NCBI RefSeq assembly: GCF_005047655.1
Contig: NZ_SUKF01000002.1
Location: forward strand, 498,930 to 562,929
Source of the DNA: Sinimarinibacterium arenosum
GTDB taxonomy: Bacteria; Pseudomonadota; Gammaproteobacteria; Nevskiales; Nevskiaceae
Direction of reading: 5' to 3'
Length of the DNA stretch: 64,000 nt
Shown here: positions 1 through 64,000 of the stretch, piece after piece
Position numbering within the stretch: position 1 is the stretch's first letter
How the letters are laid out: each line of letters starts with the position of its first letter
Position numbers and translations under genes: made by a program
The notes under the pieces: model-generated
What the model saw: the letters and a program-made list of their open reading frames with translations, nothing else
Told to the model about the DNA's origin: nothing
Databases searched by the model: none

Positions 1-825
1 GCCGGGGAAGCAGGTCGTCAGATACAGCGTGTTGCCGTCTTCGCTGAGTTCCACACCGTGGTTGGCCGGAAAGCCGGCGAAGCCGGTGTAGACGATCTTC
101 GGCGTCGCGGGCTCGCTGACATCGATGGCCGTCAGCCCGCCCAGAACGTTGCCGGTGGCCCAGTAGGTGTTGCCATCCGGCGCCCAGTTGCCTTCATGGC
201 CCATCAGATTTGCCGGCAGCTCCAGCGAGGTGTCGCCCAGACCATTCAAGTGCACCGGATGGGCACAGTCGGTCACGTCATAGACGTCGAAGAATCCGAC
301 GCCCACTTCCAGTCCGACCGCCACACCGCCCAGCAGATTGCGCGGCTGGTTGGTCTTCAGCGACTCCCAGGTGCCGGTCAGAAACGACGGCGACGCCAGT
401 GTCCCGGTCAGCACCGGCTGCGCGGGGTCCGCCGCACTGACCACATGCACGCCGCGAGTAGGTTCCAGCAATTGCAGCGGATCGACCAGCGCACCACTGG
501 TGGACAGGTAGGCGCAGTCGCCGATCGACGGGCTGACCACGCTCGCACCATTGCCCTGGTACTGACCCACCAGCTTCAGGTTGCAGCTGTAGCCGTCCAG
601 ATTGCGGCCGTTGTCACGATCCTCGCGCGATACCTGCCCTTGCAGTCCGGTTTCCGGCTGGGACCCGTCACCGCACCTGGCCTTGGGCACCGATGCGTTG
701 GAACCCGCGACGATGGCGGAGGGCGCGACGTCCTCGCTGCTGCCACATCCCGCAAGAAAGGCGCCGCCACACATCAGCACCGACAAGCATGCGCGTGTCG
801 CCGCACTGCGGAATGTTGCTGGCAT
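1..825 (-). CDS. LVIVD-type beta-propeller lipoprotein, 3' end outside window
   Basis: The reading frame is open from an ATG at 825 to the left edge (275 codons), so the C-terminus is missing. The start is supported by an AGGAGA ribosome binding site just upstream. The N-terminus is a lipoprotein signal peptide with lipobox LAGC at about residues 24-27. The rest has degenerate repeats of the kind 'V..VD.sdPa.P.l.g' (for example around residues 128-140 and 215-245) and phrases such as GHEGNWAPDG and NHGVELSEDG that are typical of LVIVD-repeat propellers. Such proteins are exported and anchored to a membrane; their function is generally unknown. It is divergent from nhaA, with 227 bp between the starts. 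The family assignment rests on motif impression only. Confidence 0.75.
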   Translation of the reverse strand, partial: MPATFRSAATRACLSVLMCGGAFLAGCGSSEDVAPSAIVAGSNASVPKARCGDGSQPETGLQGQVSREDRDNGRNLDGYSCNLKLVGQYQGNGASVVSPSIGDCAYLSTSGALVDPLQLLEPTRGVHVVSAADPAQPVLTGTLASPSFLTGTWESLKTNQPRNLLGGVAVGLEVGVGFFDVYDVTDCAHPVHLNGLGDTSLELPANLMGHEGNWAPDGNTYWATGNVLGGLTAIDVSEPATPKIVYTGFAGFPANHGVELSEDGNTLYLTTCFPG

Positions 826-1052
826 ACACCGTTCTCCTGTTTTGTAGTTTCCCACGCGCAACGCTGGCTTGAGGCGTGGGCTCGCGCATTCATGCGGGCG
901 CAATGGCTGATCTTAGCGGATACAGCCCGATTTCATGTCGGCAAATCCGGGGGCCGAAGTCCGAGAACACCCCACACCTGCTGCGCCGGCGGCACCAAGT
1001 TCGCAGCCGACAGGTAAGATCAGGGACTCCCGCCCCAACCCAACAATCCCGC

Positions 1053-2234
1053 ATGCTGCAACCTTTGCGTGAATTCATGAAGCTGGGACCGGCCGGAGGC
1101 ATCGTGCTGATCGCCGCCGCGATCCTCGCAATGCTGATGGCCAATTCGCCATTGGCGAAGTACTACAACCTGCTGCTGGAGCTTCCGGTCGAGATCCGCG
1201 TCGGGCCGCTGGAGCTGGCCAAGCCCCTGCTGCTCTGGATCAACGACGGCCTGATGGCCGTGTTCTTCTTTCTCGTCGGGCTCGAACTCAAGCGCGAAAT
1301 TCTCGAAGGCGAGCTGCGCAACCCACGCACCGCCGCACTGCCGATCATCGGCGCCGTCGGTGGCATGGCGGTGCCGGCGCTGATCTATCTGTTCATCAAC
1401 CGCGACAACCCCGCGGCGGTCAACGGCTGGGCCATTCCCGCTGCCACCGACATCGCCTTCGCGCTCGGCGTGCTGTCGCTGCTCGGCCCACGCGTGCCAA
1501 CCTCGCTGAAGATTTTCCTGGTGTCACTGGCGATCTTCGACGACATGGGCGCCATCGTCATCATCGCGCTGTTCTACACCGCAGACCTGTCGACCACGGC
1601 GCTAAGCGTAGCGTTGCCCTGTCTGGTGATTCTGTTCGTCATGAACCGCCGTGGCGTCGCCCACATCGCCCCGTATGTGCTGGTCGGGCTCGTCATGTGG
1701 ATCGCTGTGCTCAAGTCCGGCGTACACGCCACGCTGGCCGGCGTCGCACTGGCCATGTTCATTCCGCTCAAGGACAAGAAGAACCCCGAACACTCGCCGC
1801 TGCACAGCGTCGAGGAAGACCTGCAGGGCGCTGTTGCCTTTGGCATCCTGCCGCTGTTTGCCTTCGCCAACTCCGGCGTCACGCTCGCCGGCACCGGCGC
1901 CGATCAATGGCTGCACTCGGTTCCGGTTGGCATCGCTGCCGGCCTGTTCGTTGGCAAGCAGGTTGGCGTATTCGGCCTGTGCTGGCTCGCGACGAAGATC
2001 GGCATTACCCGCCTGCCCGGAGACGTCCGCTGGTCCCAGCTCTACGGCGCCTCCGTGCTCTGCGGCATCGGCTTCACCATGAGCCTGTTCATCGGCTCGC
2101 TGGCCTTCGACAACACCGGCGTCGATCGCTTCTTCGACGAACGCATCGGCATCATTGCCGGGTCACTGTTGTCTGCGGTGCTGGGATATTTGATTCTGAG
2201 AACAACATTGCCGAAGGTCGTGGCGAAGCCTTGA
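1053..2234 (+). CDS. nhaA: Na+/H+ antiporter NhaA
   Basis: This 393-residue inner-membrane protein matches E. coli NhaA (388 aa) along its length. It exports Na+ in exchange for protons, for pH and sodium homeostasis. The key aspartates are visible: Asp133 in [12 protein letters not shown], and the pair Asp163-Asp164 in IFDDMGA, at the same numbers as in E. coli. The motifs [21 protein letters not shown] and [11 protein letters not shown] are also present. A longer frame begins at 876, but those 59 codons are arginine-rich with no family similarity, so I start at ATG 1053; no strong ribosome binding site precedes it. It converges on the P450 gene, with a palindromic hairpin between them. Confidence 0.96.
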
Positions 2235-2286
2235 CGGCATGGCCGCACGTAAACAGCCCACCCGACAGCGATCGAACTTCCGCTGC

Positions 2287-2316
2287 GTCTGACCTGCCCG
2301 TTCGGACAGGTCAGAC
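2287..2316. terminator. Perfect 10-bp stem hairpin between convergent nhaA and CYP153 genes
   Basis: GTCTGACCTG at 2287-2296 pairs perfectly with CAGGTCAGAC at 2307-2316 around a 10-nt spacer, CCCGTTCGGA. It lies in the 121-bp gap between the two convergent stop codons, so a bidirectional terminator is the simplest reading, although no T-run follows on either strand. Its core differs by one base in twenty from the palindrome at 5232-5251, which leaves room for a protein-binding role. Confidence 0.55.
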
Positions 2317-2355
2317 GTTCGGTCGCGGTGCCCCTCGACGATTCCCGTCCAGTTT

Positions 2356-3756
2356 CTAGGCTTTCGCGGTGAGTTTCACCGTCATCTCGGAATAGCCTTT
2401 GACGAAGTTCGACTGCACGTATTTGGGTTCGCCGACGACTTCAATCTTGTCGAAGCGCTGGATCAACTCCTCCCAGAGAATGCGCAATTGCATCTCGGCA
2501 AGGCGGTTGCCCATGCAGCGATGAATGCCGAAGCCAAAGGAGATGTGGTTACGTGCGTTCTTGCGATCAATGATGAATTGATCCGGTTGCTCAATGGCGC
2601 GTTCGTCACGGTTGCCCGAGGCATACCACATCACCACCTTGTCGCCTTTCTTGATGGTTTTTCCGTTCAGCTCCACATCCTGCTTGGCGATACGACGCAT
2701 GTAGGCCAAGGGCGTCTGCCAGCGGATGATTTCGGAAACCATATTCGGAATCAGGGACGGATCATTCTTGAGTTTGGTGAACTCGTCCGGGAACCGGTTC
2801 AGCGCCAGCACGCCGCCAGTCATCGAATTGCGCGTGGTGTCGTTGCCGCCAACAATCAATAGCGCCAGGTTGCCCAGGAACTCCATCGGCTTGTTGATGA
2901 GATTCTTGGTGTCGTCATTGCTCAGCATCAGACTCATCAGATCGAAGCCGGTCGCTTCGCCGGCATCTCTCTTGGCTTCCTTCTCGCGCCACAGCTGCGA
3001 AAACTGCTTGGCCATGTCGGCCATGCCTCTGAACAGTTCGTCGGTATCGCTCGTGCCACCGGTGGTCTCAGCGCCGCCCCCCGCCAGATCCGACCAGTAG
3101 ACGAGTTTGCGACGGCTTTCGTAAGGGAAATCCAGCAGCGTCGCCAGCATGCGTGCGGTGAGCTCGATCGAGACCTCTTCGACCCAGTTGAAAGGCTTGT
3201 TCAGCGGCAGACCGTCCAGCACTTCCTGAGTCCGGCTGCGAATCAGCCCTTCCATTTCCTTGAGATTCTTCGGTGCCACGACACCTTGCACGGCACGCCT
3301 CTGCACGTCGTGCTTGGGCGGGTCCATGGCAATGAACATCTCCAGCGACAGTCCTTCCGGGGCAGCACCAATCACGATGAAAGGCTCTGCAGAGAACAGA
3401 TCGTGGTTCTTGTCCACGAACAGGATGTCTTCATAGCGGGTGATCGACCAGAACGGACCGAAAGCACTTTTCTTCTGGTAGTGCACCGGGCATTCGTCAC
3501 GCAGGCGCTTGAAATACGACTCCCAACGATTCTGGGCAAAGAGAAATGGATTGCTCACGTCGATGTCTTCAATCGCCAGCGTCGAGACATCCGGGATTGG
3601 CGATTCCACAAACGCCGGGAAATCGGGCCGCCGCAAGATCTTCTTCTTGGCGTTGAACAACAGGTGCGCGCCCTTGATCTGCAGGTCCATGGGAACCACT
3701 GCGGTCCCGATGTCCATCACAGTCGCTTTGGCTTTTTCGATGAGTCCGGATTTCAT
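2356..3756 (-). CDS. Cytochrome P450, CYP153 family alkane/fatty-acid terminal hydroxylase
   Basis: This 466-residue soluble class I P450 hydroxylates the terminal carbon of medium-chain alkanes or fatty acids using electrons from a 2Fe-2S ferredoxin. CYP153 hallmarks are clear: the I-helix sequence LLIVGGNDTTRNSMTGG, the block HDVQRRAVQGVVAPKNLKEM, the ExxR helix in VSEIIRWQTPLAYMRR, and the haem loop HISFGFGIHRCMGNR with the ligand at Cys414. The start at 3756 has GGAGG ten bases upstream and gives the usual CYP153 length; a start at 3777 would add seven residues. The ferredoxin gene lies 71 bp upstream in the same direction. No ferredoxin reductase gene accompanies them, so the electron source is probably encoded elsewhere. 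Confidence 0.95.
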   Translation of the reverse strand: MKSGLIEKAKATVMDIGTAVVPMDLQIKGAHLLFNAKKKILRRPDFPAFVESPIPDVSTLAIEDIDVSNPFLFAQNRWESYFKRLRDECPVHYQKKSAFGPFWSITRYEDILFVDKNHDLFSAEPFIVIGAAPEGLSLEMFIAMDPPKHDVQRRAVQGVVAPKNLKEMEGLIRSRTQEVLDGLPLNKPFNWVEEVSIELTARMLATLLDFPYESRRKLVYWSDLAGGGAETTGGTSDTDELFRGMADMAKQFSQLWREKEAKRDAGEATGFDLMSLMLSNDDTKNLINKPMEFLGNLALLIVGGNDTTRNSMTGGVLALNRFPDEFTKLKNDPSLIPNMVSEIIRWQTPLAYMRRIAKQDVELNGKTIKKGDKVVMWYASGNRDERAIEQPDQFIIDRKNARNHISFGFGIHRCMGNRLAEMQLRILWEELIQRFDKIEVVGEPKYVQSNFVKGYSEMTVKLTAKA

Positions 3757-3827
3757 TTGAATAGCGCCTCCAAGCATTGAATTTTTATATGCGCCAACCC
3801 GCGCAAGGGATCGTTGCGACGTTTGAT

Positions 3828-4148
3828 CTACATCTGGAATTCGGGCAGGCGAACCACCATGCCGTCCATCTCTTCCGTAGTGGTGATCTGGCAGGACAAT
3901 CGTGACGTGCGTGAGCGATCGGGTGTCAGCTCCAGAAGATTCGCCTCGTCATCCTTGGCCACCCCGGCTGCAGCCATCCATTCTTCGGACAGGACAACGT
4001 GACAGGTCCCGCAGGCACAGGAGCCACCGCAGTCTGCATCGATGCCCGGGACCAGATTGTCCATCGCGGTTTGCATCAGCGACTTGCCTTCTTCGATATC
4101 GACCGTGTGCCGGGTACCGTCGTGCTGGATAAACGTGATTCTGCCCAC
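3828..4148 (-). CDS. 2Fe-2S ferredoxin (adrenodoxin/putidaredoxin type)
   Basis: This 106-residue protein has the plant/vertebrate-type 2Fe-2S signature: Cys40-x5-Cys46-x2-Cys49 and Cys86 (DADCGGSCACGTCHVV and SRLSC). The N-terminal MGRITFIQHDG and the LELTPDRSRTSRLSC block are typical of P450 redox partners. It sits 71 bp upstream of the CYP153 gene and is transcribed with it, so it is very probably that enzyme's electron donor. A TetR gene is divergent, with an inverted-repeat operator in between. No reductase is present in the window. Confidence 0.94.
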   Translation of the reverse strand: MGRITFIQHDGTRHTVDIEEGKSLMQTAMDNLVPGIDADCGGSCACGTCHVVLSEEWMAAAGVAKDDEANLLELTPDRSRTSRLSCQITTTEEMDGMVVRLPEFQM

Positions 4149-4240
4149 GCGCGCCTCTCCTCAATGTCTCGTAATGAAAAATTCTTCCTGACGCGCGAAC
4201 ACAACACCGCGCTCAAGCATGGCTACCTAATTGATGCATT

Positions 4241-4262
4241 TAATCTACCTTGTAGTAGATTA
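4241..4262. promoter_or_regulatory. Probable TetR operator between ferredoxin-CYP153 and tetR
   Basis: TAATCTAC (4241-4248) and GTAGATTA (4255-4262) form a perfect 8-bp inverted repeat around CTTGTA, in an AT-rich 213-bp divergent gap. Location and symmetry fit the adjacent TetR protein repressing both the ferredoxin-P450 unit and itself. A related half-site, CTACCT, occurs at 4223-4228. This is inferred from position and symmetry only. Confidence 0.6.
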
Positions 4263-4361
4263 TAATGTCAACGACGCTCGATCACACCCGCTCAGAGATG
4301 CGAATTGACTGTATTTGCGGAAAAAAATAACCTACTTGATTGAAGATTAAAGAGGCGCTGG

Positions 4362-4955
4362 ATGGCACGTCCGAAGAAGCAAAGTGACACTGCTGACACG
4401 CGCGACAAGATCTTGCGTGCGGCACGCATTGAATTCGCCGCACACGGCATTGGGGCTCCCCTGGAAGCCATTGCCGCACGCTGCGGCATCCGCCGACCTT
4501 CCCTGCTGCATCACTTCCCGTCAAAAGCCGCATTGATTGTCGCCGTGACCGACGACATTCTGCGTAAGGCACGCGAGCGACTCCTCGATGCCATCGGCCA
4601 GGGTCAGGGCAACTATGGCCGGACGATGATGAGCATCGTCGCCGTGATGCGTGAGCTGGAAGCCGAAGAACACGGCGTCGGAGGTGCGCTGATTCATGCC
4701 GTTCTGGCCGAGGACGAACAAGGGCCGGTGACACAGAAGATCAGCGAACTCATCGACATCATTTACTCCACCATCCTGATGGCGGGACCATCAAAAGGCG
4801 CATCCAGCGAGGAATTGCGCGCGGCACTGGCCCATCTGGTGATGGGTGAATTGACCCGCCTCGCATTAGGCCCCCGAGCCACGCAGCTGTGGGGCACCGG
4901 GGATGGCGTCAATCCTCTGTTCCGCAGCTACTTCCTGGACAGCAAACCGGAGTGA
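4362..4955 (+). CDS. TetR/AcrR family transcriptional regulator
   Basis: This 197-residue protein has a typical TetR N-terminal helix-turn-helix: ILRAARIEFAAHGIGAPLEA, then the recognition helix IRRPSLLHHFPSKAAL at about residues 48-63. The remaining 130 residues are the variable ligand-binding and dimerisation domain. AGAGG is positioned six bases before the ATG. The gene diverges from the ferredoxin-CYP153 pair and faces a perfect 8-bp inverted repeat, so it most likely represses the hydroxylase operon until a hydrophobic substrate or acyl-CoA is bound. Known CYP153 operons often use AraC-type activators instead; a TetR here is less usual. The ligand is unknown. Confidence 0.9.
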   Translation: MARPKKQSDTADTRDKILRAARIEFAAHGIGAPLEAIAARCGIRRPSLLHHFPSKAALIVAVTDDILRKARERLLDAIGQGQGNYGRTMMSIVAVMRELEAEEHGVGGALIHAVLAEDEQGPVTQKISELIDIIYSTILMAGPSKGASSEELRAALAHLVMGELTRLALGPRATQLWGTGDGVNPLFRSYFLDSKPE

Positions 4956-4959
4956 TTTG

Positions 4960-4983
4960 GCTCTGGCTCAATCTGGCCAGAGC
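4960..4983 (+). terminator. Hairpin after the TetR gene
   Basis: GCTCTGGC (4960-4967) pairs with GCCAGAGC (4976-4983) across an 8-nt loop, starting four bases after the stop codon. There is no T-run, so termination efficiency is uncertain. Confidence 0.5.
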
Positions 4984-5231
4984 AATGTCTTGCTTCCGCC
5001 CCGAGTGGGGATCCTCCTGCGGCACGTAGCAACCCATGGTCCTCATTAGGGTCACCCCGCTGAAGATAACCACAAAATGGGACTTCCCATGCCTAACGCA
5101 CTGCCTTGAGATGCGCCGCCGGCCCGTTTGACTGCAAGCAGATTGGCGCATTGGGCCCGTACCGGCTCGCCACGTACCAGCGAATCCGGTCCGGAAAACG
5201 CTGCAGCATCAACCCGACTGTCGAGGTCCGA

Positions 5232-5251
5232 ACCTGTCCGTTCGGACAGGT
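5232..5251. promoter_or_regulatory. Perfect 20-bp palindrome; operator or terminator
   Basis: ACCTGTCC-GTTC-GGACAGGT is a perfect 8-bp inverted repeat around GTTC, followed by AGTTTTT on the plus strand. It lies 98 bp before the lipoprotein start. The T-run suggests a terminator; the exact symmetry and near-identity with the core at 2292-2311 suggest a shared binding site. I cannot decide between them from sequence. Confidence 0.5.
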
Positions 5252-5348
5252 AGTTTTTCCAGGCAATTGAAGGCACGCTCCCTGATGCCGGCATAAACGC
5301 ATTGCGTTGGCCGTCCAGTGGTTAAGACCAGAACAGGGAGAAAGAAAA

Positions 5349-5807
5349 ATGTCCAGCAAGATCGCTCTCGTTGCGCTGACTGCGACACTTCTCGCAGGCT
5401 GCGCGTCAGTTCCCATGGCGAGCAAGGACGCCAGCAGCCAGGCCAAAGCCTTCGCGCCACCTTCGGGAACGAATGCCGGTCTGTACATCTTCCGCACCGG
5501 CGGCGCGGGTGGCGCGTTGAAAAAGGATATCTGGGTCGACGGCAAATGCATCGGCGAGTCCGCACAGAATGTCTTCTTCTTTGAAGAGGTCGCGGGAAAT
5601 CAGGAGCACGTCATTTCAACTGAATCGGAGTTCTCCCCGAACCAGTTGAAGCTGACGACTGCGAGCAACACGAACTACTTCATCGAGCAGTACATGAAGA
5701 TGGGTGTCTTCGTGGGGGGCGCCAACCTGCGACTGGTCGATGAAGGCACTGGCAAGGCAAAAATCGCAAAGCTGGAGATGGCCACGAAGGGCAGCTGCAG
5801 TCAGTAG
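5349..5807 (+). CDS. DUF2846-type lipoprotein
   Basis: This 152-residue protein begins with a lipoprotein signal peptide, lipobox LLAGC at residues 13-17, starting at ATG 5349, eight bases after GGGAG; an upstream in-frame ATG at 5307 lacks a signal and is rejected. The body contains GTNAGLYIFRTGG, a lysine-rich beta strand, WVDGKCIGES, and NTNYFIEQYMKMG, the layout of DUF2846 lipoproteins, which are short beta-sandwich proteins of unknown function. It stands alone between a gene-free region and the convergent racemase gene. Confidence 0.8.
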   Translation: MSSKIALVALTATLLAGCASVPMASKDASSQAKAFAPPSGTNAGLYIFRTGGAGGALKKDIWVDGKCIGESAQNVFFFEEVAGNQEHVISTESEFSPNQLKLTTASNTNYFIEQYMKMGVFVGGANLRLVDEGTGKAKIAKLEMATKGSCSQ

Positions 5808-5928
5808 TTCCACCGTCGAATGGGCGAAACTCCGTCACTTCGTCCACTGACACGTCCGCCCAGGAAAACTCGGATGCACGTTATGCTCGGGGGCGCCGTG
5901 CGCGCAGCAGGACAACCTGCAGACAGGC

Positions 5929-5954
5929 AAAAAAAGGCCGCCCAACGGGCGGCC
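5929..5954 (-). terminator. Intrinsic terminator of the racemase operon
   Basis: GGCCGCCC-AAC-GGGCGGCC (5936-5954) is a perfect 8-bp stem with seven A's immediately to its left (5929-5935). Read on the minus strand this is a GC-rich stem followed by T7, about 100 bp after the stop of the minus-strand racemase gene: a textbook rho-independent terminator. Confidence 0.85.
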
Positions 5955-6056
5955 CAGGAAGTGTGGTGGTTTGTGATCGGGTCAGATCACGGATGAGACT
6001 CTAAACGCACTCAGTCTCAAATCCTGAGCCCCGCGTCACGGTGCACTCCAAGTGCT

Positions 6057-7298
6057 TCACGCACGACGCTTTTTCGGCGTCAGGCGGGCGAGGACTTCTT
6101 CCGTATCCGCACCCAGCTTCGGCGCGGGCCCAACTTTGGGGCGTTGGCCCGAAAACAACAGCGGAAGCGCGAAGCTGGGTTTGCCGCCGTCGTCCTCGAT
6201 CATCCCGCGCGCGTGAACCTGCTCGTTCTGCAGCACTTCCTGCAGGTTCAGGATCGGCGTCACGCAGGCGTCGCGGTCCTGCAGCAACGCAGCCCAGGAG
6301 TCCCGCGTGCGCGTCAGGAACAGGCCAGCCAGCGCAAGGCGGATCGGTGCAGTGACCTTGCGCGCGCGCTTCGGATCACCAAACAGCTTGTCGAGCTTGC
6401 CGAACGGATCGTTGTTGGCACTGCGGGTCTTGCCGCCTTCACTACCCTGCTCTTTCTTCCTGCCGGGCAGCAGCGCACGCAGCGGTGCCGGCAGTTCATC
6501 ACCGAGCACGGTCAACAGCTTCATGAAGAACTTGGGTTCGAGCGCGCCGACGGCGAGGTACTTGCCGTCGCGGCAGCGGTAGAGGTTGTAGTTGGGCAGA
6601 GCACCGGTGAGCATGCCGGTGCCACGACGGGGCACGGCACCTTCCTGACGCAGCGTCGCCAGCGCGATCGGCTGCATGGCCAGCGCGCCGTCCATCATCG
6701 ACGAATCGACAAAGGTGCCTTGCCCTGAAGCGCGCGCACCGATCACGGCAGCGAGAATGCCGACCGTGCAGGTCAGCGCGCCGCCAGCGAGATCGGCGAT
6801 CTGCAGATTGGACTGCGCAGGCGGGCCGCCGGCGGTGCCGATCTGATCCAGCACCCCGGACAGCGCGAGATAGTTCATGTCATGCCCGGCCCAGTCCTTG
6901 TACGGCCCGGTCTGTCCGTAACCGGTCAACGCGGCGTAGACGAGCTTGGGGTTGCGCGCACGCAGCACCTCGTAGCCACAGCCCAGCTTGTCCATCACGC
7001 CGGGGCGGAACGATTCGAGCACGACGTCGGCGGTGTCGACGAGCTGGAAGAAATGCTCGCGATCTTCGGCCGTGCGCAGATCGAGCGTGACGGACTTCTT
7101 GCCACGATTGACCAGATTGAACATCTCGCCCATGCCACGGGCATAGTCGCCGCCCTGCGGCTCTTCGATCTTGATGATTTCCGCGCCCATCTGCGCCAGA
7201 TACAGCGTGCAGAACGGTCCGGGCAGCAGGCGCGACAGATCAAGCACGCGGATGCCGGCGAGCAAGGGATTGGAGGTGGATTTTGTTTTTTCGGTCAC
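6057..7298 (-). CDS. Alpha-methylacyl-CoA racemase-like CoA transferase family III (AMACR)
   Basis: The 413-residue product belongs to the CaiB/BaiF class III family and is closest to AMACR/MCR, which epimerise the alpha-methyl centre of branched acyl-CoA esters so that S-specific dehydrogenases can act. Diagnostic stretches are LSRLLPGPFCTLYLAQMGAE, TGYGQTGP, WAGHDMNYLALSG (active-site Asp140) and the C-terminal DACVTPILNLQEV, which resembles DACVTPVL of human AMACR. A GTG at 7298 with an AGAGAG site seven bases upstream is a better start than the in-frame one at 7334. It is the last gene of a minus-strand unit with the hydratase, dehydrogenase and decarboxylase-like genes, and ends at a strong terminator. 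Such activity points to methyl-branched (isoprenoid or sterol-side-chain) substrates. Confidence 0.88.
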   Translation of the reverse strand: MTEKTKSTSNPLLAGIRVLDLSRLLPGPFCTLYLAQMGAEIIKIEEPQGGDYARGMGEMFNLVNRGKKSVTLDLRTAEDREHFFQLVDTADVVLESFRPGVMDKLGCGYEVLRARNPKLVYAALTGYGQTGPYKDWAGHDMNYLALSGVLDQIGTAGGPPAQSNLQIADLAGGALTCTVGILAAVIGARASGQGTFVDSSMMDGALAMQPIALATLRQEGAVPRRGTGMLTGALPNYNLYRCRDGKYLAVGALEPKFFMKLLTVLGDELPAPLRALLPGRKKEQGSEGGKTRSANNDPFGKLDKLFGDPKRARKVTAPIRLALAGLFLTRTRDSWAALLQDRDACVTPILNLQEVLQNEQVHARGMIEDDGGKPSFALPLLFSGQRPKVGPAPKLGADTEEVLARLTPKKRRA

Positions 7299-7433
7299 GT
7301 TCAAACTCTCTTCAAGATCTTCGGCACGCTGCATGTGCTGGGCAATGCCTGCGGTTCAATATTCACAGTATGGATGGGACTTCCGCACCTGGCGCCCCAC
7401 GAATTGGCGGGGCCACCCGGTGTCATTCTCGGA

Positions 7434-8234
7434 TCAGCGCCCTTTGAAGTTGGCTTTGCGCTTCTGGATGAAGGCAGACACGCCTTCGGCGAAGTCGTTG
7501 GTGCGACCGCATTCGCGTTGCAGCTCGCGCTCCATTGCCAGCTGCTCCGGCAGATCGTTGTCGGCAGCCTGATGGATCGTGCGCTTGATGCGTTCGATGG
7601 CGAACGCCGGCCCATTGGCGAGCTTGCCGGCCAGCGCCATCGCCGAAGGCATCAGCTGCTCGTCATCGACGACGTCCCAGATCATGCCCCACTGATGCGC
7701 CTGCTCTGCCGGCAGACGCTCACCGAGCAGGCACATGCCCATCGCGCGCTGCGGTCCGGCCAGGCGCGGCAACGCCCAGGTGCCGCCGGCATCGGGAATC
7801 AGGCCGATGTTCACGAAAGCCTGCAGGAAGTAGGCGCTGCGCGCAGCAATGGTGAGATCCGCGAGCAGCGCGATATTGGCCGCGGCGCCGGCGGCAATGC
7901 CGTTGACCGCAGCGATGATCGGCTTGGACAGCGCGCGCATCTTCAGCACCAGCGGGTTGTAGGTGGTTTCCAGCGCCAGACCGAGATCCAGCTGGCCTTT
8001 GTCGTCCAGCGGCGGATTGCTCATGTTGGCAATCAGATCAGCGCCGGAGGAGAAGCCGCGACCCTCGCCGGTCAGCACGATGGCGCCAACGTCGGCATCC
8101 GCTGCCGCGCGATCGAGTGCATCGGAGACTTCATTCAGCAGTTCCGGGGTCAGTGCATTGAGTGCCTTGGGGCGATTCAGACGGATGCACGCAACGCGTG
8201 CTTCGACGCTATAGAGAATGTTCTGGTAGTCCAT
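7434..8234 (-). CDS. Enoyl-CoA hydratase/isomerase, PaaG-like
   Basis: This 266-residue crotonase-fold enzyme carries the oxyanion-hole regions GFSSGADL and NGIAAGAAANIAL, and the block IGLIPDAGGTWALPRL with the catalytic-position Asp typical of PaaG (LSPDSGG), rather than the second Glu of classical hydratases. EQAHQWGMIWDVVDD is also very PaaG-like. PaaG isomerises ring-opened or unsaturated CoA esters; here a double-bond isomerase or hydratase role in beta-oxidation is likely. The start at 8234 begins the conserved MDYQNILYSV; an upstream in-frame start would add 24 non-conserved residues. It lies 68 bp after the acyl-CoA dehydrogenase stop. Confidence 0.9.
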   Translation of the reverse strand: MDYQNILYSVEARVACIRLNRPKALNALTPELLNEVSDALDRAAADADVGAIVLTGEGRGFSSGADLIANMSNPPLDDKGQLDLGLALETTYNPLVLKMRALSKPIIAAVNGIAAGAAANIALLADLTIAARSAYFLQAFVNIGLIPDAGGTWALPRLAGPQRAMGMCLLGERLPAEQAHQWGMIWDVVDDEQLMPSAMALAGKLANGPAFAIERIKRTIHQAADNDLPEQLAMERELQRECGRTNDFAEGVSAFIQKRKANFKGR

Positions 8235-8302
8235 GGATGCGTTGTGGTGTTCTGGTATGAGTTCGCGCTTGCGTGCCGGGCGTTGCAGCGTCGACAGCGG
8301 CG

Positions 8303-9442
8303 TCAATCGAGGATCGAGCGCGCGATGATCTCTTTCATGATCTCGGAGGTACCGGCAAGAATGCGGTGGATGCGCTCGTCCTGGTACAGGCGGCAGATTT
8401 CGTATTCCTCCATGTAACCGGCACCGCCGTGCAGCTGCACACCGGCATCGACCATGCGGCCGTTGACCTCGCTGGTGTAGAGCTTGGCGCGCGCAGCGTC
8501 TTCGGCGCTGAGCTTGCCTTCGTTGTGCACTTCGACGCAGCGGTCGACGAAGGTCTGCGCGATCTCGATTTCGGTATCCAGCGCAGCAAGCACAAAACGC
8601 GTGTTCTGGAACTTGGAGATCGGCTTGCCGAAGGCCTTGCGCTGCATCACGAAGTCACGCGTGATCTGCATCGCCAGCCGCGCGCCGGCGATGTTGCCGC
8701 ACGCGGCGATCAGACGTTCTTCAGCCAGCCCCTGCATCAGCTGGTAGAAGCCCTTGTGCGGCTGACCCAGCACGTTTTCCTTGGGGATACGCACATCGCG
8801 GAAGAACAGCTCGGCAGTGTCCTGCGACTTCAGGCCCATCTTTTTCAGCAGGCGCCCGCGCTCGAAGCCTTCCATGCCGCGTTCGACCAGGAACAGCGTC
8901 ACGCCGTGCGGGTTGTCAGGATGCGTGCGCGCCGCAACGATGACGACGTCCGCATTGATGCCATTGGAGATATAGGTCTTGGCGCCGTTGAGCACCCAGT
9001 GATCGCCGTCTTCGACCGCGCGTGACTTCATGCCCGCGAGATCGGAGCCGGCGTCTGGCTCAGTCATGGCGATGGCAAGAATCTTCTCGCCACTGATCAT
9101 GCCGGGCAGAAAACGCTGCTTCTGCTCCTCGGTGCCGAAGTGCTGGATGTACGGACCGACCAGACGGCTGTGCAGCGTGATGAAGTAGCCGCTGTCGCCG
9201 TGAAAGGCGTTTTCCTCGATCAGGATCTGTTCGAAGCGGAAATCCTTCAGCCCCAGACCACCGTAGGCTTCGTCCGCCCACATACACAGGTAGCCGGCGT
9301 CGCCGGCTTTGCGGAAAGCCTCGCGGTCGATCACGCCGGTTTCGCGCCAGCGTTCGCTGTGCGGGCGGATCTCGGTCTGGAAGAACTTGCGCGCGGAGTC
9401 GCGGAACAACTCCATCTCGGCATCCAGGGGTTTGCGCTGCAT
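8303..9442 (-). CDS. Acyl-CoA dehydrogenase
   Basis: This 379-residue flavoprotein introduces the alpha,beta double bond into acyl-CoA thioesters. It has the three-domain family layout: the FAD/substrate motif AIAMTEPDAGSDLAGMK, the beta-domain WVLNGAKTYISNG, and the C-terminal KAFGKPISKFQNTRF and QLHGGAGYMEEYEICR. The C-terminal base position of short/medium-chain enzymes is replaced (LAGTSEIM), while Glu is present in GLAEERL, the helix-G location of the base in long-chain and isovaleryl-CoA dehydrogenases; that suggests long or branched substrates. It is cotranscribed with the PaaG-like and racemase genes. Confidence 0.93.
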   Translation of the reverse strand: MQRKPLDAEMELFRDSARKFFQTEIRPHSERWRETGVIDREAFRKAGDAGYLCMWADEAYGGLGLKDFRFEQILIEENAFHGDSGYFITLHSRLVGPYIQHFGTEEQKQRFLPGMISGEKILAIAMTEPDAGSDLAGMKSRAVEDGDHWVLNGAKTYISNGINADVVIVAARTHPDNPHGVTLFLVERGMEGFERGRLLKKMGLKSQDTAELFFRDVRIPKENVLGQPHKGFYQLMQGLAEERLIAACGNIAGARLAMQITRDFVMQRKAFGKPISKFQNTRFVLAALDTEIEIAQTFVDRCVEVHNEGKLSAEDAARAKLYTSEVNGRMVDAGVQLHGGAGYMEEYEICRLYQDERIHRILAGTSEIMKEIIARSILD

Positions 9443-9455
9443 GGGAATGAATCCT

Positions 9456-10157
9456 TTAAAGACTGGGAATGACCTGCGAGGTCGGGAATGTCATGCGGAA
9501 GCGCGGTACCTGCACCGCGAGCACCGGCTTGGCCTCGCCGAGGTCGGGAAAGACTGCGGAATCGAAGCGCGCGCGCCGCAACCGCGCCGGCTTGATCCAG
9601 CCACTGGCGGAGGGCGAGTAGATATAGGTCTGGCCGTCGTGATGCTGGCCCAGGGTGCGCAGACTGCGCGGCACCAGCACGCTGGAGAACGGCAGCCAGA
9701 TCGGCAGACTGCTGAATTCAAGCTCGGCGAAGACGCTGCCATTCTTCGACACACGCACCTGATCCACCCCGTGCTGCCCATAGCGCACGTCGAACTGGGC
9801 AACATCCTTGGGGATACCCCAATTGCGCTGACCGTTGACGACGCTGTCCATGGACGAGACGAAGATGCGGCTGATGCTCAAGTGGCGCTTGCCATCAGCG
9901 AACGGGAAGCTGCCGGGAATGAACAGCAGCTCGTGATACGGCCCGACATCGGACGACGCATAGTCGACGAACATCATCCAGCCGTAACGCGAAGCACCGC
10001 GACGGCCAGCCAGCGACGGCGGCAGGAACGCATCCTGCGCGACGCAGTTATCCGGGAAACGCAGCATCGCGATATAGCCGCGGCCGTGCAGTAGCCACGG
10101 CGCGGGCGCGTTGGCGATCGCGGGCTCACGGGCCGCAGACGCGGCGGGCGCATTCAT
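9456..10157 (-). CDS. Acetoacetate decarboxylase-like protein
   Basis: This 233-residue protein has the acetoacetate decarboxylase fold signature, including DYASSDVGPYHELLFIPG and RNWGIPKDVAQF. Lys117 in GIPKD occupies the Schiff-base position, but the usual second lysine (family GYPKK) is replaced by Asp, so the classical pKa-lowering pair is missing and true decarboxylation is uncertain. Members outside the Clostridium type often act as aldolase-dehydratases or have unknown roles. The ATG at 10157 is seven bases after GAGGAG. It is the first gene of the minus-strand catabolic unit, 13 bp before the acyl-CoA dehydrogenase. Confidence 0.8.
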   Translation of the reverse strand: MNAPAASAAREPAIANAPAPWLLHGRGYIAMLRFPDNCVAQDAFLPPSLAGRRGASRYGWMMFVDYASSDVGPYHELLFIPGSFPFADGKRHLSISRIFVSSMDSVVNGQRNWGIPKDVAQFDVRYGQHGVDQVRVSKNGSVFAELEFSSLPIWLPFSSVLVPRSLRTLGQHHDGQTYIYSPSASGWIKPARLRRARFDSAVFPDLGEAKPVLAVQVPRFRMTFPTSQVIPSL

Positions 10158-10401
10158 CACGTTCTCTCCTCAGTTGTTCGATCACGCATCGGGGCAGTAC
10201 ATGCACGGGCCGGCGCCGATTGGGTAACTACAATTACCAAAAGACTCCGCGTGCCGGTGCCGATTGTGCCTCGCCGCCTGCACGTGCGCCTGTCATTGCT
10301 GATCCCGGTTCAGCATGATCGCCGCAACAGTGATTACCCGCACCCTTCATTTCGGCCAGTCACTTGATTGTTCCGGTCAGCTCGCACCCTAACTTTTGGC
10401 T

Positions 10402-10429
10402 GAGAATTGCGGCCAAGCGCTTGATCCGG
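10402..10429 (+). promoter_or_regulatory. Putative AraC operator, copy 1
   Basis: GAGAA-TTGCGGCCAA-GCGC-TTGATCCGG closely matches 18623-18651 (GATAC-TTGCGGCCAA, then TTCATCCAGG), including the 10-mer TTGCGGCCAA. Both copies lie in divergent promoter regions of the same catabolic block, which suggests one shared regulator; the AraC protein at 18675 is the obvious candidate. Confidence 0.45.
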
Positions 10430-10484
10430 CGGGTCAGCGGGCGCGCCAGGCGTCAAACCCGGATGACGCCGGCATTACGCTGCC

Positions 10485-10490
10485 TATAAT
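10485..10490 (+). promoter_or_regulatory. Sigma-70 -10 element for the SDR/ligase operon
   Basis: TATAAT matches the consensus exactly, in TGCCTATAATGCGG. The -35 region is poor (around GATGAC), which fits an activator-dependent promoter. Transcription from here would produce a leader of roughly 240 nt. Confidence 0.5.
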
Positions 10491-10520
10491 GCGGCCAACC
10501 GGACACACAGAAGAATGATG

Positions 10521-10605
10521 GCCGGAGGAGAGTCCCGCACGATGCGTGCAGCCGTAACCCTGCTTTGGCTTGGCTTCAGCCGGTTCTCACGGCAAAAGAC
10601 TCAAC
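10521..10605 (+). promoter_or_regulatory. Structured 5' leader with faint glycine-riboswitch resemblance
   Basis: GGAGGAGAG at 10524-10532 can pair with TTCTC at 10584-10588. Between them lie a GCACG-ATG-CGTGC hairpin, GCCGTAA, and a GGCT/AGCC hairpin; after them comes ACGGCAAAAGAC. The order and the pieces recall a glycine aptamer (GGAGAG, GCCGAA, CTCTCAGGCAAAAGGAC), but the core GCCGAAGGGGCAA is not conserved. It may be a variant or a coincidence. Confidence 0.22.
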
Positions 10606-10740
10606 TTTTTGCGGGGGCCGCAACGCCCCGACTGTGGCAGCTTCAGCATTGACGCAGCATCGGGCCCGTGCCCGCCGGCTGCTTCGCAGAAATCAATCCA
10701 TTGGACCGACGCCCGGTTCAAGTCGCGTGGAGACGAGTAG

Positions 10741-11508
10741 ATGCAAGTGAAGGACAAGGTGGTACTGGTGACCGGCGGCGCGTCTGGCCTCGGTGAAGCC
10801 ACGGTGCGGCGCTGGGTTGGCGCCGGCGGCAAGGCGGTGATCGCCGACTTCAATGTCGAACGCGGACTCGCGCTGGCAGCCGAGCTGGGCGACGCTGCGC
10901 GCTTCGCCAAGTGCGATGTCGCTTCTGCGGACGACGCCGTTTCGGCAGTCGCGCTGGCGGTGGAAACCTATGGCCGCATTGATGTGCTCGTGAACTGCGC
11001 CGGCATCGGCACTCCGGCCAAGGCGGTTGGCAAGGACGGACCGCTGCCGCTGGAAGCGTTCGAAAAGGTCATCCGCGTCAACCTGACCGGCAGCTTCAAC
11101 CTGATCCGCGTTGCCGCAGCCGCGATGCAGAAACAGACACCGCATGAAGGCGGTGAACGCGGCGTGGTGATCAACACCGCGTCGGTCGCGGCGTTCGATG
11201 GACAGATTGGCCAGCCGGCGTATGCCGCATCCAAGGCCGGTGTCGTCGGCATGACCCTGCCGCTGGCGCGCGAGTTCGCCCGCTCCGGCATCCGCGTGAT
11301 GACGATCGCGCCGGGCCTGTTCCTGACGCCGATGATGCAGGGCCTGCCGCAGGAAGCGCAGGACTCCCTGGGCATGCAGGTGCCATTCCCCGCCCGCCTC
11401 GGCCAGCCCGAGGAGTACGCGCAGCTGGTGCAGTCGATCGTCGAGAACCCGATGCTCAACGGTGAAACGATCCGCCTCGACGGCGCGATCCGCATGGCCC
11501 CGAAGTGA
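10741..11508 (+). CDS. SDR dehydrogenase, 3-hydroxyacyl-CoA dehydrogenase type II (HSD10-like)
   Basis: This 255-residue short-chain dehydrogenase has the NAD-binding TGGASGLG (residues 11-18), the [12 protein letters not shown] segment, and the triad Ser148, Tyr161, Lys165. The [24 protein letters not shown] region and the insert around [20 protein letters not shown] are characteristic of HSD10/type II 3-hydroxyacyl-CoA dehydrogenases, which oxidise 3-hydroxy-2-methylbutyryl-CoA and steroid alcohols. A role in oxidising the beta-hydroxy group of a methyl-branched acyl-CoA fits the neighbouring racemase. It is first in a plus-strand pair with the acyl-CoA ligase, 78 bp upstream of it. Confidence 0.92.
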
Positions 11509-11586
11509 GATCGCGACACCATTAGTCAGTATCCCCGGCGCCCTGCGCCGGGGCATTCGAATCAGAGGCAGGGGGAGAGAGAGACC

Positions 11587-13263
11587 ATGAGCAAGACGAA
11601 CACAACACGCACGCCGCTGGCTTGCGTTTACCACTGGGAAAAGCTGCGCCCGAACACGATGCACTTCACGCAGCCGATCGGCGACGACAAGGTGGTCGAG
11701 TACACCTGGGCGCAGGCGGTGGATCAGGCACGGCGCATGGCGACGTATCTGATTGCGCAGAACTTCCCGGCCGGCAGCAGCATCGCACTGCTGGGCAAGA
11801 ACACCGCACACTGGATCATCGCCGACTGGGCGATCTGGATGGCGGGCCATGTGTCGGTGCCGCTGTACCCGACGCTCAATGCCGAGACCGTGCGCTACAT
11901 CCTGAAGCACAGTCAGGCCAAGCTGCTGTTCGTCGGCAAGCTGGACGACTGGGACATGATGAAGCCCGGCGTCTCGCCGGACCTGCCGGTCGTGACTTTG
12001 CCGCTGGCACCGGAGACCGAGGGCCAGCGCTGGGACGACATCGTCGCCAAGAATGAGCCGCTGGCCGGCAACCCGGACCGCGATCTCGATGAGCTCGCGA
12101 CGATGGTCTACACCTCGGGCAGCACCGGTCAGCCCAAGGGCGTGATGCAGAGCTTCCGCTCGTTCTATGTCTGCGGCACGATGATGGACGACATCATTCC
12201 GGCCACCGAAAGTGACCGCATGCTGTCGTATCTGCCGCTGGCGCATGTGGCCGAGCGCATCGTGGTGGAGAACAACTCCACCTACCACGGCTTCCCGGTG
12301 TACTTCGCCGAATCGCTGAACACCTTCGTCCACGATCTGCGCCGCGCACGGCCAACGATCTTCTTCTCGGTACCGCGGCTGTGGACCAAGTTCCAGCTCG
12401 GCGTCATGGCCAAGCTGCCGAAGAAGAAACAGGACGTGCTGTTCCGCATCCCGATCCTGGGCAAGAAGGTCAAACGCAAGATCCTCGAACAGCTGGGACT
12501 GGAGCACGTGCGCGTGTGCTTCACCGGCGCGGCGCCGCTGCCGCCGCCGACCGTCGAGTGGTATCGCGGCCTGGGCCTGGAACTGCTCGAGGCCTACGGC
12601 ATGAGCGAGAACATGGCGTACTCGCACTTCACCCGTCCCGGCGCTGCACGCGTTGGTTTCGTGGGTCACGCCAACAAGGGCGTGGAGTGCCGCATCGGCG
12701 ACAACGGCGAGATTCTGGTCAAGAGCCCGGCGCAGATGATGGGCTACTACATGGAGCCCGAGAAAACCGCCGAGTGCTACACCGCCGACGGCTTCTTCAA
12801 GACCGGCGACATGGGCGAGATCGACCAGCAGGGCCGTCTGCGCATCACGGGCCGCGTCAAGGAGCTGTTCAAGACCAGCAAGGGCAAGTACGTCGCTCCG
12901 GTGCCGATCGAGAACAAGCTCGGCGCGCATCCCAAGGTCGAGGCGGTCTGCGTCAGCGGCGCCAATCAGCCGGCAACGTTCGCGCTGCTGCTGCTGTCCG
13001 AAGAAACCCGCCAGGCGATGGACGACAGCGCAATCCGCGACAGCATCTCCGCCGAACTCACTTCACTGATCAGCGAGATCAACAGCTCGCTCGATCCGCA
13101 CGAGCAGCTGGAGTTCGCGGTCATCGTCAAGGAGCCGTGGACGATCGACAACGGTTTCCTGACGCCGACGATGAAGATCAAGCGCAACGTCATCGAAAAC
13201 CGCTACGAGCCGCTGATCGAACAATGGTTCCGCTCGCGCAAGTCAGTGATCTGGGAAAGCTGA
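11587..13263 (+). CDS. AMP-dependent long-chain acyl-CoA synthetase
   Basis: The 558-residue ligase activates a carboxylic acid to its CoA thioester by way of an acyl-adenylate. Visible motifs are the P-loop YTSGSTGQPKGV (from residue 175), LSYLPLAHVAERIV, the adenine region EAYGMSENM, TGDMGEIDQQGRLRITGRVKE, and a C-terminal TPTMKIKRN. The length and the short C-terminal part resemble bacterial long-chain ligases rather than acetyl-CoA synthetases. GGGGGAGAG precedes the ATG. It follows the SDR and ends at a strong terminator. It probably supplies the CoA ester that the surrounding beta-oxidation enzymes use. Confidence 0.92.
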   Translation: MSKTNTTRTPLACVYHWEKLRPNTMHFTQPIGDDKVVEYTWAQAVDQARRMATYLIAQNFPAGSSIALLGKNTAHWIIADWAIWMAGHVSVPLYPTLNAETVRYILKHSQAKLLFVGKLDDWDMMKPGVSPDLPVVTLPLAPETEGQRWDDIVAKNEPLAGNPDRDLDELATMVYTSGSTGQPKGVMQSFRSFYVCGTMMDDIIPATESDRMLSYLPLAHVAERIVVENNSTYHGFPVYFAESLNTFVHDLRRARPTIFFSVPRLWTKFQLGVMAKLPKKKQDVLFRIPILGKKVKRKILEQLGLEHVRVCFTGAAPLPPPTVEWYRGLGLELLEAYGMSENMAYSHFTRPGAARVGFVGHANKGVECRIGDNGEILVKSPAQMMGYYMEPEKTAECYTADGFFKTGDMGEIDQQGRLRITGRVKELFKTSKGKYVAPVPIENKLGAHPKVEAVCVSGANQPATFALLLLSEETRQAMDDSAIRDSISAELTSLISEINSSLDPHEQLEFAVIVKEPWTIDNGFLTPTMKIKRNVIENRYEPLIEQWFRSRKSVIWES

Positions 13264-13284
13264 TCCTCACGCTGCAAAGACAGA

Positions 13285-13317
13285 AAAGCCCGGTGCACGT
13301 CGCACCGGGCTTTTTTT
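13285..13317. terminator. Strong intrinsic terminator, acyl-CoA ligase / FadB-like genes
   Basis: AAAGCCCGGTGC (13285-13296) pairs perfectly with GCACCGGGCTTT (13302-13313) around ACGTC, with T7 at 13311-13317. It sits between convergent stop codons and has A4 on the other side, so it may serve both genes. Confidence 0.93.
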
Positions 13318-13333
13318 AAGACATTGAAGCGGC

Positions 13334-15490
13334 TCAGGCCTGCGGCGCGTAGAACAACTCACCAGCCTTGGCACGCGCAACCAGCCATTCCGACGGCTCA
13401 AAGCGCGGGCCGTGCTGGGTCGCCAGCTTCTGGCACTGCTCCACAAAAGCTTTCGGCCCCAGCGTGTCGATGTATGACAAGGTGCCTCCGGTCCAGGGCG
13501 GGAAGCCGATGCCAAGGATCGAACCGATGTCGGCGTCGATCGGATTGGACACCACGCCCTCTTCGAAGCAACGCGCGGTTTCCAGCGCCATGATCGTCAG
13601 CAGACGCTGCTTGACCTCTTCGACGTCCGGCTGCTGCTTCGCCGGCGGGAACGCTTCCTTGAGCCCGGCCCACAGATGCTTCTGTCCGCCTTCCGGATAC
13701 TCATAAAAGCCGGCACCGAAACGCTTGCCCGGACGCTTCAGCTCATCAACCATCTTGTCGACGACCGGCCGGCCGATCAGGCCACGGTACTTGTCGGCCA
13801 GACCATCGGCGTCCTGCTGCTTGAAGATGCTCTGCTGCAGCGTCAGGGTCACCTCATCCGACACCGCCAGCGGACCCACCGGGAAACCGGCGAGCTTCGC
13901 GGCATTCTCGATCAGCGCCGGCTGCACGCCATCCAGCAGCATACGCAGGCCTTCCTGCGTGAAGGTGCCGAACACGCGGCTGGTGAAGAAGCCGGGGAAG
14001 TCGCGCACAACGATCGGCGTCTTCTTCAGCTGGCCGACGTAGTCCAGCGTTTTCGCGATCGTCTCCTCACTGGTCTGTTCGCCGACGATGATCTCCACCA
14101 GCGGCATCTTCTCGACCGGCGAGAAGAAATGAATGCCGATGAACTGCTTCGGGCGCTTCGAGGCCTGCGCGAGGCCGGTGATCGGCAACGTCGACGTGTT
14201 CGAGCCGAACACTGCGGATTCAGGAATCACCGCTTCGGCCTTGCGCGTGACGTCGGCCTTGATCTCGCGCTTCTCGAACACCGCCTCGACGATCAGATCG
14301 CAACCTTCGAGCTTGGCGTAGTCGTCGGTTGCGGTGATGCGATTCAGGATTTCGTCGATCTTGTCCTGCGCGGTGCGACCCTTCTTCAGATCCCGCGCCT
14401 GCAGTGCGGCAATGCCCGCCTTGCTCTTGTCCACCTGCTCCTGCGTGGCATCCAGCAGCACCACCTCGATGCCGGCCTTGGCGCTGACATGGGCAATGCC
14501 CGCGCCCATCATGCCGGCGCCGAGCACACCGAGCTTCTGCACCTTGGACTTTTCGACGTTCTTCGGGCGCATCGCCAGCTTGTCCGCCGCGCCCTTGTTC
14601 ACGAACATCGTGCGAATCAGGTTACGGGCGACCGGTCCGGACAGCAGCTTGCCGAAGTACTTGCTCTCGATGCGCAGACCAACGTCCATCGGCACCTGCG
14701 TGCCTTCGTAGACGCAGGACATAATCGCCGGCGGCGCCGGATAGTTGCCGTGGGTGCTGGCCGAGGTCAGCGCATTGCCGGCAACGAACGATTGCGGGGC
14801 ATGTGCGGCCATCGGGCCGGCACCGCCCGGAATCTTGAACTTCTTGTTGTCCCAGGGCTGTTCTGCGCTGGGCGAGCCCAGCAGCCATTCGCGCGCCTGC
14901 GACAGCACCGACTCGGCAGTGCCCAGCGCGTGGACGATGCCGAGCTTGAGCGCTTCGGCCGGCTTGATCTGCTTGCCCTGCAGCAGCAGCGGCAACGCCG
15001 CCATGATGCCGATCAGGCGTGGCAGGCGCTGCGTGCCGCCAGCGCCGGGCAGCAAACCGACCTGCACTTCCGGCAGACCGACGACAACCTTCGGCGCATC
15101 CAGCAGCACGCGGTAATGGCAGGCCAGGCACAGCTCCAGACCACCGCCCAGCGCGAGACCGTTGATCGCGGCGGCAAACGGCTTGCCGCAGGTTTCGATG
15201 CGACGGAACAGCATCGAAAGCTCGTACGAGAACTTTGCGCCCTCAGCGGCGCTGATGCCCTTGTCGAATGCGGTAACCAGATCCTTCAGATCCGCTCCGG
15301 CCACAAAGCTGCCGGGCTTACCCGAGGTGATGATGGCGCCCTTGATGCTGGCGTCGGTCGCGATGCGCTCGACGGCGTCCTTCAGCTCGGAGGTCAGCTC
15401 CGGCGTCAGCACGTTCATCGGGCGCTCGGGCACGTCGATGCTCAGCACCGCGATGCCGTGGGTATCGATGTCGAATTTCAATGTAGTCAT
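13334..15490 (-). CDS. FadB/FadJ-type enoyl-CoA hydratase / 3-hydroxyacyl-CoA dehydrogenase fusion
   Basis: This 718-residue fusion catalyses the hydration and oxidation steps of beta-oxidation. The N-terminal crotonase domain (about 1-190) has SFVAGADL, NGLALGGGLELCLAC and LPGAGGTQRLPR. The dehydrogenase part has the Rossmann motif LGVLGAGMMGAGIA near residue 320, GSNTSTLPIT, and the catalytic region IGIHFFSPVEKMPLVEII, followed by a C-terminal domain with FFTSRVFGTF and GIGFPPWTGGTLSYID. I start at ATG 15490; an in-frame ATG three codons earlier is possible. It lies 50 bp downstream of the thiolase, together forming a fadBA-like pair. Confidence 0.93.
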   Translation of the reverse strand: MTTLKFDIDTHGIAVLSIDVPERPMNVLTPELTSELKDAVERIATDASIKGAIITSGKPGSFVAGADLKDLVTAFDKGISAAEGAKFSYELSMLFRRIETCGKPFAAAINGLALGGGLELCLACHYRVLLDAPKVVVGLPEVQVGLLPGAGGTQRLPRLIGIMAALPLLLQGKQIKPAEALKLGIVHALGTAESVLSQAREWLLGSPSAEQPWDNKKFKIPGGAGPMAAHAPQSFVAGNALTSASTHGNYPAPPAIMSCVYEGTQVPMDVGLRIESKYFGKLLSGPVARNLIRTMFVNKGAADKLAMRPKNVEKSKVQKLGVLGAGMMGAGIAHVSAKAGIEVVLLDATQEQVDKSKAGIAALQARDLKKGRTAQDKIDEILNRITATDDYAKLEGCDLIVEAVFEKREIKADVTRKAEAVIPESAVFGSNTSTLPITGLAQASKRPKQFIGIHFFSPVEKMPLVEIIVGEQTSEETIAKTLDYVGQLKKTPIVVRDFPGFFTSRVFGTFTQEGLRMLLDGVQPALIENAAKLAGFPVGPLAVSDEVTLTLQQSIFKQQDADGLADKYRGLIGRPVVDKMVDELKRPGKRFGAGFYEYPEGGQKHLWAGLKEAFPPAKQQPDVEEVKQRLLTIMALETARCFEEGVVSNPIDADIGSILGIGFPPWTGGTLSYIDTLGPKAFVEQCQKLATQHGPRFEPSEWLVARAKAGELFYAPQA

Positions 15491-15540
15491 GTGATGCATT
15501 CCGTTGTGTGCGAGCGCGGCAACCGCGCTCAGCGGTCCGA

Positions 15541-16749
15541 TCAGACCCGTTCGATGATGGCGGCGTTGCCCATGCCTGCGCCGACGCAGAGCGTGGCCAG
15601 CGCGGTCGATTTCCCGGTGCGTTCCAGTTCGTCCAGCGCAGTGCCGAGGATCATGGCGCCGGTCGCGCCCAGCGGATGACCCATGGCGATCGCACCGCCG
15701 TTGACGTTGACCTTGTCGTGCGGCACGCCCATCGCGTTCATGAAGCGCATGACCACCGATGCAAAGGCTTCGTTGACCTCGAACAGATCGATGTCACCCA
15801 CCTTCATGCCGGCGAGCTTGAGCGCCTTCTGTGATACGGCGGCCGGTCCGGTCAACATGATGCAGGGCTCGGAGCCGATGGCCGCAAAGCTGCGGATGCG
15901 CGCGCGCGGCTTGAGCCCGGTCTGCTCGCCGTAGGCCTTGCTGCCGATCAGGATGCCGCAGGCGCCGTCGACGATGCCCGAGGAGTTGCCGGCAGTGTGC
16001 ACGTGATGGATGGTCTCGACTTCCGGGTAGCGCTGCAGCGCCACCGCATCAAAGCCGCCGGCCTGGCCGAGCATCTCGAACGCCGGCTTGAGCTTGCCCA
16101 GATCATCGACCGTCGTGCCGGAGCGAATGTACTCGTCGCGATCCAGCACCACGCCACCGATGACGTCGCGCACCGGCAGGATCGACCTGGCGAAGCGGTT
16201 CTCGGCCCAGGCCTGCGTCGCGCGGCGCTGCGATTCGACGGCAAAAGTGTCGACGTCGGCGCGCGTGTAGCCGTCCATGGTCGCGATCAGATCGGCACCG
16301 ATACCCTGCGGCACGAAGTGCACCTTCGGCGCAATCGCCGGATCGGTCGGCCAGGCGCCGCCGTCGGTGCCCATCGGCACGCGCGACATCGACTCAACAC
16401 CGCCGCCGATCGCCGCCAGCACCTGTCCGGACATCACCTTGGCCGCAGCCATGCTGAAGGCTTCCAGGCCCGAGCCGCAGAAACGGTTCACCTGCACGCC
16501 GGCGACGCTTTCGGCAAAACCGGCGGCGAGCGCCATCAGGCGCGGCATCACCGCACCCTGCTCGCCGACCGGCGAGACGATGCCCATGATGACGTCGTCA
16601 ACCAGCGCGGTATCGAGCTGATTGCGATCGCGCAGCGCCTGCAGCACCTGCGTGCCGAGCTGCAATGGCGTGATTTCATGCAGGGCACCATCGGCGCGGC
16701 CCTTGCCGCGCGGCGTGCGTACATGGTCGTAGATATAGGCTTCGGTCAT
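15541..16749 (-). CDS. Acetyl-CoA acyltransferase (thiolase)
   Basis: The 402-residue thiolase cleaves 3-ketoacyl-CoA with CoA. The nucleophile is Cys91 in [12 protein letters not shown]; the C-terminal active-site blocks [18 protein letters not shown] and [13 protein letters not shown], and [10 protein letters not shown], are intact. The length is normal for degradative thiolases. It is upstream of and co-oriented with the FadB-like gene, so the two encode the last three steps of a beta-oxidation spiral. The AMACR/acyl-CoA dehydrogenase operon nearby would provide the first steps. Confidence 0.94.
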
Positions 16750-17040
16750 GGCGTGGTCTTCACCGTGTGATCAAACAAAACGGGCAGCGGCGCGCAACGG
16801 CGCATCGCCGATAGCAAAACTGGGGACAACGAAACTGGAAGCCGGTCGCGCACCCGACGGGCGCTTCCGGCGCATCGTTCTCCTCGCATCCGGTGGCTGC
16901 GCCGGGCATGCCCTGCGCGCCGACAGACTGTCGTCCCGGTCAATACTGCGACCGCAACCGACGCAAGGGCATGCGCCTAACGGCCAGTCGATTGATGATC
17001 GAGGCCAGACGCGCGGACAACGACCGCCCAGTGGGCGCGA

Positions 17041-18546
17041 TTACGCTGCGACCGCCTTGGTCGACGGTTGTGCCTGGGTCACGACCTGGTAGTCGGACAT
17101 CACCGGCTCAGCGGTGCGCCGCTTGAACTCGCCCATCAGGCCGATCCAGTTGTTGGTATTGCGGCCGCTTTCAGTCGTGTACCAGCTGTGGCATCCGCCT
17201 TCGAACGTGGTCTTGGCACTGCGCTGCAGGATCTCCTGCACATAGGCGGACTGCGCACCGGCCTTCACCTCGACCGGCCCCATCTTCTGCGCGCGGCGCT
17301 GCTGCAGCATGCGCACGATGTAGCGCTGCTGGCATTCGAGCATGAAGATGATCGAACCCGAACCGACATTGGTGTTCGGGCCGTACAGCATGAAGAAGTT
17401 CGGGAAGCCCGACACCGCCATGCCCAGATACGCCTCGGCGCCATCCTTCCAGGTTTCGTGCAGATCGATTCCGCCGCGCCCGCTGACACGCATCGGCGTC
17501 AGGAACTGCGTTGCGGCGAAACCGGTACCGAAGATGATGGCGTCGACCTCGCGCGTCCGGCCATCGGCGCTGCGCACACCGGTCTCGGTGATCTCGGCAA
17601 CGTCGTCGGTCACCAGCTCGACATTCGGACGCGCCAGCGTCGGCAGCCAGTCGCGCGTCAGCAGAATGCGCTTGCAGCCGATGCGGTAGTTGGGAATCAG
17701 CTTGCGCCGCAATGCCGGGTCGCGCAGCTGGACGTAGAACTGCATTTTCGAGAACGCGGTCACCAGCTGCTCGGCCCACGTGTGCCCGGCATAGGCGTAG
17801 CCCAGAGCCTCGGTCATCCAGTAGATGCGCGCGCGGTCGATGTCGTGCAGCATCGGAAAGGTATCCAGCAGCCAGCGTTCAAAGCGCGAGAACTTGCGAT
17901 CCAGCTTGGAAATGATCCAGCCGGGCGAGCGCTGATACACATCCATCCGCTTGAGCTTCGGCGCGATCGCCGGCACGAACTGGATCGCGCTGGCGCCGGT
18001 GCCGATGACGGCAACCCGCTTGCCGTCGAGATCGTAGTCGTGATCCCAGTGCGCCGAATGGAACATGCGGCCCTGGAAGCTGTCGAGCCCCTTGATTCTG
18101 GGAATCGCCGGCCGGTGCAGCTGGCCCACCGCGCTGACGACGGTGTCGGCCTCGATGCGCTCGCCGTTGGCCAGGGTCACCACCCACAGACCACGCGCAT
18201 CGTCGAACTCGGCGGCGCGGACTTCCGCGCCGAAACGGATGTGCGGCTCGATGCCGTACTTGCGTGCACAGTGCTGGATATAGGCCAGAATTTCCGACTG
18301 CGGCGCGTAGCGGTTGGACCACGGGTAGTGCGGTTCAAACGAGTACGAGTACAGATGCGACGGCACGTCGCAAGCCGCCCCCGGATAGGTGTTCTCGCGC
18401 CAGGTGCCGCCGACGTTCTGCGCCTTCTCGAGGATCACGAAATCCTCGATCCCGGCCTGCTTCAGGTAATACGCCATGCCCAGGCCGCCGAAGCCCGAGC
18501 CGATGATCGCGACGGCAAAGCGCGCCGGCTGTCCGGATGCGTCCAT
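17041..18546 (-). CDS. Flavin-binding Baeyer-Villiger-type monooxygenase
   Basis: The 501-residue flavoprotein has two dinucleotide-binding motifs, GSGFGG (residues 16-21) and VIGTGASA near 190, flanking the Baeyer-Villiger fingerprint FxGxxxHxxxW, seen as FQGRMFHSAHW (157-167). Such enzymes insert oxygen next to a ketone to give an ester, using NADPH and O2. The start at 18546 has GGAGGAG five bases upstream, better than an in-frame start nine codons earlier. It diverges from an AraC regulator. A methyl-ketone substrate would fit the cluster, but the sequence does not fix it. Confidence 0.9.
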   Translation of the reverse strand: MDASGQPARFAVAIIGSGFGGLGMAYYLKQAGIEDFVILEKAQNVGGTWRENTYPGAACDVPSHLYSYSFEPHYPWSNRYAPQSEILAYIQHCARKYGIEPHIRFGAEVRAAEFDDARGLWVVTLANGERIEADTVVSAVGQLHRPAIPRIKGLDSFQGRMFHSAHWDHDYDLDGKRVAVIGTGASAIQFVPAIAPKLKRMDVYQRSPGWIISKLDRKFSRFERWLLDTFPMLHDIDRARIYWMTEALGYAYAGHTWAEQLVTAFSKMQFYVQLRDPALRRKLIPNYRIGCKRILLTRDWLPTLARPNVELVTDDVAEITETGVRSADGRTREVDAIIFGTGFAATQFLTPMRVSGRGGIDLHETWKDGAEAYLGMAVSGFPNFFMLYGPNTNVGSGSIIFMLECQQRYIVRMLQQRRAQKMGPVEVKAGAQSAYVQEILQRSAKTTFEGGCHSWYTTESGRNTNNWIGLMGEFKRRTAEPVMSDYQVVTQAQPSTKAVAA

Positions 18547-18571
18547 GAATTCTCCTCCACTCCAGCTGGAC

Positions 18572-18591
18572 ATTGTGCACTGTCATTGTGC
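18572..18591. promoter_or_regulatory. Direct repeat ATTGTGC in the BVMO-araC intergenic region
   Basis: ATTGTGC occurs at 18572-18578 and 18585-18591, a 13-bp period, just upstream of the BVMO gene. Short direct repeats of this kind are typical AraC half-sites. It is separate from the TTGCGGCCAA motif 37 bp further on. Confidence 0.4.
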
Positions 18592-18622
18592 CCTGCCGGA
18601 TGACGCCCTCGGTCATTTGATT

Positions 18623-18651
18623 GATACTTGCGGCCAAAGGGATTCATCCAG
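18623..18651 (+). promoter_or_regulatory. Putative AraC operator, copy 2
   Basis: This is the second copy of the TTGCGGCCAA-containing motif (18628-18637, then TTCATCCAGG), 38 bp before the AraC start. See 10402-10429 for the first copy. It could mediate autoregulation and activation of the divergent monooxygenase. Confidence 0.45.
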
Positions 18652-18674
18652 GCCACCTTCGAGTCGATTCGCCG

Positions 18675-19691
18675 ATGTCACCCAGCAACGTGCCCCGCAG
18701 CATCGTCAGTATGCAGTTGCTGACCCGGCTGGCATCCGAGCACGGCATGTCGGCAAGCGACTGCCTGTGGGGCACCGGTGTATCTCCGGAGGCGCTGGCC
18801 GATGCGCACACCGAAGTGCTGCCGGCGCAGGAGCTGCAGCTGGTGCGCAACATCGTGGCCCGGATCGGTTACCTGCCGGCACTGGGCCTCGCCGCCGGCG
18901 CGCGCTATCACCTGTCGGTCTACGGCGTCTGGGGCTTCGCGCTGGCGACCAGCCCGACTCCCCGCGCACTGGCCCAGGTTGCCACGCGCTACCTCGATCT
19001 CAGCTTCGCCTTCATTCGCTTTTCGCTGCGCTTTGATGACGGAGCGCCCTGCGTCCTGATGGACGACACAGGCATTGCCGATGACGTGCAGCAGTTTCTG
19101 CTGGAGCGGGATTTCGCTGCGATGGTCAATGCGATGACGGAAGTGATGCCGGGTGCCTCGCCGTTCCAGAGCGTGCACTTCCGCTGCGCCGAACCGGCGT
19201 ATGTCACCCAGTTCGTCGAACTGTGCGGCCTGCGTCCGCAGTTCGGCATGCCGGACAATGCTGTGTTCCTGAAACCCGAGTATCTGGACACGGTGCTGCC
19301 GCAGGGCAACGAGCTGGTGTCGCGCGCCTGCGAGGACTACTGCCGGCGCCTGCTCGCACGCAAACGCAAGCGCGTCGGCATGTCCGCACGCGTGCGCGAC
19401 CGCCTGCTGCAGACACCGAACAACATGCCGGACATCGAGGCACTGGCCGCCGAGTTGCACATGGCGCCACGCAGCCTGCGCCGGCGCCTGCAGGAAGAAG
19501 GCACCTCGTTCCGGGCGCTGACCGAAGAGGTGCGCCAGGCGCTCGCCGAGGAAATGCTCAAGACCGCCAAGCTCAAGCTCGACGAAATCGCCGAGCGCCT
19601 GGGCTATGCGGAGTCGGCCAGCTTCATCCACGCCTTCAAGCGCTGGACCGGGCAGTCACCGACCGCATTCCGCCGCGCACACGCGCGCTGA
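18675..19691 (+). CDS. AraC family transcriptional regulator
   Basis: This 338-residue regulator has the long N-terminal ligand-sensing domain of the OruR/arabinose-binding-like type (about residues 10-220, with YGVWGFALATSPTPRALAQ) and a C-terminal double helix-turn-helix from about 235, with MAPRSLRRRLQEEGTSF and LGYAESASFIHAFKRWTG. It diverges from the Baeyer-Villiger gene. Repeated motifs in this gap and in the gap before the SDR suggest that it controls both. The start at 18675 is chosen because the preceding 18 codons of the open frame are not family-like and overlap the shared promoter motif; the ribosome binding site is weak. Confidence 0.9.
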   Translation: MSPSNVPRSIVSMQLLTRLASEHGMSASDCLWGTGVSPEALADAHTEVLPAQELQLVRNIVARIGYLPALGLAAGARYHLSVYGVWGFALATSPTPRALAQVATRYLDLSFAFIRFSLRFDDGAPCVLMDDTGIADDVQQFLLERDFAAMVNAMTEVMPGASPFQSVHFRCAEPAYVTQFVELCGLRPQFGMPDNAVFLKPEYLDTVLPQGNELVSRACEDYCRRLLARKRKRVGMSARVRDRLLQTPNNMPDIEALAAELHMAPRSLRRRLQEEGTSFRALTEEVRQALAEEMLKTAKLKLDEIAERLGYAESASFIHAFKRWTGQSPTAFRRAHAR

Positions 19692-19709
19692 ACGCGAACC
19701 GGCAGCGCG

Positions 19710-22082
19710 CTACAGCGTTTTCAGATACTCGATGATCGCGCGACGCTCCTGATCCGTCAGCACCGCCGTGAAGGCGTGGCCCTGATTGCCCTGCCCGTAC
19801 ATGCGCGTGTTGTAGATTTTGCGCGTCTCCAGCTGCTCGTCGCTGGTCGGCCCGGTGCCGAGATACCAGAGATACGGGTTGCTGGAGTTGAGAATGTTCA
19901 GCAGGTCCTGAAACACCGGATCGGTATCGTTGGTGCTGCAGTCCAGATACGGCGTCGTGCCCGGCTCACCGCAGGCCAGCGTCTGGTACTTCCAGCCCAG
20001 CCTGTCGGTGTCATAGGCGCGCCCGAAGTCGGTGTCGTATCCCATCACAAAGCCCAACTGATCGACCCGCGCCGGCGTCGACACGCGGCGCCAGATCGTC
20101 TGGCGATCCGCCGGCTGCAGCACTTCCCAGACATTCGGCACCGAACCGTTGTGGAAGTACGGCGCCGTGGCCCAGACACCGTACAGCGGCGGCGCCAGAT
20201 AGCCGTGCTCGCGACCCTGACGGATCTCGGCACGATTCTGCGTGCTGCAGTCCAGGTCCGGATCGTCGTTCAGCGTCTCCGGATAGGCGAAGAAGTTCTG
20301 CTTGCCGTACTGCTCGGCCGCTTCGCTGTCGCTGTCGACGCGCTGGGGATCGGTGCCGATCAGGTCACGCGGCACGATATAGCTGGCGACGCCTTCGAGC
20401 GCGGGCGTGTCCAGATACGCCGGGTCATTGACGTAGCGTGGCGAGTACGCGCCGTGGCAGCTGGCGCAGGAACCGTTGCCACCGGCCGGCCGCGGTAACG
20501 GATTATCCAGACCGGCACCCCACAGATCCTTGGAATGGAACAGGATCGCGCCCTGCGCCGCCAGCGCGGTGTCGATCGCGCTCGGATACGCCGGCGACTT
20601 CAACGACATCACATAGGTATCGCCGGCACGCGCATGCTGCTTGATCCAGTCGAACCCGGCGGGACCGGGCCCCGGCAGATAGAAGCCGAGATCCGAGCGC
20701 AGCGCGTCCATCGCCAGAAAGCCGTCCTGGAACTTGACCGGACGATGGCCCATGTTCCACCACGCCGGCGCATCGATCGATCCGCCGTTGGGCGTGAGCA
20801 GCGCAAAGCCGATGAAGTCGGGGTCGAGCGGACGGATGTCCTGCGCCAGCAGCAACGTGATGATCTGCAGCGCCAGCGCGTTGTTGGTCCCGCGCGTCTT
20901 GCCGACGATGATCGGCACCTGCGCCGGCACGCCGGCGTAGCCATGCCCCAGATCGAGATCCATCTGACCGAACTCGCTGAGACTGTTGGCATTGCCGTAG
21001 AGCGTGCCGATGCTGTCGACGCCGGAGATCTGGCCGCTGTGACAAACATGGCAGGTGGTGCCGAGATTTCCTGTCCAGCCGCCGTCCGCAGTGCGCAGCT
21101 GGGTCAGTCCGGTCGGCAGCTGTCCGCTGCCACCGTCGGTCGCATTCGGGTCCTCGCCCGGCAGCGGATACGGATTGCGGATCGCGCCCATGCCCATGCC
21201 ATACCGCTCGGCCACCAGCGGGTCGAAGTTGTCCGGCCGCGCATCCAGGCCCCAGGCCTGCCACAGCGTGTTGTATTCCTCAGCCGTGAAATTGCCGGTC
21301 TCGCTGGCGCTGCCACCGAAGTACCAGCCGGCGCCGATCGCGCCGTTGCCCTCGATCAGCGCGCGGCCGCTCGCGGTCATCGCACGCAGCTCTCCACAGG
21401 TTTGCGCCGGCGGCTCTTCGCCGACCGCAGCCGGGTCCGCGTGGCAGTCCTTCCAGTACGCGTTGTAGTAGACCGCTTTGCCGCTGTTGACGCCGGGCAC
21501 GATCAACGCGCGCGGATCGGTGGGCAGCGGTGTGTCGTCGGATTTGCCTTCGCAGAAGTCGAACCAGGCGTGTCCGCCGCGTGCGCTGCCCAGCAGAGGC
21601 AGATCCTCCACCACCGAGCCGCCGTAGCTCGCAAGCCGTCCGGCGCAGCCGGACGGATCGGCAAAGCACTGCAGCAGGATATCCATCGCCTTGTAGGCGT
21701 CGCTGCCCTGCGGCCACGGTGCGCCGCCCGAGTGCGGCCTCTCTTGCCCCGACGCCATCAGCAGAATCCGCGAGGTCGGATTGTTCTCGCCGAGACGCAG
21801 CCATGACGCCCGCAGGTTCTCGAGATCGGCGTTGCGGTCACCGGACAGCATCATCTTGCGACCGTCGTCGACATCGGCGATGCCGCCCGGCACGTGACAA
21901 GTGCGGCAGAAGTCGAGCCGCGGCTGCACGTTGCCGGTGAAATGTTCTTCGACGCTGCGCGCCTGCGCGCTGCCGCCGCCATCGCCCGTAGCGGTGCCGC
22001 CGCTGTAGTCGCCGGAACACGCCGACACCAGCACCACAACCGATGCCAGCAACCCCGCCGCACGTTGAGTCAACTGATCCAC
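19710..22082 (-). CDS. RoxA-like multihaem cytochrome c, tri-haem lipoprotein (paralogue 1)
   Basis: The 790-residue product has three CXXCH haem sites: CRTCH (59-63), CHVCH (344-348) and CASCH (539-543). The last two, 195 residues apart, match the spacing of the two haems in the rubber oxygenase RoxA (about 199), and GNGSCASCHGAYSPRY and PLYGVWATAPYFHNGSVP are RoxA/MauG-superfamily blocks. Bacterial cytochrome c peroxidases have much closer haems. The extra N-terminal haem lies in an added mono-haem domain. The signal ends in lipobox VSAC (Cys22), so it is a predicted lipoprotein. The GTG start at 22082 has GGAGGAG six bases upstream; longer frames lack this. It follows its paralogue in the same operon. 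The substrate is unproven: polyisoprene cleavage or another peroxidase/oxygenase role. Confidence 0.85.
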   Translation of the reverse strand: MDQLTQRAAGLLASVVVLVSACSGDYSGGTATGDGGGSAQARSVEEHFTGNVQPRLDFCRTCHVPGGIADVDDGRKMMLSGDRNADLENLRASWLRLGENNPTSRILLMASGQERPHSGGAPWPQGSDAYKAMDILLQCFADPSGCAGRLASYGGSVVEDLPLLGSARGGHAWFDFCEGKSDDTPLPTDPRALIVPGVNSGKAVYYNAYWKDCHADPAAVGEEPPAQTCGELRAMTASGRALIEGNGAIGAGWYFGGSASETGNFTAEEYNTLWQAWGLDARPDNFDPLVAERYGMGMGAIRNPYPLPGEDPNATDGGSGQLPTGLTQLRTADGGWTGNLGTTCHVCHSGQISGVDSIGTLYGNANSLSEFGQMDLDLGHGYAGVPAQVPIIVGKTRGTNNALALQIITLLLAQDIRPLDPDFIGFALLTPNGGSIDAPAWWNMGHRPVKFQDGFLAMDALRSDLGFYLPGPGPAGFDWIKQHARAGDTYVMSLKSPAYPSAIDTALAAQGAILFHSKDLWGAGLDNPLPRPAGGNGSCASCHGAYSPRYVNDPAYLDTPALEGVASYIVPRDLIGTDPQRVDSDSEAAEQYGKQNFFAYPETLNDDPDLDCSTQNRAEIRQGREHGYLAPPLYGVWATAPYFHNGSVPNVWEVLQPADRQTIWRRVSTPARVDQLGFVMGYDTDFGRAYDTDRLGWKYQTLACGEPGTTPYLDCSTNDTDPVFQDLLNILNSSNPYLWYLGTGPTSDEQLETRKIYNTRMYGQGNQGHAFTAVLTDQERRAIIEYLKTL

Positions 22083-22217
22083 CCGGTTCTCCTCCCTCAT
22101 CGCGAACACCCTGAGGCGCCCATCGTCGTGCCGAAGACCGCACGGCAACAGGCGCCCGCGCAGCCAGGGCATTGAGCGCAGGGGCCACGCCGCAAGCGTT
22201 CGCGTCATTCGGCCGAT

Positions 22218-22241
22218 GAAGTCGGCGCAGCCGCCGACTTC
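22218..22241 (-). terminator. Hairpin between the two RoxA-like genes
   Basis: GAAGTCGGCG (22218-22227) and CGCCGACTTC (22232-22241) form a perfect 10-bp stem with a CAGC loop, four bases after the stop of paralogue 2. There is no T-run, so it may attenuate transcription or stabilise the upstream mRNA rather than terminate fully. Confidence 0.6.
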
Positions 22242-22244
22242 ACG

Positions 22245-24701
22245 CTACAGCGTCTTCAAATATTCAATGATCGCCTTGCGTTCCTGCTCGGTCAGCACGT
22301 CGGTGAACGCGTGTCCGCCATTGCCGTTACCGAGGATGCGCGTGTCGTAGACCAGGCGCTTGTCGATCGCGCCTGGCGTCGAATCAGGAATGTTGATCAA
22401 ACCGCTCCACGACAGCGTCTCGTTGAGGAAATTCTGTACCAGCTGTACCAGCGACGGACCTTCGTCGCTGACCGGATTGCAGTTGGCCAGTGGATCGCCG
22501 GGGATATCGCTGCAGCTCAGCGCATCGGATTTCCAGCCCAGCGCGTCATCGTCATAGGCCACGCTCATGCGCTGATCGAAGCCCTTGATGTCGCCTTCGA
22601 TCTGCAGCTTGCGCTGCCAGATCGGCGCGCGCTTGGAGGTATCCAGTACCGCATCGATCGTCGGCACCGAACCGTTGTGCAGATACGGCGCCGTGGCCCA
22701 CACACCGTACAGCGGCGGCGCCTGATAGCCGATGACTTCCTTCTCCCAGCCGCAGACACCGAGCGGACGCAGTTCGGTCGGCAGCAGATCATCGAGCGCC
22801 TCGGTCAGCGGGTCCTTGTCTGCCGGCGCAACCCAGCCGTCGACATTGTCGGTGTAGCCCCAGTAGGTCGTATCCCAGCGTTGGCGCAAGGTCGGCGTCA
22901 GCATGTCCGAGCGGGCGTGGTCGGTGTCGATCACGTCCAGCGGCGAGATGTGCGCAGCCACACCTTCCAGCGTCGGATTTTCCAGGTAGGCCGGATCGTT
23001 GACGTAGCGCGGCGAGTAAGCCCCGTGGCAGCTGGCGCAGGAGCCGTTGCCACCCTGCGGCTTGGGTCGCTCGGCATTACCCGGCTCGGCCCACAGATCC
23101 TTCGTGTGGAACAGCACCGCACCCTGCTCGGCCAGCGCCGTATCGATCGCACCCGGATACTCCGGTGAGCGCAGCGACAGGAAGAAGGCTTCGAGATCCT
23201 GATCGTACAGCTCGATACGATCGCGATACTTCTTGCCGTCGAATGAGACCAGATCCTGGAACTCGCCCGGACCGGCGGCCATGATGATGCGCGTGCTGTC
23301 GTTGGACACACCGGCATCGAAGAACTTGCGCGGACGTGAGCCCATGTTCCACCACGGCGGCGTGTCCTGCGTGTGCGCCAGCGGATGCGCGACGTCGATC
23401 AGGCCGGTTGCGCCGACCATGGTCTTCAGCGGATCCGGGTTCAGACCGAGTGAATCCAGATCGAGCACGGTGATCAGGAACTCGAACGCGCCAACTGCGT
23501 TGTTCTGGCCACGCTGCTTGATACCGATGTTGAACAGGCTGTTGATGTCGGTCGATGGCAGCAGCGTCGAGAACGGCGTGCCGGCAAACGGCGAGGCGTC
23601 CGCGCCGTTCATTGGGACATCGTAGTTGTTGTTGCCCAGGCCGACGTTCTCCAGCGTGATGGCTTCACCGGCATTGGTCGCGCCGATCTGGCCACCATGG
23701 CACTGGAAGCACGCGGCGGTGCCGATCTCGCCGGTCCAGTTGCCCTGATCGTCCTTCAGCTGGCGCAGACCCAGCGGCAGTTGCCCGGAGCCACCGTTGG
23801 TGGTGGCCGGATCTTCACCCGGCAGCGGATAGGGGTTGTCGAACGGCGCGTGATTGAGACCGTAGCGCAGCGTGTAGAGATCGTCGAAATTGGCGGGACG
23901 CTCGGACATCCCCCACTTCTGCCAGCTGTTGTTGAAGTCGTCCGCGGTCATCGCGGCCACCGGCAGCTCGTTGATCAGGAAGTCGCGGCCCCGATCACGC
24001 CGTGCGCGGTACTCACCGCAGGTCTTGGCCTGTTGCTCGGCTTCCGCCATGTTGACATGGCAGTTCTCCCAGTAGGCGTTGAAGAACACCGCCTTGCCTT
24101 CATTGGCACCGGGCTGCACCAAGGTGCGCGGATCCGGCGGCAGCACCGCCGCATCGTCCTTGTCCGCACAGTAGCTGGCCCACAGGTGTTCGGCATGCTT
24201 GCTGCCGAGCAGCGGCGCTTCGCTGACGACCGGACCATCGGTGAGTGCATCAAGGCAGCCGACCGGGTTTTCAAAGCACTGCAACAGCGCACTCATGTCG
24301 ACATACGCGGCGCTGCCGACCGGCCACGGCTGACCCCCGCTGTGCGGCTTCTCCTGGCCCGACGCCATCAGCAGGATGCGCGAAGTCGGATTGTTCCCGC
24401 CCAGCCGCTCCCAGGACGCACGCAGGTTTTCGAGGTCCTGCGCGCTGTTGCTCGACAGCATCATCTTGTCGCCGCCGTCGACGTCGGCAACGCCGCCCGG
24501 TACGTGACAGGTGCGGCAGAAATCCAGCCGTGGCTGTGCGCGCTTGACGAAGAAGTCGTCGACCGAGCTGAAGCTGCCGCCGCTGGTACCGGGCCCATTG
24601 CTGCCGGTGGCAGTGCCGCCGCTGTAGTCGCCGGAACAGGCGCCGAGCAACAGGCTCAGCGTAGCGATCGCGAAAAATTTCTGCCGTGTATCGGTTTGCA
24701 T
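22245..24701 (-). CDS. RoxA-like multihaem cytochrome c, tri-haem lipoprotein (paralogue 2)
   Basis: The 818-residue paralogue of the next gene shares its layout: lipobox LLGAC (Cys22), N-terminal mono-haem domain with CRTCH (62-66), then CFQCH (331-335) and CASCH (555-559). The spacing between the last two is 224, longer than in paralogue 1 because of an insertion. PPLYGVWATAPYLHNGSVPT and the C-terminal GGHAFTDVLTEQERKAIIEY are shared. Non-haem cysteines are also conserved between the two (NCH near 213-215, C228). GGGGAG lies seven bases before the ATG at 24701. It is 68 bp downstream of the DUF3570 gene. It probably acts on the outer face of the periplasm or cell surface. RoxA-like by haem spacing; activity inferred. 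Confidence 0.85.
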   Translation of the reverse strand: MQTDTRQKFFAIATLSLLLGACSGDYSGGTATGSNGPGTSGGSFSSVDDFFVKRAQPRLDFCRTCHVPGGVADVDGGDKMMLSSNSAQDLENLRASWERLGGNNPTSRILLMASGQEKPHSGGQPWPVGSAAYVDMSALLQCFENPVGCLDALTDGPVVSEAPLLGSKHAEHLWASYCADKDDAAVLPPDPRTLVQPGANEGKAVFFNAYWENCHVNMAEAEQQAKTCGEYRARRDRGRDFLINELPVAAMTADDFNNSWQKWGMSERPANFDDLYTLRYGLNHAPFDNPYPLPGEDPATTNGGSGQLPLGLRQLKDDQGNWTGEIGTAACFQCHGGQIGATNAGEAITLENVGLGNNNYDVPMNGADASPFAGTPFSTLLPSTDINSLFNIGIKQRGQNNAVGAFEFLITVLDLDSLGLNPDPLKTMVGATGLIDVAHPLAHTQDTPPWWNMGSRPRKFFDAGVSNDSTRIIMAAGPGEFQDLVSFDGKKYRDRIELYDQDLEAFFLSLRSPEYPGAIDTALAEQGAVLFHTKDLWAEPGNAERPKPQGGNGSCASCHGAYSPRYVNDPAYLENPTLEGVAAHISPLDVIDTDHARSDMLTPTLRQRWDTTYWGYTDNVDGWVAPADKDPLTEALDDLLPTELRPLGVCGWEKEVIGYQAPPLYGVWATAPYLHNGSVPTIDAVLDTSKRAPIWQRKLQIEGDIKGFDQRMSVAYDDDALGWKSDALSCSDIPGDPLANCNPVSDEGPSLVQLVQNFLNETLSWSGLINIPDSTPGAIDKRLVYDTRILGNGNGGHAFTDVLTEQERKAIIEYLKTL

Positions 24702-24769
24702 GGTCATCTCCCCCTCGACACGATGCCGCACCTGGACAGGTCGGGCGATCGTGGGTGCTGCATGGTTCT

Positions 24770-25945
24770 TCAGAATCGGTAGTTCACGCGGGCCTGCACG
24801 CTGTAGTACTCGACCAGGCCCGGGTTCTCGACATCGACCGGGCGGATGGCGTAACTGGCAGAAGCGTCGTAGACCTCGACACCGCCGCCCACTTCCCAGT
24901 GCTGATCCAGCGACTTGCGTACATCCAGCCGTGCCGACAGTGCGCCAAACGGCGACAGCCGGTAATCACTGGACGCAAAGCCGTCTTCGCGGAAATCCGC
25001 GTAATACGGTGCGTAGAAATACGCCTGCGACTGGCTGTACCAGCGCAGCGACGGACTCACGAGCCAGGTCTCGCCGAGGCGTTGCTGCCAGCTCAGGTCC
25101 ACCGTGTGCGATTCGATCTCCCAGTCATCCTGGAAGTAGCGATAGTCGACATGCACCGCCGCAGCCAGCGCCGGCAGGTAGTGCCGCCAGCGCGCGCTCA
25201 GGGTCCAGCTCTGACGTCCATCCGGCCGACTTTCCGGCACGGCATTGGCCACCGAAACAAAGTAAGCGCGCTTGTACGGATCGGTCAGGTAACCGTCATG
25301 CAGGCTGTAACTGAACACGGTCTGCAGCACCGTCTGTGCATCGATGATCCAGGACAGCCCGGCGTACGCGGTCAGGCTGTTCTTGTCGGCACTGCGGATG
25401 CGATCGGGATACTTCGCACTGCCGCCATCGGTCGGCTCGATGCGATCGTCGGAATAGCCGATGCCGGCACTGGCGCTGTAGACACCGCCCTCGGGCGTGT
25501 ATTGCGCCTCGACCCCGACATTGACCGACTGATAATCCTCTTCGCTGGAGTAGCCGGCCTTGAACACCGGCTCGATCGGGCCGAACTGCATGCCGTAGCT
25601 GGCTTCGATGTCGACGCGTTCCTCGTCGATGCTGGCGCCGCTCATGACCTGCACCGGCTTGCCGTTGGCATCCGGCTGCACCCACCAGGGGCTGGCGCCA
25701 CTCATGGTCTCCAGCGTCAGGTTCAGATTGGCATCCCCCGCACCCAGGTTCCCGCCGACACGGAACAGATGCGAGTCGATCGTGTAGCGCTCGGAGGCAC
25801 TGCCGCTGGCGCTGTTGCCCGCCGGCAGATCACCCTCTGCGTAATGCGAATACAGGTAGTCGGTCTGCAGCTCGGCATGCGCAAGACCGGGAATCGCCAA
25901 TGCGGCGGACGTCAGTGCGGACAGCTTGGGCGTTCGGAACGTCAT
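24770..25945 (-). CDS. DUF3570 outer-membrane beta-barrel protein
   Basis: This 391-residue protein has a cleavable signal peptide (MTFRTPKLSALTSAALAIPG, then LAHA) and alternates amphipathic strands through to a terminal VNYRF, the C-terminal Phe signature of outer-membrane barrels. The N-terminal LETMSGASPWWV and the YSSEEDYQSV segment fit DUF3570. Its ATG is two bases after the DUF4266 stop, so translation is probably coupled. DUF3570, DUF4266 and a thioredoxin-like protein recur together in bacteria, but their joint role is not established. Here they lead into two haem lipoproteins, so the barrel could carry substrate or product, or hold the cytochromes at the surface. Confidence 0.82.
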   Translation of the reverse strand: MTFRTPKLSALTSAALAIPGLAHAELQTDYLYSHYAEGDLPAGNSASGSASERYTIDSHLFRVGGNLGAGDANLNLTLETMSGASPWWVQPDANGKPVQVMSGASIDEERVDIEASYGMQFGPIEPVFKAGYSSEEDYQSVNVGVEAQYTPEGGVYSASAGIGYSDDRIEPTDGGSAKYPDRIRSADKNSLTAYAGLSWIIDAQTVLQTVFSYSLHDGYLTDPYKRAYFVSVANAVPESRPDGRQSWTLSARWRHYLPALAAAVHVDYRYFQDDWEIESHTVDLSWQQRLGETWLVSPSLRWYSQSQAYFYAPYYADFREDGFASSDYRLSPFGALSARLDVRKSLDQHWEVGGGVEVYDASASYAIRPVDVENPGLVEYYSVQARVNYRF

Positions 25946-25947
25946 AT

Positions 25948-26163
25948 TCAGTTGCACCCGCAACCGCCGCCGCCCAGCGTCGGGCCGCCGGTTGCGGCTT
26001 CCTTGCTGAACTCGACGTGACGACGGTAGCCAGCCAGCAGCGGATCCGGCTCGAACGCCATCTCCGGCCGCGCCAGATCACCGCGCTCCCAGGGCTGCAC
26101 CGGCTGCGTGCTGCAACCCGCCAGCCATACCAGTGCTGTCAGCGCCAAAATGCCTCGTTTCAC
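25948..26163 (-). CDS. DUF4266 small lipoprotein with C-terminal CGC
   Basis: The 71-residue protein is a lipoprotein (LVWLAGC, Cys17) followed by VQPWERGDLARPEM, RRHVEFSKEAATGG and a glycine-cysteine tail ending GGGGCGCN. This is the DUF4266 pattern. The two C-terminal cysteines separated by one Gly could form a redox or metal/cofactor site; the gene directly upstream encodes a thioredoxin-fold protein, which makes a thiol-exchange partnership plausible. Its ATG overlaps the TlpA stop (ATGA) and its stop is two bases before the DUF3570 start. Confidence 0.88.
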   Translation of the reverse strand: MKRGILALTALVWLAGCSTQPVQPWERGDLARPEMAFEPDPLLAGYRRHVEFSKEAATGGPTLGGGGCGCN

Positions 26164-26651
26164 GGGGACTCCTCCAGAGCTTGGTCTATCGCCAGTTCCA
26201 GCGTTGCCAGATCGCCTTCACGAAAGCCGACCTGGACATGCCGCACACGGCCATTGCGGCCGATCAGATAACCGGTCGGCATGCCGGGGAGCGCAAAGCG
26301 CTCCGGCCACACGCCGTCAGGGTCAAACACAATCGGAAAGGAAAGTTGCAGCCGGTCCAGCAGCCGCTGCGCGTCACTACGCCGGGTATCGACGTTGATC
26401 GCGAGCACCGCGAAGCCGCGCGGCGCCCGCTCGGCGTACAGCCGCTGCAGCGCCGGCAGTTCCTGCAGGCACGGCGCGCACCATGACGCCCAGAAGTCGA
26501 TGTAGAGCACACGCCCACGGTAGTCCTGCGGGCGCTGTGTCGTGCCGTTGTGATCCTGCGCCACCAGATCTGGTGGCAGCTCGCCCGTGCCCAGGGCAAG
26601 CGCCGCGCCTGATACCCACATCAGCGCAGCTGCCGCGCTCCTCCAGCGCAT
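26160..26651 (-). CDS. TlpA/ResA-like periplasmic thioredoxin
   Basis: The 163-residue protein has an N-terminal signal sequence (MRWRSAAAALMWVSGAALAL) and a TlpA-type thioredoxin fold with the active site FWASWCAPCLQELP (about residues 53-66), and the cis-Pro region LPGMPTGYLIG. Periplasmic thioredoxins of this type reduce disulfides, for example in apocytochromes before haem attachment. As the first gene of the coupled cluster that ends in two tri-haem cytochromes, it may keep their CXXCH cysteines, or those of the DUF4266 protein, reduced. It overlaps DUF4266 by ATGA. Confidence 0.93.
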   Translation of the reverse strand: MRWRSAAAALMWVSGAALALGTGELPPDLVAQDHNGTTQRPQDYRGRVLYIDFWASWCAPCLQELPALQRLYAERAPRGFAVLAINVDTRRSDAQRLLDRLQLSFPIVFDPDGVWPERFALPGMPTGYLIGRNGRVRHVQVGFREGDLATLELAIDQALEESP

Positions 26652-26798
26652 CTGCCGCTCTCCCGCACCTGTTGCCCGTGTGTCGATGGACCGTCCGGCA
26701 TCTGCGGCCGAATCGGACTATCGCGCTTTATTGATGGGCTTATCTTGCGCGAAATCGGCGGTGGCGTCCTGCTTGTTGCGGCCACCCAATTGATGATC

Positions 26799-26841
26799 GC
26801 GGCCAGCCCCGGGCGGTCACGGATCGCCCGGGGCTGGCCGC
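26799..26841 (-). terminator. Large 17-bp hairpin after the nitronate monooxygenase gene
   Basis: GCGGCCAGCCCCGGGCG (26799-26815) pairs perfectly with its complement at 26825-26841 across a 9-nt loop. It begins eight bases after the minus-strand stop. There is no T-run, but a 17-bp GC stem this close to a stop codon is a likely terminator or mRNA 3'-end stabiliser. It separates this gene from the TlpA/RoxA-like operon. Confidence 0.75.
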
Positions 26842-26849
26842 AATGAACC

Positions 26850-27815
26850 TCAGGCCTGGAGCACGCGGGCGCGCGCTGCGGCGTACTCGCGCTTCAGACG
26901 CTCGACCACGGCCGCCGCCGGTTCGACGGTCTTGACCGCACCAATACCCTGGCCGCAACCCCAGATATCCTTCCAGGCCTTCTTGTCGGTATTGCCGCCG
27001 GAGCCGAAGTCCATCGTGCTGACGTCGCCCTCGGGCAGCTTGTCCGGATCCATGCCGGCCCTGACGATCGATGGCTTCAGGTAGTTGCCGTGCACGCCGG
27101 TGAACAGGCTGGAGTAGACGATGTCATCGGCGCCGCAGTCGACGATCATCTGCTTGTAGGCCGGATCGGCGTTGGCTTCTTCCGTCGCAATAAAGGCCGA
27201 GCCGATGTAGGCCAGATCGGCGCCCATGGCCTGCGCCGCCAGCACCGCGCCGCCGCTGGCGATCGAACCGGACAGCAGCAACGGGCCATCGAACCATTCG
27301 CGGATTTCCTGGATCAGCGCGAACGGCGACAGCCGCCCGGCGTGTCCGCCGGCACCCGCCGCAACCGCGATCAGGCCGTCCGCGCCCTTTTCGATCGCCT
27401 TGCGCGCAAACGTGTTGTTGATGATGTCGTGCAGCACGATGCCGCCATAACTGTGCACGGCGTCATTGACGTCGGTGCGCGCACCCAGCGAGGTGATCAC
27501 GATCGGCACCTTGTACTTCACGCACATCTCCAGATCGTGCTGCAGACGATCATTGGACTTGTGCACGATCTGGTTGACGGCAAACGGCGCCGATGGTTGG
27601 TCAGGATGCGCCGCATCCCATTCCGCCAGCTCACTGGTGATGCGCTTGAGCCACTCTTCCAGCTTCGGCGCCGGGCGCGCATTCAGCGCAGGAAACGAAC
27701 CGACCACACCGGCCTTGCACTGCGCGATCACCAGATCTGGATTGGAAATGATGAACAGCGGTGAACCGACCACCGGCACGCTGAGACGACCCTGCAGAAC
27801 CTTGGGCAATGCCAT
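26850..27815 (-). CDS. Nitronate monooxygenase (NMO/2-nitropropane dioxygenase family)
   Basis: This 321-residue FMN-dependent TIM-barrel enzyme matches the NMO family: N-terminal LSVPVVGSPLFIISNPDL, a middle ITSLGARTDVNDAVHSYGG, the conserved GAGGHAGRLSPFAL with the catalytic-position His, GSIASGGAVLAAQAMGADL, and ending with IWGCGQGIGAV. Such enzymes oxidise alkyl nitronates, and relatives in catabolic clusters are often of unknown substrate, including enoyl-CoA-reductase-like members. GAGGAG lies seven bases before the ATG. It is downstream of the acetoacetyl-CoA synthetase gene (132-bp gap) and may be cotranscribed. Confidence 0.88.
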   Translation of the reverse strand: MALPKVLQGRLSVPVVGSPLFIISNPDLVIAQCKAGVVGSFPALNARPAPKLEEWLKRITSELAEWDAAHPDQPSAPFAVNQIVHKSNDRLQHDLEMCVKYKVPIVITSLGARTDVNDAVHSYGGIVLHDIINNTFARKAIEKGADGLIAVAAGAGGHAGRLSPFALIQEIREWFDGPLLLSGSIASGGAVLAAQAMGADLAYIGSAFIATEEANADPAYKQMIVDCGADDIVYSSLFTGVHGNYLKPSIVRAGMDPDKLPEGDVSTMDFGSGGNTDKKAWKDIWGCGQGIGAVKTVEPAAAVVERLKREYAAARARVLQA

Positions 27816-27947
27816 GAACTCACTCCTCGATGAATAATTCTTGGGCGCAGTCGCGGCGTTGCGGCGGGCCATGAAGGCGCCGCATGCGACCGATGCGCGG
27901 AGTCAGCGATAGTCGGTTGCCGCGGACACAGTGTCAAATAGACTGAA

Positions 27948-30014
27948 TCAGCCGGCCTGACGGCGCCCCGAACTTTCGGTTGGCATTGCGTTCCGGGCGA
28001 AATCGATGAAGGTGTCGATCGCGCCCGGGTTCAACATGGCATCGCGGCTGGCGGCTTTCTCCAGCGGCCAGCCCATCAAAAGCTTGCGCACCGGCACCTC
28101 CATTTTCTTGCCGGTCAGTGTGTACGGAATCTGTGCCACCGCATGAATCTCGTCGGGGACATGGCGTGGACTGCAGTCGGCACGCAGCCGCTGATTGATC
28201 GACGACACCAGCGCGGCGTCCAGCGCAACCCCGGGCTTGAGCTGAACGAACAACGGCATGTAGAACTTGCCACCCGGCAGTTCGCAGCACACCGCGAGAC
28301 TGTCCGCGACACCCTCGACCTGCTCGACCGCACGGTAGATTTCGGCCGTGCCGATACGCACGCCATACCGGTTCAGGGTCGAGTCCGAGCGCCCGTAGAT
28401 GTAGCAGCCGCCACGCGCATTGATCTTGATGAAATCGCCATGGCGCCAGACGTCGCTGCCATCGGCCTGATGGAAGGTATCGAAGTAGGACTCCCGGTAG
28501 CGCCGGCCATCGGCGTCATTCCAGAAATACAGCGGCATCGACGGAAACGGGCTCGTCACCACCAGCTCGCCGACTTCGTCGATCAACTCCTCGCCGTTGT
28601 CACTCCAGGCATGCACATCCATGCCCAGCATCCGGCACTGGATCTCGCCGGCATACACCGGCAAGGTCGGTGATGCGCCGACAAAGCCGGTCGCCGCCTC
28701 GGTGCCGCCGGACTGGGATGTCACCCACAGATCCCGCTTCACGCAGTCGTACAACCAGGCAAAAGTCTCCGGCGTCGACGGCGATCCACCGACCATGATC
28801 GCCTCGAGTTTCGACAGATCGTATGCCTGCGCCGGGCGCATGCCGGCCTTCTCCATCATCTGCACGAAGGTGGGGCTGGCACCGAAGAAGGTGGTGCCGG
28901 TGTCGGCCGCCAGCTTCCACAGCAGATCCGGCTGTGGATGTACCGGACTGCCGTCGTACAGCACCGCTGCGCCGCCGGTCAGCAGCGCGGACAACACCAG
29001 ATTCCACATGACCCAGCCGGTGGTGCTGTAGAAGAACATCGCCGAATGTGAGGACAGCCCGAAGTGAAAGTGCGCGAGCTTCAGATGTTCCACCAACGCA
29101 CCAACGTGGCTGTGCACAATCGCCTTGGGCAGCCCGGTGGTGCCGGATGAAAACAGCACCCACAGCGGATGGTCATAGGCGACACGCGTGTAACTGAACG
29201 CCTCGCGCGCAACCGCCGGCTGATCCATCACTGCATGCCAGCGCGTCACCCGCGCCGGATGATCACCCGCGGCGAGCGCCGGCACCGCTGCATCCGCGTG
29301 CAGATACGGCAGCCAGATCACCTGGCGCAGGGACGGTAGCGCAGAAACGATACCGCGCACTTCGTCCTCGCGCGCGAAATCCTTGCCGCCGAAGCGATAG
29401 CCATCGGCGGCGAACAGCACCTTCGGCTCGATCTGAGCAAAGCGATCGACCACGGTCTTGATGCCAAACTCGGGCGCCGCCGACGACCAGACCGCACCGA
29501 TCGCTGCAGTCGCCATCATCGCCACCGCGGTTTCCGCAACGTTGGGCATGTAGGAAACCACGCGATCGCCGGGCTCCACCCCCATCGCGCGCAGCTGCGT
29601 CGCCAGGATCCGCACCTGCCCGGCCAGTTGCTGCAGGCTCAGCTGCGCCAGCGGCCGCAGCTCGGACAGATGATGCAGCGCCACCTTGTCCGCCGGCGCG
29701 TCGGCCTCGAAGCGCAACAGGTGCTCGACATAGTTCACCTGCGAGCCTTCGAACCACTTCGCGCCCTGCATCACCCGGCGGTCGATCACGGCCGTGTACG
29801 GCGTCGTCGACTGCACGTCGAAGTAATCCCAGATCGCCGCCCAGAACGCCTCGATGTCGTCCACCGACCAGCGCCACAGCGCGTGGTAGTCGGCAAATGA
29901 CAGACCGCGCTGATCGCGCAACCAGTCGATGAACTTTGCGACGTTGCTGGCCTGCGCGAAAGCCGGCTGCGGCGTCCACAACAGCTGGCCTTCTTCCACG
30001 CTGTTCTGCCCCAT
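27948..30014 (-). CDS. Acetoacetyl-CoA synthetase
   Basis: The 688-residue ligase activates acetoacetate or a longer beta-keto acid. It has the acetoacetyl-CoA synthetase N-terminal module (LLWTPQPAFAQASNVAKFIDW), the P-loop FSSGTTGLPKAIVHSHVG, FYSTTGWVMWN, SQSGGTEAATGF, DFIKINARGGCYIYGRSDSTLNRYG (two adjacent blocks), and the catalytic C-terminal TLTGKKMEVPVRKLLMG. It is slightly longer than usual because of an extended C-terminus. A 56-residue ORF ends six bases upstream, so the two are coupled. Beta-keto acids from side-chain degradation would enter central metabolism through it. A truncated relative occurs at 62031-62090. Confidence 0.93.
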   Translation of the reverse strand: MGQNSVEEGQLLWTPQPAFAQASNVAKFIDWLRDQRGLSFADYHALWRWSVDDIEAFWAAIWDYFDVQSTTPYTAVIDRRVMQGAKWFEGSQVNYVEHLLRFEADAPADKVALHHLSELRPLAQLSLQQLAGQVRILATQLRAMGVEPGDRVVSYMPNVAETAVAMMATAAIGAVWSSAAPEFGIKTVVDRFAQIEPKVLFAADGYRFGGKDFAREDEVRGIVSALPSLRQVIWLPYLHADAAVPALAAGDHPARVTRWHAVMDQPAVAREAFSYTRVAYDHPLWVLFSSGTTGLPKAIVHSHVGALVEHLKLAHFHFGLSSHSAMFFYSTTGWVMWNLVLSALLTGGAAVLYDGSPVHPQPDLLWKLAADTGTTFFGASPTFVQMMEKAGMRPAQAYDLSKLEAIMVGGSPSTPETFAWLYDCVKRDLWVTSQSGGTEAATGFVGASPTLPVYAGEIQCRMLGMDVHAWSDNGEELIDEVGELVVTSPFPSMPLYFWNDADGRRYRESYFDTFHQADGSDVWRHGDFIKINARGGCYIYGRSDSTLNRYGVRIGTAEIYRAVEQVEGVADSLAVCCELPGGKFYMPLFVQLKPGVALDAALVSSINQRLRADCSPRHVPDEIHAVAQIPYTLTGKKMEVPVRKLLMGWPLEKAASRDAMLNPGAIDTFIDFARNAMPTESSGRRQAG

Positions 30015-30020
30015 GATTTT

Positions 30021-30191
30021 CTATTCCCCGCGCAGGCGACCGAGCCAGCCGAGCGCCGTGTCTGGACTCAGCGACTCTGGAATGCGCGTGTAAATTGCGC
30101 CCGCCGCCTGCGGCTCTTCAGCCGAGGCGCCAGCATCGAGATTGCGACCGCCCGGCGTGCCACCGTTATCAATGCTGACGAGTAGCCTCAC
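30021..30191 (-). CDS. Small ORF (56 aa) upstream of acetoacetyl-CoA synthetase
   Basis: I do not recognise this protein. A GTG at 30191 is preceded by GGAGG at six-base spacing, one of the best ribosome binding sites in the region, and the stop lies six bases before the acetoacetyl-CoA synthetase ATG, which implies translational coupling. The product begins MRLLVSIDNGGTPGG, has an Ala/Glu-rich middle, and ends PESLSPDTALGWLGRLRGE, a probable short amphipathic helix. There is no signal peptide. It could be a regulatory leader peptide or a real small protein. Confidence 0.5.
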   Translation of the reverse strand: MRLLVSIDNGGTPGGRNLDAGASAEEPQAAGAIYTRIPESLSPDTALGWLGRLRGE

Positions 30192-30282
30192 TGCGATCCT
30201 CCATTGCACTTCTCGTCACGTCGTCAAGCGACGTGTACTGGTCTGTCTGTGCGTAGAGTTGTCGAAGGCCGGAAGGCTGTCC

Positions 30283-30298
30283 CCACCCTAAAGGATTG
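30283..30298 (-). promoter_or_regulatory. Recurrent 16-bp motif, site A
   Basis: Read in the direction of transcription the site is CAATCCTTTAGGGTGG, 92 bp upstream of the small ORF/acetoacetyl-CoA synthetase unit. It matches site B (34388-34403) at 14 of 16 positions and site C (44263-44278) at 12 of 16. It may be an operator of the MalT-type regulator encoded just downstream. Confidence 0.45.
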
Positions 30299-30420
30299 AC
30301 CTGCAAGAAGTGTCTGGCAGCCACGCGCAAGCGCTGCTTTTTCGCAGTTATATCAATGCATTGAAGGAAGGCGGCAGGATTCTGCCGACGGCATCGGCGG
30401 AGCCCGGAAGCTGTAACAAA

Positions 30421-33288
30421 CTACTCGATAAGCCCCAGATGCCGGGCGACGGCAATCGCCTGCACCCGGTTGCTGATCTGCAGCTTCTCGAAAATGTTGC
30501 GCAGGTGCCATTTAACGGTGTTGGTCGACACCGACAGACGCTCCGCCAGATCCTTGTTTGAAAGGCCCAGCGAGACATAACGCAACAGGTTGCGCTCCTT
30601 GTCGGTCAGGCTTTCAAACAGCTGCGGCGCGATCGCGGCATCTCCCGAAGCCTGCAGCACTTCCGGCACCGCGCCAACCACTTCACCGGCTTCGGCCAGC
30701 AGATAGTTCAGATAGGCCAGCAGAACATCCTGATGCCCCAGCTTGGGCAACTGATCGAAGCCGCGATGGGTTTCTTTCAGCAGCTGTATCAGCATCGGCC
30801 CTTCGTCGAGAAAGCTGCGCACGAATTCGCGCGGGGCGCCCAGCTCCAGTGCTTCCAGCAAGGAGCGCCGGGCACAGTTGTGGCGCCCTTCGGCGTTCTG
30901 CGCCAATGCCAGCATCACCGTCAGCTTCAGTTCGCGACGCCGGCGTCGCTGCGCCTTGGCGCGGCGGATCTGCGCCTGCAGCATGCTGCGCGCCTCACCA
31001 CTGCGCCCGACATGGACCAGATAGCGCGCCACCGTCACGCTGCGGGCTTCGGTTTCGCCAGCGTGGAACAGCAGCGCATCGTCATCAGCGTCATGATCCG
31101 CCGGACTCAATTCACGCAAGCGCCGCTCGGCCAGGTCGAGGTCACCGGACAAGGTGGCCTGACGTGTGCGCTCGGCCTTCGCGTACGTCACCAGCCGCGC
31201 GAAATCATGCTGATAGCCGAGATACAGGGCGCGCTCCAGCACGTCCTCGGCCTGCGCACGGTCGCCGCGTTCGTACGCGATGCGCGCGCTGGTCAGCAGC
31301 ATCGTCGCCAGCGGATCGACGATCGCCTGCTGCTCGGCCAGCTGGCCGTAGTCGTTCAGCAGCACCTGGGCGTCGGCCAGCTTGTTCTGCTCGTAATAGC
31401 CGTCGGCCAGATACACCGCCAGCACCGAGCCGGCGGTCACACTGCCGCTGGCCTCCTGCTCGGTATGGCGCAGCGCCGCGGACAGTCCGCGCATCGCGTC
31501 GGTGATACGACCTTCGGCGAGCAGCGACATCGCATAGATCGCTTCCTGGTAGGCCTGACCGAACAGCGAGCCTTCGCGGTCGAGCAAGGGGCGCGCCTTC
31601 AGCAGCAGCGTACGTGCCTCCTCGAACTGGCTGCGGCCGACCAGCCACACACCACGCGCGTTGTAGGTGATGGCCAACTGTGAGCCGTCAAGCTCGCTCA
31701 GGTGTCGCCAGGCCTGCTCGGCGCTGTGGCCGAGCTCCTCGATGCGGTCCTCGGCGGCGAGCACGAACAGACGCGCGTAGTCGTGCACAGCCTGCGCGCG
31801 CGCATCGGGCTGCGCCTGCAACTGGCGCGCGCGTGCATCGATCAGGCGGTTGGCCTTGTCGAAGGCCCGGCGGAAGCCGTAGGCGATGATCGCCGCATTG
31901 GCCAGATTCGGATGGCGCAGCAGCATTTCCGGCGGCAGTTCGTCGGCATAGCGCTCGATCAGGCCGAGCCGCTCCTGCGCGATCAGGCGGTCGATGACCG
32001 TTTCGAGCAGCTCCGCCGCCTGCTCGGGATCGCCGGCGTCGATGCAGTGCTGGATCGCCTCCTCGCGGCAGCCATGGCCGGCATACCAGTCGGCGATCTG
32101 ACGCTGGCGCCGACGCAGCTCGGCCGGCGCGGTCTCCTGACGCATGCGCGTCAGGAGAAACTGGCGGAACAGGTTGTGGAAGCGATACCAGCTGCCCTCG
32201 AGATCCGCGTGGCCGAGAAACAGGCCGGCACGTTCGATCTCGTCGAGGACGGCCTGACCGTCCCCGGTGCCGGCGACAAAGCCGACCAGTTCACCGTTGA
32301 GTTTTTCCGGAACGCACAGGGCGAACAAGGTGGCCTGCAACTCAGGCGACAGGTGCTCAAACACATCCGTTGCCAAATAGCTGATCAGGTCCTGGGTCAT
32401 GCCCTTGCCGGCATAGGCCAGACTGCGATGCTCGCGGCCACGCCGTATGCACAGGCGGAAGCACTGCAGCGCGGCCGGCCAGCCGTCGGTGCGACGATGG
32501 ATGTCGGCGATATCCGCCGGCGTCAGCCCGGGCACCTCGCGAAAGAACTCACTGCATTCGTTGATGCCGAAACGCAGCTCGCTTTCATCGATCACGACCA
32601 TCTGTTCACGCATGCGCAGACTGACCAGACGGTCGGATGGCAGCACACGCGACCCGATACACAGCTGCACGCCCTCTGGCAGCACGCGCACCACCTGCAT
32701 GAACACGCCTTCGAGATCCGCGGTAAAGGCCTGCTCGAAATTGTCAACGACGATCAGGCCGCCGCCGCGCAGACGCCCAAGCGCGCGATTGAAATCCTGG
32801 ATCGTCGGTGGGCGTGGATCGAGCCGGGCCTTGCGCTGACGCACGCGCTCGTCGAAACCATCGGCCGCGTCGCACAGCAGGCGCAGAAACTGCGCCGGAT
32901 CGGCCGACTGCGCATCCATCCGCATCCAGGCGATCTGATCACCACGCGCGGCACGGTAGTCGCTGTATTGGCGCAGCAGGGTGGTCTTGCCGAAACCGGC
33001 CGGCCCCTGCACCAGCGCCAACGGCGCTTGATGATGGGCTTTCAGGCGATCCAGCGCAGCCTGACGCAGCACCAGAGAACGCGAGCCCGTGGAATCGGAG
33101 CGCGACGCCTCAAGGGAATCTGCGGCTGCCACACGGACCGCAAGCTTCGCGGTTCTGCGTGTCACCGGTTCTATTGCAACTGCGGGTTCCGCAGCTGTCT
33201 CCTCAACAGTTCGAGGCCGCATGGTAGCGCCGGCCTCGGGCGCCGACAAACGCCGCTTCGAAACTGCAACCGTGGCCACAAGCTCCAT
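30421..33288 (-). CDS. Large ATP-dependent LuxR (MalT/LAL-type) transcriptional regulator
   Basis: This roughly 955-residue regulator has a Walker A motif GPAGFGKTT (about 95-103), a Walker B-like GGGLIVVDNFEQAF, a long TPR-like helical region, and a C-terminal LuxR helix-turn-helix in the last 65 residues (LTDKERNLLRYVSLGLSNKD, then STNTVKWHLRNIFEKL). LAL regulators bind ATP and an inducer, oligomerise and activate promoters. The N-terminus is uncertain: a GTG at 33297, the ATG at 33288 used here, and a Met 22 codons further in are all possible, none with a clear ribosome binding site. It follows the MDR oxidoreductase by 14 bp, and sits within the set of genes carrying the 16-bp motif. Confidence 0.92.
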   Translation of the reverse strand: MELVATVAVSKRRLSAPEAGATMRPRTVEETAAEPAVAIEPVTRRTAKLAVRVAAADSLEASRSDSTGSRSLVLRQAALDRLKAHHQAPLALVQGPAGFGKTTLLRQYSDYRAARGDQIAWMRMDAQSADPAQFLRLLCDAADGFDERVRQRKARLDPRPPTIQDFNRALGRLRGGGLIVVDNFEQAFTADLEGVFMQVVRVLPEGVQLCIGSRVLPSDRLVSLRMREQMVVIDESELRFGINECSEFFREVPGLTPADIADIHRRTDGWPAALQCFRLCIRRGREHRSLAYAGKGMTQDLISYLATDVFEHLSPELQATLFALCVPEKLNGELVGFVAGTGDGQAVLDEIERAGLFLGHADLEGSWYRFHNLFRQFLLTRMRQETAPAELRRRQRQIADWYAGHGCREEAIQHCIDAGDPEQAAELLETVIDRLIAQERLGLIERYADELPPEMLLRHPNLANAAIIAYGFRRAFDKANRLIDARARQLQAQPDARAQAVHDYARLFVLAAEDRIEELGHSAEQAWRHLSELDGSQLAITYNARGVWLVGRSQFEEARTLLLKARPLLDREGSLFGQAYQEAIYAMSLLAEGRITDAMRGLSAALRHTEQEASGSVTAGSVLAVYLADGYYEQNKLADAQVLLNDYGQLAEQQAIVDPLATMLLTSARIAYERGDRAQAEDVLERALYLGYQHDFARLVTYAKAERTRQATLSGDLDLAERRLRELSPADHDADDDALLFHAGETEARSVTVARYLVHVGRSGEARSMLQAQIRRAKAQRRRRRELKLTVMLALAQNAEGRHNCARRSLLEALELGAPREFVRSFLDEGPMLIQLLKETHRGFDQLPKLGHQDVLLAYLNYLLAEAGEVVGAVPEVLQASGDAAIAPQLFESLTDKERNLLRYVSLGLSNKDLAERLSVSTNTVKWHLRNIFEKLQISNRVQAIAVARHLGLIE

Positions 33289-33302
33289 CGTCGTCACGCG
33301 CT

Positions 33303-34319
33303 TCAGCGCGGCTCGTCACCGATCCTGACCATCAGCTTGCCTTGATTACCGCCGCTGTAGAGCAGCTTCAGTGCGTCGACGGCGTTCTCCAGGCCATCGA
33401 CCACGTGCAGTCGATACTTCAGCTTGCCTTGCTGCATCCAGCCGGCCAGCTGCATCTGATATTCCGGGTAGCGGTCCAGGTAGTCGAGGATCACGAAACC
33501 CTGAATCGTCAGTCGCCGCATGATGACGTTGCGGAACATGTAGGGGCCCGGCACCGGACCGGAGGCGTTGTAGGTCGAGATCAGACCGCAGATGACCACA
33601 CGTCCGAAATCCTTCATCACCGTCAGGCCGGCATCCAGCACCTCGCCACCGACATTCTCGAACAGCACGTCGACGCCGTCAGGCGCCAGCGCCCGCAGGC
33701 GTTCGACCACATTCTCGTTCTTGTAGTCGACCACCGCGTCGTAACCCAATTCGCGCAGCCAGCCACACTTTTCGGCACCACCGGCGATGCCGATCGTGCG
33801 GCAGCCGTGAATCTTGGCGATCTGCCCCACCAGCATGCCGACCGCACCCGCGGCCGCAGTGACCAGGACGGTGTCGCCCGGCTTCGGCTTGCCGATCTCC
33901 ATCAGACCGACCAGTGCGGTCGGACCGGCCACGGTCAGGATGCCAAAAGCGTCGGCCAGACTCAGACCCGGAATCGGCGGCAGCTTCTGCATCGCCGCAC
34001 CGTTGTCGATGATGTAGTCCGACCAGCTGCTGAGCCCGGCCACCAGATCGCCCGCGGCATAATTGGAGTTGAGCGACTTCACAACCTCACCGACGACGAA
34101 ACCGCGCATGCGATCGCCCAGATGCACCGGCTCCATGTAGATGTCCCAGTCGCTGAGCCAGACGCGGTTGGTCGCATCCAGCGACATGTACACCGCACGC
34201 ACCAGAAACTCGCCGTCCTTGAGCGGGGGTAGCGGCTCTTCGCGCAGCACCAGGGTCTGGTCGTCGATATCGCCTGCGGGGCGCTGATTGAAATACCAGT
34301 GGCGTGCGCTGCTCGACAT
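33303..34319 (-). CDS. NADP-dependent MDR oxidoreductase (alkenal/enone reductase type)
   Basis: This 338-residue zinc-independent medium-chain reductase resembles leukotriene B4 12-hydroxydehydrogenase/CurA-type enzymes, which reduce alpha,beta-unsaturated carbonyls. Visible are VYMSLDATNRVWLSD, the cofactor motif TAAAGAVGMLVGQIAK, GCRTIGIAGGAEKC, LFENVGGEVLDAGL and CGLISTYN. No structural-zinc cysteine lobe is seen. The ATG at 34319 lies seven bases after GAGGAG; an in-frame extension upstream is arginine- and cysteine-rich and rejected. It is probably cotranscribed with the LuxR gene 14 bp downstream, and carries motif site B 69 bp upstream. Confidence 0.9.
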   Translation of the reverse strand: MSSSARHWYFNQRPAGDIDDQTLVLREEPLPPLKDGEFLVRAVYMSLDATNRVWLSDWDIYMEPVHLGDRMRGFVVGEVVKSLNSNYAAGDLVAGLSSWSDYIIDNGAAMQKLPPIPGLSLADAFGILTVAGPTALVGLMEIGKPKPGDTVLVTAAAGAVGMLVGQIAKIHGCRTIGIAGGAEKCGWLRELGYDAVVDYKNENVVERLRALAPDGVDVLFENVGGEVLDAGLTVMKDFGRVVICGLISTYNASGPVPGPYMFRNVIMRRLTIQGFVILDYLDRYPEYQMQLAGWMQQGKLKYRLHVVDGLENAVDALKLLYSGGNQGKLMVRIGDEPR

Positions 34320-34387
34320 CGTCCATCTCCTCGGTATGTATTGGATTTCTGGTGGTCGCAGTCTGTAAGGATCGCAACTGTCCCGCA

Positions 34388-34403
34388 CCACCCCAAAGGA
34401 TAG
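34388..34403 (-). promoter_or_regulatory. Recurrent 16-bp motif, site B
   Basis: Read on the minus strand the site is CTATCCTTTGGGGTGG, 69 bp before the oxidoreductase ATG. Fourteen of sixteen positions equal site A. The distance to the gene fits an activator site upstream of a -35 region. Confidence 0.45.
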
Positions 34404-34446
34404 GCCGGACGCCACGCGGGACTCCGGCCGGGATTTCCAGGCTCGG

Positions 34447-35214
34447 TTACATGTTCTCCAGCGTGGTGCTGATGACCCCGCCGTCGACCACCAGTTCGGC
34501 ACCGGAAATGTAGCTGGCATAAGGCGAGCACAGGTACAGCACGGCATCGGCAATATCGTCGGCGCGACCCAGCCGCCGCAGCGGGATGTGCGTCGCCAGT
34601 TCGCGCTTGATCGTTTCCAGCGCCTCGCCTTCGCCATAGGCACGCAGGATCGGCGTATCGATGAATCCCGGCAGAATCACATTGGAGCGAACGCCGGGGT
34701 GCTCCTTGACCAGATCGTGGGTGAACTTGACCAGGCCAGCCTTGCACGCGCTGTAGCAGGCATGACCCGCGGCCTGGATCACCGCCGCGATCGACGCGAT
34801 GTTGACGATGCAGCCACCGCTGCGCTCGAGCATCGGCAGCGCCGCCCGCGCTGCCAGCATCGGCCCTTTCAGCAGCACGTTGAACTGGAGGTCGATCGCG
34901 TCTTCGCTCAGCTCGGCGATCGATTGCAGTCGCGCCAGTCCGGCGTTGTTGATCAGTGCATCGAGACGTCCATGCTGCAATTCGATCCAGGCGATGCCCT
35001 CACCAATGGCGGGGGCGCTGCCGGCATCGAGCTGGCGCGTGACCCAGCGCGCCGCGACGTCCGGCTCCACCTCGATCGCGGCGAGCGCAGCGGCATCGAT
35101 GTCGGTCGCCACCACCGTCGCGCCGGCGCCAAGGAACTGCCGCGCGATCGCCAGTCCGATACCCGATGCGGCGCCTGTGACCAGCACCACTTTGCCGTCG
35201 AACTCAAATGCCAT
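34447..35214 (-). CDS. SDR family oxidoreductase
   Basis: This 255-residue classical short-chain dehydrogenase has TGAASGIG (residues 14-21), LINNAGLA, NIASIAAV and the Tyr-x3-Lys YSACK, and ends with the usual SGAELVVDGG. It oxidises or reduces an alcohol/ketone with NAD(P)(H); the substrate is not evident. The ATG at 35214 is six bases after GAGGAG; an upstream in-frame ATG would add 87 codons of non-SDR sequence. It is 127 bp upstream of the MDR reductase on the same strand. Confidence 0.93.
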   Translation of the reverse strand: MAFEFDGKVVLVTGAASGIGLAIARQFLGAGATVVATDIDAAALAAIEVEPDVAARWVTRQLDAGSAPAIGEGIAWIELQHGRLDALINNAGLARLQSIAELSEDAIDLQFNVLLKGPMLAARAALPMLERSGGCIVNIASIAAVIQAAGHACYSACKAGLVKFTHDLVKEHPGVRSNVILPGFIDTPILRAYGEGEALETIKRELATHIPLRRLGRADDIADAVLYLCSPYASYISGAELVVDGGVISTTLENM

Positions 35215-35514
35215 GTCCTTCTCCTCGTCAGTTTGGGGTGGCTGACCGGACGACAGCCGACCTGATGTCTGCCGCAGTCTGCGCAGCATCGGGTGGTGCA
35301 GCCCTACCCCTATGGGCGGTGTCGCGCGGCATGTACGCCCGAGGCGGCGATGGCATCGAGCGGTGGGCGCCGGGTCCACGGGTCCAGGGCGCGCGCCTGT
35401 CACGGCAATACCCCATCGGGACAGGCAGCGCCTGCGTGGTGACGCTGTGCGGACGCAGCGACACCCGAGACACATGGAACCCGTGCGGGCGCACGGGTAG
35501 CGGACCGGAACAGC
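35215..35514. other. 300-bp gap between the SDR and DUF1329 genes
   Basis: No gene is supported. Around 35300-35330 is CCCTACCCCTATGGGCGG, which on the minus strand (CCGCCCATAGGGGTAGGG) loosely resembles the 16-bp motif seen upstream of neighbouring genes. The size of the gap suggests that the SDR has its own promoter. Confidence 0.5.
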
Positions 35515-36894
35515 TCAGCTGCGCGCCAGGCGCGTCAGTGCGTTCTTGGTCAGATAGCGCTCGTAAGTGTCGGGGTTGTTGACCAGCATCTGGTGCCCGC
35601 CACTGACTTCCTTGACCTGCTCAAGGCGCGTCATGCGACCGGTCTGCACATCGAAAGCATGCACGTGCCCCCACGACCAGTACGGATGCGCGCCGTCCAT
35701 CACCGACTTTTCGCCCGCTTCGTAAAGGCCGTAGGCGCCGTCAAAGGAGCGGAACACGTCGCCGCGTCGGTCGTAGGACACCATCGCCACCGGCAACAGC
35801 GTGCGTGCGTCAAACCACACGCGCTTCTTCGCTACCGGCGCGCGTGGAAACTTCACCGGCTCGGCGTCGACGATGATCGTCTCCGGCACCAGCTCGACCT
35901 CGGTATCCCAGAACATCTGACCGTCCTTGCCGCCATGGGTGCTGTGCTCCCAGTTCGGATGCCCGGGATTCCAGCCGCCGGAAATGCCGGCCAGCAGCGG
36001 CCCGCGCCCGACGATGGTGTAGTTGCCCCAGGTATGCAGCGGATCGCCCGCGGCCCAGGCATCGGACAGATACAGTGAGCCGCCCGGCACCAGCGGCTCG
36101 AAGCGCTGATCGGTCGGAAACTGGCGGATGCGCTTGAATGCCGGAATGTAGCCGTACAGTTCCGGGAAGGTGTTCTGGTCGTAATCCCAGATATTCAGAT
36201 ACGAGGTACCGAGGAAATCGTTCGGCGCCGTGAAGACGATGCTCTGATAGCGCAACTTGTCCTCGTGGCCGGGCCAGTACGGCTTGGGATCCATGCTGAC
36301 GCGCGCAATCGGCGACAGCTCGGCCCAGGCGCCTTCGTAGCGATAGGCCAGCGAGCCGTCGGGATCAAGGTCATATTCCTTGAACGCATACAGCGATGCG
36401 TCGTGTCGACCCCAGCTCATTGTCTGCCCCGCGAAGACCTCGAGCGCCGATTGCGGGTCCGGAAACGGCGAGCCGCCGATCCAGGGCTTGCCGTCGTCGT
36501 TGACGACATTGCCGCGGGCATCAAAGCGCGCGCGTCCCTTGTTGCGGAAGGTCGCCTCCAGATATTCCCATGGGCTCAGACGCATCACATCGGTGGTGGT
36601 GGGAACCACCTTGAGCTGACGCCCGAGTTTGCGCACCTGATAGAGCTTGGCCGGCTCCATCAGATCCGCCACCAGATCGACATTGTCGGCGGTGATCAGA
36701 TCGCCGGACTTGATCTTGCCGTGGGTATAGGCATCAAGCGACAGCAGTTCATCAGGATAGGCCTTGGTGATATCGCCACTGGCCGCCATGGCCTTGTACA
36801 GCGGCATCAGCACCCCGGTTGCCAGCACGCCGCGCAGCATCTGCCCCAGAAAGTGACGGCGGCTGTAGCCGCCGTCATATCGTCTTATGTGCAT
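35515..36894 (-). CDS. DUF1329 protein with Tat signal (paralogue 1)
   Basis: The 459-residue protein starts with a twin-arginine signal, YSRRHFLGQMLRG, so it is exported folded. DUF1329 proteins are related to the LolA/LolB lipoprotein-carrier fold and are thought to bind hydrophobic cargo in the periplasm. Conserved stretches shared with the second paralogue include AYPDELLS, YLSDAWAAGDP, TWGNYTIVGR and KKRVWFDARTLLP. The ATG at 36894 has GGAG five bases upstream; the longer frame from 36969 hides the Tat motif. It is the last gene of the RND-DUF1329-YCF48-DUF1302-DUF1329 series. Confidence 0.9.
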   Translation of the reverse strand: MHIRRYDGGYSRRHFLGQMLRGVLATGVLMPLYKAMAASGDITKAYPDELLSLDAYTHGKIKSGDLITADNVDLVADLMEPAKLYQVRKLGRQLKVVPTTTDVMRLSPWEYLEATFRNKGRARFDARGNVVNDDGKPWIGGSPFPDPQSALEVFAGQTMSWGRHDASLYAFKEYDLDPDGSLAYRYEGAWAELSPIARVSMDPKPYWPGHEDKLRYQSIVFTAPNDFLGTSYLNIWDYDQNTFPELYGYIPAFKRIRQFPTDQRFEPLVPGGSLYLSDAWAAGDPLHTWGNYTIVGRGPLLAGISGGWNPGHPNWEHSTHGGKDGQMFWDTEVELVPETIIVDAEPVKFPRAPVAKKRVWFDARTLLPVAMVSYDRRGDVFRSFDGAYGLYEAGEKSVMDGAHPYWSWGHVHAFDVQTGRMTRLEQVKEVSGGHQMLVNNPDTYERYLTKNALTRLARS

Positions 36895-36957
36895 CGCTGC
36901 TCCCGGTGTCGCATCACCCGCGACGGGCTTTGGCATCCCTTCCGTAAAGAGAGTGCA

Positions 36958-36978
36958 CGGCGGCGACACGCGCCGCCG
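36958..36978 (-). terminator. Hairpin between the DUF1302 and DUF1329 genes
   Basis: CGGCGGCG (36958-36965) and CGCCGCCG (36971-36978) form a perfect 8-bp stem with loop ACACG, 26 bp after the DUF1302 stop. There is no T-run; partial termination between the two genes is possible. Confidence 0.45.
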
Positions 36979-36992
36979 GCACTAACGGGGGG
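36977..36992 (-). promoter_or_regulatory. Recurrent 16-bp motif, weaker site D
   Basis: On the minus strand CCCCCCGTTAGTGCCG shares the 10-mer CCCGTTAGTG with site C and 12 of 16 positions overall. It is 83 bp before the DUF1329 start, but it overlaps the edge of a hairpin, so it is the least secure copy. Confidence 0.3.
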
Positions 36993-37003
36993 AGAACCGT
37001 GCA

Positions 37004-38929
37004 TCAAAATTGGTAGCTGACCCTCAACGCCAACTCGTCGGCCCATTCCGCGGACGACAAGGCGTTGCTGTTGGGATTGCCGCTGACCGTGTCGATGTAG
37101 TTGTAGAACGCCTCGACGGTGAAATTGCCGTTGGGCTTCCAGCGCACCGCCGGCTGCAGCAACAGCCCACCTTCGGCGTCATACAGCGCAGCGAAATCGG
37201 CACGCCAGACCAGACTTGGGAACGGTTGCTGGAACGCCAGCACCAGATAGTTCGAACCGTGATCGATGCCCCCTGTGGTCGAGATGGACTCTTCCGGGGT
37301 CGCGCCGAAGCCACTCAGATGCCGGCCGAAGATGTCGCTCTCGGACTTGTGCATGTACTGAAACACAAAGTACGTGGCCGGGAACGCCTGCGTGAAACGG
37401 TGGTACTTCTCCATCACCAGCGCAGTGGTCCATTCGTCATGCTCGATGAATTTCTGTCCGAGCGTGATATTGGTGAACTTGCGATCCGGCACATAGGTGG
37501 CTTCGAGATTGATGATCAGCTGATCCAGGAAGGACCCCGGTTCGCCGAGTACCACGTAGCTGGTGCCCAATCCGAAGACGCGTTCGCGGAAGTACTGACG
37601 TTCGATGTGCCCCCGCAAACCGCCCGACAGCTGGAAGAACAGATCCAGCTCACGGCGCGCAGCTTCGTCAGAGTCGACCGGCTGCGCCAGCAGCAGCGCG
37701 GTCGCCGGGAAGTCCTCGATGGACGCGTTCAGCCCCTCACGCGCATCGAGACGTGCCATCGCCGCGTAGGTGAACCATTCTTCCGCCGAATGCACGCCGG
37801 TGGGGTCGACCTCGAAGGGGGTCTGCGCCAGGATCGCCCCGGTCGCGGGAATGCTCCCGCCCAGCAGATCGACCACACCCTGCAGGATGTTGCCGAGATT
37901 GTCGGTCAAGCCCGGAATCACATTGGGCAGCTCGCCCGGCAACCCGCGATTAACGTCCGACTTGGTCCAGCGGAACACCCCGTCGGGGTTGTAGCGATAG
38001 GCATAGATCGCCTGCACGCCGAAGTCGCCAATACTGCCGCGAATGCGCGCGCCATAGTTGATCTTGTCGCTGTAGTCATCGTAGTAGTCGCGTACCGTGA
38101 ACTGCGATGCGATGACGTTGTACGGCGTGTTGGCGTTGCTATAAATGGTGGACTGGAATTTCTGCGCGAAGCTGTCCAGTTCCCAGCTCTCGCTGAGCTG
38201 GTAGGACACGCGCAGTCCCAATGCTGGCACACGCTTGTCCGAATATTCCTCCGAAGCAAAGTCGAGAATCGAGTGACGCCGGAAGTCCAGGCCGTTGGGC
38301 ACGTCGAGCACCCGGAAGAACAGCGCCTGGCCCCAGGCAATCTGCTGATTGCCGGCACGGATCAGCAGCGGGCCGTTCTGATAATCGACATACAGCGTCG
38401 GGATGTCGACCATGTAGTCGCGGCCCGCCCATTCCATTGGATTGGCGCGCCCGCCGCCTTCGATCGCGTACTCGAAATAATTCGGTTCCTGGTAGAAGTT
38501 GCAGCAGGCCTGACTGTCGACCTGCCGCGGATTGAACTCGTCGTAGATCACCGGATCGAAGATCGCGCGCACGCTGCCGATCAGGTTGAAGTTAGAGCTG
38601 ATCTTGTAGCCGAGGTCCAGACGCCCGCGCACGTACATCAGATTGAAGTCGTTGTCGGTCTCGGCAACCTGCCGCGTCTCCACGTCATTGAACAGACCGA
38701 CTTCACTGGGCGGAATGCCGCCGCTGCGCTCGACTGCAACTCCATTGAAGAGATTGCCGCCCTGATTGAACGGATTCTCGTCGCCACCCAGCTTGTAGGC
38801 CGACTCGAACCGCAGGAAGCCGCTGAAATTCAGGTTGCCGAATCCACCATCGGCCAAGGCGTTACCCGACATTGCCGCAATGACGGCCACAACCGCGCTC
38901 TTGGCGAACTTCATCGATTGAAGGTCCAT
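37004..38929 (-). CDS. DUF1302 outer-membrane protein
   Basis: The 641-residue product has a signal peptide (MKFAKSAVVAVIAAMSGNAL) and a barrel-like composition ending in WADELALRVSYQF with terminal Phe. Features of DUF1302 are GFLRFESAYKLG, YEFNPR-type loops, NQQIAWGQALFFRVLDVPNG, and TNITLGQKFIEHDEW. Such proteins are predicted outer-membrane channels that accompany DUF1329 and RND genes in clusters for hydrophobic compounds. The start at 38929 is placed ten bases after AGAGGAG; an alternative is Met six codons in. It follows the YCF48 gene by 92 bp. Confidence 0.9.
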   Translation of the reverse strand: MDLQSMKFAKSAVVAVIAAMSGNALADGGFGNLNFSGFLRFESAYKLGGDENPFNQGGNLFNGVAVERSGGIPPSEVGLFNDVETRQVAETDNDFNLMYVRGRLDLGYKISSNFNLIGSVRAIFDPVIYDEFNPRQVDSQACCNFYQEPNYFEYAIEGGGRANPMEWAGRDYMVDIPTLYVDYQNGPLLIRAGNQQIAWGQALFFRVLDVPNGLDFRRHSILDFASEEYSDKRVPALGLRVSYQLSESWELDSFAQKFQSTIYSNANTPYNVIASQFTVRDYYDDYSDKINYGARIRGSIGDFGVQAIYAYRYNPDGVFRWTKSDVNRGLPGELPNVIPGLTDNLGNILQGVVDLLGGSIPATGAILAQTPFEVDPTGVHSAEEWFTYAAMARLDAREGLNASIEDFPATALLLAQPVDSDEAARRELDLFFQLSGGLRGHIERQYFRERVFGLGTSYVVLGEPGSFLDQLIINLEATYVPDRKFTNITLGQKFIEHDEWTTALVMEKYHRFTQAFPATYFVFQYMHKSESDIFGRHLSGFGATPEESISTTGGIDHGSNYLVLAFQQPFPSLVWRADFAALYDAEGGLLLQPAVRWKPNGNFTVEAFYNYIDTVSGNPNSNALSSAEWADELALRVSYQF

Positions 38930-39021
38930 ATAGTTATTGCTCCTCTTTGTAATGCCCGCCGCTGCACTTGCCCCTACCCCACCGCCGGCCGGCTCCGGAT
39001 CAAACCTCGAGCGACATCGGA

Positions 39022-39999
39022 TCAGCTGCCATCGCCGACGCGTGCAATCCGCTCGGTCTGCCCCACCACGATCACATCCCTGCTGTCTGCCGCCGAAGCG
39101 GTGCCGACGTACCAAACCCGTCCGACATCGCCATCCCGCACCTGCTGCCAGCTCGCACCGTCGTCTTCACTCACCAGCATCTCGCGCATGCCGGGGACCA
39201 CCACGCGACCATCCTCTGCGGCGTAGACACCCAGCAAATTGGCGTTGGTCGGCACATCGACATGCGTCCACTGCTCTCCGCCGTCGACTGTCTTCAGCAG
39301 CGTGCCGGTCTGGCCCACGGCATAACCGACACCGTCGGCGCGAACGTGGATCGCGAACAGAGAGGCGTCCCCCTGGTTGCGTCGGCTCCAGCTCAGGCCG
39401 CCATCGGCGCTCTGCAGAATCAGCCCGGACTCGCCGACCACCAGAAACCGGTTCTCACCCAGGGCCTGTACCGCGTACAGGTGCGGCTCCAGTCCGCCGT
39501 CGATCAACGAGGCCCAGTCGACCGGGACCGCACTCCACTGCCGTCCGCCGTCTTCGGAGCGCAGCACAACACCGAAGGACCCGACCGCAACCGCGTGGCC
39601 TGACGCGTCGACGTCGACGCCCATCAGGCGCTCCTGGGTTCCGGTGGCAACCGTCGACCACCGCCCGTCAGCGCTGCGCACCGTGGCAATGCCCATCTGA
39701 CCTACCGCGATCCGGTTGCTACCGTTGACCGCGACTGCCAGCAGCGTCAGCTTGGTATCTGTCGGCTCCGGGGCCCAGCTCGCGCCGCCATCGGCGCTGC
39801 GCATGACACGACCTTCAGCGCCAACGGTGTAGCCTTCCCCGCCGGCGAAGGCGACATCGAACAGTGCGCGATGCGCGGTACCGATCTGCACACGCTGCAA
39901 TTGCATCGCCGACGCCGGCCACGGCGCTGCAAGCGTTGCCAGCAGGACTCCGGCCGCAACGGCATGACGATGCAGACTGCTGAACGAAATACGCTTCAT
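39022..39999 (-). CDS. YCF48/BNR-repeat beta-propeller, periplasmic
   Basis: The 325-residue secreted protein has a signal peptide (RHAVAAGVLLATLAAPWPAS, then AMQ) and about six repeats of the type 'S.DGG..W', for example RSADGGASW, RSEDGGRQW, QSADGGLSW, KTVDGGEQW and VSEDDGASW. This is the YCF48/photosystem-assembly-like propeller fold. In DUF1302/DUF1329/RND clusters it is almost always present and is thought to act as a periplasmic scaffold. GGAGG sits six bases before the ATG at 39999. It is 63 bp downstream of the second DUF1329 gene. Confidence 0.9.
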   Translation of the reverse strand: MKRISFSSLHRHAVAAGVLLATLAAPWPASAMQLQRVQIGTAHRALFDVAFAGGEGYTVGAEGRVMRSADGGASWAPEPTDTKLTLLAVAVNGSNRIAVGQMGIATVRSADGRWSTVATGTQERLMGVDVDASGHAVAVGSFGVVLRSEDGGRQWSAVPVDWASLIDGGLEPHLYAVQALGENRFLVVGESGLILQSADGGLSWSRRNQGDASLFAIHVRADGVGYAVGQTGTLLKTVDGGEQWTHVDVPTNANLLGVYAAEDGRVVVPGMREMLVSEDDGASWQQVRDGDVGRVWYVGTASAADSRDVIVVGQTERIARVGDGS

Positions 40000-40062
40000 C
40001 GAAAACCTCCAGCCTGCGCCGCCGGCTCGCGGCCAGCGGCGCAGCGCATGTGGTGACAGCAC

Positions 40063-41439
40063 TCAGGTGCCCAGACGCTGAATCGCGGTCGTCGTCATGA
40101 ACTTGTTGTAGACGTCGTCGCTGCCGGCCGAGAGCTCGCTCTTGTAGCCGCCCGAGCAGCTCTCGGTATGCATGATCCGGCTCATGCGATTGGACTGGAC
40201 GTCGTGGCTGTGCAGGTACGTCCACGACCAGTCCGGATTGCCGTTGGCATCCTTGATCACCGTGCCGCCATCCTCGTACCGCGACCAGCCTGCCTCGAAC
40301 GATTTCCACACATCGCCGCGCCGGTCGAAGGTGTTGTAGGCAACAAACAGCTGATTGCGGGTATCGATCCAGATGCGCTTCTTGCCAACCGGTGAACGCG
40401 GATACCCAGTAGGCTCGGCCTCGAGCACGATGCACTCCGGCACCAGCTGCATCTTGCTGTCCCAGAACGTCTTGCCCTTGGGCCCACCATGGGTGCCTGC
40501 TTCCCAGTTCTTCTTCGAGCCCGAGAAATTCCCGGCCACCGCACCCAGCATCGGCTGGCGACCGACGATCTTGTAGTTGCCCCAGGTCAACATCGGATCG
40601 CCTGCGGCCCAGGCATCAGACAGGAACCAGGTCACGCCGGGCACGAGCGGCTCGAAGCGCTGATTGGTCGGGAACTGACGCACACGCTTGAACGCCGGCA
40701 GATAGCCGTACAGGTCCGGGAACTTGTTCTGATCGTAGTGCCAGGAGCTGAGAAACGCGGTACCGCCGATGTCATTGGGCGCCGTGAACCACACCGACTG
40801 GAAACGCAGCATGTCGGCCTTGTTCTGGAACACGGTGCCGTCGAGACGACCCGTGGCCTGCAGCTCGGCCCAGACAAAATCGTACTGATAGGCCTCACTG
40901 CCGTCCGGCGCGATGTCCCATTGCCGGATCGCATACTGGCAGTAGTCGTGACGCCCCCACGACAGCGTGATGTTGGCGATCACTTCTTCGCCGGTTTTCG
41001 GGTCGGGGAACGGCAACCCGCCGATCCACGCTTTCTTGCCCGGCGCGTAGATATTTCCATCCGCACCGATCTCGGCCTTGCCCTGGTTCTTCAGCGTCGC
41101 TTCGAGGAACGCGTTGGGAAACAGCACCGAAGCGTCCTTGACCGATTCAACGATCTCGATGCGGCGGCCCATTTCCTTCACCTGCATGTAGGAAATAGGA
41201 TCGAGCAGATCCTTGACCACATCGACGTTGGCCGCCGTGATGAAATCACCCGGCTTGATCTTGCCCTTGGTGTACATCTCGATCGACAGCAACTCATCGG
41301 GATACGCCTTGCTGATGTCCGCACCGTTGGCAATCAGCGGCCACATCGGTGCCAACACACCCGCGGACGCGATGCCCTTGAGCGTCTTCTCCATGAACAT
41401 GCGACGCGAATAATTGAAGTCGTATTTCCTGATATGCAT
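40063..41439 (-). CDS. DUF1329 protein with Tat signal (paralogue 2)
   Basis: The 458-residue protein begins with a twin-arginine motif, YSRRMFMEKTLKG, after MHIRKYDF, and GGAGGAG is six bases before the ATG. It shares the DUF1329 core with paralogue 1: AYPDELLSIEMYTKGKIKPG, FPTNQRFEPLVPG, WFLSDAWAAGDP, GKKRIWIDTRNQL. The pair presumably arose by duplication and may carry different cargo or work as a relay between the RND transporter upstream and the DUF1302 channel downstream. It is 75 bp after the RND gene. Confidence 0.92.
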   Translation of the reverse strand: MHIRKYDFNYSRRMFMEKTLKGIASAGVLAPMWPLIANGADISKAYPDELLSIEMYTKGKIKPGDFITAANVDVVKDLLDPISYMQVKEMGRRIEIVESVKDASVLFPNAFLEATLKNQGKAEIGADGNIYAPGKKAWIGGLPFPDPKTGEEVIANITLSWGRHDYCQYAIRQWDIAPDGSEAYQYDFVWAELQATGRLDGTVFQNKADMLRFQSVWFTAPNDIGGTAFLSSWHYDQNKFPDLYGYLPAFKRVRQFPTNQRFEPLVPGVTWFLSDAWAAGDPMLTWGNYKIVGRQPMLGAVAGNFSGSKKNWEAGTHGGPKGKTFWDSKMQLVPECIVLEAEPTGYPRSPVGKKRIWIDTRNQLFVAYNTFDRRGDVWKSFEAGWSRYEDGGTVIKDANGNPDWSWTYLHSHDVQSNRMSRIMHTESCSGGYKSELSAGSDDVYNKFMTTTAIQRLGT

Positions 41440-41514
41440 GTGTAGCTCCTCCGGGTATCTGATTCCCTGATGACGCTCGCAATGACCCGAGTACGGGCTT
41501 GAAACCGACAGCGC

Positions 41515-44028
41515 CTATCCCGCCGCCGGCGACGGGTCCACGGTGGACTCCGTACCCGACGGGTATGACGGCGTGGATGCACCGGGCCCGACCGCCTCGC
41601 GCCGATGCGCGGCGCCATGGCCCGATGATGTGAACTTGGAGAGGTCGACGCTCTCGCCAACCAGCAGATCGTTGCGGCTGACAAACTTGGGCTTGATCAG
41701 CCACACCAACAGTGGCACCACGACCAGCGCAATGACCATGTTGATCAGCATCGTCAGCACCAGCAGCAGACCCATGTCGGCCAGGAACTTCAGGCCGGAC
41801 AGGAAGTACCACGGTGCAATACCCAGCAGCATGATGGTGGCGGTGAACATGATCGCCTTGCCGGTGGTCGTCAGCGCCGAAGTGATCGCGCCGCCGTAGT
41901 CCGGATTCTCGGCATCGAATTCCTCGCACACCCGGCTCAGCAGATAGATTCCGTAATCGATGCCGACGCCGACGCCGATGGCCGCAACCATCAGCGAATT
42001 GATATCCAGGCCGACGCCCATCGCCGACATCGTCGCAACCAGAATCATGTTCGACAGGTTGACCGGAATCAGCAGCACGATGCCGGCGACAACCGAGCGA
42101 TAGGCCAAACTGCACACCACCAGAATGACCAGATTCAGGAACGCCAGGATGCGCCATTCGTAGGCAGCGACCGTGTCATTCATCGCCTGTTGCAGGGCGA
42201 TCGTGCCAGTGCCCAGACGCACGCGGAACGCGTCGTGGTCGATGCCCACCGCATCGACCGCCTTGCGTGCGCTGGCAAGAGCGGCGTCAACCGTTTCCTG
42301 CTTGTTGTCCTTGTACCAGAGCGACACGGTCGAATTCTGTTGTTCGAAGTCGACCACATGCGAGAACGCCTTGGCACTGCTGCCGAGCATGATGGCCGTG
42401 GCTGCGGCGTTGACCGCCTCCGGCGTGCGATCAACCGCCAGCCATTTCGGGTTGCCGCCCGCATACAGACGATTGCCTTCGGCCAGATAGTCGGCAAACG
42501 ACAGGGTTGCCCGAGGCGGCGCGTCACCTTCTTCGATCAGGCCCTGCAGCGCCTGCATCGTGAATACGGTATCGGCCTGACGCGCAACCCGATTCGGGTT
42601 CTTGGCATCCTTGGCCTCCAGCACGATCTCCAGCGTGTTCACACCCGGGAAATTGCTGTTGATACTCGAGACCGCGGTGTTGAATTCCGAGTCTTCCCAC
42701 AGCAGATTGCTGCCTTCAACAGGATTACCGATCTTGACCTGCGCCGAGCTGTACAGCGCCAGCAGACCAACAACCACGAGCACCGCCGTGGTGACGCGCG
42801 CAGTGCGGCCGTAGGTCAGCTTCGCGAGTCCGCGCAAGACGTGCTTGATGCCCGCGTGTACACCACCCTGTCCGGTCTTGCCGATGATGCGATCGATGTT
42901 CTTCGGCGGCGGCAGTACCGACAACAGCAGCGGTGCCAGAATCACACCGGTCGGAATCAGCATCATTGCCCAGAAACCGCAGAACAGCGCAAAACGCTCC
43001 ATCGCGGGAATCGGCGCCAGTGCGATCAGGAAAATGCCGGCAGCGTCGGTCACGATGCCGAGAATGCTGGGCGCCATCATCACGCTGGTGGTGATCTTGG
43101 CAGCCTCGACGCGATCACCCACTTCCGCATAAATCTCGTAATAGCGCTCGGCGAACTGCACGCAGTGACTGAACGATCGTGCAACGAGCAACAGCGGCAC
43201 GATCATCAGCAACGGTTCAATCGGCGAGTGCAACCAGCCTGCAAACCCGAAGCCCCAGATCGCACAGACCGCGCTGGCGATCAGCGGTGTCAGCACGCCG
43301 GCGACGTTCTGCATGTAGATGACCAGCGCCAGCACCAGAGCGCTCAGGGTCACGGCAAAGATCAGAATCATCTGGGCTTCATACTGATAGACCCATCCGG
43401 TCAGCGCCGGCTGTCCAGCCAGGTGAACGTCGTGATGTTCGTCACGCCCCTGTTCGACCAGCCCCTGTACGTAGTCGAAAGCTTCACCGTAGTCGAGTCT
43501 GGATTCGATGAACGTCGCATTGATCAGCGTGCTCGATCCATCCGTCGAAACCAGAAAATTGCGTACAGCCGGCGAGCTTTCCAAACGCTCACGGAACTGC
43601 GCGAGCTCCTCCGCTGACTGCGGAACATGGTCTTCCATCAACGGCCGCACATCGATGCCGTAAGGCGTCGCCTCGGCATACCGCGCCTTCTCGGTCGCGA
43701 TCGACAGCACCTGGTCGTGATCGACACCCGGCGCGAGATCGATATCGCGGGTGAACTTCCAGACTTTCTGCAGGGTTTCGGTGTTGTAAATGTCACCGTC
43801 CTTGCGCTGGATCATCACCGTCATCGTCAACGGATTTCCGAAATTCGGGTGATCGCGGTAGGTCTCGGCATATGGATGGCCGACCGGCAGGAGATCAGAA
43901 AAAATCGTCTTGAGCTGGACATTCGGCAGACCGGCGCCGAGAAAGATCGTGATACCGATCAGAATTGCCGCAGAAATCCATCGGTGACCGAGAAACCACT
44001 GGGCAATTGCGTAGCGAATCGTGCGCAT
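41515..44028 (-). CDS. RND superfamily (MMPL/HpnN-type) transporter
   Basis: The 837-residue inner-membrane protein has the duplicated RND layout: one membrane helix (HRWISAAILIGITIFLGAGL), a periplasmic domain (about 40-220), five or six helices, a second helix-domain pair (about 410-620), and a final helix bundle with LDINSLMVAAIGVGVGIDYG and TSALTTTGKAIMFTATIMLL. MMPL/HpnN relatives export lipids or hopanoids rather than drugs. The C-terminal tail (about 50 residues) is hydrophilic. It is the first gene of a five-gene minus-strand series with DUF1329, YCF48 and DUF1302 genes. Motif site C lies 235 bp upstream. Confidence 0.93.
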   Translation of the reverse strand: MRTIRYAIAQWFLGHRWISAAILIGITIFLGAGLPNVQLKTIFSDLLPVGHPYAETYRDHPNFGNPLTMTVMIQRKDGDIYNTETLQKVWKFTRDIDLAPGVDHDQVLSIATEKARYAEATPYGIDVRPLMEDHVPQSAEELAQFRERLESSPAVRNFLVSTDGSSTLINATFIESRLDYGEAFDYVQGLVEQGRDEHHDVHLAGQPALTGWVYQYEAQMILIFAVTLSALVLALVIYMQNVAGVLTPLIASAVCAIWGFGFAGWLHSPIEPLLMIVPLLLVARSFSHCVQFAERYYEIYAEVGDRVEAAKITTSVMMAPSILGIVTDAAGIFLIALAPIPAMERFALFCGFWAMMLIPTGVILAPLLLSVLPPPKNIDRIIGKTGQGGVHAGIKHVLRGLAKLTYGRTARVTTAVLVVVGLLALYSSAQVKIGNPVEGSNLLWEDSEFNTAVSSINSNFPGVNTLEIVLEAKDAKNPNRVARQADTVFTMQALQGLIEEGDAPPRATLSFADYLAEGNRLYAGGNPKWLAVDRTPEAVNAAATAIMLGSSAKAFSHVVDFEQQNSTVSLWYKDNKQETVDAALASARKAVDAVGIDHDAFRVRLGTGTIALQQAMNDTVAAYEWRILAFLNLVILVVCSLAYRSVVAGIVLLIPVNLSNMILVATMSAMGVGLDINSLMVAAIGVGVGIDYGIYLLSRVCEEFDAENPDYGGAITSALTTTGKAIMFTATIMLLGIAPWYFLSGLKFLADMGLLLVLTMLINMVIALVVVPLLVWLIKPKFVSRNDLLVGESVDLSKFTSSGHGAAHRREAVGPGASTPSYPSGTESTVDPSPAAG

Positions 44029-44487
44029 CGATCGTTTTCCGTGCAGGGGGTCAGCAAATCAGCAGCATTACGGGCAGGCATGGAACCCGTTGCGGGCACC
44101 CTGGAATCAACTGCCGGGCAGTCTCGTTTCGCACGCTATCGCTCCTCCGCGCATATCGCACAATGGACCGCCTTGAGGCGGATCCGGAATGTTCTTCGTC
44201 GCTGTGTCGCGACTGGTACCTCATTGCCGCCGCAGTCTAGGAGCGCGGCAAATCGACCCACACCACACTAACGGGTAGTTTTGATTTTGCTGCGCCGCAG
44301 CGTGAATTTTCGGCTCGGTCAGGCGCGGGCATCGATTGGGCTACACTCTTTGCAGCTCAACCTTGCCGGTGTCCCGGTGCCGCAGAACAGCGGCCCGACA
44401 CTGGTGTCACCCTCACCCTGCGCGTTCCCGCTCTGCTGCGGCATGGTCCTTGCTGCGTTCGTCCGGGGAGCCGGAGACATCGACGTC
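44029..44487. other. 459-bp divergent region between the RND and pyruvate carboxylase genes
   Basis: No gene is supported. It contains motif site C (44263-44278) and must hold promoters for both divergent units. The open frame continuing upstream of the pyruvate carboxylase start is not family-like. Confidence 0.6.
44263..44278 (-). promoter_or_regulatory. Recurrent 16-bp motif, site C
   Basis: On the minus strand CTACCCGTTAGTGTGG matches sites A and B at 12 of 16 positions. It lies 235 bp before the RND gene and 210 bp before the divergent pyruvate carboxylase gene. Confidence 0.4.
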
Positions 44488-47400
44488 ATGCGGAAAATTC
44501 GCAAGCTGCTGGTAGCCAACCGTTCCGAGATCGCGATCCGCGTCATGCGCGCGGCGGCCGAAATGGGCATTCGTACCGTCGCGATCTACGCCAACGAAGA
44601 TCGTTTCGCGCTGCATCGATTCAAGGCTGACGAAAGCTATCGCGTCGGCGAAGGCAAGCAGCCGATCGCCGCATATCTGGATATTGAGGACATCCTGCGC
44701 ATCGCGCGCGAAGCGGGCGTTGATGCGATCCATCCGGGATACGGCTTCCTTTCTGAAAATCCGGACTTCGCCGAGGCCTGCGCCGCTGCCGGCATCCAGT
44801 TCATCGGCCCGAAGCCCGAGGTCATGCGCACGCTGGGCAACAAGGTCGCTGCACGCGAGGTGGCGATCAAAGCCGGTGTTCCGGTGATGCCGGCGACCGG
44901 CCCGCTGCCGCGCGACCTGGACTCGATCAAGGCGCTCGCTGCTCAGGTTGGCTATCCGCTGATGCTCAAGGCCAGCTGGGGTGGCGGCGGCCGCGGCATG
45001 CGCGTGATCGAATCCGAGGCCGATCTGGACAGCCAGGTCGACGTTGCCCGGCGCGAAGCCGCTTCGGCGTTCGGCAACGACGAGGTCTATCTGGAAAAGC
45101 TGGTGCGCAGCGCACGTCATGTCGAAGTGCAGATCTTCGGTGACACCCACGGCAACGTTGTGCATCTGTTCGAACGCGACTGTTCGGTACAGCGGCGCAA
45201 CCAGAAGGTGGTTGAACGCGCACCTGCGCCGTACCTGAGCGCCGAGACCCGCACCGAACTGTGCGATGCCGCCCTGAAGCTCGCGCGCGCGGTCAACTAC
45301 ACACACGCCGGCACCATCGAGTTCCTGATGGATGCCGACACCGGCGCGTTCTACTTCATCGAGGTCAACCCGCGCATCCAGGTCGAGCACACGGTGACCG
45401 AGCAGATCACCGGCATCGATATCGTCAAAGGTCAGATCCGCGTCACCGAAGGTGCGCGCGTCGGTTCAATCGAATGCGGCATACCGCAGCAGTCCGATAT
45501 CCGCATGAACGGCTTCGCGCTGCAGTGCCGCGTGACCACTGAAGACCCGGAGAACAACTTCACGCCGGACTACGGCCGCCTCGGCGTCTACCGCAGTGCC
45601 GCCGGCTTTGGCGTGCGCCTCGACGCCGGCACCGCGTATTCCGGCGCGGTGATCACACCGTATTACGACTCGCTGCTGGTCAAGGTCACCACCTGGGGCG
45701 CCACCAGCAATGATGCGATCGCACGCATGGATCGTGCGCTGCGCGAGTTTCGTATCCGCGGACTGTCGAGCAATCTGCAGTTCCTTGAAAACGTCATCAA
45801 TCATCCGGTGTTCCGCTCGGGCGAATGCATCACCCGCTTCATCGACACCACGCCGGAGCTGTTCAAGTTCAGCAAGCGCCGCGATCGTGCGACGCGACTG
45901 CTGCGCTTCATCGGCGAGGTCGTGGTCAACGGCAATCCGGAAATGAAGGGCCGCGTCGCTCCTGCGCTGCCGCTGGCAGAGCCGATCACGCCGACGTTCG
46001 ATTTGACCACCGAAATTCCCGCCGGCACCCGCGATCGACTGAAGACGCTGGGGCCGGATGGTTTCTCGGCGTGGATGCTGAAACAGCCGCAGGTGCTGCT
46101 GACGGATACCACGATGCGCGACGCACACCAGTCGCTGTTCGCCACGCGCATGCGCACGCAGGACATGCTCGAGATCGCGCCGTACTACGCGCGCATGCTG
46201 CCGCAGCTGTTCTCGCTCGAGTGCTGGGGCGGCGCCACCTTTGACGTCGCCATGCGCTTCCTCAAGGAAGATCCGTGGGAACGTCTGGCACAGCTGCGCG
46301 AAGCAGTGCCGAACATCCTGTTCCAGATGCTGCTGCGCGCGTCCAACGCGGTGGGCTACACCAACTATCCGGACAATGTCGTGCGCTACTTCGTGCAGCA
46401 GGCCGCGAAAGGCGGCGTCGACGTATTCCGCGTGTTCGACTCGCTGAACTGGGTCGAGAACATGCGCGTGGCGATCGACGCCGTGCGCGAATCCAACATG
46501 CTGTGCGAAGCGGCGATCTGCTACACCGGCGACCTGTTCGACGACCGCCGCCCCAAGTACAGCCTCAAGTACTACGTCGACATGGCGAGGGCGCTCGAGA
46601 AAGCCGGCGCCAACGTCATCGGCATCAAGGACATGGCCGGCGTCTGTCGCCCTCGCGCCGCCAATGCTCTGGTCACGGCGCTGAAGCAGGAAGTCGGCCT
46701 GCCGATCCACTTCCACACGCATGACACCAGCGGCATCGCCGCCGCGAGCGTGCTGGCGGCGATCGAAGCCGGTGTCGACGCCGTCGACGGCGCGTTTGAC
46801 TCGATGTCCGGTCTGACCTCGCAGCCCAACCTGGGCGCGATTGCCAGCTCGCTGCACGGCGGCCAGCGCGATCCCGGCGTGTCATTCGAGCACATGCAGG
46901 CGATCTCGCATTACTGGGAAGGCGTCCGCCGCTACTACCAGCCGTTCGAAGCCGACATCCGTTCAGGCACCTCGGATGTCTACCGTCACGAGATGCCCGG
47001 CGGGCAGTACACCAATCTGCGCGAACAGGCCCGCGCGCTGGGGCTGGAATCGCGCTGGCCGGAAGTGTCGAAAGCGTATGCCGCGGTCAATCAGTTGTTC
47101 GGCGACATCGTCAAGGTCACGCCGACCTCCAAGGTCGTCGGTGACATGGCGCTGTTCATGGTTGCCAACGATCTGGACGCCGACGATGTCACCGATCCGG
47201 AACGCGAAATCGCCTTCCCTGAATCGGTGATCTCGCTGTTCAAGGGCGAACTGGGCTTTCCTCCGGATGGCTTCCCGCCCGAATTGCAGGCCAAGGTGCT
47301 CAAGGGTGCGGCGCCGCTGAGCGGACGCCCCGGCGCCTCATTGCCACCCACCGATCTCGAACAGACCCGCAAGGCTGTCGAGGAAACGATCGGGCGCAAG

Positions 47401-47937
47401 CTCAGCGATACCGATCTGGCGTCGAGCCTGATGTACCCCAAGGTGTTTCGCGACTATGCCGAGCACCGCAGCCATTTCGGCGACGTTTCGGTGCTGCCGA
47501 CGCCGGTGTTCTTCTACGGCCTGCAGAAGGATCAGGAGATTTCTGCCGACCTCGAGCCAGGCAAGACGCTGCTGATCCGTCTGCAGGGCCAGACCGAGGT
47601 GATGGAAGACGGCAACGTCAAGCTGTTCTTCGAACTCAATGGCCAACCGCGGGTGGTGCGTGTGGCCAAGGCCGGCGCCGCAGCCAAGGCGGAAAACGCC
47701 AAGGCCGAGCATGGCAATCCCAGTCACGTGGGCGCGCCGATGCCGGGCGCGGTCTCCGCCGTTGCGGTCAAACCCGGACAGAAGGTCAGAAAGGGAGACC
47801 CGCTGGTGGCGATCGAAGCGATGAAGATGGAGACGCAGATTCGCGCCGAAGCCAACGCCACCATCAAGCAGGTACTGGTGAAACGCGGCGAGACGGTGAA
47901 TGCGCACGACCTGCTGCTGATCATCGAGCGCAGCTGA
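44488..47937 (+). CDS. pyc: Pyruvate carboxylase
   Basis: The 1149-residue single-chain enzyme makes oxaloacetate from pyruvate and bicarbonate with ATP and biotin. All domains are present: biotin carboxylase (about 1-455; KASWGGGGRGMRV, FIEVNPRIQVEHTVTEQITG), the carboxyltransferase TIM barrel (about 530-810; LLTDTTMRDAHQSLFATRMR, FRVFDSLNWVENM, PIHFHTHDTSG), the allosteric/PC-tetramerisation region, and the biotinyl domain ending with AMKME (Lys1113). The start at 44488 aligns with MRKIRKLLVANRSEIAIR; the upstream 69 codons of the frame are not conserved. It replenishes oxaloacetate when acetyl-CoA from hydrophobic substrates dominates. A terminator follows the stop. Confidence 0.97.
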   Translation: MRKIRKLLVANRSEIAIRVMRAAAEMGIRTVAIYANEDRFALHRFKADESYRVGEGKQPIAAYLDIEDILRIAREAGVDAIHPGYGFLSENPDFAEACAAAGIQFIGPKPEVMRTLGNKVAAREVAIKAGVPVMPATGPLPRDLDSIKALAAQVGYPLMLKASWGGGGRGMRVIESEADLDSQVDVARREAASAFGNDEVYLEKLVRSARHVEVQIFGDTHGNVVHLFERDCSVQRRNQKVVERAPAPYLSAETRTELCDAALKLARAVNYTHAGTIEFLMDADTGAFYFIEVNPRIQVEHTVTEQITGIDIVKGQIRVTEGARVGSIECGIPQQSDIRMNGFALQCRVTTEDPENNFTPDYGRLGVYRSAAGFGVRLDAGTAYSGAVITPYYDSLLVKVTTWGATSNDAIARMDRALREFRIRGLSSNLQFLENVINHPVFRSGECITRFIDTTPELFKFSKRRDRATRLLRFIGEVVVNGNPEMKGRVAPALPLAEPITPTFDLTTEIPAGTRDRLKTLGPDGFSAWMLKQPQVLLTDTTMRDAHQSLFATRMRTQDMLEIAPYYARMLPQLFSLECWGGATFDVAMRFLKEDPWERLAQLREAVPNILFQMLLRASNAVGYTNYPDNVVRYFVQQAAKGGVDVFRVFDSLNWVENMRVAIDAVRESNMLCEAAICYTGDLFDDRRPKYSLKYYVDMARALEKAGANVIGIKDMAGVCRPRAANALVTALKQEVGLPIHFHTHDTSGIAAASVLAAIEAGVDAVDGAFDSMSGLTSQPNLGAIASSLHGGQRDPGVSFEHMQAISHYWEGVRRYYQPFEADIRSGTSDVYRHEMPGGQYTNLREQARALGLESRWPEVSKAYAAVNQLFGDIVKVTPTSKVVGDMALFMVANDLDADDVTDPEREIAFPESVISLFKGELGFPPDGFPPELQAKVLKGAAPLSGRPGASLPPTDLEQTRKAVEETIGRKLSDTDLASSLMYPKVFRDYAEHRSHFGDVSVLPTPVFFYGLQKDQEISADLEPGKTLLIRLQGQTEVMEDGNVKLFFELNGQPRVVRVAKAGAAAKAENAKAEHGNPSHVGAPMPGAVSAVAVKPGQKVRKGDPLVAIEAMKMETQIRAEANATIKQVLVKRGETVNAHDLLLIIERS

Positions 47938-47967
47938 GCCGCTGCACGCGGCAACCGTGCTAACGGA

Positions 47968-47992
47968 AACGCCCGGCACAAGGCCGGGCGTT
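47968..47992. terminator. Terminator between pyruvate carboxylase and a small membrane protein gene
   Basis: AACGCCCGGC (47968-47977) pairs with GCCGGGCGTT (47983-47992), loop ACAAG, 31 bp after the carboxylase stop and before the convergent gene. There is only a short T tract; it probably serves both convergent genes. Confidence 0.8.
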
Positions 47993-48027
47993 GGTCAAAT
48001 CACGTTTTGCTTGGCTGGTCGGCCGGA

Positions 48028-48408
48028 CTAGCTCAGCTGCGCCACACTGGCCCGTGCAATCGAGGCATCGTTTGCGCAGAACGAATAATCGACCGCCATC
48101 GGTTCGTCAGCCAGCGTCGAAACACAGCGATCGAACTGCTTGCACCGACTGCACTCGCGAGCAACGGTATGCAGTTCAGCCGAGCTCAGGCCCAAGACAT
48201 AACTGTCAAGCTCGACGCCGCGACGCCGCAGCATTTCGCCCAAGGGCAGACGCTGGATCTCGCGGCTGACTTCGAGACGCTCGCTGAAGCCCACCAGGTT
48301 GATGCCATACAGAGCTCCTGAGCGCATATAACGCCACTGCAGCACCGCCATCCCCAGCGCCGCTGCCACCATCACCCACCCGAGCTGCTGTGCCGATTCA
48401 ATCACCAT
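48028..48408 (-). CDS. DUF6455-like small membrane protein with Cys motif (paralogue 1)
   Basis: The 126-residue protein has an N-terminal membrane segment (GWVMVAAALGMAVLQW) and a C-terminal cysteine motif C-x2-C-x5-C-x15-C within ARECSRCKQFDRC and YSFCAND. The same exact spacing occurs in the next gene, so they are paralogues. This looks like DUF6455, a family of small proteins of unknown function; the motif could bind Zn or an Fe-S centre. The start at 48408 is nine bases after AGGAAA; GTG codons three and nine bases upstream are alternatives. Confidence 0.75.
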   Translation of the reverse strand: MVIESAQQLGWVMVAAALGMAVLQWRYMRSGALYGINLVGFSERLEVSREIQRLPLGEMLRRRGVELDSYVLGLSSAELHTVARECSRCKQFDRCVSTLADEPMAVDYSFCANDASIARASVAQLS

Positions 48409-48508
48409 CACATTCACTTTCCTGAAATGTCAGTCAAAAGCCTAAAGATCCGTCCGGATCGCTGGCGTCCATTTCAGCGCCGACGGTCCGGCTCGGCCCT
48501 GACCCAGA

Positions 48509-48913
48509 TCAACGCGCCGAGGCGCTCGAATCAGTGCCCTTGTTGATCGCGATCACTCGATCAAACGCCGAGGCGTTCGGGCAGAAGCTTAAATCCGTGG
48601 TTTCGAGATGCCCTCGCAATACCGCTTCGCAACGCGACTGCGAGGTGCAGCTGTGGCAATTGCGCACTGCGGACTCCAGCTCGTTCACCGCAAGGTGCCT
48701 GCCAAAATCAGCTTCCCGAATATTGCGGAACTTCAGCATCCGCCCCAGACGGACGCCCGCAGCCTGACCCAGCGCACGCGTGCGCTGCACATGCTGTCGT
48801 GACCACTGCAGGGCAGACGGAACCAGATCTTGAGTCATCGCCAGCATCGCCATGACCACGGAAAATCCGAGCACGCCAAAGACGACCAGCTCGGTGGAAT
48901 CGGATGCAATCAT
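48509..48913 (-). CDS. DUF6455-like small membrane protein with Cys motif (paralogue 2)
   Basis: The 134-residue protein resembles its downstream neighbour: an N-terminal membrane helix (VVFGVLGFSVVMAMLAM), a basic middle, and C-x2-C-x5-C-x15-C in RNCHSCTSQSRCEAVL and LSFCPNASAF. The FCPNA signature is typical of DUF6455. GGAG is six bases before the ATG at 48913. The two genes are 100 bp apart and co-oriented. Function is unknown; a redox or metal-dependent signalling role is only a guess from the cysteines. Confidence 0.78.
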   Translation of the reverse strand: MIASDSTELVVFGVLGFSVVMAMLAMTQDLVPSALQWSRQHVQRTRALGQAAGVRLGRMLKFRNIREADFGRHLAVNELESAVRNCHSCTSQSRCEAVLRGHLETTDLSFCPNASAFDRVIAINKGTDSSASAR

Positions 48914-49069
48914 CGTTCGCTCCTTCTTCAGGCAGGTCCCGAACGTCATCCGTACAAGGCGCCGACTCGTCCGGGCGCGACGTCATTTGAAGCCGCTTGG
49001 CCTGTTCCCGCCATTGACCCAGGTCATCGAATCGGCCGCCTGCCGCGGGCACGGTGCCGCCCTGATGCG

Positions 49070-49939
49070 TCAGCGCAGCTGAAATTCGATGGGCTGATCG
49101 ATGGCGAATTCGAGCTGCCCGACCAGATACTGCTCGGGCAGCGGAGGAAACCGGCCGATGCGCAACACGACGTCGCGCGCCTCCTCGTCCAGCAACGGAT
49201 ACCCCGTGCTTCTGAGCAAGTGCGCGCCCAGCAGCTGGCCGTCGCGGCTCAGATGGATGCGCACCACCGCCTTGCCCTGCTGGCGTTCGCCGTAGGCCTT
49301 CCGCGGATAGCGCCGCTGGTCACCGATCAAACGCTTGACCTTCCACAGATAGGCCCAGGGGACTTCCGTCGGCTGCCCCTGTCCGGATTCCGCCATCGCA
49401 GGCGCGCCGAGCCCGCGCGGCGCCGCGGCGCTCTGCGCAGACAGATCCGGAGTCGCTTGCGTAGGTGCGGCATCGCTGGCCGTCACGGCGGCAGGCTCGG
49501 TCGGACGGTCCGGCGTCGGTTGCTCCGCAACGGGGGCTTTGCGCCGCGCGGCGTGCTCCGCCGGCACGTCAATCGCCTGCATTGCGGATTCGGCTGAAGC
49601 CGTTTCAACCGCCGGACTCGGCGGTGGCGGCTTCTGCGTCTGCGGCGGGGGCACAGCCGCAGAGGGCGTTGGCTCACCTGCAGAGAGCTGTGCTGGCGCC
49701 GGTCCGGGCATGCTGACCATGACAAAGGTCGGCGGCTGCGGCACCCGCAAGGCTGGCGGAGCAAATCCGACCAGCAGCACCAGAAGCAGCACCAGATGCA
49801 CCAGAACGGACCAGATCCCCGCCCGCCGCCGCGGCCGCTGGGCGGGAGGCTGACGTCGCTCCGGTGCCAGCGGCGCCGGCGGCAACGTCACGCCCCCGCA
49901 GTCGAGCACCGGAAATTTAGTCCAGGAGTCTGGATGCAT
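49070..49939 (-). CDS. TonB-family energy transducer
   Basis: The 289-residue protein has the TonB layout: a short cytoplasmic start, one membrane helix (WSVLVHLVLLLVLLVGF, about 43-59), a long Pro/Ala-rich periplasmic linker (about 65-195), and a C-terminal domain with the features RRYPRKAYGERQQGKAVV, SRDGQLLGAHLLRSTG and YPLLDEEARDVV. It couples the proton-motive force to outer-membrane receptors. No exbB/exbD or receptor gene is in the window, so this is an orphan or secondary TonB. Its start (49939) is weakly supported. Confidence 0.85.
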   Translation of the reverse strand: MHPDSWTKFPVLDCGGVTLPPAPLAPERRQPPAQRPRRRAGIWSVLVHLVLLLVLLVGFAPPALRVPQPPTFVMVSMPGPAPAQLSAGEPTPSAAVPPPQTQKPPPPSPAVETASAESAMQAIDVPAEHAARRKAPVAEQPTPDRPTEPAAVTASDAAPTQATPDLSAQSAAAPRGLGAPAMAESGQGQPTEVPWAYLWKVKRLIGDQRRYPRKAYGERQQGKAVVRIHLSRDGQLLGAHLLRSTGYPLLDEEARDVVLRIGRFPPLPEQYLVGQLEFAIDQPIEFQLR

Positions 49940-50119
49940 CGCTGAGGCCACGTCTACGCATGCCAAACCTACAGCGCAAAACGTGCCAGCTGCACCACTG
50001 TCACCGCATCAGACAGCGACTCAGTGCGATGGGTGTGCCTGCTGCTGCAGGCTCAGCGTCACCGTGCTCGCGATCCGGTGAGCCGATTCGCCAAGGGCCG
50101 GTACGGCTCAGCGCACGGA

Positions 50120-50908
50120 TCAGGAGTGGTTGGCGCCGTCGCTTCCGCGCCAGCCGACTGCGGCCATCTTGCGCCGCATGTAGGCCAGCTGCGTCATCAG
50201 CGGCAGATTCTTCGGGCAGACGTCGTCACAGGCCAGTAGCGTCATGCAGCCGAAGATGCCGTCGTCGTCGCCGATCACCTCGTAGTAGTCGGCATCATCG
50301 CGCTGATCGCGCGGATCGAGCCGGAAGCGTGCCAGCTTGTTGACCGCGACCGCACCGACGAAATCCTCGCGCATGCGCGCGGTGCCGCAGGCGGCGACAC
50401 AGCAGCCGCATTCGATACAGCGATCCAGTTCGTAAATCGCCTCTGCCAGTTCGGGCTCCATGCGGGCCTCGGCGCGGTCGAGATCGACCTCGACGTCGTG
50501 ACTGTGCAGCCATGACTCGACACGTTCCGACATCGCCCGCATCCACTTGCCGGTATCCACCGACAGATCACCGATCAGCGCGAAGCCCGGCAACGGCGCC
50601 AGCGCGATCGTCTCCGGCAACTGCGTGGTCAGCGTGCGACAGGCCAGGCCGGGACGGCCGTTGATCACCATCGCGCAGCTGCCACAGATGCCGGCACGGC
50701 AGACGAAATCGAACTGCAGCGAAGGATCCTGGGTTTCGCGGATCTCGCCCAGCGCAATGAACAGCGTCATGCCCACCGCCTCGTCCAGCTCATAGGTCTG
50801 CAGGCGCGGCAGCTGTTCCGGCACGGCCGGGTTGTAACGCAGGACCGTGATGCGCAGACGCCGTGGCGTCTGATTTTCAGCAGGCAGGGCCACGGGACTT
50901 TCGATCAT
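50120..50908 (-). CDS. frdB: Fumarate reductase/succinate dehydrogenase iron-sulfur subunit (Wolinella-type FrdB)
   Basis: The 262-residue subunit carries three Fe-S clusters: [2Fe-2S] at Cys70, Cys75, Cys78, Cys90 ([14 protein letters not shown]); [4Fe-4S] and [3Fe-4S] from [13 protein letters not shown] (Cys164, 167, 170, 174) and the later [16 protein letters not shown]. It transfers electrons between the flavoprotein and the membrane haem subunit. Its start overlaps the frdA stop (ATGA), so translation is coupled. Sequence and gene order (C-A-B) match the Wolinella succinogenes enzyme rather than the E. coli sdhCDAB type. It is the last gene of the operon. Confidence 0.95.
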
Positions 50909-52881
50909 GGCAGGGGCTCGTCAATACGTTCATTGGGGCCGCGATATCGCGGCGGCAGCTGCTCGCGAAACGGCAGCAGAGACTGCTGCAGTGCGGCGCG
51001 ATCGCCGCCGCCCGCAGCAGCACGCACGGCGTCGACCTGTGCCTGGCGCACGGCGGTGTCGGGATGCTCGATCTGATTGCGCGCCCCGTAGCCACGCCAG
51101 CCCGGCGGCAGCTCCATGCGCAGGATGTCGATCGGCTCGTAGCTCAGGCTTGGCAGCGTATCGTCGTCATGCGCCCAGGTCGCCAGCGTGCGCTTGAGCC
51201 ACTGCGCATCGTCACGACGCGGGTAATCCGCACGGTAGTGCGCACCGCGGCTCTCGGTCCGCATCAGCGCGCCATAGGCCACGCACTGCGCCAACTTCAG
51301 CATGCGCTGCACCCGGTACGCCACCACCAGCTCCGGATTGGCGCCGGGCGCTGCACTGCGCAGGCCGATGTTGCGACTGCGCCGGATCAGGTCCTGCAGC
51401 TCCTCGACGGCGGCGGCCAGCGGTTCGGCGTCGCGGAAGATGCCGACCTTGGTCGTCATGATGTCCTGCATCCGTACCTTCAACGCCTGGGCATCCTCGC
51501 TGCCACGGCCATCGGTCAGCTGATCCAGACGCGCCTGCTCGCGCGCGCCGAACTCGCGGATCAACGCCGTCGAGAGATTCAGGTCGTGCTGCTCGCAGTA
51601 GTCGGCAACGCTTTCACCGACGATCATGCCGGCGACAACGGTCTCGGCCACCGAGTTGCCACCGAGCCGGTTGAATCCATGCAGATCCCAGCACGCCGAC
51701 TCACCGGCAGCGAACAGGCCCTGCAGGCTGCGGCTCTGGCCGCTGGGCAGGGTGCGGATGCCGCCCATGGTGTAGTGCTGCGCCGGCCGCACCGGAATCC
51801 ACTGTCGAACCGGATCGATGCCGAGGAAGTACTCGCAGATCTCCTTGACCTCGCGCAGGTTGTGCTCGATGTGATGCTTGCCGAGCAGCGTGATATCGAG
51901 CCACAGATGTTCGCCGAAGCGCGAGCGCGCACCTTTGCCGGCGAGGATGTGTTCCTCCATGCGGCGCGATACGACGTCGCGCGATGCCAGCTCCTTCTTT
52001 TCCGGCTCGTAGTCCGGCATGAAGCGATGGCCGTCACCGTCGCGCAACAGACCGCCGTCGCCACGACAGCCTTCGGTGACCAGAATGCCCGCCGGGAAAA
52101 TGCCGGTCGGATGGAACTGCACCGCCTCCATGTTGCCGAGCGCGGCGACCCCGGTATCCAGCGCGATGGCATGGCCGATGCCCTCGTTGATGACCGCGTT
52201 GGTGGTCACGCGGTACAAGCGTCCGGCGCCGCCGCTCGCAACGACCGTCGCCTTGGCCACATACGCAACCAGCTCGCCGGTGATCAGATTGCGCGCGATC
52301 GCGCCGTGGCAGCGGCCCGCATCGTGAATCAGCGACAGCGCCTCCATGCGCTCGTGCACCGGAATGCCACTGGCGATGACCTGATCGCTGACCGCGTACA
52401 GCATCGCGTGGCCGGTACCGTCGGAGACATAGCAGGTGCGCCACTTCTTGGTGCCGCCGAAGTTGCGCTGGGCGATCAGCCCGTGCGCCGCGTCGCGCTC
52501 GGTGATGGTGACGCGTTCGCCGTTGATCACGACCTCGCGATCACCGCCACTGACCCGACTCCACGGCACACCCCAGGCGGCCAGCTCGCGCACGGCTTTC
52601 GGCGCGGTGTGCGTGAACATGCGCACGACGTCCTGATCGGCACCCCAGTCGCTGCCGCGCACCGTATCTTCGAAATGCACATCCTCGTTGTCGCCGAGAC
52701 CCTGGATCACGTTGGCAAGGCTGGCCTGCATGCCGCCCTGGGCCGCCGCCGAATGCGAGCGTTTCGGCGGCACCAGCGACAGGATCACCACCTCCTGCCC
52801 GCGCCGGCGTGCGGCGATGCCGACCCGCAGACCGGCCAGACCGCCGCCGATCACCAGCACATCGGTGTAGATCGTTTTCAT
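50905..52881 (-). CDS. frdA: Fumarate reductase/succinate dehydrogenase flavoprotein (Wolinella-type FrdA)
   Basis: The 658-residue flavoprotein interconverts succinate and fumarate. FAD attachment is at His43 in [16 protein letters not shown], the same number as in W. succinogenes FrdA. Other blocks equal to it are [63 protein letters not shown] and [13 protein letters not shown], and the C-terminal [11 protein letters not shown] and [16 protein letters not shown]. This long, strong resemblance is unusual outside Epsilonproteobacteria and relatives. Start and stop overlap the neighbouring genes by ATGA on both sides, so frdCAB is one tightly coupled operon. Confidence 0.96.
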
Positions 52882-53648
52882 GGCGTCACGCTGCGGTATT
52901 GCTCGGGCGTGTAGCGCTCGCCGGCCTGCGCCGCGTGCTCATGTCCGATCTTCATGTAGGCCGCCAATGTGGTCAGGCCCAATGCCAGCAGGAATGCGGT
53001 GACTCCCCACTTGAGCAGCTTGAGCCGTCGGCGGGTCTGCCGCGCAGTGGCGCTGGCAAACCAGCCCCACTTCGCCGCTACCCGAGACAGACCGATGCCG
53101 CCGTGCAGCTCCACGCAGAACAGCATCACCAGATACAGCGGCCACCAGCGCCCGCTCCAGACGCGATCGGACGACGCATAGGGACCGATGTCGCCGGGAT
53201 GCATCAGCATCTGGTACAGGTGAATCGACACCAGGAAGAACAACGCGAATCCGGTGGCGATCTGCACGACCCACAGGCTGGTGTCCTCGTGGCGCATTGC
53301 GGCGCGGTGCGACATGAACAGCCGGTACTGCTGGTAGTTCGCCGGAAACTTGCGCATTGCCAGCGCTGCATGGGCAACAAACAGCAGCAGGATGCCGCCA
53401 ACCAGCGTCGAGACGACTCCGGGGTAGGATCGCCCGAAAAAGAAATAGCCCTCGAACATGCGGGTTACCGCCCACATGAAATCCTTGCTCACCAGAATCG
53501 AGGCGACAAAGAACATGTGCCCCCACATGAACAGCGCCAGCACCACGCCAGTGGCGCTTTGCAGCACATCGAGCTGTGCCGGCATCCGGCTGGAGCGCGG
53601 CCGCACTGCCATCGCAGCGGGCACGGCAAGTTCCGCCTTTCTGTGCAT
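52878..53648 (-). CDS. frdC: Di-haem cytochrome b subunit of quinol:fumarate reductase (FrdC)
   Basis: The 256-residue membrane anchor has five helices and both haem-b ligand pairs: His44, His93, His143 and His182. These numbers coincide with W. succinogenes FrdC, as do Glu66 (menaquinol oxidation) and Glu180 (the E-pathway proton route) in [37 protein letters not shown] and VAAKWGWF are nearly the Wolinella sequence. It anchors FrdA and FrdB and exchanges electrons with the quinone pool, possibly as a menaquinone-type or electroneutral succinate:quinone oxidoreductase. It overlaps frdA by ATGA and is first in the operon. Confidence 0.95.
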
Positions 53649-53778
53649 CGTCTACCGTCTCCCCCGCTTATCGGTCGTCGACTGAGTCCACAGCCGGCCG
53701 GCCTACGCCCGCCGCCAGGGCCAAGCCTAACCGGTGCCGCTCACGAACCGAAACTGGGGATACTACGTGTTGTGTCGT

Positions 53779-54225
53779 TCAGCGCTGTGCGCGACGCGCG
53801 GCACCCTGCTCGAAGCGCCGGATTTCGTCCGGCGTCTGCGGCGTCAGCGGCGGCACCGGCTGCGGCTCGCCGTCTTCATTGACGGCAACCATCGTGAAGA
53901 AGCAGCTGTTGACGTGGCGCGCGATGCCTTTGCGGATGTGCTCTGCCACCACCTTGATGCCGACCTCCATCGATGTCCGCCCGGTGTAGTTGACCGAGGC
54001 CAGAAAAGTCAGCAACTCACCGACATGCACCGGCTGACGGAACATCACGCGGTCGACCGACAGCGTCACCACGTAGCTGTTGGCGTAGCGGCTGGCGCAG
54101 GCGTAGGCCACCTGATCCAGCTGCTTCAGGATATGACCGCCGTGGATGTTGCCGGAGAAGTTCACCATATCCGGCGTCATCAATACGGTCATTGTCAGCT
54201 GGTGTCGCGGCAGATCCATGTCCAT
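53779..54225 (-). CDS. Acyl-CoA thioesterase (YciA/ACOT hotdog family)
   Basis: The 148-residue protein has a single hotdog domain with the catalytic-loop region NFSGNIHGGHILKQLDQVAY containing the Asn and Asp expected for YciA/BACH-type thioesterases, plus VDRVMFRQPVHVGELLT and INTGRTSMEVGIKV-like strands. These enzymes release free acids from acyl-CoA and recycle CoA. A Pro-rich, charged C-terminal tail follows. It stands alone between frdC and aceF. It could relieve CoA sequestration during growth on fatty substrates. Confidence 0.9.
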   Translation of the reverse strand: MDMDLPRHQLTMTVLMTPDMVNFSGNIHGGHILKQLDQVAYACASRYANSYVVTLSVDRVMFRQPVHVGELLTFLASVNYTGRTSMEVGIKVVAEHIRKGIARHVNSCFFTMVAVNEDGEPQPVPPLTPQTPDEIRRFEQGAARRAQR

Positions 54226-54260
54226 CCCATCGGTGGTTTAGCGTCTGCCCGGACAAGCAA

Positions 54261-55964
54261 TTACAACGCCAAACGCCGCAGATCGCCGATCAGCTGGCCC
54301 AGATGCACGATGAAACGCGCTGCGTAGGCGCCGTCGATCACGCGATGGTCGTAGGACAGCGACAGCGGGCACATCAGCCGCGGCTGGAACGCGCTGCCGT
54401 CCCACACCGGCTTCATCTGCGCCTTGGACACGCCGAGGATGCCGACCTCCGGCGCGTTGACGATCGGCGTGAAGAAGCTGCCGCCGATGCCGCCGAGGCT
54501 GGAGATCGAGAAACAGCCGCCCTGCATCTCGTCGGGCTTGAGCTTGCCGTCGCGTGCCTTCTTTGCCAGCGCCGCCGATTCCTCAGCCAGCTGTGCGATG
54601 CCCTTGTTCCAGACGTCCTTGATCACCGGCACGACCAGACCATTGGGCGTGTCGGCGGCAAAGCCAATATTGCAGTAGCCCTTCATGATCAGGCTTTCGC
54701 CGTCCGGCGCCAGCGAGGCATTGAATTCCGGATAGGTCCTCATCGCCACCGCGACCGCCTTGATCAGGAACGGCAACACGGTCAGCTTCGGGCCGCCACT
54801 GGCGACCAGCTCCTGCGACATTGACTTGCGGAAGGCTTCCAGCTCGGTGATGTCCGCCTCGTCGGTCTGCGTCACATGCGGCACGTTGACCCACGAGCGA
54901 TGCAGGAACTGCGCGGACAACTTGCGGATGCGCGCCAGCGGCTTGGACTCGATCGGTCCGAATTTGGAGAAGTCGATCGCCGGAATCGGCGGAATGCCCG
55001 AACCACCCGCAGCAGCGCTGGTGGTAGTCGCCGGCTGCGTCATGCGGTTCTTGACGAAGGTCTGCACGTCCTCGACCAGGATGCGGCCGCGCGGTCCAGT
55101 CCCGGGCACCTGGGCCAGATCCACACCCAGCTCACGCGCGAACTTGCGCGTCGCCGGGCCGGCATACGGCACCTGTTCCGGTCCGGCCGGCTTGGGCGGT
55201 GGCGCAATCGGCTGCGTATCCACCAGCGGTGGCGTACCCGGCACTGGCCACGGCTGGGATTCCGTACTCGGCTTGGCTGCGGCGGCCACCGGCGGCGCTG
55301 CGGCTGGCGCGGGTGCTGCAGGCGTCGCGTCTGCGGTGGCTGTCGTCTCCAGGCTGCAGATCGGGTTTCCTTCTGACAGCTTGTCGCCGGCCTTGACCTT
55401 GAGCCCGCGCACGATGCCTGCAGCCGGCGCCGGCACTTCCAGCGTCGCCTTGTCCGACTCCAGCACGATCAGCGGCTGTTCGGCCTCGACCGCGTCGCCG
55501 TCGGCGACCAGCACTTCAATCACCGGCACATCGCTGTAGTTGCCGATATCAGGCACACGCACGTCCAGCGTCGATGTCGCTCCGCTCGCCGGCGCAGCGG
55601 CGGGCGCCGACACTGGCGGCGTTGCAGCCGCCGGGGCTTCGGGCGCCGGAGTGGGCGCTTCAGCAACCGCTGCGGGCGCCGCCGCAGGACGCGCCGGCTC
55701 GGCCGGAGCAGCCTCCGCTTCGCCGGCCAGCTCCAGCGTGCAGACGGCGTGCCCTTCAGAAACCTTGTCACCGACTTTGATCTTGATGCCGTGCACCACG
55801 CCTGCGGCCGGCGCCGGCACTTCCAGCGTCGCCTTGTCCGACTCCAGCACGATCAGCGGCTGTTCGGCCTCGACCGATTCGCCCTCGGCGACCAGCACCT
55901 CGATCACCGGCACGTCGGCGTAGTTGCCGATATCCGGAACCTTCACATCCATCGTGTTCGCCAT
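54261..55964 (-). CDS. aceF: Pyruvate dehydrogenase E2, dihydrolipoamide acetyltransferase
   Basis: The 567-residue E2 chain has two lipoyl domains (lipoyl Lys44 and Lys172, each within VLESDKATLEVP), separated and followed by Ala/Pro linkers, a peripheral-subunit-binding domain near 265-302 (ATRKFARELGVDLAQVPGTG), and the catalytic domain with His540 and Asp544 in YDHRVIDGAYAAR. It forms the core of the pyruvate dehydrogenase complex with AceE. E3 is not in the window. The two lipoyl domains share a 70-nt identical stretch (55423-55492 and 55807-55876). It starts three bases after the aceE stop. Confidence 0.96.
   Translation of the reverse strand: MANTMDVKVPDIGNYADVPVIEVLVAEGESVEAEQPLIVLESDKATLEVPAPAAGVVHGIKIKVGDKVSEGHAVCTLELAGEAEAAPAEPARPAAAPAAVAEAPTPAPEAPAAATPPVSAPAAAPASGATSTLDVRVPDIGNYSDVPVIEVLVADGDAVEAEQPLIVLESDKATLEVPAPAAGIVRGLKVKAGDKLSEGNPICSLETTATADATPAAPAPAAAPPVAAAAKPSTESQPWPVPGTPPLVDTQPIAPPPKPAGPEQVPYAGPATRKFARELGVDLAQVPGTGPRGRILVEDVQTFVKNRMTQPATTTSAAAGGSGIPPIPAIDFSKFGPIESKPLARIRKLSAQFLHRSWVNVPHVTQTDEADITELEAFRKSMSQELVASGGPKLTVLPFLIKAVAVAMRTYPEFNASLAPDGESLIMKGYCNIGFAADTPNGLVVPVIKDVWNKGIAQLAEESAALAKKARDGKLKPDEMQGGCFSISSLGGIGGSFFTPIVNAPEVGILGVSKAQMKPVWDGSAFQPRLMCPLSLSYDHRVIDGAYAARFIVHLGQLIGDLRRLAL
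55423..55492 (+). repeat. 70-nt identical repeat in the aceF lipoyl domains, copy 1
   Basis: This stretch is identical to 55807-55876, 384 bp away, and extends seven bases further left with one mismatch. Identity at third codon positions implies recent duplication or gene conversion of the lipoyl-domain coding DNA. Confidence 0.85.
55807..55876 (+). repeat. 70-nt identical repeat in the aceF lipoyl domains, copy 2
   Basis: Second copy of the repeat described at 55423-55492, encoding the segment around the first lipoyl lysine. Confidence 0.85.
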
Positions 55965-55967
55965 GGC

Positions 55968-58631
<2,664 letters not shown>

Positions 58632-58723
58632 GGGGTTCTCCTCGCGCCGCACGACGAATCGCAGGACGTCGAGTCAGCGTAATGCATCTTTCAGCGCACT
58701 GTAGACGCGACGCCACACATACG

Positions 58724-58736
58724 TCCAATATATGGA
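58724..58736. promoter_or_regulatory. TCCA-N5-TGGA palindrome between aceE and the LysR gene
   Basis: TCCAATATATGGA forms a 4-bp inverted repeat with an AT-rich centre, 33 bp before the LysR start and 93 bp before aceE. LysR regulators commonly bind such interrupted dyads in divergent gaps. Support is positional only. Confidence 0.3.
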
Positions 58737-58768
58737 ACTACGCCTATTCATACTTATTAAATATACCG

Positions 58769-59710
58769 ATGGAACTGCGTCATCTGCGCTACTTCCTCGC
58801 AGTCGCCGAAGAGCTGCACTTCACCCGTGCCGCAGAACGGCTGGGCATCGGCCAGCCGCCGCTGTCACAGCAGATCCAGCAACTTGAAAAGGAAATCGGC
58901 ACACCGCTGTTCCGGCGCCTGCCCCGCGGCGTCGAGCTGACCGATGCCGGGCGCAGTTTCCAGCAAGACGCACGGACGATCATTGACGACGCCGAGCGCG
59001 CCACCGACCGTGCCCGCCGCGTGGCCCGCGGCGAACTCGGCCGCATCCGCGTCGGCATGATCAATTCGGCACCATTTCATCCGTTCATCCCGCGCGTGAT
59101 CCGCGAGTTCCGCAAGCTCTATCCGAATGTCGCACTGAGCCTGCAGGAGAACAGCACGCCGGTACTGGCACAGGCCGTACGCGACGATCAGATCGACATC
59201 GCTTTCGTGCGCCCCCTGCTGGGCGACAACGACGGTCTGCAGGTCCGCAATCTTTTCGACGAGGATGTCGTCATCGCCCTGCCCAGCGGACACGCGCTCG
59301 CCAAACGCCAACGGCTGCCCCTGCTGTCGCTATCGCTTGAGCCGTTCGTGCTGTTTCCGCGTTCGGTCGGTTCCGGCCTCTACGACGACATCATCGCCGT
59401 CTGTCGCAAGGTTGGTTTCAGCCCGCGCATCGTGCAGGAAACCCTGCAGGTCACGTCGATCGTCAACCTCGTCGCTGCCGGCCTCGGCGTTTCGCTGGTC
59501 CCCGCATCGATGCAGCAGGTGCATACCGACGGCGTCACCTACCGCCCGATCAGCGGCCCGCGCCCGAAAGCCCGCATGAGCCTGATCTATCGCGAGACTG
59601 CTACCACGACCTCCTCGGTGACGCACATGATCAAACTTGCTACGCAGCTGGTGCGCGCCGATAGCGCGAAACGACCGTCCGCCGAAAACCACGAACCGCT
59701 CGCTTCTTAG
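58769..59710 (+). CDS. LysR family transcriptional regulator
   Basis: The 313-residue regulator has the N-terminal winged HTH MELRHLRYFLAVAEELHFTR, with recognition part GQPPLSQQIQQLEKEIG, and a periplasmic-binding-fold effector domain (ARGELGRIRVGMINSAPFHP onward). It resembles the CatR/BenM-like subgroup by its HTH and LFRRLPRGVELTDAG. The start at 58769 aligns with the canonical LysR N-terminus; 48 codons of upstream open frame are discarded. It diverges from aceE, but regulation of pyruvate dehydrogenase by a LysR protein is unusual, so its real target could be elsewhere. Confidence 0.92.
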   Translation: MELRHLRYFLAVAEELHFTRAAERLGIGQPPLSQQIQQLEKEIGTPLFRRLPRGVELTDAGRSFQQDARTIIDDAERATDRARRVARGELGRIRVGMINSAPFHPFIPRVIREFRKLYPNVALSLQENSTPVLAQAVRDDQIDIAFVRPLLGDNDGLQVRNLFDEDVVIALPSGHALAKRQRLPLLSLSLEPFVLFPRSVGSGLYDDIIAVCRKVGFSPRIVQETLQVTSIVNLVAAGLGVSLVPASMQQVHTDGVTYRPISGPRPKARMSLIYRETATTTSSVTHMIKLATQLVRADSAKRPSAENHEPLAS

Positions 59711-59841
59711 TCGCAGTGCACTCCCTCCCACGCTTGCCCATCTTGAAAATCAGGCGTGTAATGGCCAGAAGCACTGAATGCTGCTTTGCCAAAAAAGACA
59801 AGCCAAGCGCAGCTCATAAATCACAGGCGCAGTGAGGTTTC

Positions 59842-59970
59842 ATGGCAGAAGCGCCTTACATCGTTCCAACTTCGGACAATGTCCGATCGACGCTGAGCGA
59901 CACCAATCCGAAGCTGGCGCATCGTCTTTCATCGACTATTCGTCGCTTTATAAAGTTGATCTGGAGTTAG
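59842..59970 (+). CDS. Possible small protein, 42 aa
   Basis: I do not recognise this ORF. GAGG is four bases before the ATG, which is close. The product starts MAEAPYIVPTSDNVRSTLSD and ends with a basic helix RLSSTIRRFIKLIWS. Its stop is 22 bp before the methyltransferase start. It may be a small gene, a leader, or chance in this lower-GC accessory segment. Confidence 0.3.
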   Translation: MAEAPYIVPTSDNVRSTLSDTNPKLAHRLSSTIRRFIKLIWS

Positions 59971-59992
59971 AACGCACGGAGGCATATCCACC

Positions 59993-60805
59993 ATGGCCGA
60001 TACCGACACAGTGTTTTCGGGCTCCGTTGCAATGCTCTACGAATCGCATCTGGTTCCGCTGATCTTTGAACCCTACGCAGCGGACGTTGGAGAGCGGGTC
60101 AAGTCGAGAGCAGTGACCCGTCTACTTGAAGTGGCCGCCGGCACTGGCGTGGCAACCCGCTCGCTGGCGGCCGCACTGAATCCGGGCACTTCCATTGTTG
60201 CAACAGACTTAAATCAGGCCATGCTTGATAAAGCTGCTTCAATTGGGACGGCTCAGCCCGTTGAGTGGCAGCAAGCAAATGCGATGGCGTTGCCATTCCA
60301 GGAGGCCGACTTTGACGTCGTCGTTTGTCAGTTCGGAGCGATGTTCTTCCCGGACAAAGCCGCTGCCTTTGCCGAAGCACGTCGAGTGTTGCGTCCGGGC
60401 GGCACGTTCATCTTCAGCGTGTGGGATCGAATCGCAGAAAACGAATTTGCAGATTGCATCACAACGGCTCTGGAACAAGTCTTCCCAGAGGACCCGCCAC
60501 GCTTCCTGGACCGCACGCCTCACGGCTATTACAACCTTCACGCCATTGAACAAGACATCGCGGCTGCGGGATTTCCACAGGCGCCACAGATCGTAACCGT
60601 GGAAGCGCGAAGCCGGGCACATTCCGCCCACATTCCCGCCGTTGCATATTGCCAGGGAACGCCGCTGCGCAATGAGATCGAGGCACGTGATCCCACGCGA
60701 CTGCTCGACGCCACAAACGTCGCAGCCAATGCAATTGCGCAGGCGTTCGGGGCGGGCGCCGTTGAAGGCAAGATTCAAGCGCACATTGTCATCGTTGATG
60801 TGTGA
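59993..60805 (+). CDS. SAM-dependent methyltransferase, class I
   Basis: The 270-residue protein has the Rossmann-fold methyltransferase motif I LLEVAAGTGVATRSLA, acidic motif II VATDLNQAMLDKA, motif III around FDVVVCQFGAMFFPDKAAAF, and the post-motif RVLRPGGTFIFSVWD. It resembles the UbiE/Methyltransf_11 group. The substrate is unknown. The start has GGAGG ten bases upstream. Base composition from about 59.7 to 61.3 kb is less GC-rich than the surrounding genes, consistent with an acquired segment. Confidence 0.85.
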   Translation: MADTDTVFSGSVAMLYESHLVPLIFEPYAADVGERVKSRAVTRLLEVAAGTGVATRSLAAALNPGTSIVATDLNQAMLDKAASIGTAQPVEWQQANAMALPFQEADFDVVVCQFGAMFFPDKAAAFAEARRVLRPGGTFIFSVWDRIAENEFADCITTALEQVFPEDPPRFLDRTPHGYYNLHAIEQDIAAAGFPQAPQIVTVEARSRAHSAHIPAVAYCQGTPLRNEIEARDPTRLLDATNVAANAIAQAFGAGAVEGKIQAHIVIVDV

Positions 60806-61001
60806 TGGGGCTGGATGTTGCCCTCTGGCAATCTATTGCAGGTGACGTCTACTCGCTACCCACTTTCGTCATAGCAAAAGCGGCTATCGCTTCAAGCGCA
60901 CCTTACCGGAAGCGTTGGGAGCGACAAAGCAAGGTCTCTTGGACGCAGACCTTGTGCGGTGACTCAGTCGTCCCTGTTGCACCTATGAAGTGGAGGTTGT
61001 C

Positions 61002-61274
61002 ATGCCAAAGTTCGTCATCGAGCGCGAGATTCCAGGAGCAGGAAATCTTACAGGGCAAGAGTTAAAAGCGATCTCGCAAACGTCATGTGGAGTTCTCAGT
61101 AAATTGGGGCCTCAAGTGCAATGGCTTGAAAGCTATGTAACGGGCGACAAAATCTACTGCGTATATATCGCCCCGAACGAGGAACTTGTCAGGGAGCACG
61201 CCAAGCAAGGTGGCTTCCCCGCAAACCGCGTTTCTCAAGTCACGTCAATCATTGATCCCACAACGGCGGACTAG
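61002..61274 (+). CDS. DUF4242 (SCO4226-like) small protein
   Basis: The 90-residue protein begins MPKFVIEREIPGAGNLTGQE and contains VQWLESYVTGDKIYCVYIAP, EHAKQGGFPANRVSQV and a terminal IDPTTAD: the ferredoxin-like fold of DUF4242, some members of which bind nickel. Function is unknown. GGAGG is five bases before the ATG, and an in-frame Met four codons upstream is rejected. It is separated by 196 bp without a gene from the methyltransferase. Lower GC content suggests it belongs to the same acquired segment. Confidence 0.85.
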   Translation: MPKFVIEREIPGAGNLTGQELKAISQTSCGVLSKLGPQVQWLESYVTGDKIYCVYIAPNEELVREHAKQGGFPANRVSQVTSIIDPTTAD

Positions 61275-61292
61275 CACCGCCCAAAACCGGAT

Positions 61293-61346
61293 TTCACCCT
61301 ACCCCGCACCGCAGTGGAGTGAAGCGGAGGCGCGGGGTAGGGTGAA
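61293..61346. repeat. 15-bp inverted repeat upstream of the RAYT gene
   Basis: TTCACCCTACCCCGC (61293-61307) and GCGGGGTAGGGTGAA (61332-61346) are perfect complements with a 24-nt spacer. It could be a terminator for the DUF4242 gene or a MITE/REP-like element linked to the transposase downstream. Confidence 0.7.
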
Positions 61347-61378
61347 CTTGCACGTTTCCGCTCCGAACCAGCACGTAG

Positions 61379-61397
61379 GGCGGATCACTGATCCGCC
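61379..61397. repeat. REP-like hairpin before the RAYT gene
   Basis: GGCGGATCA and TGATCCGCC flank one base. Preceded by CGTAG, it is the mirror orientation of the REP at 61963-61988 (which ends TAATCCGCCCTACG), so the transposase gene is flanked by REPs in opposite orientation. Confidence 0.7.
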
Positions 61398-61427
61398 TGT
61401 CGAGAAACCGGTTCGGAGGCCAAGCCT

Positions 61428-61955
61428 ATGCCCCGATACGCTCGCGCCTGGGTGCCAGGTGGAGCTTTCTTCTTCACCGTTGCTCTGCTGGAACGACGCA
61501 GACGCCTGCTGACCGAGTACATCGATGCGCTGCGAGCGGCATTCAGGACGGTCAGGCAGCGGCGTCCCTTCGCCATCGATGCAATCGTGATCCTGCCGGA
61601 TCACTTCCATACCGTTTGGACCTTGCCGCCGGGCGACGCTGATTTCTCCACGCGCAGGCGTCTGATCAAGACGGCATTCAGCCGATCCATTCCGCAAACA
61701 GAGCACCTCTCCCCACGACTTGCCGCCAAAGGCGAACGCGGCATCTGGCAGCGCCGCTTCTGGGAGCATGTGATCCGCGACGAGCAAGACTGGCGCCAAC
61801 ACGTCGACTACGTTCACTACAACCCGGTCAAACATGGCTATGTCCGATGTGCGCGGGATTGGCCGCATTCGACATTTCATCGCCATGTTGAGTCAGGCAT
61901 TTGTCCCGCCGACTGGGGTGGGACGCCTAATCTCGAACTGGATCATCTGGAGTGA
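61428..61955 (+). CDS. REP-associated tyrosine transposase (RAYT, Y1_Tnp family)
   Basis: The 175-residue protein is a single-domain HUH-type transposase: the metal-binding His-x-His is PDHFH (His59, His61), and the catalytic Tyr is within VDYVHYNPVKHGY (probably Tyr128). RAYTs are domesticated relatives of IS200/IS605 enzymes that cut and move REP hairpins, usually as single-copy genes. GGAGG is eight bases before the ATG. REP-like hairpins lie on each side (61379-61397, 61963-61988). A 39-nt piece of a related RAYT gene follows the second hairpin. Confidence 0.93.
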   Translation: MPRYARAWVPGGAFFFTVALLERRRRLLTEYIDALRAAFRTVRQRRPFAIDAIVILPDHFHTVWTLPPGDADFSTRRRLIKTAFSRSIPQTEHLSPRLAAKGERGIWQRRFWEHVIRDEQDWRQHVDYVHYNPVKHGYVRCARDWPHSTFHRHVESGICPADWGGTPNLELDHLE

Positions 61956-61962
61956 CACAACC

Positions 61963-61988
61963 GGCGGATTACGCTGCGCTAATCCGCC
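61963..61988. repeat. REP element downstream of the RAYT gene
   Basis: GGCGGATTA (61963-61971) and TAATCCGCC (61980-61988) form a perfect 9-bp stem around CGCTGCGC, followed by CTACG. This is a widespread REP form in gammaproteobacteria, and the likely substrate of the adjacent transposase. Confidence 0.88.
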
Positions 61989-61993
61989 CTACG

Positions 61994-62032
61994 CCGCTGG
62001 GCGATGCTGATTTCTCCACGCGTATGCGCCTG
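61994..62032 (+). pseudogene. Fragment of a second RAYT gene
   Basis: Thirty-four of 39 bases match 61626-61664 inside the intact RAYT gene, and the encoded PLGDADFSTRMRL matches its PPGDADFSTRRRL. It starts six bases after the REP stem and ends where the broken acetoacetyl-CoA synthetase sequence begins, so it marks a past insertion or recombination. Confidence 0.75.
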
Positions 62033-62090
62033 TCGAGTTCGCTGCAAACTCGGGCCGCGGAGTCCAGAGCAACTCGCCTCCCATCACCAT
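62031..62090 (-). pseudogene. Truncated 5' stub of an acetoacetyl-CoA synthetase gene
   Basis: Twenty codons from an ATG at 62090 encode MVMGGELLWTPRPEFAANST. Ten of fifteen residues match the intact synthetase at 27948-30014 (GQLLWTPQPAFAQAS). The similarity stops exactly where the RAYT fragment starts, so the gene was cut after its first codons. It lay 20 bp downstream of the unknown gene at 62111 and was probably in its operon. Confidence 0.65.
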
Positions 62091-62110
62091 GGATTTCTGC
62101 AGATCTCTGA

Positions 62111-62950
62111 TTACGTTCCGCGCAGCCCGGCGAGACGGTCGAGGACGCTTTCCGGATGGGCTCCGACCGGTATTTCGGCAAAGCGGAATCCGCGCTCCGG
62201 GCACGGCGCCACAACGCCGTCTTCCCAGAAGCTCTCGGGAACCCGGAGACCCGGCGTGACGCCCGTCACCGGCGCGGACGCCACCAGGAAATCCAGTCCC
62301 TCTCCGACCTCAGCCGACACGTTCGCCGGCAGCAGCAGGCCGGTATCCCAGCGATAGTGCGAGGCGACGTTGAACACGGGCTGGTACAGCGGCAGCGCTT
62401 CGGCCAGGGACGGTGCAGGCTCCCTGCCCTCTTCGAGCAGGACGCCGTCCAGCCCGCAGTCGGCGAAGCTGCGGAGAAAGTCGGCGATGTATACCGCAGC
62501 GTCGTCTACGGCATCTGCATCCACCTCCACCGCGTCACCGGGGCGCGCCTGCGCATGGGCCACTGCCACCCAGTGGCGCGGCGACGGCAATGCCAGCACC
62601 AAGGGCTGGCTGCCGAAGCTGGAACGCAGGAAGGTCGCCAGCGACTGGAGATGCGCGCGCAGGGCTTCGTCGGCCAGCAAGGTCTTCAGCGGATAGTCGG
62701 TGCGCCTTTTCGCACCCATCGCGGCGACCAGTCCCGCGTTGGCGCGCAACCAGGCCTCTGCGACTTCCGCAACCGGAAGACTCACGACATTCGACTTGAG
62801 CAGGGCCTGGGCCTTGCGCATCCAGCCGGTGGCCGCATCCGCATCCAGCCAGGGCACGCTGCCCGCCGCCAGCAGGCGGGCAGCATAGGCGCGGAAGTCC
62901 AGCCAGAGACCTCCGTCGTCGGTGACGAGACGTTCGGTCAGCATGCCCAT
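62111..62950 (-). CDS. Unknown protein next to a HyuA-type gene
   Basis: I do not recognise this 279-residue protein. It is soluble by sequence, with no signal peptide. Noticeable blocks are GGLWLDFRAYAARLLAAG, PLVLALPSPRHWVAVAHAQA, VYIADFLRSFADCGLDGVLL and a C-terminal GFRFAEIPVGAHPESVL. The 'RHWVAVAHAQ' and 'CGLDGVLLEE' parts suggest an alpha/beta (perhaps TIM-barrel, UroD-like) fold, but this is a weak impression. It starts 47 bp after the HyuA-type stop, so both are probably one operon, formerly followed by an acetoacetyl-CoA synthetase. Start codons at 62965 (GTG), 62950 and 62944 are possible. Confidence 0.6.
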   Translation of the reverse strand: MGMLTERLVTDDGGLWLDFRAYAARLLAAGSVPWLDADAATGWMRKAQALLKSNVVSLPVAEVAEAWLRANAGLVAAMGAKRRTDYPLKTLLADEALRAHLQSLATFLRSSFGSQPLVLALPSPRHWVAVAHAQARPGDAVEVDADAVDDAAVYIADFLRSFADCGLDGVLLEEGREPAPSLAEALPLYQPVFNVASHYRWDTGLLLPANVSAEVGEGLDFLVASAPVTGVTPGLRVPESFWEDGVVAPCPERGFRFAEIPVGAHPESVLDRLAGLRGT

Positions 62951-62997
62951 TGGCGCGTGCCCCACTCGCTCACAGGAAGCACTTCACTGTCATTTCC

Positions 62998-64000
62998 TCA
63001 GTGGCGGCTGAGCAGGATGTCGCCGGCCTGGTTGATCTCGAAGCGCCAGCTCTCCTCGATGCGGCAGGTGAAGAAGGCGTCCTCCAGCACCGCGGGCCCC
63101 GCCGCGGTGGCACCGGCCGGCTGGTCCTCCACGCGGTACAGCGGCAAGTCGCCGGCCAGCGTGCGGCGCTTCGCAGTGCTGACCGCGTCCTGGCTGGCCT
63201 TGCCGAACTCGCCCGCCAGCTTGGCATGGCTGATCGGCTTCACCGCCTGCAGCATCAGGCTGACGCGAGCCTGAGCCGGGATGGCAAGCTGGTCAGCGCC
63301 CAGCGCGATATGGTGCTCGCCCTCGGCATCGATCACCCGCAACGACTCTTCGATGCGGCACTGCTCCAGTTCGACACCCTCGCCGAACATGGCGCGGCGC
63401 GCCTGCAACAGCAGTTGTTCGCGGCAAGCCTGCAGCCCGGTGGCATCGTTGCTGGGCAGCGGCGCCTCGAAGGCGTGGGCGATGTCGGAGAAGCCGATGC
63501 CGAAGGCGGAGAACACCGCTGCCAAGCCGGGAATGATGACGCGTCCGATGTCGAGCGCCTCGGCCACCTTGCACGCTACGAAGGGCCCGGCGCCGCCGAA
63601 AGCGGCCAGCACCGTATCCCGCGTGATCGGGGCGTAGTCCTTCAGGCTGGCGGCGATCTTGCTCACCCAGGCCTTCTCCATCGCCTGGGCCGCCTGCTCG
63701 GGCGTCAGGCCCAGCGGCACGGCGACCTTCTCGGTGATGGCCGCACGTGCCCGCTCGACGTCGATCTTGAGCTCGCCGCCAAAGTAGGAGGCGGGATCGA
63801 GCAGGCCCGTCAGCAGGAAGGCGTCCGTCATCGTGGCCTCCTTGCCGCCCAGCCCGAAGCAGGCTGGGCCGGGCGCGCTGCCGACGCTCTCCGGACCGAC
63901 CTTGATCCCCTTGCCCTCGGCCCTGATGATCGAACTGCCGCCGACACCGGCGCTGACGACGTCGCACAGCGGGAACGAGGTCTCGATGCCTTCCATCTTG
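62998..64000 (-). CDS. Hydantoinase/acetone-carboxylase (HyuA-type) subunit, 5' end outside window
   Basis: The reading frame is open to the right edge, so the N-terminal part is missing; 333 codons are visible. They match the C-terminal half of HyuA/N-methylhydantoinase A and acetone or acetophenone carboxylase subunits: VVSAGVGGSSIIRAEGKG, VGPESVGSAPGPACFGLGG, TMTDAFLLTGLLDP, VLAAFGGAGPFVACKVAEAL. These ATP-dependent enzymes open lactam rings or carboxylate ketones. The following unknown gene and the broken acetoacetyl-CoA synthetase stub suggest a ketone carboxylation pathway (acetone to acetoacetate to acetoacetyl-CoA), but the other subunit lies outside the window. Confidence 0.85.
   Translation of the reverse strand, partial: KMEGIETSFPLCDVVSAGVGGSSIIRAEGKGIKVGPESVGSAPGPACFGLGGKEATMTDAFLLTGLLDPASYFGGELKIDVERARAAITEKVAVPLGLTPEQAAQAMEKAWVSKIAASLKDYAPITRDTVLAAFGGAGPFVACKVAEALDIGRVIIPGLAAVFSAFGIGFSDIAHAFEAPLPSNDATGLQACREQLLLQARRAMFGEGVELEQCRIEESLRVIDAEGEHHIALGADQLAIPAQARVSLMLQAVKPISHAKLAGEFGKASQDAVSTAKRRTLAGDLPLYRVEDQPAGATAAGPAVLEDAFFTCRIEESWRFEINQAGDILLSRH

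Follow-up and report, generated by a model that had tools for sequence, protein, structure and literature searches.

Two tri-haem Rox-type lipoproteins of Sinimarinibacterium arenosum carry an N-terminal haem domain that co-varies with, and may dock to, a neighboring, putatively flavinylated DUF3570 barrel

Among the systems closest to the locus described here is RoxC, the largest of three Rox clusters (243 of 458 sequences) and a family that has a name but no function assigned to it (PMC10837239). The account of RoxC given there (Prakash 2024) reports a third, N-terminal haem (CRTCH), found in many members, together with a lipoprotein signal and loss of F317 and W302; it also relays unpublished results in which two expressed RoxCs, a tri-haem protein from Fontimonas and a di-haem protein from Oceanococcus, had no latex activity. 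E. coli YhjA (PMC10301912) provides a precedent: its di-haem core bears an input haem at the N-terminus. Flavinylation at two [S/T]GA[S/T] sites has been proven for the DUF3570 protein of Chlorobium luteolum (PMC8238504), although the function of DUF3570 was termed uncertain by its discoverers (Meheust et al. 2021), the main text of whose paper makes no mention of RoxA, cytochrome c peroxidase, or a barrel. In the 64,000-nucleotide stretch of S. arenosum DNA analyzed here (the window), two tri-haem Rox-type genes, A and B, follow genes for TlpA, DUF4266, and DUF3570 proteins, and this genomic setting is the new element. The original prediction is partly supported; the variant it foresaw has been published before under the name RoxC, and a third haem, described for that family, is no novelty (PMC10837239). 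Most of the meaning lies in the neighboring DUF3570, DUF4266, and TlpA genes, which that prediction did not include: they tie RoxC, with no known activity or substrate, to DUF3570, with its uncertain function, and make both testable.

Protein A (818 aa; 22245..24701, minus strand) is a tri-haem predicted lipoprotein read from an ATG; protein B (790 aa; 19710..22082, minus strand), also a tri-haem predicted lipoprotein, is read from a GTG downstream of GGAGG. Each contains exactly three CXXCH motifs (C72, C341, and C565 of A in the numbering of its 828-aa ORF; C101, C386, and C581 of B in that of its 832-aa ORF), and the last two are separated by 224 residues in A and 195 in B, as had been claimed. 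Chance is excluded, since A and B alone have more than one CXXCH among the window's open frames longer than 100 codons. The proposed RoxA-like core is borne out by phmmer matches of the RoxA structure 4B2N (E 1e-116 for A and 2.1e-124 for B) and by a predicted model of B (pLDDT 87.2, pTM 0.90) that aligns with 4B2N in Foldseek with TM-scores of 0.65 by query and 0.79 by target. The 4B2N match does not include the first CXXCH of either protein, in agreement with an added N-terminal mono-haem domain, and the expected lipid anchoring takes the form of lipoboxes, LLGAC in A and VSAC in B, each followed by SGDYSGGTATG. The architecture is thus confirmed as a RoxA-like di-haem core with a lipobox and, at the N-terminus, an additional domain bearing CRTCH; both proteins are probably anchored in the outer membrane and exposed at the surface.

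The two proteins had been taken for one variant, a view that we rejected because their tree positions and pocket residues differ. By profile score A is a RoxC, reaching 1342.7 bits with NF051462 (RoxC; curated cut-off 900), with Ala at the equivalent of F317 and Phe at that of W302. B keeps Phe at the F317 site, has Gln at the W302 site, and scores below the cut-offs of 900 with both NF051462 (875.6 bits) and NF050034 (RoxB; 858.3 bits); with NF050033 (RoxA; cut-off 1000) A and B score 502.8 and 520 bits. The MauG-motif His and the axial His are conserved in both. In the core tree B joins a clade with RoxB that leaves A outside (support 0.985), placing the core of B on the RoxB side by phylogeny, yet under both the RoxB and the RoxC cut-offs. 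The same tree requires at least 17 changes in N-domain presence, and the domain has thus often been gained, lost, or moved. The profile search placed neither protein in a known tri-haem family of defined function, RoxC being without one and B falling under the cut-off.

The gene order is TlpA-DUF4266-DUF3570-A-B. A TlpA/ResA-like thioredoxin with WCAPC (26160..26651, minus strand; PF00578, 70.5 bits; NF002854, 88.6 bits, below cut-off) is followed by a small DUF4266 lipoprotein (25948..26163, minus strand; PF14086, 75.2 bits), a CXC protein whose C-terminus, GGGGCGCN, bears the CXC at its end. The DUF3570 outer-membrane β-barrel (24770..25963, minus strand; PF12094, 204.4 bits) has SGAS motifs at residues 88-91 and 108-111, giving it the two [S/T]GA[S/T] sites that mark flavinylation substrates. 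Its AF2 model contains 16 long strands (pLDDT 90.9), and all 50 Foldseek matches listed for it are outer-membrane barrels, at TMq no higher than 0.51. ApbE lies inside the cluster in three relatives (G011, G039, and G046); there is none within the window, and three copies occur elsewhere in the genome. On the other side, an AraC-family regulator gene (18621..19691, plus strand; PF12625, PF12833) has its end towards that of B and its start towards a flavin monooxygenase gene (17041..18573, minus strand; PF00743, 70 bits). The best NCBIfam match of this monooxygenase, far below cut-off at 229 bits, is neopentalenolactone/pentalenolactone D synthase, a Baeyer-Villiger enzyme. At loci with at least 5 kb on both sides, a close homologue stood within 10 kb of Rox genes with pocket type Phe/Gln in 6 of 12 cases, Ala/Phe in 2 of 26, Phe/Phe in 2 of 10, and Phe/Val in 1 of 22, so that in relatives the monooxygenase is linked to B-type Rox. 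Besides this enzyme, the catabolic neighbors include beta-oxidation, acetoacetate-CoA ligase, and DUF1302/DUF1329/MMPL genes.

The N-terminal haem domains, each with its tag linker, occupy 24255..24632 in A and 21645..22013 in B (both minus strand; alignment A4 of 25 chosen N-domains) and were recovered in the genome search at 184.2 and 179.7 bits. We aligned A, B, and 73 others drawn from 89 N-domain proteins, all shorter than 890 aa and with exactly three CXXCH (alignment A2). The first CXXCH is invariant in this set, in part through selection for three such motifs, as is, unselected, a second histidine 54 residues after it (H117 of B), and this conservation predicts bis-His ligation. The domain, searched as stand-alone copies and in one protein that consists of three N-domains with three CXXCH (L184), matches no Pfam family above cut-off. 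Up to 14 copies occur per genome, with varied pockets, and stand-alone N-domain genes in G046 and G039 adjoin DUF4266-DUF3570-ApbE-TlpA and a di-haem RoxC. The lipobox tag is common to Rox proteins and unrelated DUF1592-type haem lipoproteins beside DUF3570; by a loose rule it is present in 42 of 85 lipobox-bearing N-domain proteins, and many Solimonas paralogues have C-APGRSD in its place. Taken alone, the tag is lineage-bound.

Related loci were taken from the 80 best-ranking of 209 relatives and numbered 76, so that the sample leans towards B-like proteins. In 27 of the 39 genomes that have the N-domain, a DUF3570 gene is no more than 15 kb away from it: 15 of 22 in a first set of 61 relatives (expected 0.66) and 12 of 17, one of them (G066) with a stop within the DUF3570 frame, in a second set of 44 further genomes (expected 0.39); kinship is not fully corrected for in the linkage tests or in the Mantel-type tests. 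The second sampling used 50 of 52 loci (all except L175 and L163), and six of its 50 genomes duplicated the first set. Seven genomes with weak N-domain matches (E 2.9e-11 to 4.4e-4) were counted as lacking the domain. Where at least 7 kb flanked the gene on both sides, DUF3570 was within 10 kb of 23 of 52 N-domain proteins and of none of 26 RoxB-clade tips; across that clade's 35 tips there is no N-domain and one lipobox. Against the association, two genomes, Zhongshania aquimaris (G067, an isolate) and a metagenome bin (G076), have an N-domain and no DUF3570 match, and one that is 93% complete (G049) has a di-haem RoxC lipoprotein, yet neither N-domain nor type-II DUF3570. Types I and II of DUF3570 were set by PF12094 score and extent after the scores had been seen. 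The Fisher test counted as type II a DUF3570 that adjoins a DUF1592-type protein, not Rox (G038), and one on a 3.7-kb contig that groups with DUF1592-linked ones (G045); two odd or broken copies (G010, G015) were also counted as type II among genomes lacking the N-domain, a choice unfavorable to the test. A midpoint-rooted tree of 35 of 42 DUF3570 ORFs (alignment A3; duplicates, one cut copy, and one broken copy left out) appears to set the Rox-linked proteins apart from type I and, mainly, from the DUF1592-linked ones. The notion that any DUF3570 would do was rejected: a type-I DUF3570 elsewhere in the S. arenosum genome (L101), which has its own TlpA, DUF4266, and ApbE, has no Rox beside it.

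N-domains of one genome resemble each other beyond expectation. Among 85 of the 89 N-domain proteins, those with at least three CXXCH, the residual same-genome likeness was +15.6 against a permuted value of 1.0 (sd 1.1), with none of 5000 permutations as high. A sliding window confines the likeness to residues 41-163 of B; the part before residue 41 (signal, lipobox, and linker) lies outside it, and the cores of paralogues are not alike. N-domain identity also tracks the identity between the linked DUF3570 proteins (partial r 0.44 with the core controlled for, a value reached in 1 of 5000 permutations). Two Rox proteins of Stagnimonas aquatica (G019) that stand at one DUF3570 share 98% N-domain identity, versus 52% with the Rox at the other DUF3570. 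Exceptions are Spongiibacter pelagi (median identity 42% for the N-domain and 44% for the core), the G011 and L134 pairs (N-domain 29% and 39%), and a RoxA-like protein (L109) whose N-domain is 51-53% identical to those of its neighbors. Recurrent gene conversion between the 5' ends of paralogues could by itself produce such likeness, which would then say nothing of a shared partner; in its favor, fourfold sites are near-identical in two of eight pairs checked singly (0.95 and 0.94) and some genera show likeness in the adjoining lipobox linker as well. Yet over all same-genome pairs with core identity below 60%, fourfold-site identity is 0.627 in the N-domain and 0.610 in the core, and for A and B it is 0.60 versus 0.61, values on which recent conversion was rejected as the sole cause. 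As the likeness follows the linked DUF3570 even inside one genome, we regard conversion alone as an unlikely explanation.

Identity, architecture, and gene order are directly established, as are the linkage and the way in which the N-domain co-varies among paralogues of a genome and with DUF3570. On this basis we build a reading to which we give even chances: A and B would be di-haem enzymes of the Rox type, each equipped with an electron-input haem, whose N-domain docks to the DUF3570 flavin barrel and receives electrons from it. TlpA and the CXC protein DUF4266 would hand reducing equivalents to the barrel, which would bear a pair of flavins. Docked there, the N-terminal haem domain, whose conservation points to bis-His ligation, would accept the electrons and pass them through the C-terminal bis-His haem to the open N-terminal active-site haem. 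The latter might then activate O2 (or peroxide) and cleave an unsaturated isoprenoid or lipid. The differing cores (Ala in A, Phe in B at the F317 site) would serve differing substrates, and by analogy with RoxA and RoxB, B may yield an aldehyde and methyl ketone destined for the flavin monooxygenase and beta-oxidation gene products. Docking and electron uptake are what we infer, and the co-variation suggests that the extra domain is a common plug to the flavin-carrying outer-membrane protein encoded alongside; the electron relay originally suggested for the extra haem is in that sense a likely role. Against this reading, ApbE is missing from the window, and rubber cleavage by RoxA and RoxB involves no input haem, so that the core may have no need of electrons. 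More tentatively, a TlpA-DUF4266-bis-FMN DUF3570 conduit may power interchangeable surface haem lipoproteins that carry a GDYSG-type tag and/or a plug-in haem domain, with many Rox types and, elsewhere, CBM2/DUF1592-type cytochromes as clients. If so, secreted RoxA and RoxB would act autonomously in a family most of whose members are fed with electrons. The inactivity of RoxC in vitro may reflect a missing electron donor or the wrong substrate. One domain alike within genomes while the rest of the protein varies freely is an unusual signature that could help to find other docking modules.

Co-variation would suit recognition as well as electron transfer, and DUF3570, DUF4266, and TlpA might mainly export or assemble surface haem lipoproteins, with the N-domain and tag as recognition elements and the third haem structural. 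The tag shared with DUF1592-type haem lipoproteins and the modeling of DUF3570 as an outer-membrane barrel fit this; the reported flavinylation of a DUF3570, however, is unneeded for export, H117 is invariant in all 75 aligned proteins, and the three-domain protein L184 looks wire-like. We think export improbable as the main role. A peroxidase-like or lipid-oxidizing core (MauG/CcpA/YhjA-like), with the third haem used at the outer membrane for reducing H2O2 or lipid hydroperoxides, we consider rather improbable: the di-haem core is CcpA-like, YhjA is an analogue with three haems, A has Ala at the F317 site, and Prakash et al. (PMC10837239) proposed unsaturated fatty acid oxidation, but the catabolic neighborhood suggests substrate use over defense, and the many N-domain copies with diverse pockets suggest substrate diversification. 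We consider it quite improbable that the two proteins are simply rubber oxygenases of the usual kind, acting unaided on poly(cis-1,4-isoprene), with the N-domain as anchor spacer and the neighbors incidental. The core is homologous to RoxA/RoxB, and B retains F317 and the conserved histidines, but both the linkage and the co-variation far exceed what chance would give. The two expressed RoxCs were inactive on latex (PMC10837239), so that cleavage of rubber should not be taken for granted.

Compared with known systems, both proteins share the fold of RoxA (4B2N) and equivalents of its H195, H394, H517, and H641, whereas RoxA is secreted and di-haem and its W302 is kept in neither. B resembles RoxB in its clade, in the CHxCH motif of its active-site haem, and in having Phe where RoxA has F317; characterized RoxB, in contrast, has Val (V294) where B has Gln at the W302 site, and is secreted and di-haem where B has a lipobox and a third CXXCH. 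YhjA likewise fuses an N-terminal input haem to a di-haem peroxidase-type core, but that haem is described as Met-ligated and proposed to be quinol-fed, unlike the N-domains of A and B, bis-His by conservation and probably at the outer membrane; 9qdt gave a partial match to the A core (E 0.053) and no significant one to the B model (E 2.5). The neighboring genes correspond to the DsbD/TlpA/DUF4266/DUF3570/ApbE systems minus ApbE and DsbD, with two SGAS motifs and the CXC end of DUF4266. A agrees with RoxC in its lipobox, CRTCH third haem, CFQCH, CASCH, F317 to Ala, and W302 to Phe, whereas B lies below the NF051462 cut-off with another pocket (Phe, Gln); and where the passages on RoxC in Prakash et al. 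(2024) propose no partner system, here TlpA, DUF4266, and DUF3570 genes precede A.

The two tandem tri-haem Rox lipoproteins, A (818 aa; 24701-22245) and B (790 aa; 22082-19710), close a minus-strand row of genes that opens with a TlpA-like thioredoxin (26651-26160), followed by a 71-aa DUF4266 lipoprotein (26163-25948) and by DUF3570, a predicted outer-membrane barrel flavin carrier (25963-24770). The TlpA and DUF4266 reading frames overlap, as do those of DUF4266 and DUF3570 provided that DUF3570 starts at a TTG; gaps of 68 bp and 162 bp separate DUF3570 from A and A from B, respectively. The motifs, lengths, spacings and lipoboxes that the original prediction gave for A and B are all correct, the length of B requiring a GTG start at 22082, for which a ribosome-binding site is present. 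A plus-strand AraC regulator (18621-19691) points its 3′ end to that of B and stands back to back, at its 5′ end, with a minus-strand flavin monooxygenase gene (18573-17041). The genome comprises 4.54 Mb, and G005 is of the same genus. Catabolic neighbours include beta-oxidation genes, CoA ligases, a P450 and DUF1302/DUF1329/MMPL genes, a setting consistent with the use of a hydrophobic isoprenoid or lipid as growth substrate. The stretch of DUF1302, DUF1329 and MMPL transporter genes (33303-44028), past a large regulator that is LuxR/MalT-like by look (30421-33297), looks like hydrophobic-substrate uptake; at 2356-4148, a 2Fe-2S ferredoxin adjoins a cytochrome P450.

By NCBIfam, A is a RoxC (1342.7 bits against a cut-off of 900), and B lies below both cut-offs (RoxC 875.6, RoxB 858.3 bits). 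RoxA (4B2N) is the sole strong PDB relative of both proteins by sequence and, again, of the predicted model of B by fold (E 1.6e-49, TM 0.65/0.79). In an alignment of 151 distinct Rox cores plus RoxA, the equivalents of RoxA H195, H394 and H517 are kept in 152/152 rows and that of H641 in 150, with a gap in the remaining two. The pocket sites F317/W302 read Ala/Phe in A and in a third Rox protein of the same genome (C21:266131-268515), and Phe/Gln in B. On the core tree, B falls inside a clade of 64 with 35 RoxB tips (support 0.985) and A outside it; presence of the N-domain, the added mono-haem CRTCH domain, switches at least 17 times. Two other tri-haem lipoproteins (L046 8315-10915; L057 5890-8280) exceed the RoxB cut-off (922.6, 917.7), one of them with Ala at F317. 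The annotation names RoxB and RoxC do not separate the types of the core tree.

The DUF3570 of the window contains two SGAS motifs, and its model comprises 16 long strands (pLDDT 90.9) with an aromatic last residue; Foldseek searches with this model return outer-membrane barrels (best TMq 0.51). If its short turns are periplasmic, the SGAS motifs would flank an outward loop. Among 61 relatives, a DUF3570 that falls in the same class by score (158-218 bits) occurs in 22/22 genomes with the N-domain (G040 having it only as contig-edge fragments) versus 5/39 without (Fisher 3.6e-12). A second set of 44 genomes, each with some Rox, gives 15/17 versus 1/27 (8.9e-9). The two genes lie within 6 kb of each other in 12 of the 22 genomes (0.27 expected) and in 10 of the 17 (0.15 expected). 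Within the RoxB clade, the N-domain is absent from all 35 tips, and none of the 26 whose flanks are full has a DUF3570 gene closer than 10 kb; outside this subset of 26, a tip from Spongiibacter pelagi has one at 17.4 kb. In several genomes, G011, G039 and G046 among them, the DUF3570 cluster includes ApbE. A second DUF3570 in the own genome (G000:C12:393137-394438, L101) is of type I, with its own TlpA, DUF4266 and ApbE and no Rox adjoining.

On the simplest reading, A and B would be surface enzymes fed with reductant; the main rival reading is export to the surface, or docking, with no transfer of electrons. We infer the direction of electron flow, the flavinylation, the exposure at the surface and the substrate of this system. 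Co-variation was analyzed for 85 N-domain Rox proteins from 31 genomes. Same-genome pairs with core identity below 60% exceed different-genome pairs in N-domain likeness by a residual of 15.6 points (permuted 1.0, sd 1.1; 0/5000), and the nearest relative is in the same genome for 29/73 N-domains and 3/73 cores. In sliding windows, this likeness is confined to B residues 41-163, with one border-crossing window at 5.8 and residuals of -1.0 to 1.2 from residue 164 onward. Recent gene conversion is rejected as its general cause, because fourfold-site identity shows hardly any excess (N-domain 0.627, core 0.610); two of eight singly inspected pairs appear to be converted (0.95, 0.94). Across 26 Rox genes that each have one of 17 distinct DUF3570 no more than 10 kb away, N-domain identity tracks that of the linked DUF3570 with the core allowed for (partial r 0.44, 1/5000; at genome level, 24 genomes, 0.37, 0/5000), and in pairs with cores below 60% the N-domain shows a correlation of 0.38, the core one of 0.02. 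In Stagnimonas aquatica, which has two DUF3570 modules, two Rox at one module share 98% of the N-domain and 54% of the core, and their N-domains are 52% identical to that of the Rox at the other. Spongiibacter pelagi, the G011 and L134 pairs and the RoxA-like protein of L109 depart from this likeness.

The N-domain also occurs apart from Rox. The gene order in G046 is N-domain protein, DUF4266, DUF3570, ApbE, TlpA and di-haem RoxC, and G039 matches it but for a 1.4-kb gap preceding RoxC; both stand-alone N-domain proteins have a second CXXCH close to their end. A 441-aa protein of a Nevskia bin (G077; L184 8118-9443, plus) joins a lipobox to three tandem Rox-type N-domains and is possibly a short haem wire. 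Elsewhere (L185 9814-14005; L186 9680-13969), an N-domain is fused to DUF11 repeats (by Pfam for L185) and a C-terminal hydrophobic stretch, next to a gene whose ~530-aa product is distantly RoxA-like. One 5.4-Mb contig of G036 (L057-L064, L194) disperses 14 N-domain copies, and its Rox pockets vary at F317/W302.

A DNA pattern for the tag at the lipobox Cys, C-x-G-[DN]-Y-S-G, has 28 matches in 61 genomes (reversed control, 9); in the own genome, its two matches are A and B (control, 0). A lipobox precedes 21 of the 28, all 21 in CXXCH-bearing frames, while the other 7 have neither; the 21 comprise 15 Rox/N-domain proteins and 6 others. Three of these six (G038, G042, G048), the only ones covered by the Pfam scan, sit in loci with DUF1592-type proteins: the tagged lipoprotein, with cytochrome c, CBM2 and DUF1587/1595/1592/1588/1585 domains, adjoins DUF3570-DUF4266-TlpA. 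In Rox-less G014 and G025, the DUF1592-type lipoprotein (identified by Pfam in G014, putative in G025) has a shorter tag, C-G-D-Y-S-G. A DUF1552 protein (Pfam) adjoins the tagged lipoprotein in G014, and similar sequences come next in G038, G042 and G048. Such CBM2 and DUF1587/1592/1588/1585 cytochrome lipoproteins with a GDYSG-type tag adjoin the DUF3570 module at L088 4238-8085, L091 11209-15167, L095 4206-8203 and L097 4139-8178; these 20-kb loci contain no Rox, and neither G014 nor G042, which supply two of the four, has a Rox match anywhere in its genome. Rox would thus be one of two classes of haem lipoprotein that this module appears to serve.

RoxC is the third Rox cluster of Prakash et al. 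2024 (PMC10837239), who describe most of its members as lipoproteins, report a third, N-terminal haem in a substantial number and note members without F317 or W302; they relate unpublished results in which two RoxCs, one tri-haem, did not cleave rubber, and call the function unknown. Full-text searches, with subscription journals mostly outside their reach and thus no proof of absence, found no further literature on RoxC (with rubber oxygenase, Solimonas, lipoprotein or third haem), and found DUF3570/DUF4266 only in Meheust et al. 2021 (PMC8238504), from which the words “rubber”, “RoxA” and “barrel” are absent. In its passages on DUF3570, that paper calls the function uncertain, places DsbD, thioredoxin-like and DUF4266 genes in the DUF3570 clusters, and reports that ApbE flavinylates two [S/T]GA[S/T] sites in the DUF3570 of Chlorobium luteolum.
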